From the NCBI GenBank assembly GCA_963681505.1, contig OY811987.1, forward strand, positions 1,571,066 to 1,635,065: a stretch of 64,000 nucleotides of DNA, in the 5' to 3' direction. Shown here piece by piece: positions 1 to 64,000 of the stretch. Origin of the DNA: Eunapius fragilis (taxonomy: Eukaryota; Porifera; Demospongiae; Spongillida; Spongillidae). The position numbers and the translations under genes are program-made. Each line of letters opens with the position of its first letter. Within the stretch, counting starts at the first letter, position 1. Below the pieces are notes generated by a model. That model searched no databases. It saw only the letters and a program-made list of their open reading frames with translations, and was not told the DNA's origin.

Positions 1-185
1 TTCATCCCATCCTCTTATATGCCCACCTCTTCATCCCATCCTCTGATATGCCCACCTCTTCATCCCATCATCTGATATGCCTACCTCTTCATCCCATCCT
101 CTGATATGCCCACCTCTTCATCCCATCCTCTGATATGCCCACCTCTTCATCCCATCATCTGATATGCATACCTCTTCATCCCACC
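1..185. repeat. 29-bp minisatellite upstream of ARM-ATE1 copy 1
   Basis: About six imperfect copies of a 29-base unit (core CTCTTCATCCCATCCTCTGA then TATGCCCAC). The window starts inside the array. The same unit, on the opposite strand, lies upstream of copy 2 at 11810-12070, so the array belongs to the duplicated block. Confidence 0.9.
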
Positions 186-235
186 CTCCTCATCTTTCTA
201 ACTCTACTTAACTTACACCACTTCACTGATTTGGC

Positions 236-262
236 CATTCCCTCTCTCCCTCTCTCAGACAC
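236..262 (+). promoter_or_regulatory. Probable 3' splice acceptor just before the ATG of ARM-ATE1 copy 1
   Basis: A pyrimidine tract of CCCTCTC repeats ends in CAG at 256-258 and is followed by ACAC and the ATG at 263. This looks like an intron acceptor in the 5' UTR, or a trans-splice site. The same arrangement precedes copy 2 and copy 3. The upstream exon is not visible. Confidence 0.55.
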
Positions 263-3200
263 ATGAGTGCAGCCTTTTCAAAGTATCCAGGACATGAGGG
301 CTTGATCTCGCTTGCGTTCAACATCGTCACTCAGAATGAAGAATGTGTCAATGATGATGAATTGCCCACAGAAGAGCCTCCCTCTGTTGCCTACGAACTT
401 CTCAAACATGCCTCGAATGCCTTTTCAGCTATCAACAAAAAATCCATGGTCCATTATAAGGCCCTTGTAATCCTGTCAGGGCTGCTTGGGCAGTACCCAG
501 ACCATCTCCCTGGTGTCTGTGACATCAGTGTCCTTGCGGAGCTGATCAATGGAGTATTGGAGCAGCAGAACAGAGAGATAGCCTGTCGGGCAGGAAGGGA
601 TATTGTTAAGCTCCTGAAGTTTTTGGACAAATCTCAGCTGAAGGAATTGAGCACCAGAGGCGTTTGCAGTCATTTGTGGACCCTCCTAGAGAACTACGAT
701 CACATGGACCCTGACTATGTTGTTCAAATCATTGTAGGCATAGAATACTTTGTACCACGGGTGAACCTTCTAGCCGAGGATGACTCCCAGTGTTTGCTGT
801 GTATGACAAATGGGCTGCCTTCACACCGGGAACTTCAGAGAAGGATTTGGAACCTGTTTGCAGTTCATTGCAAACTGAGTGCCGAGTTTGCAACTCAGTT
901 GCTGGCCTTGAATGTCCTCAACGTGGTTGTCACTGTTCTGCAGCAGGATGATACGCAAATCACGAGTTTTGTTTTGGAGTTTTTGGAGAGCTGCAGAAAA
1001 GCAATGCCACAGCATTTGTCCCAACTTTGCCTGAAGCAGGATTCAGTACTGGAAACTCTAGTGAAGACAACTATTCCAGACGACTGCATGGAGCAGACGT
1101 GCATTCTGCTGGCCTGCATCATTGACTGCTGCAGTGGGGCAACTTGTTCCAAACTGTTCCAGTACAAAATGGTTAGCAAGTTGGAGGATTGCGCTAGGAA
1201 AGCACCCCATCATTGCCTGCCCATAGCATGCAAGTGTATCGAGAAGGTCCTCCACCTCCTATCATCAGACTCCGAACGCAACGAGGAGAACAGTTTAGAG
1301 GCATTTAGGGTGCAGTTCTTTGCAGAGTACCACCATCTCTTCATTCAAGATGTGCTGGCCATCACTATGAATGCATCATATCAGGCTGAGCTTGTTTATA
1401 TGCTGCTTCAAAGGTTTCTGAGGGTGTGCCCTCAGGAGCTTATGTCCAACGTCTGCACTGCAGAATTCGTGCAGCGTTTTGTTACCGGCTTTGTGCGCGA
1501 TATCGTCCGCTTTCCAGATCAGGCAAGGAGAATAGTCTTCACTGGTCACCTGTTCCTGTTCCAAGTTAAGACAAAAGCTGTGGTTGAGATGTTTCGAGAC
1601 ATTGGCTTTCACACCACTGTCACCAATCTAATCCGAGAGTCGGAATCGCAAGACCTCCTCACTATTACGGTGGTTGTGGGTCTCCTCTCGTGCCTCACCA
1701 GCAAGTACCACGAGCACCTCAAAGACCTGAAGCCACTCCTTGATTGCAACGCGTTGGACGTGATTATCGAGATAGTGTCGAGGTTTGGTCAGTGCGACCG
1801 GACCCAGTTTGGCGACGAAGTCACCCGCATTTTCCTCACGATGACCGCCGACAAGGACGTGGCGCAGGAGCTCTTCAAGCGCAACTACCTCGACAAGTTG
1901 CTGGGGCTCCTGGGTACCTCTGACCTTCCCCCCGTGCTGCAACGCTGCCTGGTCCACTCGATAGGCAACATTGCCCTCGGAGGCCACAAGGTGAAGCAGG
2001 TCCTCACCGACCGGTGTGTGCACCACCTGCTGCTCGACATCCTGAGCGAGAAGGCTGACTCCGGGGACCCTTACCTCCTCTCCGCGTGCGGGAGGGTGCT
2101 CCACATCCTCGCCTCAAGCGACGGCATCAAGAGGGAGTTTGTGGAGCTCGGCTGCGTCGACACGCTCCTCCGCGTGCTTGGTTCCAAGGGCGACCACGCC
2201 GAAGTCTGCTGGCGAGCCCTCGGCCTTCTCAGCTCCCTCGCGTTTGTCACGGCCGTCCACAGGAAGTTTGTCGTCACGCGGGGGGTGCTGGACGCCGTTG
2301 TGGGCATCCTGGGAACGAGCACCCACGGGAAGGTGATCAGCTACGTGGCGCTGGTGCTCCTGGCCTTTGCCGAGCTGGACGAGGGCATGGTGCGTCTCAG
2401 GGAGATGGAGGTGTGCGGACCCCTGGTGGAGGCCACAAAGAGTAGCACCTACAAGAGCCAGGGGCCGGACCTCGAGAGGTGGGCGGGGCACGTGGTGGAG
2501 AAGCTGTCACTGTACACCATTGCTGCCGGTTCGGCGGTTTTAGTGGAAGGGATGCCTGGTAGCGACTGCTATGACTGGCCTCCATTGCTGCCCAACCCTT
2601 TTACCTCCGGTGATACCACTCGGGTGTGCATGGATGACCACATCAGTATCAGACCCCACTTCCCTGTCGCTGTGGAACTGGATGATACAGCAAGACTGCA
2701 GCTGCTACAGCTGGGGATCGACACCAGTCAGCCCTTGTTTCGTGTTGGTCGCGTGTACGGAAGTAGCTACGGACTTTGTAGCAACTGCGAGGTGGATGGT
2801 ACGTCGGAGGAGTTGGTCATCCGTACTCACGGCTTGACTCCTCACCAGTATCAGGGTCTCATTGACAGTGGCTGGTATAGGAGAGGGGGTGTTAAAATGT
2901 TTCGACTGAGGCAAAACCACCGCGCTCAATGCTGCGATTGGGAAACAAGAGTTTTGGTGCAGGCGTTTGACTACAGGTTACGCAAGAGCTACTCTAAAGT
3001 CCTGAGAAGAATTCCAACAGATAGACTGACTGTTGAGTCACTGCCAACACACTTCTCTCGAGATGCTTTTGAACTGTACAATGAGTATCACTTCAAGAAG
3101 CATGATAAACCTATCAAATCTGAATACTCGTATGCTGAGCATGCTGTGAACAGTCCCATATCAAACTATACTGTAAATGGCATAGAATATGGAACCTATC

Positions 3201-3892
3201 ACCAGTTGTATCGGTTGGACGGAAGGCTTGTAGCTGTTGGTGTCATTGATATAGTCCCAAAGGGCATTGTCAGCGTGTACATGTGGTACAGTCTGGAGAA
3301 GGAAGTGTCCAAGTACTCACTTGGAGTTTATTCTGCTCTCAAAGAGATAGAGTTTGTTCGAGAGCTGAGCAAGAAGAATCCAGAGATGAAGTATTACTAC
3401 CTCCAGGGATGGAATGAAAATAACAAGAAGCTTGCGTACAAGGCCAACTACTCTCCTGAATCATTCTACTGTGCCTGTATAACACCAGAGTGGCTTCCAT
3501 CCTTGGAGGCTGTGAAAGAGGCTAAAGAGAAGTACCTCAGGGAACACACACATGATCAAAATGGCCTTCCATCTAGTAATGCCACTTCACCCATAGCTGT
3601 GGAGATAACAGACAAGGACAAGAAAGTATCACCTGATGTGCCATGTTCAGCATTTGAGAATGACAGAGCAAAGTACCAGCAACTGACAGGGCACAGGCCT
3701 GATGTTAGCAAGATGGTGGTCTGTTTGAACTATGCCACATACATGTACCTTGGTGAGGTGTTTTCAAGGTTTGGTGTAGACAAGATTCAGAGAGAGCTAA
3801 TGGAGAGAAGGTTTGAGGAACTTATTGTAGCCATAGGCCCAGAGCTGGGTGAAACTCTTGTTGTTGATGTAAAAGTTTGTTCTACTTTGTGA
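263..3892 (+). CDS. ATE1-like: ARM/HEAT-repeat - arginyl-tRNA-protein transferase (ATE1) fusion, copy 1
   Basis: A single uninterrupted 1209-residue frame. Residues 1 to about 770 are leucine-rich helical repeats of ARM/HEAT character (for example VHSIGNIALGGHKVKQVL). From about 825 the protein matches ATE1. The N-terminal ATE domain has a C-x2-C pair (C839, C842), LIDSGWYRRGGVKMF, and a CC pair (C890, C891). These have the spacing of the cysteines that bind an iron-sulfur cluster in known ATE1 proteins. The C-terminal ATE domain (about 930-1085) has YGTYHQLYRLDG, VGVIDIVP, SLGVYSALKEIEF and YKANYSPESFY. ATE1 transfers arginine from Arg-tRNA to protein N-termini, normally as a protein of about 500 residues without ARM repeats. 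The ATG at 263 is supported by the identical start in copies 2 and 3 and the acceptor just upstream. The last 13 residues differ from the other copies. Family assignment is firm; enzymatic activity is not shown. Confidence 0.92.
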   Translation: MSAAFSKYPGHEGLISLAFNIVTQNEECVNDDELPTEEPPSVAYELLKHASNAFSAINKKSMVHYKALVILSGLLGQYPDHLPGVCDISVLAELINGVLEQQNREIACRAGRDIVKLLKFLDKSQLKELSTRGVCSHLWTLLENYDHMDPDYVVQIIVGIEYFVPRVNLLAEDDSQCLLCMTNGLPSHRELQRRIWNLFAVHCKLSAEFATQLLALNVLNVVVTVLQQDDTQITSFVLEFLESCRKAMPQHLSQLCLKQDSVLETLVKTTIPDDCMEQTCILLACIIDCCSGATCSKLFQYKMVSKLEDCARKAPHHCLPIACKCIEKVLHLLSSDSERNEENSLEAFRVQFFAEYHHLFIQDVLAITMNASYQAELVYMLLQRFLRVCPQELMSNVCTAEFVQRFVTGFVRDIVRFPDQARRIVFTGHLFLFQVKTKAVVEMFRDIGFHTTVTNLIRESESQDLLTITVVVGLLSCLTSKYHEHLKDLKPLLDCNALDVIIEIVSRFGQCDRTQFGDEVTRIFLTMTADKDVAQELFKRNYLDKLLGLLGTSDLPPVLQRCLVHSIGNIALGGHKVKQVLTDRCVHHLLLDILSEKADSGDPYLLSACGRVLHILASSDGIKREFVELGCVDTLLRVLGSKGDHAEVCWRALGLLSSLAFVTAVHRKFVVTRGVLDAVVGILGTSTHGKVISYVALVLLAFAELDEGMVRLREMEVCGPLVEATKSSTYKSQGPDLERWAGHVVEKLSLYTIAAGSAVLVEGMPGSDCYDWPPLLPNPFTSGDTTRVCMDDHISIRPHFPVAVELDDTARLQLLQLGIDTSQPLFRVGRVYGSSYGLCSNCEVDGTSEELVIRTHGLTPHQYQGLIDSGWYRRGGVKMFRLRQNHRAQCCDWETRVLVQAFDYRLRKSYSKVLRRIPTDRLTVESLPTHFSRDAFELYNEYHFKKHDKPIKSEYSYAEHAVNSPISNYTVNGIEYGTYHQLYRLDGRLVAVGVIDIVPKGIVSVYMWYSLEKEVSKYSLGVYSALKEIEFVRELSKKNPEMKYYYLQGWNENNKKLAYKANYSPESFYCACITPEWLPSLEAVKEAKEKYLREHTHDQNGLPSSNATSPIAVEITDKDKKVSPDVPCSAFENDRAKYQQLTGHRPDVSKMVVCLNYATYMYLGEVFSRFGVDKIQRELMERRFEELIVAIGPELGETLVVDVKVCSTL

Positions 3893-4180
3893 CTAATTTT
3901 ATATGATTTATTTTTAAATTTTATTAATTTTAGTGGAGGGTTTCCATTCCATTCCACCAGTATTGCGATGCACTGGTTCTGGTTGAAGTGGTTTAGGATT
4001 ATTGGTCTTCACATTTTATTTTAAATTCGTGTCTCATACACCATCAAGCGAAAATAAATAGTCTATAGATCAATATTATTGTAATATGATATCAAACTTC
4101 CAAATATCACCAGCAACTGCATGCTATTAACTAAATGGTAGCTTAATTGTACCCATCATGTTCCACTAAATAGGAGTTTT
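3893..4180 (+). promoter_or_regulatory. 3' flank of copy 1 with a polyadenylation signal
   Basis: AT-rich sequence after the stop codon. An AATAAA lies at 4053-4058, about 160 bases downstream, and is the most likely polyadenylation signal. No gene is seen here. Confidence 0.45.
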
Positions 4181-4334
4181 AAGGCGTTTCTTCACTAGCA
4201 AAGGCAAACCGGATCGATCCGCATTGTGGTCAATGAATTTAATCAGTGTATATGGATCAATGTACTCACTGATTAAATTCATTGACCACAATGCGGATCG
4301 ATCCGGTTTGCCTTTGCTAGTGAAGAAACGCCTT
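4181..4334. mobile_element. Perfect foldback element (MITE-like)
   Basis: Two 68-base arms (4181-4248 and 4267-4334) are exact reverse complements around an 18-base loop. The arms begin AAGGCGTTTCTTCACTAGC. The perfect match implies recent origin or continued homogenisation. A clear target-site duplication is not visible. Confidence 0.8.
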
Positions 4335-4518
4335 TAGACCAAGTTAACAGCATGGGTCGAGTGCGCACGCGCATACCGTGGATACATGATATATAACCCG
4401 TGCTAATCCTTCAGAAGTTTGTCTATGAGCGTAATCAGCAGCAGTTGTTTTTTTTTTTTTTTTTTTGGAGCGGAATCCGCATCGTTTTTTTAGTAGCAGT
4501 TGTTTGGTTTTATTTGGA

Positions 4519-4958
4519 CATGAATGACGTATCAATTGACGATCCCGGGTCACCATCATTTCTGCGGGTGCATATAAAACAATCGAAAACAGATCCATTC
4601 CGTGAAGGGACGTATCCTATGTGGGTAGAACAGGAACTGAGCTGTGCCCTGTGGCAGCCATTCTGGATTACATGTGCCTTAGAGGAGGCCCCTTGTTTCG
4701 ATTCAAGGATGGTAGGCCTCTCACTCGTCCCCGCCTCGTAGAAGCGCTGAGATCAGCGCTCAACGAAGCGGCAAGCCGACTATATATTGCAGTCACAGTT
4801 TTCGGATAGGGGCAGCGACGACGGCTGCGCAAAAAGGGGTCGAAGACTTCATCATTAAAATGTTAGGCCGGTGGAAGAGCGTGGCGTACCAGCAGTATGT
4901 TCGGATTCCCACGGATCGGTTGGTCGGGCTATCTGCTGTATTGGCCACTTTGATATGA
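4519..4958 (+). pseudogene. Tyrosine recombinase remnant (DIRS or Crypton type)
   Basis: Three consecutive reading frames together give a tyrosine-recombinase C-terminal half. The first contains IKQSKTDPFREGT (ending near 4618), the second LCPVAAILDYM and GPLFRFKDGRPLTRPRL (to about 4770), the third HSFRIGAATTAA, MLGRWKSVAYQQYVR and a stop at 4956-4958. The HxxR box and the final tyrosine are present, but at least two frameshifts separate the parts. The SKTDPFR and LGRWKS signatures are typical of DIRS/Crypton recombinases in invertebrate genomes. A poly-T tract (4447-4466) lies upstream. This is a dead fragment without visible termini. Confidence 0.8.
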
Positions 4959-5404
4959 TGTTAACTTTTGTTCAGCAGAAGTCAATGGGAGGTAGAAATT
5001 AATTGTCATACGTTCATGGAGGGAGTATCCAGGGGGAGTGTTGACTGTTTGGGGGAGAAGTCGCCAGGGCGCGCCTCCTCTTGGGCCGGTACTGGAGGGG
5101 TCTGCGCCCCTTCCAGTATTCCTCCTCCCAAACCCAACCCTCCATATGTTGGGGTAGGGGTAGAGGATAGGGATTTGAAGTCCCCCTACCCTCTGGTACA
5201 CTTCCGCCTTACCAACCACGAATGAGTTATTTGTGGTTGCAGGAAAACGTCACAACGCCGAATAAGGTGAGTTGGTATGTGGAGACCCGGTAAGCTGTTA
5301 AATGCAAGCTATATCTCTTTCAAGAGGAGATTCATCGAATCCTGTCAAGTAATATTTTGAAGGCCACCAAGATTCATCGCTTTGTGCCAATACTTTATTG
5401 CCTT
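4959..5404. other. Intergenic, no gene recognised
   Basis: Between the recombinase remnant and the 27-bp array. It contains a G/C-rich patch (about 5060-5200) with short open frames that resemble nothing I know. Confidence 0.5.
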
Positions 5405-6165
5405 CAATCTCTCGCCATCCCTCTGCTTCAGTCTCCTCTCACCATCCCTCTGCTTCAGTCTCCCCTCACCATCCCTCTGCTTCAGTCTCCTCTCATCATC
5501 CCTCTGCTTCAGTCTCCTCTCACCATCCCTCTGCTTCAGTCTCCCCTCACCATCCCTCTGCTTCAGTCTCCTCTCACCATCCCTCTGCTTCAGTCTCCTC
5601 TCACCATCCCTCTGCTTCAGTCTCCTCTCACCATCCCTCTGCTTCAGTCTCCTCTCACCATCCCTCTGCTTCAGTCTCCTCTCACCATCCCTCTGCTTCA
5701 GTCTCCTCTCACCATCCCTCTGCTTCAGTCTCCTCTCACCATCCCTCTGCTTCAGTCTCCTCTCACCATCCCTCTGCTTCAGTCTCCTCTCACCATCCCT
5801 CTGCTTCAGTCTCCTCTCACCATCCCTCTGCTTCAGTCTCCTCTCACCATCCCTCTGCTTCAGTCTCCTCTCGCCATCCCTCTGCTTCAGTCCCTCTCAC
5901 CATCCCTCTGCTTCAGTCTCCTCTCACCATCCCTCTGCTTCAGTCTCCTCTCACCATCCCTCTGCTTCAGTCTCCTCTCACCATCCCTCTGCTTCAGTCT
6001 CCTCTCACCATCCCTCTTCTTCAGTCTCCTCTCACCATCCCTCTGCTTCAGTCCCTCTCACTATCCCTCTGCTTCAGTCTCCCCTCACCATCCCTCTGCT
6101 TCAGTCCCTCTCACTATCCCTCTGCTTCAGTCTCCCCTCACCATCCCTAGCTCTGCTTCATCTCC
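5405..6165. repeat. 27-bp tandem repeat array A
   Basis: About 27 tandem units of a 27-base sequence (core CCATCCCTCTGCTTCAGTCT then CCTCTCA). A few units have lost three or more bases, mostly near the 3' end. Because 27 is a multiple of three and the unit lacks stops, all three plus-strand frames stay open for 250-350 codons. The predicted peptides are repeats of SHHPSASVS or IPLLQSPLT type and are not credible proteins. Confidence 0.93.
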
Positions 6166-7934
6166 ATCACTAGTTAGATCTGGGCTATGCTGGCTAGGCT
6201 TGCATGGGGAGTTTGGCTCACTAAGGAAATTTATAGTGATTTTTACACGAAACACTTTTAATTTTCTCATGTCAAGAGACATTCATTTTAGTCCAACTGG
6301 GACTGTAGATGTCTCAATTTCTCAAATGACCACTGGGTCTGTAGATGTCTTGAATGGCCAGGGCTCTCTAAAAAATTTTAATGTCGTTAATCAGATGTTG
6401 TACTAAATTTAGTGACACTGGCCGGCCGACCACAACTACCTTTTAAAATAACACCCGCATATTTTGGTATTGGATTCATCCTTGTCATGTCAGTGCCATT
6501 GTCATGTCAGTGGGCGCCGTCCGTCTGGGAACGAGAGCGGTCATTACTATGCTGGACCTTGTCGCCTTAAGTCTTCGCGCGAGTACTAGTACTACTGCTA
6601 ACTGTGAAGCGTACTTGGTTAAAGGCAGCTGTGCCTATTATCACTATATGTGCGATGAATTGGACGACAGAGTAAGTTTGGTTGTGGAAGACTACTAGTA
6701 GAGTGATTTGCCTGTTGGGCGTATGAAATATCATTCCGCCATTCAAGGGATGGGGGTGTGGTTACAGAAGTCTACAGTCATTGTGTTCTTGGGCGCACGG
6801 CAGGGCCCGGGAACCTAACAGGGGTACTACAATACCGTCTGTACGACAGATACAGGATATACTCGTTGAGGTGGGTGACAAACCGCGCTCATTCGGGGGT
6901 TCCAAGGATTGGATTGGATGCATTGAGGCCAGCATAGTACTGGACCACATGTACGGAGTAAGCATTTGGCTGATATAATAACGATTATTAGCGCATTTGT
7001 GCACGCGCCTGCACGGCAGGTCTGCTCAAGGATTATTCATGTTCCAGCTGGGGATGAAGTGCCTAGTCACGTGCCAACATTTATTGAACATTTCAAGGTA
7101 TCCGGAGCTCCCATTATGATAGGTATTTGTTTAAATTAAATAAGTATACAATGAGAAAGTGAGGACATTGCACCACACCTTACATCTTTTGGCTTCTGAT
7201 TGGGTGCATAGGTGGGGATATGGATGCTGCCTCAAAGACATTGATTGGGATCAGTCTACAGCAGCCTGAAGAGGCTCGCTTTCTTATTGCTGTGAGTACA
7301 CATACATGGCAGAGGCCAGTGACCTGAGGGAGCAGTTTGTGTACTCTCATCTGTAATAGGATCCTCACTACATTGGACAACCTGCTGAGGATGATGTGCT
7401 TTCTAATGGCTGTGTAAAATGGCACGATTTAAGTCTATTTCAACCATCTTCCTTCTACAACTTTTGTCTCCCAATCCTTCCTTCAGTGACGTTTGTGGAT
7501 GAAGACAGTGCATGAGTAGTGAATTTATAAATGCTAGCATGTGATATAGAGACTCATTTCTCACAAGCTTCAGTGATGTATAGTCATTGTCAATGGTGGT
7601 GAGTACACGTATTGAAATTTGTGCATTACAATGGCTGTAAATTGGCCACTGTACTTATTTCATGCATTAAGCTGATTTTTATCCGCTAAGTGAAAGCAAT
7701 AGCACTAGCACCTATGAATCAGCATATTTGTAATACCAACTTCCATATTCAGTAACACAATTAAAGGTAAGAAGTTGTATATTTACACTCAAGTTTAATT
7801 GCTGAAGTTGCAGTATCTAATCACATGCACACATCATTTCTTCTGATCACCCTTAGCTCTCAACATCTCTTTCTTCTAATCACCTTAGCTCAAGCACACC
7901 TCAACTTGCCCCTATTACCTAACTCCCTCAATAT
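6166..7934. other. Intergenic, no gene recognised
   Basis: Between array A and the 3' flank of copy 2. Only short frames without recognisable similarity, and no RNA gene or complete transposon seen. Confidence 0.5.
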
Positions 7935-8146
7935 CCCTGCTCCCCACACACCCAGTAACTGGAGCACTATAACTTCAAAGCCTTTGGGCAGATTTTGAGA
8001 AAGCCGGCCAGAATAACCATTTTGACAGCAGTTCATTATTGAAACAGAACTCATTTCTACTTTCCTATGCATACAGAAGCCAATATGCAATAGAATTCAA
8101 CTTTAAAACATGCACACACACACACACACAAGTGTGTTTAAAAACA
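7935..8146 (-). repeat. Duplicated 3' flank of ARM-ATE1 copy 2
   Basis: The segment beginning CCCAGTAACTGGAGCACTAT and running to the stop codon is nearly identical to 33351-33611, downstream of copy 3. The main difference is the CA microsatellite: about 9 units here (8110-8129) against about 35 there. The duplication therefore extended into the 3' UTR. Confidence 0.85.
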
Positions 8147-11100
8147 TCAAGTAGCCTTCAAGTCAATAATCAGCTGGGAGCTCAGCTCTGGGCCTATGGC
8201 TACAATAAGTTCCTCAAACCTTCTCTCCATTAGCTCTCTCTGAATCTTGTCTACACCAAACCTTGAGAACACCTCACCAAGGTACATGTATGTGGTATAG
8301 TTCAAACAGACCACCATCTTGCTAACATCAGGCCTGTGCCCTGTCAGTTGCTGGTACTTTGCTCTGTCATTCTCAAATGCTGAACATGGCACATCAGGTG
8401 ACACTTTCTTGTCCTTGTCTGTAGTCTCCATAGCTATGGATGTGGTGGCATTACTAAATGGAAGGCCATTTTGATCATGTGTGTGTCCCCTGAGGTACTT
8501 CTCTTTAGCCTCTTTCACAGCCTCCAAGGATGGAAGCCATTCTGGTGTTATACAGGCACAGTAGAATGATTCAGGAGAGTAGTTGGCTTTGTACGCAAGC
8601 TTCTTGTTATTTTCATTCCATCCCTGGAGGTAGTAATACTTCATCTCAGGATTCTTCTTGCTCAGCTCTCGAACAAACTCTATCTCTTTGAGAGCAGAAT
8701 AAACTCCAAGTGAGTACTTGGACACTTCCTTCTCCAGACTGTACCACATGTACACGCTGACAATGCCCTTTGGGACTATATCAATCAGACTAACAGCTAC
8801 AAGCTTTCCATCCAATCGATACAACTGGTGATAGGTTCCATATTCTATGCCATTTACAGTTTGGCTTGAAATTACACTATCAACTGCATGCTCCACATAG
8901 GAGTGTTCACACTTTGGAGTCTTATCATGCTTCTTAAAGTTGTACTCATTGTACAGGTCAAAAGCATCTCGAGAGAAGTGTGTTGGCAGTGACTCAACAG
9001 TCAGTCTATCTGTTGGAATTCTTCTCAGGAGTTTAGAGTACCTCTTCCTGTAGTCAAACTCCTGCACCAAAACTCTTGTTTCCCAATCACAGCATTGAGC
9101 GCGGTGGTTTTGCCTCAGTCGAAACATTTTAACACCCCCTCTCCTATACCAGCCATTGTCAATGAGACCCTGATACTGGTGAGGAGTCAAGCCGTGAGTA
9201 CGGATGACCAACTCCTCCGACGTACCATCCACCTCGCAGTTGCTACAAAGTCCGTAGCTACTTCCGTACACGCGACCAACACGAAACAAGGGCTGACTGG
9301 TGTCGATCCCCAGCTGTAGCAGCTGCTGCCTTGCTGTATCATCCAGTTCCACGGCGACAGGGAAGTGGGGTCTGAGACTGATGTGGTCATCCGTGCACAC
9401 CCGAGTGGTATCACCGGAGGTAAAAGGGTTGGGCAGCAATGGAGGCCAGTCATAGCAGTCGCTACCAGGCATCCCTTCCACTAAAATCGCCGAACCGGCA
9501 GCAACGGTGTACAGCGACAGCGTCTCCACCACGTGCCCCGCCCACCTCTCGAGGTCCGGCCCCTGGCTCTTGTAGGTGCTACTCTTTGTGGCCTCCACCA
9601 GGGGTCCGCACACCTCCATCTCCCTGAGACGCACCATGCCCTCGTCCAGCTCGGCAAAGGCCAGGAGCACCAGCGCCACGTAGCTGATCACCTTCCCGTG
9701 GGTGCTCGTTCCCAGGATGCCCACAACGGCGTCCAGCACCCTCCGCGTGACGACAAACCTCCTGTGGACGGCCGTGACAAACGCGAGGGAGCTGAGCAGG
9801 CCCAGGGCATGCCAGCAGACTTCGGAGGTGTCGCCCTTGGAACCCAGCACGCGGAGGAGCGTGTCGACGCAGCCGAGCTCCACAAACTCCCTCTTGATGC
9901 CGTCACCCGCGGCGAGGATGTCGAGCACCCTCCCGCACGCGGAGAGGAGGTAAGGGTCCCCGGAGTCAGCCTTCTCGCTCAGGATGTCGAGCAGCAGGTG
10001 GTGCACGCGCCGGTCGGTGAGGACCTGCTTCACCTTGTGGCCTCCGAGGGCAATGTTGCCTATCGAGTGAACCAGGCAGCGTTGCAGCACGGGGAGAAGG
10101 TCAGAGGTACCCAGGAGCCCCAGCAGCTTGTCGAGGTAGTTGCGCTTGAAGAGCTCCTGCGCCACGTCCTTGTCGGCGGTCATCGTGAGGAAAATGCGGG
10201 TGACTTCGTCGCCAAACTGGGTCCGGTCGCACTGACCAAACCTCGACACTATCTCGATAATCACGTCTAACGCGTTGCAATCAAGGAGTGGCTTCAGGTC
10301 TTTGAGGTGCTCGCGGTACTTGCTGGTGAGGCACGAGAGAAGACCCACAACCACCGTAATAGTGAGGAGGACTTGCGATTTCGACTCTCGGATTAGATTG
10401 GTGACAGTGGTGTGAAAGCCAATGTCTCGAAACATCTCAACCACAGCTTTTGTCTTAACTTGGAACAGGAACAGGTGACCAGTGAAGACTATTCTCCTTG
10501 CCTGATTTGGAAAGCGGACGATATCGCGCACAAAGCCGGTAACAAAACGCTGCACGAAATCTGCAGTGCAAACGTTGGACATAAGCTCCTGAGGGCACAC
10601 CCTCAGAAACCTTTGAAGCAGCATATAAACAAGCTCAGCCTGATATGATGCATTCATAGTGATGGCCAGCACATCTTGAATGAAGAGATGGTGGTACTCT
10701 GCAAAGAACTGCACCCTAAATGCCTCTAAACTGTTCTCCTCGTTGCGTTCGGAGTCTGATGATAGGAGGTGGAGGACCTTCTCGATACACTTGCACGCTA
10801 TGGGCAGGCGATGATGGGGTGCTTTCCTAGCGCAATCCTCCAACTTGCTAACCATTTTGTACTGGAACAGTTTGGAATAAGTTGCCCCACTGCAGCAGTC
10901 AATGATGCAGGCCAGCAGAATGCACATCTGCTCCATGCAGTCGTCTGGAATAGTTGTCTTCACTAGAGTTTCCAGTACTGAATCCTGCTTCAGGCAAAGT
11001 TGGGACAAATGCTGTGGAATTGCTTTTCTGCAGCTCTCCAAAAACTCCAAAACAAAACTCGTGATTTGCATATCATCCTGCTGCAGCACAGTGACAACCA

Positions 11101-11761
11101 CGTTGAGGACATTCAAGGCCAGCAACTGAGTTGCAAACTCGGCACTCAGTTTGCAATGAACTGCGAACAGGTTCCAAATCCTTCTCTGAAGTTCCCGGTG
11201 TGAAGGCAGCCCATTTGTCATACACAGCAAACACTGGGAGTCATCCTCGGTTAGAAGGTTCACCCGTGGTACAAAGTATTCTATGCCTACAATGATTTGA
11301 ACAACATAGTCAGGGTCCATGTGATCGTAGTTCTCTAGGAGGGTCCACAAATGACTGTACACGCCTCTGGTGCTCAATTCCTTCAGCTGAGATTTGTCCA
11401 AAATATTCAGGAGCTTGACAATGTCCCTTCCTGCCCGACAGGCTATCTCTCTGCTCTGCTGCTCCAATACTCCATTGATCAGCTCCGCAAGGACACTGAT
11501 GTCACAGACACCAGGGAGATGGTCTGGGTACTGCCCAAGCAGCTCTGACAAGATTACAAGTGCCTTATACTGGACCATGGACTTTTTGTTGATAGCTGAA
11601 AAGGCATTCGAGGCAAGTTTGAGAAGCTCGTAGGCAACAGAGGGAGGCTCTTCTGTGGGCAATTCATCATCATTGACACATTCTTCATTCTGAGTGACGA
11701 TGTTGAACGCAAGCGAGATCAAGCCCTCATGTCCTGGATACTTTGAAAAGGCTGCACTCAT
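8147..11761 (-). CDS. ATE1-like: ARM/HEAT-repeat - ATE1 fusion, copy 2
   Basis: An uninterrupted 1204-residue frame, very similar to copy 1 along its whole length but inverted. The same parts are present: about 770 residues of ARM/HEAT-like repeats, the C-x2-C and CC cysteine pairs of the ATE N-terminal domain, and the ATE C-terminal domain with YGTYHQLYRLDG, SLGVYSALKEIEF and YKANYSPESFY. Differences from copy 1 include a two-residue deletion in the linker (RKRYSKL against RLRKSYSKV) and a different C-terminus, SSQLIIDLKAT, shared with copy 3. The start at 11761 follows an acceptor-like CAG (11766-11768 in complement). This is the second fully intact copy and probably encodes a protein. Whether it arginylates proteins is inference. 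Confidence 0.92.
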   Translation of the reverse strand: MSAAFSKYPGHEGLISLAFNIVTQNEECVNDDELPTEEPPSVAYELLKLASNAFSAINKKSMVQYKALVILSELLGQYPDHLPGVCDISVLAELINGVLEQQSREIACRAGRDIVKLLNILDKSQLKELSTRGVYSHLWTLLENYDHMDPDYVVQIIVGIEYFVPRVNLLTEDDSQCLLCMTNGLPSHRELQRRIWNLFAVHCKLSAEFATQLLALNVLNVVVTVLQQDDMQITSFVLEFLESCRKAIPQHLSQLCLKQDSVLETLVKTTIPDDCMEQMCILLACIIDCCSGATYSKLFQYKMVSKLEDCARKAPHHRLPIACKCIEKVLHLLSSDSERNEENSLEAFRVQFFAEYHHLFIQDVLAITMNASYQAELVYMLLQRFLRVCPQELMSNVCTADFVQRFVTGFVRDIVRFPNQARRIVFTGHLFLFQVKTKAVVEMFRDIGFHTTVTNLIRESKSQVLLTITVVVGLLSCLTSKYREHLKDLKPLLDCNALDVIIEIVSRFGQCDRTQFGDEVTRIFLTMTADKDVAQELFKRNYLDKLLGLLGTSDLLPVLQRCLVHSIGNIALGGHKVKQVLTDRRVHHLLLDILSEKADSGDPYLLSACGRVLDILAAGDGIKREFVELGCVDTLLRVLGSKGDTSEVCWHALGLLSSLAFVTAVHRRFVVTRRVLDAVVGILGTSTHGKVISYVALVLLAFAELDEGMVRLREMEVCGPLVEATKSSTYKSQGPDLERWAGHVVETLSLYTVAAGSAILVEGMPGSDCYDWPPLLPNPFTSGDTTRVCTDDHISLRPHFPVAVELDDTARQQLLQLGIDTSQPLFRVGRVYGSSYGLCSNCEVDGTSEELVIRTHGLTPHQYQGLIDNGWYRRGGVKMFRLRQNHRAQCCDWETRVLVQEFDYRKRYSKLLRRIPTDRLTVESLPTHFSRDAFDLYNEYNFKKHDKTPKCEHSYVEHAVDSVISSQTVNGIEYGTYHQLYRLDGKLVAVSLIDIVPKGIVSVYMWYSLEKEVSKYSLGVYSALKEIEFVRELSKKNPEMKYYYLQGWNENNKKLAYKANYSPESFYCACITPEWLPSLEAVKEAKEKYLRGHTHDQNGLPFSNATTSIAMETTDKDKKVSPDVPCSAFENDRAKYQQLTGHRPDVSKMVVCLNYTTYMYLGEVFSRFGVDKIQRELMERRFEELIVAIGPELSSQLIIDLKAT

Positions 11762-11790
11762 GTGTCTGAGAGAGGGAGAGAGGGAATGGC
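11762..11790 (-). promoter_or_regulatory. Probable 3' splice acceptor before the ATG of copy 2
   Basis: On the minus strand a CCCTCTC-rich pyrimidine tract ends in CAG, then ACAC and ATG, the same arrangement as copy 1. Confidence 0.55.
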
Positions 11791-11809
11791 CAAATCAGTG
11801 AAAAACCTA

Positions 11810-12310
11810 AGAGGATGGGATGAAGAGGTGGGCATATCAGAGGATGGGATGAAGAGGTGGGCATATCAGAGGATGGGATGAAGAGGTGGCATATCAGATG
11901 ATGGGATGAAGAGGTGGGTATCAGAGGATGGGATGAAGAGGTGGGCATACCAGAGGATGGGATGAAGAGGTGGGCATATCAGAGGATGGGATGAAGAGGT
12001 GGGCATATCAGAGGATGGGATGAAGAGGTGGACATATCAGAGGATGGGATGAAGAGGTGGACATATCAAAGGATGGTGAAATGGTAGGATGATTGAGGTG
12101 GAGATATCCAAGGATGGTGAGATGAAGGGATGAATGAGGTGAGCATATCAGAGGATGGTGAAATGGTGGGATGAATGAGATGGGCATATCAGAGGATGGT
12201 GAAATGGTGGGATGAATGAGATGGGCATATCGAGGATGGTGAAATGGTGGGACGAATGAGGTGGGCATATCAGAGGATGGTGAGATGATAAGGATGGTGA
12301 GATGGTGGGC
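11810..12310. repeat. 29-bp minisatellite upstream of copy 2, with a diverged longer-unit extension
   Basis: About nine units of the 29-base repeat seen upstream of copy 1 (inverted) occupy 11810-12070. Longer, related units with GGATGGTGAAATGGTGGGAT cores continue to about 12310. Confidence 0.88.
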
Positions 12311-12596
12311 AATTTTGGGAGTCAGTAACGATGGGCCAGCCATGATCCAGCAGTGGTCACATTGAAATGGAACGTGTAGCCAACTGTATGTCAACTGCTC
12401 TGTTCACTAAAACTGGCAGTCAATTAAAAAAATCTAAATTGGATTAATAACAAATCAAACTGTAGAATTAACAAATTGCGGTGTATGGCATAATTTGATT
12501 AGAGGATGAAAGGACTTCCACTGTACATCATCATGCACTCTTACCAAAAGGCTCCTATGGTTACTTGTGTGTGCACACGGAGAATGATGTGAACAC
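12311..12596. other. Unique spacer, no gene recognised
   Basis: AT-rich sequence between the two repeat arrays, with no supported feature. Confidence 0.4.
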
Positions 12597-15500
12597 TACT
12601 GCAGTTAAGCCACTCATCCCTACAAGCACAGTTAAGCCACTCACCCCTACAAGCACAGTTAAGCCACTCACCCCTACAAGCACAGTTAAGCCACTCACCC
12701 CTACAAGCACAGTTAAGCCACTCACCCCTACAAGTACAGTTAAGCCACTCACCCCTACAAGCACAGTTAAGCCACTCACCCCTACAAGCACAGTTAAGCC
12801 ACTTATCCTTACAAGCACAGTTAAGCCACTCACCCCTACAAGCACAGTTAAGCCACTCATCCCTACAAGCACAGTTAAGCCACTCATCCCTACAAGCACA
12901 GTTAAGCCACTCATCCTTACAAGCACAGTTAAGCCAGTCACCCCTACAAGCACAGTTAAGCCACTCATCCCCTACAAGCACAGTTAAGCCACTCATCCCT
13001 ACATGCACAGTTAAGCCACTCACCCCTACAAGCATAGTTAAGCCACTTATCCCTACAAGCACAGTTAAGCCACTCACCCCTACAAGCACAGTTAAGCCAG
13101 TCACCCCTACAAGCACAGTTAAGCCACTCACCCCTACAAGCACAGTTAAGCCACTCACGCCTACAAGCACAGTTAAGCCACTCACCCCTACAAGCACAGT
13201 TAAGCCACTCATCCCTACAAGCACAGTTAAGCCACTCACCCCTACAAGCACAGTTAAGCCACTCACCCCTACAAGCACAGTTAAGCCACTCACCCCTACA
13301 AGCACAGTTAAGCCAGTCATCCCTACAAACACAGTTAAGCCACTCACCCCTACAAGCACAGTTAAGCCACTCACCCCTACAAGCACAGTTAAGCCACTCA
13401 CCCCTACAAGCACAGTTAAGCCACTCACCCCTACAAGCACAGTTAAGCCAGTCATCCCTACAAACACAGTTAAGCCACTCACCCCTACAAGCACAGTTAA
13501 GCCACTCACCCCTACAAGCACAGTTAAGCCACTCATCCCCTACAAGCACAGTTAAGCCACTCACCCCTACAAGCACAGTTAAGCCACTTATCCCTACAAG
13601 CACAGTTAAGCCACTCACCCCTACAAGCACAGTTAAGCCACTCATCCCTACAAGCACAGTTAATCCACTCACGCCTACAAGCACAGTTAAGCCACTCACC
13701 CCTACAAGCACAGTTAAGCCACTCACCCCTACAAGTACAGTTAAGCCACTCACCCCTACAAGCACAGTTAAGCCACTCATCCCTACAAGCACAGTTAAGC
13801 CACTCACCCCTACAAGCACAGTTAAGCCACTTACCCCTACAAGCACAGTTAAGCCACTCACCCCTACAAGCACAGTTAAGATACTCATCCCTACAAGCAC
13901 AGTTAAGCCACTCACCCCTACAAGCACAGTTAAGCCAGTCACCCCTACAAGCACAGTTAAGCCACTTACCCCTACAAGCACAGTTAAGCCACTCACCCCT
14001 ACAAGCACAGTTAAGCCACTCACCCTTACAAGCACAGTTAAGCCACTCACCCCTACAAGCACAGTTAAGCCACTCACCCCTACAAGCACAGTTAAGCCAG
14101 TCACCCCTACAAGCACAGTTAAGCCACTCATCCCTACAAGCACAGTTAAGCCACTCATCCCTACAAGCAGTTAAGCCACTCATCACTACAAGCAGTTAAG
14201 CCACTCACCCCTACAAGCACAGTTAAGCCACTCACCCCTACAAGCACAGTTAAGCCACTCATCCCTACAAGCACAGTTAAGCCACTCATCCCTACAAGCA
14301 GTTAAGCCACTCATCCCTACAAGCACAGTTAAGCCACTCACCCCTACAAGCACAGTTAAGCCACTCACCCCTACAAGCACAGTTAAGCCACTCATCCCTA
14401 CAAGCACAGTTAAGCCACTCACCCCTACAAGCACAGTTAAGCCACTCACCCCTACAAGCACAGTTAAGCCAGTCATCCCTACAAGCACAGTTAAGCCACT
14501 CACCCCTACAAGCACAGTTAAGCCACTTATCCCTACAAGCACAGTTAAGCCACTCACCCCTACAAGCACAGTTAAGCCACTCATCCCTACAAGCACAGTT
14601 AAGCCACTCACCCCTACAAGCACAGTTAAGCCAGTCATCCCTACAAGCACAGTTAAGCCACTCACCCCTACAAACACAGTTAAGCCACTCATCCCTACAA
14701 GCACAGTTAAGCCACTCACCCCTACAAACACAGTTAAGCCACTCACCCCTACAAGCACAGTTAAGCCACTCATCCCTACAAGCACAGTTAAGCCACTCAC
14801 CGCTACAAGCACAGTTAAGCCACTCACCCCTACAAGCACAGTTAAGCCACTCACCCCTACAAGCACAGTTAAGCCACTCACCCCTACAAGCACAGTTAAG
14901 CCACTCACCCCTACAAGCACAGTTAAGCCACTCATCCCTACAAGCACAGTTAAGCCACTCACCCCTACAAGCACAGTTAAGCCACTCACCCCTACAAGCA
15001 CAGTTAAGCCACTCACCCCTACAAGCACAGTTAAGCCACTCATCCCTACAAGCACAGTTAAGCCACTCACCCCTACAAGCACAGTTAAGCCACTCATCCC
15101 TACAAGCACAGTTAAGCCACTCACCCCTACAAGCACAGTTAAGCCACTCACCCCTACAAGCACAGTTAAGCCACTCATCCCTACAAGCACAGTTAAGCCA
15201 CTCACCCCTACAAGCACAGTTAAGCCACTCACCCCTACAAGCACAGTTAAGTCACTTATCCCTACAAGCACAGTTAAGCCACTCATCCCTACAAGTACAG
15301 TTAAGCCACTCACCCTTACAAGCACAGTTAAGCCACTCACCCTTACAAGCACAGGTAAGCCACTCACCCTTACAAGCACAGTTAAGCCACTCACCCCTAC
15401 AAGTACAGTTAAGCCACTCATCCCTACAAGCACAGTTAAGCCACTCACCCCTACAAGCACAGTTAAGCCACTTACCCCTACAAGCACAGTTAAGCCACTT

Positions 15501-18500
15501 ACCCCTACAAGCACAGTTAAGCCACTCACCCCTACAAGCACAGTTAAGCCAGTCATCCCTACAAACACAGTTAAGCCACTCAACCCTACAAGTACAGTTA
15601 AGCCACTCACCCCTACAAGCACAGTTAAGCCACTCACCCCTACAAGCACAGTTAAGCCACTTATCCCTACAAGCACAGTTAAGCCACTTATCCCTACAAG
15701 CACAGTTATGCCACTCATCCCTACAAGCACAGTTAAGCCAGTCATCCCTACAAGCACAGTTAAGCCACTCACCCCTACAAGCACAGTTAAGCCACACACC
15801 CCTACAAACACAGTTAAGTCACTTATCCCTACAAGCACAGTTAAGCCACTTATCCCTACAAGCACAGTTAAGCCACTCATCCCTACAAGCACAGTTAAGC
15901 CAGTCATCCCTACAAGCACAGTTAAGCCACTTACCCCTACAAGCACAGTTAAGCCACTCATCACTACAAGCACAGTTAAGCCACTCATCCCTACAAGCAC
16001 AGTTAAGCCACTCATCCCTACAAGCACAGTTAAGCCACTCATCACTACAAGCACAGTTAAGCCACTCACCCCTACAAGCACAGTTAAGCCACTCACCCCT
16101 ACAAGCACAGTTAAGCCACTCACCCCTACAAGCACAGTTAAGCCAGTCATCCCTACAAACACAGTTAAGCCACTCACCCCTACAAGTACAGTTAAGCCAC
16201 TCACCCCTACAAGCACAGTTAAGCCACTCACCCCTACAAGCACAGTTAAGCCACTTATCCCTACAAGCACAGTTAAGCCACTTATCCCTACAAGCACAGT
16301 TATGCCACTCATCCCTACAAGCACAGTTAAGCCAGTCATCCCTACAAGCACAGTTAAGCCACTCACCCCTACAAGCACAGTTAAGCCACACACCCCTACA
16401 AACACAGTTAAGTCACTTATCCCTACAAGCACAGTTAAGCCACTTATCCCTACAAGCACAGTTAAGCCACTCATCCCTACAAGCACAGTTAAGCCAGTCA
16501 TCCCTACAAGCACAGTTAAGCCACTTACCCCTACAAGCACAGTTAAGCCACTCATCACTACAAGCACAGTTAAGCCACTCATCCCTACAAGCACAGTTAA
16601 GCCACTCATCCCTACAAGCACAGTTAAGCCACTCATCACTACAAGCACAGTTAAGCCACTCACCCCTACAAGCACAGTTAAGCCACTCATCCCTACAAGC
16701 ACAGTTAAGCCACTCATCCCTACAAGCACAGTTAAGCCACTCACCCCTACAAGCACAGTTAAGCCACTTATCCCTACAAGCACAGTTAAGCCACTCACCC
16801 CTACAAGCACAGGTAAGCCACTCATCCCTACAAGCACAGTTAAGCCACTCATCCCTACAAGCACAGTTAAGCCACTCACCCCTACAAGCACAGTTAAGCC
16901 AGTCATCCCTACAAGCACAGTTAAGCCACTAATCCCTACAAGCACGGTTAAGCCACTCATCCCACTCACCCCTACAAGCACAGTTAAGCCACTCATCCCT
17001 ACAAGCACAGTTAAGCCACTCATCCCTACAAACACAGTTAAGCCACTCATCCCCTACAAGCACAGTTAAGCCACTCACCCCTACAAGCACAGTTAAGCCA
17101 CTCATCCCTACAAGCACAGTTAAGCCACTCATCCCTACAAGCACAGTTAAGCCACTCACCCCTACAAGCACAGTTAAGCCACTCATCACTACAAGCACAG
17201 TTAAGCCACTCATCCCTACAAGCACAGTTAAGCCACTCACCCCTACAAGCACGGTTAAGCCACTCACCCCTACAAGCACAGTTAAGCCACTCACCCCTAC
17301 AAGCACAGTTAAGCCACTCACCCCTACAAGCACAGTTAAGCCACTCACCCCTACAAGCACAGTTAAGCCACTCACCCCTACAAGCACAGTTAAGCCACTC
17401 ATCACTACAAGCACGGTTAAGCCACTCATCCCTACAAGCACAGTTAAGCCACTTATCCCTACAAGCACAGTTAAGCCACTCACCCCTACAAGCACAGTTA
17501 AGCCACTCACCCCTACAAGCACAGTTAAGCCACTCACCCCTACAAGCACAGTTAAGCCACTCACCCCTACAAGCACAGTTAAGCCACTCATCACTACAAG
17601 CACAGTTAAGCCACTCACCCCTACAAGCACAGTTAAGCCACTCACCCCTACAAGCACAGTTAAGCCACTCACCCCTACAAGCACAGTTAAGCCACTCATC
17701 CCTACAAGCACAGATAAGCCACTCACCCCTACAAGTACAGTTAAGCCACTCACCCCTACAAGCACAGTTAAGCCACTCACCCCTACAAGCACAGTTAAGC
17801 CACTCACCCCTACAAGCACAGTTAAGCCACTCACCCCTACAAGCACAGTTAAGCCACTCATCCCTACAAGCACAGTTAAGCCACTCATCCCTACAAGCAC
17901 AGTTAAGCCACTCACCCCTACAAGCACAGTTAAGCCACTCACCCCTACAAGCACAGTTAAGCCACTCATCCCTACAAGCACAGTTAAGCCACTCATCCCT
18001 ACAAGCACAGTTAAGCCACTTATCCCTACAAGCACAGTTAAGCCACTCACCCCTACAAGCACAGTTAAGCCACTCACCCCTACAAGCACAGTTAAGCCAC
18101 TCATCCCTACAAGCACAGTTAAGCCACTTATCCCTACAAGCACAGTTAAGCCACTCACCCCTACAAGCACAGTTAAGCCACTCACCCCTACAAGCACAGT
18201 TAAGCCACTCATCACTACAAGCACGGTTAAGCCACTCATCCCTACAAGCACAGTTAAGCCACTCACCCCTACAAGCACAGTTAAGCCACTTATCCCTACA
18301 AGCACAGTTAAGCCACTCACCCCTACAAGCACAGTTAAGCCACTCACCCCTACAAGCACAGTTAAGCCACTCACCCCTACTAGCACAGTTAAGCCACTCA
18401 CCCCTACAAGCACAGTTAAGCCACTCATCCCTACAAGCACAGTTAAGCCACTCACCCCTACAAGCACAGTTAAGCCACTCACCCCTACAAGCACAGATAA

Positions 18501-18885
18501 GCCACTCACCCCTACAAGTACAGTTAAGCCACTCACCCCTACAAGCACAGTTAAGCCACTCACCCCTACAAGCACAGTTTAGCCACTCACCCCTACAAGC
18601 ACAGTTAAGCCACTCACCCCTACAAGCACAGTTAAGCCACTCATCCCTACAAGCACAGTTAAGCCACTCATCCCTACAAGCACAGTTAAGCCACTCACCC
18701 CTACAAGCACAGTTAAGCCACTCACCCCTACAAGCACAGTTAAGCCACTCATCCCTACAAGCACAGTTAAGCCACCCATCCTTACAAGTACAGTTAAGCC
18801 ACTCACCCCTACAAGCACAGTTAAGCCACTCACCCCTACAAGCACAGTTAAGCCACTCACCCCTACAAGCACAGTTAATCCACTC
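12597..18885. repeat. 27-bp satellite array B, about 6.3 kb
   Basis: About 230 tandem copies of a 27-base unit (core CACAGTTAAGCCACTCACCC then CTACAAG) with single-base variants such as CTCATCC, CAGTCATCC and CTTATCC. There are occasional one-base insertions (for example CATCCCCTAC near 12967 and 13536) and units of 24 or 33 bases. A 22-unit block (594 bases) is duplicated around 15540-16080 and 16134-16674. The unit is unrelated to array A. Minus-strand frames of up to 954 codons are a consequence of a stop-free unit whose length is divisible by three. Confidence 0.96.
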
Positions 18886-19191
18886 GGGTCATTCCATACT
18901 TAATTGAGCCACCCTAGTCTCAAACAGAAGTGACTTTATCTACCCCACAAAACATGCAAAATTTGTGTACATGTATATCTTAATGTTTAATCTCCAGGGA
19001 AAAATCCTTTTTTAAGGATGTCATTATCTTTTAAAATGGATCATCTTTTAGGTTGCATATTTTTGCTAACCAAGTAAGTAAGATAAAATAAATGCTGTTG
19101 GTTAATTTTATACTGATTAGCCTCCATATCAAACTTTAAGTGATGTCAATATAATCAATTTCCATGTGGTAAAACAGTCAGGAAGTGGCAC

Positions 19192-19230
19192 ATCCTTATT
19201 TAAGGATTGACACCATCCTTAAATAAGGAT
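19192..19230. repeat. Left subterminal double palindrome
   Basis: ATCCTTATTTAAGGAT (19192-19207) and ATCCTTAAATAAGGAT (19215-19230) are each palindromic and complement each other. The same motif pair occurs near the right end of the element. Confidence 0.75.
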
Positions 19231-19575
19231 CACAACAGTAGAGACTATTTACCATAAAAATCCCAATAGTTTTGATTTTCTCAGATAGCTAGTTGATCCA
19301 GCTATTCTCACAACCTGATTCGTCAAAGAAATAACTTGTGGTTAATAAGTTATGCTTATTTACACCATAATGCTTAAAAATTAATATCAAGCATTTCTAT
19401 AATGATGTGTACTGATGTAGATGCTCGCTTCTGCTCAAACGCCAGCATAGACGTATCCTAGCCTCACTGAAACCACGTGCACTGCATGTGGGCGTTCTGC
19501 CGCCGCTCCATCAAAGGATGTGCCTTCAAGTCCTATCATTGAGTACAGAGTACAGTACCATGTACAATGGTACAT

Positions 19576-19577
<2 letters not shown>

Positions 19578-19606
<29 letters not shown>
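19578..19606. repeat. 29-base poly-G tract
   Basis: Uninterrupted run of G. It is one of at least nine G or C homopolymers of 19-30 bases in the window. Confidence 0.9.
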
Positions 19607-19607
<1 letters not shown>

Positions 19608-21846
19608 GTTGCCAATTGGCATACGATATGTGTTCGAGCTTAGCGGAGCTTAGCCCCAATTAACTAGCCTCGAAGGGACCACGCCATTGCCTAAGCCTAT
19701 AGTACTAGGTACCTGCGTACTAGTACCGAAAAATTGGTGATCCAATATTAAGTAAAAATTGGTTGCAAATTGTTCAGGACAGGTGCATTATATTCGAGTG
19801 AAAGCTGGTTTGTGTTCGTTTGATCGCTGTTGTGGACTATTTCTGGATTTATCGGTATGTCGATACATTGTCTATGCTATGATACAGCTCTGGTTTATTT
19901 GAAACGTTTTGTTGAAAATTTCTAGCGCGTAGAAAAAATATGTACCCTTTAGGTTTGGTAGATCTTTTTAGAGGTACCGGGAAACCGATCAGATGTAGGT
20001 ACTCCCCAGGCCTTAATCTATATGGATTTCAAATTTCACGAACTTTGGTTGATGCCCAAGGTGTTATCCAACAGCCTATGTGTTTAAATATGGCACGTGC
20101 TATTCATGAAGCCAACGCACGTCAAGCGTTATTAGGTGGTTAAGCGCTGCCCGTATAACATGGTTTTTGCAACTTTTTAAGAACATTTCTTACCTTTGAG
20201 TACCTTATAGCGTTAACAAAGTTTAACTCTAACTACCATTATTTTCGAAGTACTGTAAAAGGAAGTATTAAAAAACGCAGTTTTGCTATAAATCTACATA
20301 CTATGAAAATACCATAATTTTTGGCCGATGCCCAAGGCATACCCCAGATTTTCTCAGGTTGTGGCTCGTCCCCAGATATCATATTGTACGTTGCCGCGAA
20401 AATGGAACTAACGCATGTTTGTGCAACTTTCCAGTGTGCTTACAACCCTACATGTAACCCTTTAAATAAGTACTTTCAAATCATTTCACTTCCGCATATC
20501 CAAATATCTGCAGTAAAAATTGTGACTGGTTTTTACGAAGGTTAAGAGAGGTAGGTATTTTTGAAAATCTAGTTCTCGATAGTTTAAAGACGATAAGACT
20601 TCAAATTTGCCGGGATCACGAAGCTTTGAGCGCTCTTTCACGCAGTATAGTATGTAACATCGTACGCAATATCTAAATTAAGGATGTACTGCTTTCTAAT
20701 TAGAGTAAAAAGTCAACGTTGTTTATTGTACTCTTCCAATGACGGGTCCTCCTCAAAAACGTCAAAAAACGTTGCAGGCAAGCAATTTCTATCTACCGTG
20801 AAACTTTTAGGACGATCTGGCTATGCGCAATTGCTCATTTTCAGCTCGCCGTTGAATGTGTCACAGCTATGTCATTGCTTATCGTATTAAAACAGAATTT
20901 GGTTTTCATAGAAAGGAATCAATACTCTGTTAGGAGATATAGTAATTGGATTTAAAATACACTTCTTTGTAGAACTGTGTAATCCAATCAAACTTCGAGC
21001 CACATAAATACGCCCTTTTTTGAGGGTATATACTCGGGTCCTATGTATAAACACATTGCATCGTTGTATTGATCTATGAGCGCTATTATGTGCAACTTTC
21101 AGAAATTTTGGACTGTGCGCAATAATTTATTTTCGCCACAGTCCAAGTTATAGGATTGCGGGAGATGCGTTAACCATCATGCAAAGACCGTTTTATCAGC
21201 CTGAAGTGTGAATGCTTAATATGATTCAATCGCATGCCATATCTCTTTTCAAATGTACTATGAGTGATAGGGTTAGTGTCAATCCCTGTGTATGGTTAAA
21301 ACTCGAAGAACTGTTTCAACACTCACTTTTAGAGTTAAAATGTAATGTGCATCCACTGGATGGTATATCAAATGTGCATTTATTGTACATGACAATGACA
21401 ATGGGATACAAAGTTGCACATTTGGCAGTGATTGTGCAGTGGCAAATGTTATATATGGGCTAACCAAGATGCGATTTAAACAGGGCACAGGAGACACAAG
21501 TGGCTTTAAAAGCACTTTTTACGTTGTGAAAATATTAAGCCAGGACTGTTATTTGATATGTAGGAAATTGATTCAATGTTTTATTTTATTTGGCAGGAAG
21601 TTTTTTCTAAGATCAAAGAGAGATTATTGTATTATCTGAAAAATATGTGTTACTGCAAAAACAGCTTAATCAGAGATAATATCTTCATTAATGATAACAG
21701 AATAAATCGATAATATACTTCAGCTAAGAGTACTAGGATTGATTTGAAAATTCATCAATGGGCCTTGGATGAAGATCTTTTACATTAATAGTGAATGTTA
21801 GGGTAACCTTGAAATGGTTCCCATGATTAAGATGTGAACAATAATA

Positions 21847-22320
21847 TTGCGGGACCTGATACAGAAACCAACTTTCTTCCTAACTGCAACATCAAATGTC
21901 TTTGGAGAGATGCTAAGTGAAGGGGATGAGTCTCTACTGTGTTTGCAAGCACAATTATCAAGTGATGAGGAATCCCAATTTCATGAATTCGAAGTTATGA
22001 GCTTGGCTATAAGAAGCACTCTTGAAGTTCTTGAGCATCAGCTGGAGCCATACTTGCATGGTTCTCTCCATAACCCATCAAACGATATTCTAGTAAGAAG
22101 TCAAGCCGCTCCATTGCAGAATATGCTATCTGAACAGACCCTTGGTCTTGTCGATTACCATGTTCAGCATGCACCTAATGCAAATATAGGCTTCATTGAT
22201 GGGAAGGCGAATGTACAAAATATCAAACACTATCCTGGCTTCAGGACAACGATGATAAAAACTTATATTGTTTGCAATAAAGAGAGCAAGATTAACATGG
22301 CAGCAAAGAAAAGCCAATGA
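21847..22320 (+). pseudogene. Element-encoded protein fragment, unrecognised family (copy a)
   Basis: A 157-codon frame within the 7.9 kb element. It contains APLQNMLSEQTLGLVDYHVQ and NIGFIDGKANVQN, clearly related to the frame at 23709-24307. It begins without a good start context and ends soon after the conserved block, so it looks like a truncated remnant. I do not recognise a named domain. Confidence 0.5.
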
Positions 22321-22559
22321 TGAACTGAATATAAAAATTCAACATTATAGATTTCAAGAAGAACAAAGTAAGCAAGATAAAGTTTCAAGAGGCAAAACTG
22401 AAAAAAAGTAAAGTCTATACTTGCTAATGAATGCAAAATAGAAAAAACATTTCCTAAATCTCAACAGATACATTGGAATTTATGTTATAAACCCTTCATA
22501 GTTGTTAGGTAAATTCATAGCGCAGTAGTGGAACACATCACCTGGAATGAACAAAAAAT

Positions 22560-22722
22560 TTAATGGAAAAGTGCTGTCTGTAAAGAACAGTAAACGAGGT
22601 ACTAAATTCATTATTTCATATTGGACAGTGGAAGAAACTGAAGATGATAGAGAAGATCAATCTATAACTTTGGGGCAGTTTGATACTGATGTTATTCACA
22701 AAGATTTAGTTGCACTTGTGTA
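22560..22722 (+). pseudogene. Element-encoded fragment downstream of copy a
   Basis: An open stretch of about 54 codons containing GTKFIISYWTVEETEDD and FDTDVIHKDLVALV, ending at a GTAAGTG that could be a splice donor. The acidic strand-turn pattern resembles C-terminal parts of transposon-linked proteins, but I cannot name the family. Confidence 0.35.
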
Positions 22723-23708
22723 AGTGTGTACTATTCATGTGCTTTTATTTTTAAATACATATTACAGATTTTATGTATTCTAAATGTACTCCAATGTCTT
22801 TCAGATCATTTATTACCTGGGCTAATTTGATCTTAATTTATTTCAAACATTCAAGCGGATGTCAAAAATCTAGTCAGTTTTATACATAATATATCAATAC
22901 ATGCACGTAGAAATCCCACTACATTTAACTTATAAGGAAATAGTATTTCTTTCCTAATGCACATTCTTTGTGTAGGCCTACAACATGCCATTCTCCATAT
23001 AAAATTTGGAATCGAAATATTAAAAGACAAAAATCATATGACTGTTTGAATATAGTCATTACGGGGATCACAGTTTTTATAATATCTCCGCATCAAACAC
23101 CATACATTGTTTTATCGGTACTTAAAGGCCCGTTTCTCCAGTTAGGATTAAGCTACAAAAAGATAAAAACTGTTTTGAAAACCATTCAATATGGTCTTTA
23201 AACTGATGCATTCATTTATGCGTGAAAGATTGTTTGAAACTTTTTTGTAAAGTACCTACTTTAAAGATGTTAGCATGCTGCAACGATCTGTTGGTGTGTG
23301 TATCTTTCCAAATTAGGATGAAGACTGCAGAAGATTTTAAGAAGTTGATTGAAGGTGTGGTGATATCAGTGCAGACAATGCACTACAGGTTTCAAATGGC
23401 TTGGTAGTGCACATATAATGCAGCAAAGCATTTAAAACTGCCAAAATGGTGGCTTTTATTCATGAAGGAGTATGTGGGAATATTAATGCTTTAAAGACAT
23501 CAATACAAAAGCTCATGAAGAGAATAAAAAATTTAGCTGTATGGAAATGCAGGCATCACTAACCTTGATACTATTTCATACATTAAGACATGTTTACAGT
23601 ACATGTACCTCAAATCATTAAAGGATTGTCCATTACTTGTCTTAACAACATGTACAGATATAGATTTGGACAAAAAGACAGCAGTGTTTACAAAGTAATT
23701 TTAATTTA

Positions 23709-24307
23709 ATGAATGCACTGGAGAAAGTAAGCTTGAATGAAATTTTGTTCCGACTTATAACTGGTATCATAGAAGTAATTGAACGACAAATGTATGATAA
23801 CATTGAGATCCAACATTCAACACCTATGGCAAGTCAAACGCTCTCTGCCCCTGCACATAATATGCTTGCAGAGAAAACTCTTGGATTAGCTGATTATCAT
23901 TTTAGAAATGCACATAATGTGAAAATTGGGTTTGTCGATGCAAAGGTTAAGTCTAAAATAAATAAAACGTTACCATGGCTTTGTTCAAACCTCACAATGA
24001 GCAGGAAAAAATTATTAAATTTTGCATAGGACAGGCTCAAAAGATGAAGTTACTTATTCACATCCATGAACTAAATAGTGCTAAGGAGCAGGATAAACGG
24101 CTATTGGAAAGAAACCAGAAAAAAAAGATAGCAGTTGTCAAGAAAAAAATACAGAGTGTTGCAGATTGCAATGCAGAATTGTGTATAGAGTTTCCAGAGA
24201 TGGATGAATCCCACATAAATATTACAAAAGCAATTCTTGCCAATCCAGAAGTGATTGATGGACTCAACTTTGAACATTTATGGTTTGTTTGTTTTTTTTT
24301 TTTTTGA
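23709..24307 (+). pseudogene. Element-encoded protein fragment, unrecognised family (copy b)
   Basis: Two overlapping frames (23709-24029 and 23975-24307), joined by one frameshift near 23980, give a continuous protein. It has APAHNMLAEKTLGLADYHFR, KIGFVDAKVKSKINKTLPW, then NEQEKIIKFCIGQAQKMK and a lysine-rich helical tail. The first block is homologous to copy a at 21847-22320, so the gene is partially duplicated within the element. No transposase motif is visible. Confidence 0.5.
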
Positions 24308-24577
24308 GGATTATAAAAAGAATAAATGCACATTTATTATTATATACACTAAAATAAGTCCTTTAACAGTCATATTAACCTAGATAGGATAGCTCTACAG
24401 TTCGCCCTTACTAATGTCAACCCTAGGCGGCTGTACAGGCTAAAAATGGTCTTGGACTTTAGTTCATTATTCCTGATAGAGAGACGACCTGCAAGCTTTT
24501 GTTAACGAAGAAAATGTATAATACCACGGTAAAATTGTAGCAGTAAAACTGTAAAGTGTATAAGGTATACACTGCAT

Positions 24578-25697
24578 ACAAGTTGGTTGCCACATCAAAC
24601 CAAAGAATTTTAAACCTGTGGTTTATATTTTATATGGTTTTGTAATCAAACCAAACAGTCAAACCAATATTGTGGTTTAACATTTAAACTCATCATTTTG
24701 GTTTGAATGCAAGATAGTTTACAGTTTAAACCAAACGTTTTAATATTGTATTCTAATTTGATCAACATTCTGTTTCCTTGACTGGTGACCATCTGTGCAG
24801 TCCAAACAGGTGCTTACCATTTCATGCACCCAGACCTAGCTCAGGTGTATCAAGAAAGGAATATAGGTGAACAGACTGCATGCACCATTGTGAAGTATAT
24901 AAATACGCTAAGTAAGATGTATGCAAAAAGAATCTATACAAGGAATGAAGTTATGAAGTGTTGTGTAACTATTTCATTATACTTGTAACCTTGTAATTCA
25001 CCAGCAAGTGGACTGTTTTTGCATGCCTCAGGGTGGGAGAGCCATGAACAGGACTCCACCTGAGATTTGCATTCTAAATATCAAATATTTAGTCTTATGT
25101 GATTGTCAGGTGACTTTTTAGTTGCTTTTGTGCGATCCATGATGTAAATGTAAGCAACTATATTGTTCTAGTTCTATAATGACCTGCATAAACAAAAGTG
25201 TATCACTGTCCGTGAATTCTTCTTAAAATTCATTACTACCCTGCATGGCCATTACAATTTGCTGGCCAATATAATTACAATATAGTAATCATTACTGCTG
25301 CATGGGGTTACTATCTATTCATGTTATGAAGGCGGGTCAGTGGAATGCATATTGGTTATGAATACAGTTTTGAATGCGGCAGGGCTGCTTGGATGCGCAT
25401 TTTGTCCCCGTTTGTGCATGGCAACCATATGTGCAAAAAAAAAGCACTGGTTGATCAAGTCGTGCGCTGATAGGAATATGTATAGAGTTCGAATCCTGTT
25501 CAGTCTGAGTGTTTTTTTTTTTTTACTATACTGTACGATTCAGGTTAAACCAAGAAGATTGGTTAACACATAAAACCATGCATACGGTTTTAGTGTTAAA
25601 CCAAAATAACTAAGTTTAAACCCTAAACCACATTTGGTTTACACTGAGTAGTGCATGTGTCAAACCAAACTTTGGTTTGACATAGCAGCCAACTTGT
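24578..25697. mobile_element. Nested 1.1 kb non-autonomous element
   Basis: Ends ACAAGTTGGTTGCCACATCA (24578 onward) and its near reverse complement ending at 25697 match at most of 28 bases. Several CAAACCAAA and GGTTTA motifs repeat in both orientations near the ends. There is no coding capacity. Confidence 0.6.
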
Positions 25698-25929
25698 TTG
25701 CAGTGGGCATGTCCTTCCTTGCCATACGTCATATACAAAGTAAATTTGCGCACTACTATATCGCCAACGGCAAATGGCGGTTTCGCCGTATTTACATGCA
25801 CTGTAATAAACCGGTTTTTGAGCAAGCCAAACCTGTTTTAATCACGGCAGCATCGCTGATCTGCATGATCTTGAATCTAGTAATCACTAATATAAAACAA
25901 AACATCATTCTTTTAGAAAGTGGTCATAA

Positions 25930-25964
25930 TTCTTATTTAAGGATGGCCATCCTTAAATAAGGAT
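25930..25964. repeat. Right subterminal double palindrome
   Basis: TTCTTATTTAAGGAT and ATCCTTAAATAAGGAT mirror the pair at 19192-19230 near the other end of the 7.9 kb element. Confidence 0.75.
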
Positions 25965-25980
25965 TGCGGGAGATTAAACA

Positions 25981-26708
25981 TTAAGTTATTCGGTTTATGA
26001 AATATAACTGTGGGACTAATTTGGGGTTTGGACCACATGGAGGAGCATTGCTTTAACCTTGTTATGGCTATGCTAGGGAATCATACCTGTAATGAAGGGT
26101 ACAGTGTGGGTGTACTCATTAGTAATGCAATTTGTTACATAAGTTATTGATATTATGAAGATTTTAAAGTACATAAGAATTCATTTAACCAAATTGCAGC
26201 AAATTTTTTGGGGTGGTGACTGCTAATGCCAATAAGGGTTCAAGCTTGTAAGTAATTTGGGAAACAAATGCACTGCTGGATAACCTGTTTAAAAGCTGGC
26301 AGCCATTTTAGTGTCCTCCCCTTAAAGTTGTTATGATCAAGTGGGTTTACATAGTACTCTTACGCGTATAATGCCTATGTGATTACAGACAATCCACAAA
26401 ATTTGCAATACGACAGAATTGCAAATTTTGTGGATATTGTCTGTAATCACATTGGCAATCCACAGACAATCCACAAGATTTGCAATACTGTCATAATTTG
26501 CAATACTGTCGTATTGCAAATAATCACATTGGCATTTACGCGTAAGAGTAACAACTTATGTAACAAATTGCATTACTAATGAGTACACCCACACTGTACC
26601 CTTCATTACATGTATGATTCCCTAGCATAGCCATAACAAGGTTAAAGCAATGCTCCTCCAAACCCCAAATTATTCACACAGTTATATTTCATAAACCGAA
26701 TAACTTAA
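25981..26708. repeat. Large inverted repeat with an inner hairpin
   Basis: Arms of about 160 bases (25981-26146 and 26552-26708) are near-identical reverse complements, starting TTAAGTTATTCGGTTTATGA. Between them, 26379-26450 forms a second near-perfect hairpin built on GTGATTACAGACAATCCACA. Confidence 0.85.
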
Positions 26709-26820
26709 GATTGTAATAATTTCATGTACACAGATTTTGTATATTTCTTGGGTATAGATAATATATGGAAAATGTTTCTGTTTGAGACTAGGGTGGCTCA
26801 ATTAAGTATGGAATTACCCA

Positions 26821-27487
26821 CTGTAGGCGGATGGGGGGGGGGCAACCGCTCGCTTCTCCCCCCCCCCCCCCCCCCCACCCTCCTTCGACAAAAGTGCTGG
26901 GGCGATTCCCCCCACGGCCTCCGTGCTTCCTAGGCCATTGTCTTAGCAGTATTATTATGAGTAGAAAACGCGAGAATGGGAAATGTACAGGGGACAGTGG
27001 TACCTTATGGTTAGCGGTGTCAGCACGTCTTCTGGGCTAGTCTGGGCCCGCCGCTCTTGCACAATCATATATTGCACGTCTGGGTCACTGTCCAGTCCAT
27101 TTAGTTCCAGTGTTTCTTCCCGAGAGGGTTGCGGCCCGGAGCCCGATACACGCTACGAGTGGCGGGGTACACGTAAGCTCAATACAACAGCCATGTTAGG
27201 AAGATTTACCTCGTTATCGGAAACTTGCATTTTAACTTACTCTCATACAACGAGTTGATGTTACACGCCACGCCCACTTGCGTGGGTGGTAAAGTATGCA
27301 GGAGGAGCGTACATGTAGACATTGCTGAAGATCATCTTCAGGGGAGGATACAGGAATTCTGAAAGGGGGGGTCCGACAGGAATAACTGATAGGGGGAGGG
27401 TGCGGGAGGGGTATGCGCGCGGAAGCTTTTGGGGGTCCGTACTTGGTGACACAGACTATCGATCCATATTGACACCTGAAACTGTGC
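26821..27487. repeat. Dispersed repeat, locus 1 left part
   Basis: From GGCGGATGGGGG through AACTGTGCATCT this is closely similar to 37430-38293, apart from a 176-base MITE present only in the second locus. No conserved frame is seen, so it is probably a non-autonomous transposon or duplicated segment. It includes long C runs. Confidence 0.8.
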
Positions 27488-28356
27488 ATCTAATCGAGAG
27501 TTACGTTAGTAATCGAGAGTTACGTTAGTAACTCTCATATAGGATTTGACCCCGATTATGAATGTCATTAAAAAAACGCGACCCGCTTCTAACAAGACTC
27601 CCGACGAGCGGATGGCTTACCTTGTTATCGTCGTCGTACAAGAAGGCAACAACAAGCAGTTTCGTGTTTGTTTGATGTCACAAAACCGCGTGGTTGTAGA
27701 GAACAAAACAATTTTTGAAACTCGTACCCAGTCCCACGTATTTCTCGTTCTTCTTCTTCTTCTTCTTGTTCTTGTTCTTGACCACGCATAACTCGGGATA
27801 GGAACACTTTTAAGAAATGAAAATCACACCAATGGCTTCAGAATTCACTGGCATTTTCGCTTCTGTGGTCAAAACGTCTCGAGGCTACATGACATTTATC
27901 GGTGGTTGTGTTAGCAAATCACGTATAGCTTACTGCACTGACACGACTCGGATAGGTCCTACGTCGCTCTTTATACGAAGTACTAGCAGTATACATCAAA
28001 TGTGTACGGTCTGGGCACTACACGTAGTGGTAATTAACTTTGGCGGTTATGTATTTTTAATAACGTGCACGTGCGTACTATAATCATTCTTGTTATTCGA
28101 TCGTTTAGGTTTGACGCTCTTTGTAACTTAGTGAAGTTTTTTTTTCTCAAAATGCCTTCATGCACGTCAGGATAAGAAGAAAGCCAAACGACGAGCATAG
28201 TACCTCAAAACTAGAGACGACGTATTAGATTCAGCCCGAGCGGAACTACAAAGCAGAGCCTGAAAAGAAGCGGGCCTCTCAAACGTGAAAACTATCGAGC
28301 AGAGCCTGAAAAGAAACGGATCTCTCGACGCGCAAGGTATCGAGATGCGATTAGTA

Positions 28357-28387
<31 letters not shown>

Positions 28388-28993
28388 GAGGGTGCTGTCT
28401 GCTTCTGGCCCGATACAAAATGCGTTTGTGGGTTCGATCGCGCTGGGGCGACAATTAATAACCTCTCTTCTATTTCGGCCGCCCCTTAAAAGCCCCCTCA
28501 GATCCTGAAAAGGAACGGACCTCTCGACGTGCAAGGTATCGAGCAGATCCTGAAAAAAGATAGCGATATTGCCATAGTCCTGAACGTGCATCTCGCTCGG
28601 CGAAAAGAGTTAAGGTCACTCAATGGTATGTCGTTCTCATATCAAGATGGATTACTTAACATGCTATACGGCTCATAATCGGGTATGAATAAAAATCAAT
28701 GAAACAAGTAAATAAAAACATTCTCTATGAGAAAGTTGGTGGCATATAGGATTTGAAGGCAATGGTGGTGTAAAAAGGAAGGAAACAAGGGTCTAGTAAT
28801 AAGGAAAAATGGAATAGTCCTATATTTAGCACATTTCTATATGTAGGATATAGTATGTTGTTCGTGTGCTAAATATAGGACTATTCCATTTTTCCTTATT
28901 ACTAGACCCTTGTTTCCTTCCTTTTTACACCACCATTGCCTTCAAATCCTATATGCCACCAACTTTCTCATAGAGAATGTTTTTATTTACTTG
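27488..28993. mobile_element. 1.5 kb insertion within dispersed repeat locus 1
   Basis: In the second locus (38285-38300) the sequences flanking this block are contiguous, so 27488-28993 is inserted DNA here, or deleted there. It contains a 30-base G run (28357-28386) and ends with a foldback element. The frames in it are short and unrecognised. Confidence 0.6.
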
Positions 28994-28994
28994 T
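28704..28994. mobile_element. Foldback MITE, family member 1
   Basis: Arms of about 125 bases starting ACAAGTAAATAAAAACATTC are near-perfect reverse complements around a short loop near 28845. A related element lies at 42920-43183 within a TRPT1 intron. Confidence 0.85.
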
Positions 28995-29295
28995 ATACGA
29001 TTAAGGCACGCAATGAGGGTTAACTGCACACGTCACACGTGGTTGAGGCGGGGGGAAAGGGGGGGGGGGGGGGGGGGGGGGGGGAGGATCCGAACCCCCA
29101 CCCCCCGGCATCTGCCCTTTTAGAATATAGATATGATGTATATCCGATCTGATCTTCAGACAGAAATGATCACCAAAGCTAATTAAATATAGGCCCATGG
29201 GGCCACAGAGAGAGAAGCTTTAACATACATATGTATTGCTATGACATCATCATTAAGGAGGGCTAGTTGAGGCGAGAAAGAAGCGACTTTACTAC
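28994..29295. repeat. Dispersed repeat, locus 1 right part
   Basis: From ATACGATTAAGGCACGCAAT to the AAAGAAGCGACTTTACTAC motif it matches 38294-38561. A 26-base G run (29059-29084) is expanded here relative to the other copy. Confidence 0.8.
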
Positions 29296-32200
29296 ACTCC
29301 CGGCTCGGAACAGTGGAAAATTACAGACATTCATTGCGGGGTACCATAATTGAATTGTTAACGCAACGTGGTGTAGATAATGAAGTGTTTAAACCAATTG
29401 TTAAAAAGATGTGTAAACCCAAGTCACTTCCTATTACGTAACCTTTCTGGAAGGTCATCTGTTGCATGGGTGGAGACTAATCGGCCTTATAAATTTAATT
29501 TCTTCTAACCTTCCTGGGGTCGTGCAACAAATAAGTACAACGACTTGGCTCAGAAAACACAACACAAACTCACACGTGCATGCGTGCGTGTACATAAATA
29601 AATGAAAACACAAAGGGTGAAGAAACATGTCGTTAATTTGTGCCCGAAACATTCATGGCTCCTACCTTTAACTTAGTGTGATAGCCAATATGTAGTTGCC
29701 GCACAGCCTGCATGCAATATGCGATGCTGGCAAACAAACGTCACCTACCTGATGCGCGATAAATGGAATCTATTGTCACGTTTGGCTGCTATTAATTAGC
29801 ATATTACCCCCCCCCCCCACCCCCCCTAACGTCATTGAGAACATTACTCAATATACAGTGTAATCTGAATAAGAACAATACTTGCGGACAATAAATTTTT
29901 TCTTAGCATCATGGCCTCCTCCTCCCCCCCCCCCAACGTCACAATGACGCTAATTTTTCCAAAAATAAAAATCGTTTGGACAAGCCCCCTTAGCGATAGT
30001 TGTTTTAGAGGTGCGTACGCTTGCCTTCGCTGCTACAGACGTCTAGAAAGAATTGTCAAAGGGCTAATACAACTACAACTATGGACTTATCTGCTGTTCT
30101 TCAAAAGCTTTAAGGAGCAAGTAATAGCACAAGGTCGACTTGCCACTACCAGTCGGAAGGGTAACAAAAACATCTCTCCCTAGTAAAAAGTGCTTCACAG
30201 CCGATTCCTGTGTTTACGCAACTGCGAAATGTAGCTGCTGCATGTATAGCATCTAGAATTGCCGATTCTGCCATATATATTAAGGAATGCCGCTAGAGGT
30301 CACATGACATTATGTAAACTGTAATCTGATTGGGTCTGCTGAAATTTGTGTCGGAATAAATAATTAGTGGCCGATGTCCCCAGACGTACTACTCGTGCTA
30401 GTCCCCAGTCCACGTCATAGTACGGTACGTCTGGCTTGCGAGACTAGTACAAACTACGCTCCCTCCCCCTCCCCCGCCCAGCTTTAGTTTGTACATATAG
30501 TTGGAGGTGACATATGGGACAATTTCCGCGAAAATGTCCTATGTTTTTTAACATTGTGACTATAAAAATGCTCTGCGCGTGAATCATCGTAGCGTCCGAA
30601 AGGTGAATGCTGTCGACTTTCCTGCAGGAAAATATTCGGATTTTGAACCCCTAGAGGTAAGACCTTTTGTATTTTCTCCAGGCAGTGGAGCTAAGAGACA
30701 ATATTCGATTTATCATAGAGAGATGGTGTGGCATCATGTGATAAAAATAAGGTGTCGGCATTGCCTCAAATTCACGGGAAGATATATAAAAGCACTTCAT
30801 CCATCGTACACATATGCCTTAACAACCTGATTTGTGAAAATTGCAATGGAATTGGCGTGAAAAATATTGTGTTACAAGTTCAATTCATTACCATGGTGTT
30901 TGGTATTGTTGCCTGCCTCTTAATATCTATCTGGTATATGCATTCTAAGTGATGTGTTAGAAAATTGTTTATCTCAAAGCATTCATTACCTGGTCGACTA
31001 TATCATACCATAATGCAGAGTGTTCCACATCAGCGTAAAATCATTATAGTTATAAAACCATTCTGTGCTTATAATACTAATCACTTTCAGGAGGCTTTAA
31101 AGTATCATGCAATTAAATCATAGGTTAATTTTAATTAACATTAATACTGACAACAAGTTAATTTGTCAGAAACCTAAACTGATGGGAATTCTGAAATTAA
31201 AGAAAGAACTTTTTTCCACTGTGGGGTTGATCAAAACGCACTTCATTCTTTCTGGATATATTTGATCTGGGCAGGAGGAGGTGGATAATAATCTGCATGG
31301 CCAGCATGGAGGAGGAGTGGCAGAATATTTAAGTTTAACTAACGTTAGGTAGTAGGAATGTGGTTTCAACAATATAATCTGAAGTTATGAACATGAGTGA
31401 CTTTAAATTGACCAAAAATGAGACAAAAATCCTACATTTAGCACGTGTAAATGTACAAAAGAAGTGCTAAGCTAGCTTATAATACTGGGCCAGTACTTTT
31501 GGACCACATTAATAGTCCATAATACTTCAGCAGACAACTCTTTATTTCCAGAAGCAAATTATCTTATTCTCAGGGTGTTTTATAAGGGAGTTCCTGACTC
31601 CCCCCTGAATGAGCTTTGCTCATGAAAATTTCTGAGGGCGCCTAACGTCTAATTTTACCTGTATAGCCAAGTATGAATTACATTTAATATTTTGGTAATA
31701 ACAATGCACACACCACCAGCTTCATTACTGGCACTAAAACATCATGCATCTTAACTCTGATCAACCTAAGTATTGGGCCTTTATTTGGGTCTTGATTAAG
31801 ACATACAGTACACAGGAGTTTAGTGTTGATATGACCATTAGCATGATAGGTTATTGCAAAGGTAAGTGAGATACCTTGGAAAAAGTATTGTTTTCAGTAT
31901 CATGGTTATGGTTGTATGTTCTCTCCAATTAAAACGAACGCAGGTCTCCCCATCATGCATCAGTTACCACCCCCCCCCCCCCACCCCCCCCCCCCCCCCC
32001 CCCATGCCCCCATCCACCAAAAAATAAATAAATAAATATTCTTGTCTTGATCTACCATTGGCGAGTGTGTATTTTGTGAAGTGGGTCCCTGTAAACATCA
32101 AGGCCATGCAACTTGAAAAGGTTGATGTCTCTCACGCAGTCCTCTACACAGTACAGGAGCTAGCTGCAGGTGCAGACAGTATGATGGAGTATGCTTTCAT

Positions 32201-33344
32201 GTGCAACTCAGTCCTCCATGAATAACCTGATGAAAGATGCATTCTTGGACATGAGAGACTTAACTGAGACCTTTCAATTGCTAATCCAACTCCAGACACA
32301 CCAGGCAGTGTTTGCTTTCCATCCAATAAGATGAAAAACAATAAGAATACGTATTAAAATAAGCATTTACACAGACCAGGTACAGATATACAAAAACAAT
32401 CACACCACACAAAATAGCATATGCAAAAGTGTTCCTCGACTGAACAATGTCCAGATTAGTAGTGTGATGTGATTGTGAAGGGTAAAAAATGTTGCAGGCT
32501 AACTCCCCGGGCCCAGATTAACCATAGGACTGACTAGGTTAAAATCTGGGGCTAAGCTACAGCCTATAATCTAGGGCCCCTGGCATTATGTGGGCCCCTC
32601 ATGGGCAGGAATACTATGCCAGATGACACAATAACTGATCTAATGGTTCTAACCCAATTTACGCAGTAGAATCTTTATTTAAAATCAGATCAATCCAATG
32701 CATTGGTGGGTGGAGATGGGGCCCCAGCATATATGTGCCCAAGTATCTTAATTGGGCACTGACTATCCCAATTAATTGCTAGCTACAAATGCTAACTATA
32801 CTGATGAATTTTAATCCACTGACTTTTTCAAGACGTTTGTGGGGCCGCCCTTCCTCCCCTTAGCTGGACTGTTAAAAAAAGCTCTGCATGTAACTGCCCT
32901 TGCAGTATATATCTTTAGAGCCAATCTTTCGCTGTCTCAGCATAGATTATATACAAAACTAAAGCTTGTCCAGGGGGCTTTTACAAGTCTGTCCCGGGGA
33001 GGTGGAGATATAATATAAGCTTGTCCAGGGGTGCTTTTATATATTGTCCTGGAGGGGTACGTTTGCAATTATTGTCATCTGTAGGGGTGTACGGTGAAAT
33101 AATGGAATAGCCCATTGGAATGACCCCTCTGTCCGATTGGCTAAATGTGCTGCCGAGAGGACGCGGTACCGCAGGGGTCACAGAACTACCAAATACCACC
33201 CAAAGGTATGTTATGGCATGTTGTATCGGAACCTACGCGAGTAGGTTCCATATAGGAATCCTGCAGTATCATGAAGTCATTAAAAACGGCGTCACTCGCG
33301 TCTAGCGGGACAGCCAAGAGTCGGGTCTATCCCTGCTTCTGCAT
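29296..33344. other. 4 kb intergenic region, no gene recognised
   Basis: Several C-rich homopolymers (29807-29826, 31971-32003) and AT-rich sequence. The frames at 29911-30183 and 30579-30830 have no similarity I recognise and no conserved features. Confidence 0.5.
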
Positions 33345-33350
33345 TACTTC

Positions 33351-33505
33351 CCAACACCCAGTAACTGGAGCACTATAACTTCAAAGCCTTTGAGCAGATT
33401 TTGAGAAAGCCGGCCAGAATAACCATTTTGACAGCAGTTCATTATTGAAACAGAACTCATTTCTACTTTCCTATGCATACAAAAGCCAATATGCAATAGA
33501 ACTTT

Positions 33506-33570
<65 letters not shown>

Positions 33571-33611
33571 ACACACACACACAAACACACACTGAAGTGT
33601 GTTTAAAAACA
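33351..33611 (-). repeat. Duplicated 3' flank of copy 3 with an expanded CA microsatellite
   Basis: Nearly identical to 7935-8146. A CA tract spans about 33510-33585 with a few interruptions. Confidence 0.85.
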
Positions 33612-36600
33612 TCAAGTAGCCTTCAAGTCAATAATCAGCTGGGAGCTCAGCTCTGGGCCTATGGCTACAATAAGTTCCTCAAACCGTCTCTCCATAAGCT
33701 CTCTCTGAATCTTGTCTACACCAAACCTTGAGAACACCTCACCAAGGTACATGTATGTGGTATAGTTCAAACAGACCACCATCTTGCTAACATCAGGCCT
33801 GTGCCCTGTCAGTTGCTGGTACTTTGCTTTGTCATTCTCAAATGCTGAACATGGCACATCAGGTGATACTTTCTTGCCCTTGTCTGTAGTCTCCATAGCT
33901 ATGGATGTGGTGGCATTACTAGATGGAAGGCCATTTTGATCATGTGTGTGTTCCCTGAGGTACTTCTCTTTAGCCTCTTTCACAGCCTCCAAGGATGGAA
34001 GCCACTCTGGTGTTATACAGGCACAGTAGAATGATTCAGGAGAGTAGTTGGCCTTGTACGCAACCTTCTTGTTATTTTCATTCCATCCCTGGAGGTAGTA
34101 ATACTTCATCTCTGGATTCTTCTTGCTCAGTTCTCGAACAAACTCTATCTCTTTGAGAGCAGAATAAACTCCAAGTGAGTACTTGGAAACTTCCTTCTCC
34201 AGACTGTACCACATGTACAGACTGACAATGCCCTTTGGGACTATATCAATCAGACTAACAGCTACAAGCTTTCCATCCAATCGATACAACTGGTGATAGG
34301 TTCCATATTCTATGCCATTTACAGTTTGGCTTGAAATTACACTATCAACTGCATGCTCCACATAAGAGTGTTCACACTTTGGAGTCTTATCATGCTTCTT
34401 ATAGTTGTACTCATTGTACAGGTCAAAAGCATCTCGAGAGAAGTGTGTTGGCAGTGACTCAACAGTCAGTCTATCTGTTGGAATTCTTCTCAGGACTTTA
34501 GAGTAGCTCTTGCGTAACCTGTAGTCAAACTCCTGCACCAAAACTCTTGTTTCCCAATCGCAGCATTGAGCGCGGTGGTTTTGCCTCAGTCGAAACATTT
34601 TAACACCCCCTCTCCTATACCAGCCATTGTCAATGAGACCCTGATACTGGTGAGGAGTCAAGCCATGAGTACGGATGATTAACTCCTCTGATGCACCATC
34701 CACCTTGCAGTTCTTACAGGTACCATAGCTACTTCCGTACACGCGACCAACACGAAACAAGGGCTGACTGGTGTTGATCCCCAGCTGTAGCAGCTGCTGC
34801 CTTCCTGTATCATCCAGTTCCACGGCGACAGGGAAGTGGGGTCTGAAGCGTAGCTTCTCATCTGAAGCCATCTGACCAGCATCTCCCACAACTCTGGGAC
34901 TGGGTGGCAAAGGTGGTGGCCAATTGCAAGCGTGTGTTTCGGGAGGCTGGTCAATGACGGACCCGCGCTGCCAGAACGCTGGCCTAACGCCAATGGTGTA
35001 CAGGTTCACCTCTTCCAACATTTGCGTGGCCCACTTTTTCAAGTTCGGTTCCTGGAGGTTGTATACAATGTTGCCCCTCGCCGCAGCGACTGCTCCCGTC
35101 ACCCCCCCGTGTTCCATCCCCCTCAGCTTACCCGCACCCACATCCAAGTGCCCGACGACCATGAGTACCAGGACCGCTCTGCTCACCACCGAGCCGTGCA
35201 AACCCATCTTAAGGATGCCGGTCGCCAGCTCCATGACGTGCCCCAGAGAGGCGTGGCCCTGGCGAATGGCCCCAGTCGTCACGATGCCCAGCAGGCCCAG
35301 GGCGCTGCAGCAGATGTTGGGATTTGTGCTCTGGGCCCTCACCAAGTCGATCACGGCCTGGGCGCACCCGGCCTCCAGGAGCTCTCGCTGGTAAGGTTCG
35401 ACCATCGCCAAGATGTGCAGAAGCCTGCAGCAGGCGGGGACTGCCGCGGACAGTTCGCCGTCCGACTTCAGGATGTCCAGCAGCATGTAGTGGAACATGC
35501 GCTCCATGAGGACTCGCTTGGCTTCGTACCCGCCCAGCGCAATGTTGCCGATGCAGTTGAGGACCGAAGACTGCGTCACTGGGGGGAGACTGCCGCTGCC
35601 AAACATCTCCAGGAACTTGTCCATACAACCGCGCTTGAAGAGCTCGCGGGTCATGTCGGCATTCATGGTCATTTTCGACAGGATATTGTGTACGTCCGCC
35701 CCGGACTGGCTGTCCCATTCGTCCTCCCCAAACTCCAGTGCCTTTTCGATGGTCACGTCCAACACGTTGCAATCAAGGAGTGGCTTCAGGTCTTTGAGGT
35801 GCTCGTGGTACTTGCTGGTGAGGCACGAGAGAAGACCCAATGTCACGGCTAGGAGGTCTTGTGGTACCAGTCCCTTGAGTATATTTGTAATGGCTACATG
35901 GAGGCCAAGGTCTCGACAAATTGAGATTGGGCCCGCTGTATTGAGGTGGGATAGAAACAAGTGCGCAGTGAACACTGGGGTAGTGGCTATCTCCGGAAAC
36001 GAGGCAACGTCCCGAATGCAACTAGCAATAAAACAGCGTACAAAGTCCAAGGAATGTGTTTTGATCAAATAATAGGGTGGAGCCTCTTCCAGTATGCTCT
36101 GAAAGGTTGAATAGATCAGCTCCACAAGAAACGAGTTGGAGACAATCTCGCTATTGGAAAGCATATCCCTAATGAACAGGTAGTGGTCCCCACTGAAGAA
36201 ATGCGCCCTCAAACTGCCGTTGTCTCCAGCGTCCTTTCCCCGAAGCCGACTAAGCATTCCAGTGATGCTGATAAATGCCGGCAGAGCACACGTACGGGGA
36301 AACCTTCTGGCGCAATCTTCCAGCCTGGCAAGCAGCTTGTACTCAATCACCTTGTACAGATAGCTACCCTCACACATTTCGGCAAGCAGTCCGCACACGT
36401 TACAGACGTCCTCTTCCCTGCAGCTCATCTCACCACCGACGATCTTAAGCAGGCACTCCATCAAAGTGCTGTGCTCCAGGCAGAGCTGAGACATACAGCT
36501 CCCCGGCGTCGGGTTGGTGAATGAGATCACAAATTGCAGCACACCTTCGGTGGTGTCCGCGTTGTTTTGCTGCAGGGCCTGGCTCACCACGCTCAGCACG

Positions 36601-37270
36601 TCCTGCGCCAGGATCTTACCGGCAAACACTTCATTCTCCCTGCAGTGGAGCGTAAGGATACCCCAGATCTGTACCTGGACGGCCGGGTATGAGAGGAAGG
36701 TTTTAGCGGCACCGAGCAGGGAGACGTGATCACCCTGGGCGAGGACGTCGTCCGTGCGAGGCACGATTGTGGTAAGCATGTTCACGCCTGTGACAACCTG
36801 CTCATAGACCTGCGCCTCCATTCCCTCATAGTAAGGAAGCAGGCGCCTCATGCAGGTGTACACACCTCTGGAGCCAGTTCCTCCAGTTCTGATTTGTCCA
36901 GAAGCTTCAGCAGCGTGACGACGTCCTTCACCCCACGAAAGGCAGTGTCCAGGTCGTGGTGTGCGGCGACGTCCAATACTCCATTTATCAGACGTGCTAG
37001 GATATCTGTCACATTGCAGTGAGTACGAAGATGGGCTGGGTACTGCCTCAGCAGCGCCCCCACAATCACAAGGGCCTTGAGTTGAACCTTTGGTTTGTTG
37101 CCAATAGCAGCAAACGCGTCGAAGGCACACTGAATAAACTCGTAGTCTACAGGGAGAGGCTCGTCTGGGCTCTGAAGTGAATCAAAGCGTGCTTCATTTG
37201 GAGTGACGATGTTGAACGCAAGCGAGATCAAACCTTCATGTCCTGGATGCTTTGAAAAGGCCGCACTCAT
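33612..37270 (-). pseudogene. ATE1-like: ARM/HEAT-repeat - ATE1 fusion, copy 3, one frameshift
   Basis: The start at 37270 gives MSAAFSKHPGHEGLISLAF as in copies 1 and 2, preceded by a CATTCAG acceptor. A one-base deletion near 36866-36876 (copy 1 has LSTRGV, here the frame breaks at LAPEV) stops that frame shortly after. The remaining roughly 1080 residues are fully open in the next frame. Most of the ARM part has diverged from copies 1 and 2. The ATE1 part (33612 to about 34850) is almost identical to copy 2, including CKNC and CC cysteines and YKANYSPESFY. A single lesion in an otherwise clean 3.66 kb frame may be a recent null mutation or an assembly error. Read data would decide. Without the lesion the product would be about 1219 residues. 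Confidence 0.85.
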
Positions 37271-37429
37271 GTGTCTGAATGAAAGTGAAGGTGGAAATGG
37301 GAGTGTGAGAACGATGAGAGAGGTGTAAAAAAAAAGTAGTGTGTGGATGGTCAAACATGCCGTTACCACTTAGGAAGTTACGGTATTTAAAGGTTGGGGG
37401 GGGGGGGGGAACAAACAAATGAGCGTGTC
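37271..37429 (-). promoter_or_regulatory. 5' flank of copy 3 with acceptor-like site
   Basis: On the minus strand a pyrimidine-rich stretch ends in CATTCAG, then ACAC and the ATG. The 29-bp minisatellite found at copies 1 and 2 is missing here. Confidence 0.45.
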
Positions 37430-38561
37430 TATAGGCGGATGGGGGGGGGGGGGGGGGGGCAACCGCTCGCTTCCCCTTCGACGAAAGTGCTGGGGCAATT
37501 CCCCCCACGGCCTCCGTGCTTCCTAGGCCATTGACTTAACAGTATTATTATGAGCAGAAAACGCGAGAATGGGGTCTGCATGAATGTACTGGGGACAGGG
37601 GTACCTTATGGTAAGTGGTGTCAGCACGCCTTCTGGGCTAGTCTGGGCCCGCCGCTCTTGCACAACCATATATTGCACGTCTGGGTCACTGTCCAGTCCA
37701 CTTAGTTCCAGTGTTTCTTCCCGAGAGTGTTGCGGCCCGGGGCCCGATATAGTACGCTACGAGTGGCGGGGTACACGTAAGCTCGATACAACAGCCACGT
37801 TAGGATTTACCTCAGTATCGGAAACTTGCATTTTAACTTACTCATGTGAGTCGATGTGACACGCCACGCCCACTTGCGTGGGCGGTAAAGTATGCGGAGG
37901 AGGCTCCGAGGAGCGTAGACAATAGGAAACTAGTTTAGTACCTCTTTGAAGATCATCTTCAGCAAGGGCGTAGACAAGGGGGGGCAGGGGGGGCTTAAGC
38001 CCCCCCAGTTTTTTGGGCAGTTTTTTAATAACTAGCAAACTTAATTAATAAACCAACCGGATGTACTATAATTAGTTTGGATAACTTGGTTTGTTAATAA
38101 CTAGCCCCCCCCCAGTTTGAAACTTGTCTACGCCCTTGTTCAGGGGCGGAAACAGGAATTCTGAAAGGGGGGGGGGGGGGGGTCCGACATGGATAACTGA
38201 TAGGGGGAGGGGATGCGCGCGGAAGCTTTTGGGGGTTCCGTACTTGGTGACAGAGACTATCTATCCATATTGACGCCTGAAACTGTGCGTCTGATATACG
38301 ATTAAGGCACGCAATGAGGGTTAACTGCACACGTCACACGTGATATAGGCGGGGGGTCCGGATCCCCTCCCTGCGTCCGCCCTTTTAGATTATAGATATG
38401 ATGTATATCCGATTTGATCCTTAGACAGTAATGATCACCAAAGCGAATTAAATATAGGCCCATGGGGCCACAGAGAGAGAAGCTTTAACATACATATGTA
38501 TTGCTATGACATCATCATTAAGGAGGGCTAGTTGAGGTGAGAAAGAAGTGGACTTTACTAC
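37430..38561. repeat. Dispersed repeat, locus 2
   Basis: Contiguous counterpart of 26821-27487 plus 28994-29295. It lacks the 1.5 kb insertion of locus 1 but carries a 176-base MITE. It includes a 19-base G run at 37441-37459. Confidence 0.8.
37963..38138. mobile_element. 176-bp MITE with 5-bp target-site duplication
   Basis: Ends CAAGGGCGTAGACAAG and CTTGTCTACGCCCTTG are exact inverted repeats. TTCAG flanks both sides (37958-37962 and 38139-38143). The homologous empty site at 27337-27341 has a single TTCAG. The interior contains an imperfect palindrome around TTAATAACTAG. Confidence 0.85.
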
Positions 38562-39253
38562 TTGTATGTAAAGGCATAACATCACTATACAAATCATTAT
38601 ACTGCAAGTGGGTAATTTTTACTTAAGTGTGGGGTGTGGGTACGAGACTATGCCACCCTCCTCCCCCCCAAGCTATATTTTTCTACATATGGTTGTAGGT
38701 GACACATATATAATTATGTTGGCTTATTTATATGTCAGCAATCAAGTAATTCTTTGGGATTAGATCAGTATTTGAAGTCCCAATACAACTGGATGATGCA
38801 ACTATTTACAGCAATGTGAGTTTTATAGCGGCACAGGGTTTATAGTTTGCAATTACCTAACAATGAGGAGGAGGGGGCGGGGGGGGCATTGTTCGGAATA
38901 AAGACTACTAGACCTGCCACCCACCACCTGTGCTTAGTAAGTTGAACTGATGCCAAGGATTTTAAAAATTTTTAAATTAATAATCCTGGATCAATGGCTG
39001 TCTTTTTGTACCATTCAGATTCAGCTGGCACATGCCACGTCCTAGGAAGCCTAAAACAGTGGCTCAAAGTGGTCTGGGAACCATACACATGCTGCCACCA
39101 TCTCCCACAGATACAAGCATTAGCTAGGTTGCAACAACATACCACACACCAACACACCACACACCCCCCAAACACCCACATCTTGCCATTCTCGATGTTT
39201 TAAACACATGCCTAAACAGCAGCTGCGATAAAATATGTGCACACCATTTTTCA
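38562..39253. other. Intergenic, no gene recognised
   Basis: Region downstream of SLC35C1. AT-rich with a G-rich patch near 38870-38886 and nothing else supportable. Confidence 0.4.
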
Positions 39254-40343
39254 TCACTTCTTTTCCTCTCCCTTGGACTCCACGTCGTCCAGTATCCTCA
39301 GCGTCTTCTGTGCCTTCATCTCGTTCATCTTGACGTAGCTGTACGCTGCGGACCCTCCCAGCACCATCACATTGCTCACCCACCACAACCCGCTCTTCAC
39401 CTCCGAGTACACGACACAAGCCAGAATGGTCTGGGCACAAGCCTTCGCCGTGCCGCTCACGTTGTGCGTCAGGGGCGTGGTCACCTTGATCTGCAGCGAC
39501 GTCACGTAACCGATGGCGATCCCGAATATGCCGGCCGCCACGAGCAGCAGCCAGAAGTACGCCTCCCCCCAGTGCTCAAACTTCCTCAGGGCGGGGGTTT
39601 CCCCCAGCACGAATATGAGGGGTAGCATAATGAGCACGGCGTTGATGTTGTTGTACAGCTGGAGCCTCCATATGTTGTCCCCCACAGAGGGCAGGACCTT
39701 CTTGGTGTAGATGGAGTACATGGCCACACAGAGGCTGGCCAACACGCCGCACGTGACGCCAAAGATGGAGAGGTTCTCCACCGACTTGTCCTCCTCCTTG
39801 ACGCCCAGCCAGAAGCCGAGGACTATGACCCCACAGCAGGTTAGGACGGCCATGGAGACCGTCTGACTCAGGACTAGGTAAGACAGCACCTGGAGCAGGG
39901 TAGGAAAGAGGTTTAAGGGGGGTGGTGGGGGGGGGGGGGGGGGGGGGGGGGGAAGGAGGGGGAGATGAGGTTGAAGGGGGTGGGGGGGAGGAGGGGAAGA
40001 TGAGGTTATACGGGGGTGGGGGGGAGATGAGATTGAAGGGGGTGGGGAGGGGAAGATGAGGTTGAAGGGGAGAGATGAGATTGAAGGGGGTGGGGAGGGG
40101 AAGAAGGTTGAAGGGGGGAGATGAGGTTGAAGGGGGAAGGTGAAGGACAGGATGTGAAAGTAAAGGACAGGATGTGAGGGAGGATGTGAGTGAAGGTAAG
40201 GGATGTGAGAAGCCATTCCACTATTAGGTCAACATGTGCTTCAAATCAATAACCTATGGTTTAAATAATACACCTTCAATAATTAATAATTAGCACGAAG
40301 CTCCATTTTCTCCCTGACAGGGGGCTGTTTCAGTAAATAAGTG

Positions 40344-40402
<59 letters not shown>

Positions 40403-41622
40403 CTGTCCAAGGGTTCAGGCACCTGTTACAGAGGTACACTGACTGGATCATGTCAACACAGGATAAGTACCATTCTGAACTTTAGGACTAATAAACTGGT
40501 AAATAGAGCACTGCAATGTGCCTTGGGCCACTGCTGACACAAAAGGGTACAGCTGGGGCTGAGTTGTTTGGTCAAAAAAAAAAAAAAAAACCCACAGCTG
40601 GGTGCAAGCACTGTCCTGAGGTGGCTGTAAGCAGACATGCAAACAACAACTGAAGCACATTAGTTTATGTGTGGATAGGTAGCTTACGACATAAGGATTT
40701 CGACTCGTTTGCAATTTTGATTTTACCTTGTCCTGATTTCAAATGTGACAGTACACCACACCACACAGCTCACGTACCACATTAAACACAGTTGTCAGAG
40801 AGCGTCCGACGTTGTAGAACGCCACACCAAGAAATTTCAGTGTCAAGTTGTTGAAAACAATCATTCCTACAAACACAATGGAGAGTGGTAGTACCTGGCA
40901 CGTGGAAGAAGGAAGTCTTTAGCATTGTCATAACCCTCCACACCCCAGTGGCTGTGGTAAAAAAATCCCACTCCTCTCCCTCACCACTACCATCCACATT
41001 CCAGCACACTCACTGTGATAGCTGTGGTAAGTTTGAATTCTGCTGGAGCAAAGCTGTCTATGCTTGGGTACCTGTCCCCTACTAGACCAAGTAAGGCGAT
41101 GAATACCACGGACACAACACACTGTGTCCACGTTATGAATAGGGGTGCGTCCAACTGGGAGGAGGAGGAAAAGGAGGAGGAGGAGGAGGAGGAGGAGAAG
41201 GAGGAGGAGGAGGAGGAGGAGGAGGGGGTGGGAGGAGGCGGGTGTAATTATATTAGCATTTAGGGACCCTGCCCTGAGCCAACGTGGACACACAACCACG
41301 CACCTTCAAGTCGCTACTGCTGAGAAGGTACTTATTCATAAAAACCATGGATATCGAAATGACCCTAGAGGGGGGACATAAAGGTAGCAAGCGTCCATTT
41401 ACACACACCTACGCACGACACAACCACTGATTGCAAGCAAATTCTCTGAAACAACGGTGTGGGTATTATGTTACTAGACGGCCTACATGTACTAGGCTAG
41501 TTCTATTTTCCTGCCGGCTGTTGTGGTGCTCACCAGTAAGCTGTCACAACTGACGCTATCCTGATCCATTGCGAATTCAAACTCGTCTTCGTCTGCATTG
41601 CTTCGGTGTTTGAGCCCGCCAT
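39254..41622 (-). CDS. SLC35C1: GDP-fucose transporter 1 (SLC35C1), five exons
   Basis: Exons 41534-41622, 41304-41364, 41014-41154, 40778-40894 and 39254-39889 join in phase to 347 residues, close to the 364 of human SLC35C1. All introns are GT-AG. The protein moves GDP-fucose into the Golgi lumen in exchange for GMP and has ten membrane spans in this family. Diagnostic stretches are [14 protein letters not shown] (exon 2), [12 protein letters not shown] (exon 3), [17 protein letters not shown] (exon 4), and [20 protein letters not shown] then GTAKACAQT (exon 5). The start [14 protein letters not shown] comes from matching the family N-terminus. The last intron (40777-39890) contains a G-rich minisatellite, a GT microsatellite and a poly-A tract; intron 2 holds a GGA microsatellite. 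Identification is firm. Confidence 0.95.
39900..40170. repeat. G-rich minisatellite in SLC35C1 intron 4
   Basis: Diverged units of GGGGAGATGAGGTTGAAGGG type follow a 26-base G run (39927-39952). This is not part of the coding exon, although the frame runs on into it. Confidence 0.8.
40347..40400. repeat. GT microsatellite in SLC35C1 intron 4
   Basis: About 27 uninterrupted GT units. Confidence 0.9.
41158..41227. repeat. GGA microsatellite in SLC35C1 intron 2
   Basis: GGA/GAA trinucleotide run directly before the exon 3 acceptor. On the coding strand it is a TCC-rich pyrimidine tract and could serve as the acceptor's polypyrimidine tract. Confidence 0.85.
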
Positions 41623-41824
41623 AACACAGCACCAACAAGCTGCACACCTTGTACCTGCCTTGTCCAACAAAACAGGTCAAAGCAAAGTCGCCCGCTAATT
41701 ACGAATCATGGATCGACCAAACAAGTTAGTTAAGTAAACTTTACAATTATACAGTGTCGCGCGCCCGCGCCAGCATTTTTCCCGTGCCCAGACTTCACAT
41801 CAAGGGGCGTGTGTTTATTATATT
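41623..41824. promoter_or_regulatory. Candidate bidirectional promoter between SLC35C1 and TRPT1
   Basis: Only 202 bases separate the two divergent start codons. No TATA box is evident for either gene. The segment must hold both 5' UTRs and core promoters. Confidence 0.5.
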
Positions 41825-43595
41825 ATGGCAACTAGCTCGGGAGCCGGACAAAGTAGACGAAGCAAGAAGGTTCCGCTTTATTGTGCATGTACGCCGCGGT
41901 ATTAATTTGGCGCCTGGCACCTTCCAGGAAGATCCTCCGGATGTCCAGCTGTCAAAGTTTCTCTCCTACATTTGTCGTCATGGCGCTGCTAAGGAAGGCA
42001 TTAAAGTACACGACGGGGGTTTTCTGAACGTTGACGACGTTCTTTCTAGATCACGTGGTGGGTCTTACACGAAGGAAGACGTCCAGAGGGTGGTCCGTCA
42101 GTGTCAGAAGCAAAGGTTTGCACTGAGAAACGACCCGGTAACCGGCTCGCTGCAAATACGAGCCAATCAGGGCCACACCCTGAAGGTAAGGTGGGTTAAA
42201 AGAGCGGTGGAATAACAGTCACACTATATCTTTATGCACACAAAACGCGCACCCACCTACACACAATGCACACACACGGACATGGACACACACACACACA
42301 TACACCCACCCACACATACACACAGAGGCCAGTTCACAACGCTGTTCCTCTGTGCATGATGCTTGCATGTATCCATTAATAATTGCCACCTCTAGCGACC
42401 ACATTATGTAGGTGTTAGTTATTAGGGTAGGAGCCGATGGCCCTCTAGGGTTTCACAGTAATATCCATGGTCCATTTTTCACGGGCTTCTCAAATCTAAC
42501 CCCAAAACTCACCCGTCTTTCCAAAAAACCATTTTGCAATGTTTTGTGTGTGTGCCACATTGTACCTCCTGGTACCTGCATCATCAAAGTACCTGATATT
42601 ATTTGTGACACCTGGTAACCTCATTAAGGTTGATGACCTGGAGCTTACTCCAATACTGGATGCTGATGGGACACCTGTTGTGGTCCATGGCACTTACAAG
42701 GATGCGTTGAGCAGTATCAAATGCAAGGTATGCGTAATGTTACCATGGCAACATAAGTGAAATGTGCACATGTGACATGCTCCACCCCCCTAGGGTTTAA
42801 GCCGGATGCAAAGAAATCACATCCATTTCTCTCCTGGCCTTCCTGGAGATACAGGGGTTATCAGTGGTGAGCTCATGTGCGCCATTCACCACGTTGATAT
42901 AATTGAAAATAGATGGAGCACGTAATAAAAACACTTTCTACGAGAACGCTGGTGACATATAGGATTGGAAGACAATAGTGGTGTAAAAAGGAAGGAAACA
43001 AGGGTCTAATAAGAAGGGGATCTGTAATAGTCCTATATTTCGCACACAAATATAATGTCCTACAAATGGGCGAAATATAGGACTATTACATTTCCCCTTC
43101 TTATTAGACCCTAGTTTCCTTCCTTTTTTTACAACCCCACCAACTTTCTCATAGAGAATGTTTTTATTACTTGTTACATGATTGACGAAGTAGGATATGG
43201 TTCCAAAAAAATAATATTGGGCCGAACTGTTCTTAATAACTTACTATTTTTGTGGCACACATTAAATTAAATTCTATTGTATATTTGTTATGACAGGGAT
43301 GAGGTCCACTTGTGAAGTGCTGATATTTATTAACCTTCCCAAAGCTTTGGCCGGTCAGCAGTGCACGTGTATTGGTAACTTTTGATTCCATAGTGTCTAC
43401 ACACCAGATGGCCTGAAATTCTATCGATCTGCTAACAATGTTATTTTAAGCCCCGGGAACCATGAGGGCATCATCCCACCAGAGTATTTTGCAGAGGTCA
43501 GAGAGCATCCATCTGGTATGTTGTGTCTTCAACTTGTGACCACATAAATACTTGCTGCTTTCCTCAATTCAGGGAAAGTTCTATCAATGCGTTGA
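41825..43595 (+). CDS. TRPT1: tRNA 2'-phosphotransferase 1 (TRPT1), seven exons
   Basis: Exons 41825-41869, 41928-42185, 42629-42727, 42794-42866, 43297-43353, 43408-43515 and 43573-43595 join in phase to about 220 residues (human 253). The enzyme removes the 2'-phosphate left at tRNA splice junctions, passing it to NAD. Family motifs in order: [16 protein letters not shown] (with the Arg-His pair), [63 protein letters not shown] and [10 protein letters not shown]. The start ATGGCAACTAGC is chosen because the second copy begins with almost the same bases and the first 58-base intron fits phase 0. The short last exon (ending LSMR) is less certain. Intron 4 contains a foldback MITE. Confidence 0.92.
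42235..42330. repeat. CA-rich stretch in TRPT1 intron 2
   Basis: Imperfect CACACA-rich microsatellite, not coding. Confidence 0.7.
42920..43183. mobile_element. Foldback MITE, family member 2, in TRPT1 intron 4
   Basis: Arms beginning GTAATAAAAACACTTTCTAC and ending with the near complement at 43183 match the family at 28704-28994 (shared AAAAGGAAGGAAACAAGGGT core). The loop lies near 43050-43065. Confidence 0.85.
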
Positions 43596-44261
43596 CACCC
43601 CACAGGACTTATCTAAATTTTGTATTATTTGGTAATAATTTATTTGAATTAAAGATACCAATACAATGTGATTAATAAAACAGTACCTCTAAACCCCCCC
43701 CCCCTCCCCCCCAAAAAGGCACTTGAAAATTTGTTCCTTGGATTGCCCCTTTGAAAGGCACTGGAGCAGGTAGCTGTAACTTTTAGTGTCACCAGTGTGG
43801 CTGAGAGCCTGCGACCTAGCTCTCTCACAAAGGTCAGGGAAAGAGGACCAAGTACTCCTGATGTTTCAAAGGCAATAGGGTGTGAAACATATGCCTGGAT
43901 GTCCCTCCGAATACACAGAATTTAGTACATGTTTCAAGCCTTGTTACCAAATACGTGTACGTGCATGGATAAATTAGCTGATTGGCGTGCCTTTTATTGC
44001 TAAATCAAATGTTACAGTTTTGTGCCACAAATCACTGTGCAGTGTGTCATTTGTAGTAATAGATACAATGTAGATTTGTATTCGACATAACTCTAGTTCA
44101 GAAAGTAATGACACTTGAATCATGGCAAATAAAGTAACGTGATAAACCTCTTAATAATCATAATAATAATAATTTATGTGTACATATATTACACAATGGC
44201 AAGTAATGGCATAAATGAATATGCACTAATATACTGCCGGTCCTAAAATAGGTAACATTTA
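43596..44261. other. 3' flank of TRPT1, no gene recognised
   Basis: AT-rich with a short C run (43696-43711). Nothing else seen. Confidence 0.4.
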
Positions 44262-44515
44262 TAATTACAAAATGGAGACAAGTCTATATTGCTGAGTTTA
44301 GACCTAAATATTTTTTCGGAGGATGCTGTAACCACAGAGTCTGGTAATGAATTCCAAATGTGTATGATACTCCAATGAATGAAGACCTAAATTAGCAAGA
44401 CGATCAGTATAGCTCATAGTAGGCAGCTTTACTTGTATAAAAATAGCTCAGGTGAAAAAGCGTTGAACTCTTTCAACACATTTAATGTCTTGTATGAGCC
44501 AATCAAACCCTCAGA
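44262..44515 (-). pseudogene. Non-LTR retrotransposon 3' end (reverse transcriptase C-terminal tail)
   Basis: Minus-strand frames give VERVQRFFT, then LPTMSYTDRLANLGLHSLEY, then IHIWNSLPDSVVTASSEKIF and RSKL. This ordered set is the tail of CR1/Jockey-type and similar LINE reverse transcriptases. Frameshifts separate the blocks and nothing of the core polymerase remains, so this is a 5'-truncated dead copy. Confidence 0.7.
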
Positions 44516-46140
44516 TCCAGAAGGTGAATTAATTTGTCTGGGTTCGTGTGTGGGAACGAGCAGGGTTATTTTTGTACTCTGCACTTTCTAAGGGCCAAGT
44601 TTTGCTACATATCCAAATTCACTCTATAAAGTCCAACTCAATTTACAGTGGAGTATTGTATTTTGCTAATTGCACACTAAAAATCCAACAATCATGGAAC
44701 TTTTGACTTACATACAGCAATCACATTCCTTATGGAACAGATCATGAAGGCCTTTTGCCAGGCAAACCAAACGTAGATACCATTGTAGTGCCTAGAGTTA
44801 GTCATTTTATGTCTATTCAAATTCTGATTATTATGATTTATGTTTAACAATAGATCCCTTGGAACACAGCAGCCGCTATGGAATTGACATTATATTTACG
44901 TGTAATGCAATTTGTAATATCTTAAGTGCAGGCTTTGGTGTAGTCGGAGCATGGCGTTTATTCTGTTTCTCCAATGCAGTTTTGAGTAATTTCATTCCAC
45001 AATGTCGATCAATATGTTATTAGCTTAATTGGATTGGTGCACTTTCCTTACGCAGCCTTAAAACCACATGACGTCTGGAAGGCGAGTCAGTGCATGAAAA
45101 CACTACCTTTTAACAACTTTAGGGATAAGGCAACTTTTGTGTCAAAATTTGTTGCATGTACTACTTAGTGATCTTTATGTGGTTAATTATAATACAGTCT
45201 TTTAAATTACTATTCTTGAATGAAAGTAGCACTGAAAGCTTTTGAGGGAGTTTCTAAATATCAAATTCTTTGGTAAGATATTTATATCGATTTAGTCAAA
45301 CACTGTAAATGGAATTCGTGCTTAAAATGAAAGATGCATGATTATCGACATTGCATGCTTAAACGTTTTGTGGAGATGATACACTCAAACTTCTTAATGG
45401 ACTGTAGCATATGTTTTTAACAAACCATGAAACCAGGCATGAATAGTTTTGTGCCTTGTTCCTCCTTCATGCCAGAATATGTTGAGTAACCGAGCTTAGC
45501 TCTGGACTACTGATGATTGGACCATATCACCTCCCCTAACACCAATGTGTACTAGGTGGTTTAACAGCTGCAGGCACCAAAGCAATCATCTGAGGTGCAG
45601 TGCAAGGACACTGTGTGCATGCTAAAGCCATCAAACAATCTATTATACGCTGGACACATGCCAATGCTCTGCATACATTGGCTGACAGACTAACAGGACA
45701 TTTCAGGTATTCAGGATGGATGGTTGCTGTCGTTTGGCAGTGCAGCTGTGCCGGACAATTCAGGTCAGTACAAAGACATGGGTGCTGTAGATTTAATGAT
45801 TGTAACTTGTGTTATGCTTGGTGGTCAACCACTACCAGATGGATATTCCTTTCCCTTTCCACCTTTTGCTTTGCTTCCAAGATCTGTGTGTTATGGTTAA
45901 CTGTTAATGAGTATTTTCTAACCAACCCTGCTCCCTCCTCTGTGTGTACCTCCTAAATGGCACTTGCATGATTATGTTGTTCAGAACATGCTTGTAACAG
46001 CTACTGGATGAACACCAGGGACATCCTCATTGGCATGTGAAGAATGGCTTGTAGGTTTGTCCCTACATTTTGTACACAGCTGCATTCTTTTTCTACCTTC
46101 AGCCTGTTGCCACCCTGCAGTACAGCTGCCAGTTCCCTGT
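44516..46140. other. Intergenic, no gene recognised
   Basis: Mostly AT-rich. A 118-codon frame at 45600-45956 has no recognisable features and weak coding character. Confidence 0.45.
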
Positions 46141-46443
46141 CAGGGGCGGATCCAGGATTTCAGAAAATGGGAGGTTGTTAATTAATATTCATGAAAGTGT
46201 GGGAGGGGGTCTCCCCAGCCGCCAACACTTTCTCACTATATCATGCGCACAACACTACATAACGCCATGATACTGCCTTGCCATTTATTTGCTCGCAGAG
46301 CTGCAGCTGTATTACGAATTTCAGCCACTTTACTTCGCAATAATTCTTAATTGTTACTAATGATAATGGGTTTGAAAGAGGGGGGTTGCAACCCTCCAAC
46401 CCCCCCCCCCCCCCCCCCCCCCCCTTCCCTCGATCCGCCAGTG
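46141..46443. mobile_element. Small element with hAT-like terminal repeats
   Basis: The left end CAGGGGCGGATCCAGGATTT and the right end CCTCGATCCGCCAGTG are imperfect inverted repeats of the CAGGGGCGGATC type common in hAT MITEs. A 25-base C run (46400-46424) is inside. Related CAGGGGCGGA sequence occurs at 38141 and 59498. A target-site duplication is not clear. Confidence 0.5.
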
Positions 46444-47821
46444 TCTGTGACGTTTCATTGTAATTTGCAATTATTGATGTATGTGCGTGACGGGAATAAT
46501 AAAGCAAATCAAAATATATGAACGCTCTAAATATCCCATTCTGAAATTTTGTCGTGCATGTAAAAAAAACTTGATCGCGACATTGCATAGCCGTAGACAA
46601 CTTTGAAAGTTTGGGGGGGGGGGGGGGGGGGGGGGGGGGTATATTAACCAAGGGGTAAGGGGCATTCCGCTACCACAGGGATGGGTTTGGGGGAAGCGTC
46701 TATGTAAGCTCACCCAATGTAGGCACTGCGGAATCTGTGGTTTTAGACCGTAAATTCCTAGACATCAGAAGAAAAATTTTCTGTTTGCAATTTTAAACTT
46801 TTTTATAGACACCATTTGGTAAAACGATCTGGTAGCTTCATTATGCTTCATTATGGCTTACTATGCATTCAAAACGACTGCCGAATGCTCAGCAATAGAC
46901 CATGCAGACTAGTTTTTAAGTTTTGAAACACGCACCGTATTTCTTTAGTGTTGTTCAAATCGAATACAGTTTTCTACCCACGATTTTCGACTCGAAAACG
47001 CTGCGTCCCCTCCAGGGTAAGTATTCTCCCCTCTAGACAATTCATCCTTCTATCTTTCTGCGAAATTTCATAAAGATTGGACGAAGCGCGGGTACCTTCT
47101 ACGATGCGCCAGCAACTGAGCATCATTGAACCGATACATCCAATGGTACTGTACACTAGGATCTCATATTTAATATCTTACATAGTAACTTTTGAGTTTG
47201 GATCACTAAAAATGTCGGAATTCCAAACTGAGACTGAATTTTCAGGGTCAAAACATTAAAGTATCTCTTCAGGCTAAGATTTTTGGCTACAACTCAACAA
47301 ATCAGTTCCACTTAAGACGGGGGGGGGGGGGGGGGGAGGGCAATCGATGCGCAGTGCGCACACGACCATATATGGCACGCAGCACACGCACGACATCACG
47401 GCTGTTATTTGACATCTTTCTCTCAGAAAAAGAATTTCACTGATATCCCACACGCAATCGCTAGACACTCACAAACTCATTTAACCCCCTTTGTGGCAGC
47501 TTTTATAATTAACCAATGATTGAACGTCGTACTTGAATATGGATTGTGATAGGTGTGGCAAGCGCTTTTAAAAAGCAAGGAATTCGTTAACGTGCAACGG
47601 CACTATGAATCCGATTTGTGCAAAAGGAAATTTACCGCAGCGGTTAACCAGCATCCAATGCAGGATGCAGATAAAAGTCAGCGACTCCTGTGCACGAGAG
47701 CAGCAAGTGCGGCTTGTAGTACGACGACAGGGATACCCGTTGGCGTTGCACTGCATGAATCCATTGCCATAGCGTGCGTCCCTAGTGTATCAGATCAAAA
47801 CCAGTTGTTGCCTAAGCCGTT
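46444..47821. other. Intergenic, no gene recognised
   Basis: Contains a 27-base G run (46613-46639) and a second G run (47321-47336). The 120-codon frame at 47553-47915 has no recognisable motif and overlaps the small frame at 47822 in a different phase. Confidence 0.4.
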
Positions 47822-47992
47822 ATGTCTGGGGTATTTGCCAGACCACATGGAGTCTATGCATCCAGGACAGAAGAGGAGGTTAGGAAGTATGCCATTCGCA
47901 AAGATGAGTATTTAGGAGTACTGGGCAAGGGGTATAAAGCTATGGAGCACGAGAAGAGGCTAAAAGATAGACCTCGCCAGGTTGAAAGGTGA
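47822..47992 (+). CDS. Candidate small protein of 56 residues, unrecognised
   Basis: An ATG-started frame beginning MSGVFARPHGVYASR, followed by a highly charged helical stretch (EEEVRKYAIRKDEYLG, then KAMEHEKRLKDRPRQVER) and a TGA. The amphipathic, Lys/Arg/Glu-rich pattern looks like real coding sequence rather than chance, but I cannot name it. It could also be the last exon of a larger gene, since a pyrimidine-poor CCAG precedes the charged part at 47864-47867. Treat as a hypothesis. Confidence 0.35.
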   Translation: MSGVFARPHGVYASRTEEEVRKYAIRKDEYLGVLGKGYKAMEHEKRLKDRPRQVER

Positions 47993-48200
47993 TGCTGCAT
48001 CTGTGACCAACCCTTCTCTCTTTTGGAGCAGAGCTAATGTTGTGATAAGTTTCATTGTTATTTCAGTGCCAATTGTGGTTACGCGTGAGTGAGAAAGGGG
48101 CGTAGGGTGGTAGTACCCTCATTAATAGATGGAAGTTTGTTTTGCACCCCGCTCGGCCCCCATAATTTGTTCAGCTTCCGCCGCCCCTGTGATATCGAAG

Positions 48201-49785
48201 ATGGCAACGAGCTTAAACGCAGACCAGCCCATAACAAGGTTTTCAATACTTCGATACGTACGCCATACGCTAGATGTCGAGCTGTCACATTTTCTCTCCT
48301 ACGTTTGTCGTCATGGCGCTCCTGATCATGAATTAAAATACACTTCGGAGGTTTTCTGAACCTTGACGACGTTCTAAGAGTTTCGAGATCGCATGGTGGG
48401 CGCGAATACACGAGTGAAGATGTCAAGAGGTTGATCCGTCAGACTCCGAGGGAGGAGGACAGGTTTACACTGAGAATCAACATAACCGGATCACTGCAAA
48501 TACGAGCCAATGAGGGCCACAGCTTCAAGGTAAGGTGGGTTAAAGAGTGCACAAAATGATGCGGCAAGCTCTTCAGGACCAGTAAATTTGAGCACTGTTT
48601 TCGTGGCAAGCGGAACTACATTGGGGGCGTCGACCAAACCCACCGAGCCCCCCCCCCCCCCCCCAACACACCCACACACCCACACACACACAAACACATG
48701 CACACACAACACCGCATGTATCCTGTGATATTGCCTGTATGGTAGTGCATCATCCCCAGCACCTGATATTATTTGTGACACCTATTAGGTTGATGGCCTG
48801 GAACTTACTCCAATACTAGATGCTGATGGGACACCTGATGTGGTCCATGGCACTTCCATGGATGCATGGGACAGTATCAAATGCATAGTATGCGTAATGT
48901 TACCATAGCAACATAAGTGAAATGCGCACATGACATGCTCTACCTCCTAGGGTTTAAGCCGGAGCCGGATACGAAGAAGAAGTCGAAATCACATCAAGTT
49001 CTCTCCTGGCCGTCCTGGAGATAAGGGGGTTAGAGGTGAGCTATTGTTATAATTGCAGTTTTTAATAACAGATTCGAAAAAACGTTCAACTCAGCTCCTG
49101 GTGATGCAAAGGCTGAGTTATTTTGCTTGGTGCCGGTATGTGTTTGCTGATAATTTTCATACCTGCACTTGTTCAATGTAGCAATAGCATTTGGCGGCAG
49201 TGTATGCAGATGGGAGGATGCTGCATGGTGGGTAATTAAAGGCCACCCCTGAACAACCAGTGAAGGCCCTCAATCTGTTACGATCAATTGATACAGGGAG
49301 CAGCATGGGGGAAAAATTATGAAGTGCCCCCTGTTGTCATTGGAGTAGTGTTCCCTGTTGATAGTATCAGGTTCATTGGTGTAACACTGACAGCATGAAA
49401 TAATATAATAGCCGTCTAAATATATTGAGTGCACCAAACAGACAACAAATAGAATTGTTTCTTCGTTTTGACAGCAAAGTTGTCCTGCAGTGAAGTGTTG
49501 ATATTCATAGACCTTCCCAAAGCCTTGGCAGGTCAGCAGTGTGCATACTGTTACCTTGTTCATTATATTTATATTTATTACATCATACCAGCTGGCCTGA
49601 AATTCTATCGATCAGCTAGCAATGTTATTTTAAGCCCTGGGAACTCTGAGGGCATCATCCCACCAGAGTATTTTGCAGAGGTCAGAGAGCATCCATCTGG
49701 TATGTTGTGTCTTCAACTTGTGACCACATAAAAACTTGGTGCTTCCCTCAATTCAGGGAAAGTTATGCATGTGCCGAAGGCATGA
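48201..49785 (+). pseudogene. Second TRPT1 copy, frameshifted
   Basis: Exon-by-exon duplicate of TRPT1: 48201-48529, 48789-48887, 48951-49035, 49475-49531, 49592-49699 and 49757-49785. Exon sizes and phases mostly match copy 1. It begins MATSLNADQP and continues DVELSHFLSYVCRHGA. A one-base deletion near 48317-48330 then shifts the frame, and a TGA follows within exon 2 (FLN becomes F-stop). Later exons are still open: VVHGTSMDAWD-like sequence, RNHIKFSPGRPGD (HIK where the family has HIH), and [14 protein letters not shown]. Intron 1 appears shortened or lost. It is a recently dead paralog, or a functional one if the frameshift is an assembly error. Confidence 0.8.
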
Positions 49786-49929
49786 CATCACACCACGTGT
49801 ACACCAATGGTACTGACTAATCGAAACATGTAATTGCAATTGGTGGTGCTTGATCATTTTGTAAGATACATGTATACAACTAACTTCATTATGTCAAATA
49901 ATTCCATCCTGTGGGTGAGTTTTAGTATT

Positions 49930-50129
49930 NNNNNNNNNNNNNNNNNNNNNNNNNNNNNNNNNNNNNNNNNNNNNNNNNNNNNNNNNNNNNNNNNNNNNNN
50001 NNNNNNNNNNNNNNNNNNNNNNNNNNNNNNNNNNNNNNNNNNNNNNNNNNNNNNNNNNNNNNNNNNNNNNNNNNNNNNNNNNNNNNNNNNNNNNNNNNNN
50101 NNNNNNNNNNNNNNNNNNNNNNNNNNNNN
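49930..50129. other. Assembly gap
   Basis: Exactly 200 N. The true length is unknown. Confidence 1.
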
Positions 50130-50194
50130 TAATAGTTGGCTTAGTCCCAGATGTATATGCTTTATTTTTTCTATGATCCAGCTGCTAATTTTCT

Positions 50195-61102
<10,908 letters not shown>

Positions 61103-61527
61103 CTTCGCTGGCTTTATCGCTCTACTTACGTGGTTTGTGTACTCATGACGACAGAACCATATCAGGGGAGGGGCGTGGCAGATAACAACTATCAATGCAG
61201 ATTGCCTAATTTCCTGCATATGAACAATATTATCGAAGGGCTGGAAGGGTTAAATCCCCAACCACTCCCCCCCCCCCCCCCCCCCCCCCTTATCTGCTAC
61301 TGCATAATATAATATCATTCAACACGCAGAGCCGTTGAATTTTTAGGCTCATACGCGCATATGCGATAGGCTGTGATAAGACCCATCTTGCGGACCGATC
61401 AATACATGTGCATAAATATGGGCCGGGCCATTAAAATAAATATATATTAGCCCCACCCCCAAATGACAAATAACTTATTATTACATGTACACACGTGCAT
61501 TGACACTGAATTACATTATAAATAACA
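61103..61527. other. Spacer between the poly(A) polymerase start and ARM-ATE1 copy 4
   Basis: Promoter-side sequence of the polymerase gene and 3' flank of copy 4. It contains a 23-base C run (61267-61289) and no gene. Confidence 0.4.
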
Positions 61528-64000
61528 TCATGTTCCTAATGAAGTAACCTTCAGATCAATTACTAGGTTTGAACCCAGCTCTGGGCCTATGGCTACAGTA
61601 AGTTCCTCAAATCTTCTCTCTATTAGCTCTCTCTGAATCTTGTCTACACCAAACCTTGAGAACACCTCACCAAGGTACATGTATGTGGTATAGTTCAAAC
61701 AGACCACCATCTTGCTAACATCAGGCCTATGCCCTGTCAGTTGCTGGTACTTTGCTCTGTCATTCTCAAATGCTGAACATGGCATATCAGGTGATACTTT
61801 CTTGTCCTTGTCTGTAGTCTCCATAGCTATGGATGTGGTGGCATTACTAGATGGAAGGCCATTTTGATCATGTGTGTGTTCCCTGAGGTACTTCTCTTTA
61901 GCCTCTTTCACAGCCTTCAAGGATGGAAGCCACTCTGGTGTTATACAGACACAGTAGAATGATTCAAGGTAGTAATACTTCATCTCTGGATTCTTCTTGC
62001 TCAGTTCTCGAACAAACTCTATCTCTTTGAGAGCAGAATAAACTCCAAGTGAGTACTTGGACACTTCCTTCTCCAGACTGTACCACATGTACAGACTGAC
62101 AATGCCCTTTGGGACTATATCAATCAGACTAACAGCCACAAGCTTTCCATCCAATCGATACAATTGGTCTTACTCAATCCCATCCACTGTCTGATTCCCT
62201 ATTGGGCTATTGACAGCATGTTCTCGATAATGATAATCCAAAGCCAGATGCTTATCATGGCGTCCCACCATGAAACCATTGTACAGCTCATGGGATTCTT
62301 GGGAGTACTGTGCTGGCACTGTCTCCACAGTTAGACGGCCAACTGGCATCCTCCTCATGACCTTAGCGAAGCTCTTGTGTGAATGATAGTCAAAATCCCT
62401 CACCAGAACCCTGGTCTCCCACAGAGAACACCTGACATCATGACACTGAGTGGTCCGGTACAGCTTGACTCCGCCTCTCCTAAACCATCCGTAGTCGATG
62501 AGTTGTTGATACTGCTCGAGAGTAAGTCCGTGGGGACGTACAATCAGGTTGTCATACTGACTCTCGTTGACGTGGCAGCCGCACGAGATGGCCTGGGTAC
62601 CGTCAATCTGCCCTATACGCAGTAGGGGTTTGTGCATGCTCAGTCCAAGAGAAGTCAGCTGTTGTATGCAGGTCTGGTCCAGCACAGGTGCAAGAGGAAT
62701 GCACTGGCCCAGACCACTAGGTGCTGGGTCAGAGCTGACCTTTGGGGGCCAGCAATATTGTGTATCAAGAGCCAACAACCAGGTATGGGTTCCCCTGGGA
62801 TGTTATGCTGTTGAGGAAAAGCCGTTCTACGAGCGTGGTGGCAACGGCACTCAGACCTTGCACATGTGTGTTATTCTTGGCTCTGACGATCACATTGATA
62901 TCTACAGCCTTACGGATAACTGGGATCATGTCGTCCAGCTGGATCAACTGTAAGAACACGAGGGCTGCGTTCATCAGGATGTAACCATCCTGTTTATCAG
63001 GCAGAAACTCATTCACTGTACGCACAATACCAAAAACATCCTCAACAGCACACTTGTTGTCAGAAGGCAACATTAGATTGGCCAGAAAACCAAGTGCACG
63101 TGAGACCAAATAGGAAATGCTGTGGTGAACTATCAAGACACTCATGAGTGTTTGGGTACAACCCGATGCTACAAGTGTTTTCTTAACAGTGTCATCCTCG
63201 AACAAAACCATCAGCATCAAACAGCATGCACCCATGACGTTGGTGTCTTCTGTCATTGGATTATTCGTCACCAGATCTAGCCAGATATGGTGGTAATTCT
63301 TCTCTATCAAGTATGCACCTTGCGTACATAGCACGCAATATTGGAGAGGGCAGTGACAATGCACCTGAGGATCAAACGAGAGTTGACCCTTTTGATTTGT
63401 ACAAGCTTCTCAACGTAGCCCACCCTGTAAAGTTCCAAGCAGGTTTCCTTATCAAGTATGTTTTCAAACAGTGTGACGCATAGATTGGTGACTACCTGAG
63501 CCGAATTGACTGTCTTCTGCAGATTTGCAGTTCTCAGGTGATCAGCAATGAAGTCACAGAGGCCACATTTCACGACAACAGTCATGTCCACCTTGGTGTC
63601 CTTGTACAACTGCACGAGACCAGAGAGCAGACAGATTTCACGTATTGCTTTGCAGGTGGGATCAACACAAACATACAGATTTAGCCTTGCACAATCTAAA
63701 AACATGCCAATGATACTGAAACCGGCTGTTACAGACTTAAAGGGGGGCTATAGGTATCATCATCAACAGCAAACTGAAAGTGCATTCCATTGTGCTGCTC
63801 CAAGAACCTGATGTGATGATGGCTACAAGGGCACCCACAAGATCAGGAAAAACTAAACATCTGCCTTTGAAATCTAGGTTGACTATGCAAGTGTCTTTTA
63901 AAAAGGAAATGACTAAATCTGAGAGGGAGGAGCTGCCACACCCCAGTGCTGAAACAGCTGCACCCATGATGTCATCAGATACTCGGGCCTGCTTGCCCAT
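61528..64000 (-). pseudogene. ARM/HEAT-repeat - ATE1 fusion, copy 4, decayed chimera (5' end outside the window)
   Basis: Four consecutive frames cover it: 63737-64000, 63307-63705 and 62765-63364 (ARM-like repeats), and 62170-62778 plus 61528-62163 (ATE1). Frame changes occur near 63720, 63320 and 62780. An in-frame TAA at about 62168 interrupts NQTVDGIE before QLYRLDG. Upstream of that point the protein is strongly diverged from copies 1-3. Downstream it is nearly identical to copies 2 and 3. Fifty-four bases encoding the QGWNENNKKLAYKANYSP stretch are missing near 61968. The cysteine sites are altered to C-x-C (SCGC) and CS (RCSLW) instead of C-x2-C and CC. Some frame changes could be introns, since GAGTAAGAC at the junction resembles a donor, but the sum of lesions favours a pseudogene. 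Confidence 0.8.

What the first reader, a model, noticed from the sequence alone, without database searches (positions are those of the whole stretch)
263..3892. A family of ARM/HEAT-repeat proteins fused to arginyltransferase ATE1
Seen: a single 1209-codon frame runs from about 770 residues of helical repeats into a complete two-domain ATE1 module, and the architecture recurs in three more copies. Known: ATE1 is normally a stand-alone enzyme of about 500 residues, usually one gene per genome. Inference: the repeat part acts as a substrate or partner selector for arginylation. This is the best candidate here for an undescribed system.
Basis: partly seen in the sequence, partly recalled or inferred. 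Interest (0 to 1): 0.88.

Follow-up and report, generated by a model that had tools for sequence, protein, structure and literature searches.

The report
Gene cluster of ARM-linked arginyltransferases
In what looks like a sponge genome, an enzyme of the arginyltransferase kind, which tags proteins, is joined to a large protein-binding scaffold and has multiplied into a gene cluster whose members keep nearly the same catalytic core but very different scaffolds, which suggests tagging enzymes aimed at different partners.

The parts
263..3892 (+). Copy W1: main exon of an ARM-ATE1 fusion, 1209 codons, unbroken
241..258 (+). Polypyrimidine-CAG splice-acceptor-like sequence just before the ATG; 263 may not be the true start
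   Evidence: sequence; the same sequence before W2 and a similar one before W3, and an exon-intron-exon pattern in L015/L016/L017
383..2515 (+). W1 ARM superhelix, residues about 41-751
2516..2683 (+). Linker between ARM and ATE1 (residues about 752-807), low pLDDT in part
2684..3883 (+). W1 ATE1 module, residues about 808-1207
2777..2788 (+). First metal-site pair C839-x-x-C842
   Evidence: aligned with canonical CGYC
2930..2935 (+). Second metal-site pair C890-C891
   Evidence: dipeptide CC in 75 of 120 family members, 3 of the 120 unscored
3263..3742 (+). Core of the homogenised (gene-conversion) stretch, residues 1001-1160: synonymous difference 0-0.23 between subfamilies whose upstream windows show 0.55-1.01
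3404..3442 (+). Diagnostic motif, residues Q1048 to K1060 (Q-x-W-x5-K-x-x-Y-K), in place of canonical G-F/Y-Y-x5-K-M-x-Y-K
   Evidence: 117 of 120 fusion proteins, 0 of 116 canonical
8147..11761 (-). Copy W2: intact ARM-ATE1 fusion exon, 1204 codons
33612..37369 (-). Copy W3: ARM-ATE1 fusion split over two overlapping frames (33612-37130 and 36848-37369), i.e. frameshifted here; a close protein from another contig (P0005) is unbroken
61528..63705 (-). Copy W4: decayed ARM-ATE1 copy with stops and missing sequence, its 5' part beyond the window end

Best explanation
The locus is part of a multigene family, probably of sponges, of spliced two-part proteins. An N-terminal ARM superhelix (about 700 residues) is joined by a short flexible linker to a complete but derived ATE1-type aminoacyl-tRNA-protein transferase. 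Shown: anatomy, predicted fold, clustering, wide occurrence, an upstream exon in sister copies, homogenisation of the GNAT core, divergence of the ARM part. Inferred: the ARM groove binds a partner or substrate and places its acceptor (an N-terminus or side chain) at the transferase active site, which moves an amino acid, most likely arginine, from charged tRNA onto it. The cluster then supplies one chemical activity with several aiming heads: gene conversion keeps the catalytic core alike while the heads diversify.
For: Fold of both parts, also in the diverged L010 subfamily. 41 of 102 canonical-conserved ATE1 columns are kept, including C-x-x-C, H-Q-x-Y, D996, S1024, E1028 and K-x-x-Y-K. The architecture is conserved: 134 hits at E <= 1e-3 among proteins of about 665-2115 aa, 120 listed, all 120 with ATE_C. 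All 18 genome matches to the ARM part lie in the ATE1 cluster. ARM identity between main subfamilies 17-28% (W1/W3 36%), GNAT 88-95%. Synonymous difference falls from 0.55-1.01 (to residue 920) to 0-0.23 (1001-1160) in four between-subfamily pairs. The GNAT tree groups by contig set where the ARM tree groups by subfamily. ARM dN/dS of W1/W2 is 0.33-0.51, so that pair looks constrained.
Against: No activity, ligand or partner is shown. 47 of 102 canonical-conserved ATE1 positions are changed, so donor or acceptor may differ. L009-L014 and W4 have C-x-C plus one cysteine, L015-L017 three of four metal cysteines. 5 of 13 copies are broken. Recent copies L009/L010/L011 have ARM dN/dS of about 0.6-1.4, which may be relaxed constraint. 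In residues 971-1085 W1 is about as close to its orthologue P0002 (93%) as to its paralogues L009 (91%) and L010 (94%), so protein identity there does not by itself show conversion.
Confidence: 0.55

Rival explanations
1. Pseudoenzyme or scaffold: the ATE1 part no longer transfers an amino acid; it binds tRNA or N-termini and the protein works as an adaptor through the ARM part.
For: 47 of 102 canonical-conserved positions replaced, 14 more partly; the second cysteine pair is not CC in 42 of 117 scored members; first pair reduced to C-x-C in L009-L014.
Against: The ATE1 part is the most conserved stretch of the protein (3.2-3.6 bits over residues 821-1070 against 1.8-2.7 in ARM). H980-Q-x-Y, D996, S1024, E1028 and K1056-x-x-Y-K are fixed in 42 of 42. 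Its core is homogenised between paralogues.
Confidence: 0.2
2. Changed chemistry: the branch is an active aminoacyl-tRNA-protein transferase with a different donor amino acid or acceptor residue than ATE1 (not arginine onto N-terminal Asp/Glu).
For: Replacements are fixed new residues, not random decay: D->Q862 42/42, Y->W893 42/42, F->H960 41/42, P->K1013 42/42, G->Q1048 42/42, Y->W1050 42/42, C->N1054 39/42. The genome keeps two canonical ATE1 genes for ordinary arginylation. The tyrosine between the first two metal cysteines, which contacts tRNA A77 in yeast ATE1 (PMC10115844, passage), is mostly Asn here (33 of 42).
Against: No structure with donor or acceptor was at hand to place these residues; they may be second-shell changes or go with the ARM fusion.
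Confidence: 0.2
3. Immune or self-recognition array: a fast-evolving recognition family whose output is modification of foreign or allogeneic proteins.
For: Tandem cluster, diverging heads on a homogenised core, broken copies beside intact ones.
Against: The family is widespread, with 32-74% whole-protein identity to W1 in the 22 relatives, which also fits a conserved target; no expression or polymorphism data.
Confidence: 0.1
4. The near-identity of the GNAT core is only strong purifying selection, not gene conversion.
For: GNAT is the most conserved part across the family; in residues 971-1085 W1 is as close to P0002 as to its paralogues.
Against: Synonymous sites are near-identical there too, between subfamilies whose upstream synonymous sites are near saturation. 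In the tail (residues 1115-1200) W1/L009 are 94% identical but W1/P0002 84%; P0002/P0004 share 97% of GNAT where P0004/W3 share 88%.
Confidence: 0.05

Closest known systems
ATE1 (arginyl-tRNA-protein transferase 1; Pfam ATE_N PF04376, ATE_C PF04377; human 8tzv, yeast 7tif, K. lactis 7wg1)
   Different: Fused to a ~700-residue ARM part; ATE_N below Pfam cut-off in the 8 fusion proteins scanned; 47 of 102 conserved positions replaced; different core motif.
ARM-repeat proteins (beta-catenin, importin alpha, LRRK2 ARM part; Pfam ARM_ARMC5 PF24768)
   Same: ARM superhelix; ARMC5-like hits below cut-off in several members.
   Different: No ARM-only relative among the 120 listed hits; enzyme attached at the C-terminus.
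ZER1/ZYG11B (ARM-type readers of N-terminal degrons; function recalled, from no call)
   Same: Conceptual: ARM repeats reading protein N-termini. P0028 has a weak sub-threshold ZER1-like hit, E 0.0013.
   Different: No shared architecture; the hit is below cut-off and in one of the five fusion proteins of that call.
Clustered protocadherins (recalled, from no call)
   Same: Tandem paralogues with diverging recognition parts and a stretch homogenised by gene conversion.
   Different: Unrelated proteins; here the homogenised stretch is an enzyme core inside one exon.

Membership tests
ATE1 (arginyl-tRNA-protein transferase) | ATE_C (GNAT) domain above Pfam cut-off | tested here: met
   86.2-91 bits against 25 in three window copies
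ATE1 (arginyl-tRNA-protein transferase) | ATE_N domain above Pfam cut-off | tested here: not met
   17.4-19.5 bits against 27 in three window copies; 18.8-24.9 in five relatives. The database's own looser listing gives ATE_N for 7 of 120, and the region has the ATE1 fold. Filed as a divergent ATE1-related branch, not as ATE1 proper
ATE1 (arginyl-tRNA-protein transferase) | C-x-x-C ... C-C metal site | tested here: inconclusive
   Complete in W1, W2, W3; C-x-C with C-S in L009-L014 and W4; C-A in L015-L017; CC in 75 of 120 family members, 3 unscored
ATE1 (arginyl-tRNA-protein transferase) | Overall fold of solved ATE1 | tested here: met
ATE1 (arginyl-tRNA-protein transferase) | Transfers Arg from Arg-tRNA to N-terminal Asp/Glu | not testable with these tools
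   needs biochemistry
ATE1 (arginyl-tRNA-protein transferase) | Canonical core motif G-F/Y-Y-x5-K-M-x-Y-K | tested here: not met
   0 of 120 fusion proteins; 116 of 116 canonical proteins newly listed
ARM-repeat superfamily | ARM superhelix | tested here: met
ARM-repeat superfamily | Pfam ARMC5 ARM model above cut-off | tested here: not met
   23.7 bits against 79.9 in W3, no ARMC5 hit in W1 and W2; at best 48.6 (P0028); the database's own looser listing names it in many of the 120

The most novel reading that the evidence does not exclude
A new class of targetable protein-tagging enzymes: a branch of ATE1 that changed its active site (new donor or acceptor), became tied to an ARM targeting head, and expanded into a cluster in which gene conversion keeps one catalytic core common to many diversifying heads.
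Probability: 0.3. Interest if true: 0.88.

Novelty: new variant of a known kind. Interest (0 to 1): 0.74.

Why it matters
How ATE1 picks its substrates is poorly understood (my judgement; PMC10115844 calls arginylation's mechanism and function largely elusive, passage). A natural family that pairs one transferase core with many ARM heads would make target selection directly testable: swap or delete the head, read the product. It also shows a second branch of aminoacyl-tRNA-protein transferases beside ordinary ATE1, with a fixed new core signature, and a clear case of gene conversion confined to an enzyme core inside one exon.

Tried and rejected
Rejected: chance frame (1209 codons, complete predicted fold, 134 relatives). 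Rejected: contamination or virus: the cluster sits in a 6.3-Mb contig, sister copies have an intron, and viral contigs gave no relative (the tool warns that near records may be left out). Rejected: an ARM-only gene joined by mis-reading: no ARM-only hit among the 120 listed (14 of 134 not listed) or in the genome.

Led nowhere: no organism names for the fusion relatives. None of the 120 rows carries an nr, UniRef or EukProt name. The one anchor is that canonical ATE1 (L001) is 71% identical to EukProt Em0011g237a, whose format matches Ephydatia muelleri gene names (PMC7385117, passages). That places the host near freshwater sponges; it does not show that E. muelleri has the fusion, and no fusion with such a name appeared. 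An rRNA search for the host did not complete. No upstream exon was found for W1-W3 or L009-L014. Paper searches without a relevant description: (listings only; open-licence library).

Weak points: dN/dS by a simple counting method on few pairs; the column comparison used 27 canonical and 42 fusion proteins picked by hand from those returned; trees used 30 sequences (10 own frames, 20 returned proteins). W3 was compared in its longer frame, whose first part is read out of frame, so its ARM identities are too low; its unbroken counterpart P0005 gives 19-26% to the other subfamilies and 39% to W1. Which relatives form one genome is inferred from shared contig lengths. Script 58 failed after making the alignment; one search read that alignment. 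VIA-align lists do not exclude other folds. L011 counts as unbroken but lacks about 29 residues in frame.

Full report

Gene structure. W1 starts just after a polypyrimidine-CAG site. In L015, L016 and L017 an upstream coding stretch ends in a donor-like GT, followed by a short intron (49 nt in L016) and the large exon. Five database proteins (P0011, P0028, P0040, P0045, P0096) begin with an exon-1-like segment, judged by eye, running straight into the ARM part. All five are from the source tagged lgn, which I take from recall to be assemblies of sequencing runs; I infer they are spliced mRNA. None is from this genome. So ARM and ATE1 probably lie on one mRNA, and the ATG at 263 may not be the start. 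No upstream exon was found for W1-W3 or L009-L014.

Copy number. PF04377 finds 15 places in the genome: two canonical ATE1 genes (C10, open frame 446 aa; C13, 488 aa) and 13 fusion loci on C17. The ARM query finds 18 matches, all in this cluster. Eight of 13 have an unbroken large exon: W1, W2, L009, L010, L011 (short by about 29 residues in frame), L013, L014, L016. Five do not: W3 and L012 (frameshift), L015 (one stop), L017 and W4 (decayed). Unbroken relatives exist for W3 (P0005, 93% in ARM, W3 being partly out of frame) and L015 (P0087, 91% in ARM), so those breaks may be allelic, recent or assembly errors.

Occurrence elsewhere. The full-length query gave 134 proteins at E <= 1e-3, of 7990 candidates scored; all 120 listed carry ATE_C. 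By single linkage at 60% identity the 120 fall into 28 groups. The ATE1 module alone found 64 proteins; 10 of the 64 have the fusion motif. By eye P0121-P0124 and P0128 begin upstream of the ATE1 part; P0125, P0126 and P0129-P0131 begin inside it, their upstream sequence not seen. Viral contigs: none.

Host. Canonical ATE1 of this genome is 71% identical to a protein with an Ephydatia muelleri-style name, so the host is probably a demosponge. The rRNA check did not complete.

Mosaic evolution. Own copies fall into W1/W2, W3, L009-L014 and L015-L017. ARM identity between them is 17-28% (W1/W3 36%; L015/L016 44%), GNAT (971-1085) 88-96%. For W1-L010, W1-L016, L010-L016 and W3-L010, synonymous difference per 40-codon window is 0.55-1.01 up to residue 920, 0.48-0.73 at 921-960, 0.35-0.57 at 961-1000 and 0-0.23 at 1001-1160; nucleotide identity there is 90-98% against 25-65% before residue 961. 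For W1-W3 the low values begin earlier, near residue 801. After 1160 difference rises again against L016 (0.71-0.75). 3' flanks align only within subfamilies, plus 191 bp of W2-W3. The ARM tree groups relatives by subfamily (supports 0.997-1.0 for the subfamily groups). The GNAT tree separates own copies from all others (0.87), joins P0002/P0004/P0083/P0084 (0.97) and P0003/P0006/P0098 (0.78), and pairs P0094/P0095 (0.98). Against this, in residues 971-1085 W1 is 93% identical to its orthologue P0002 and 91-94% to paralogues L009/L010; in the tail (1115-1200) it is 84% against 93-94%. Together this is concerted evolution of the catalytic core by gene conversion, apparently in three sets of contigs that I take for three genomes. 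Among L009-L011 ARM dN/dS is about 0.6-1.4; for W1/W2 0.33-0.51.

Active site. In 27 canonical ATE1, 102 columns are >= 85% conserved; in 42 fusion proteins 41 are kept, 14 partly, 47 replaced. Kept: C839-x-x-C842, H980-Q-x-Y, D996, P999, S1004, G1021, S1024, E1028, K1056, Y1059-K1060. Replaced and fixed or nearly so: D->Q862, Y->W893, F->H960, P->K1013, G->Q1048, Y->W1050, C->N1054, L->F1068. Q-x-W-x5-K-x-x-Y-K is in 117 of 120 fusion proteins and 0 of 116 canonical ones newly listed; the canonical form in 116 of 116 and 0 of 120. In yeast ATE1 the four cysteines bind zinc and Y22 contacts tRNA A77 (PMC10115844, passages and sections 8 and 10). Metal cysteines: four in W1-W3, three in L015-L017, C-x-C plus one in L009-L014 and W4.

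Mechanism. A conserved transferase fold with diverging ARM heads on a homogenised core is best read as ARM-directed aminoacyl transfer. The directed step, donor and acceptor are inferred. The strongest doubts are the changed pocket and the cysteine losses.

Known or new. Related to ATE1 by fold and sequence, but not filed as ATE1 proper: ATE_N cut-off and canonical motif were tested and not met. No paper describing the fusion was found (open-licence library only).

Noticed in passing
window 39254-40216 (-): Exon of a triose-phosphate-transporter-family protein (PF03151, E 2.6e-10), by eye and recall like the GDP-fucose transporter SLC35C1; its N-terminal part looks like intron read-through.
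   Followed up: partly
window 41754-42215 (+): Exon with the RNA 2'-phosphotransferase Tpt1/KptA domain (PF01885, E 2e-24).
   Followed up: partly
window 12602-18885; 5409-6148; 55222-58084: Large minisatellites: 27-bp unit x 232.5, 27-bp unit x 27.5, 37-bp unit x 76.8; long frames open through the two 27-bp arrays look like a by-product of the repeat.
   Followed up: no
C10 and C13 of the same genome (L001, L002): Two canonical ATE1 genes, each with both parts in one long frame (446 and 488 aa).
   Followed up: partly
protein P0133 (EukProt Nk52): An ATE1 with an ArgRS N-terminal domain (PF03485, E 5.7e-08) between ATE_N and ATE_C: another ATE1 fusion, with a part of the enzyme that charges its donor tRNA.
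   Followed up: no
proteins P0130, P0131: Short frames (277 and 269 aa) with the fusion-type motif and no ATE_N on contigs of 2.47 Mb and 0.79 Mb; may be last exons of intron-bearing family members.
   Followed up: no
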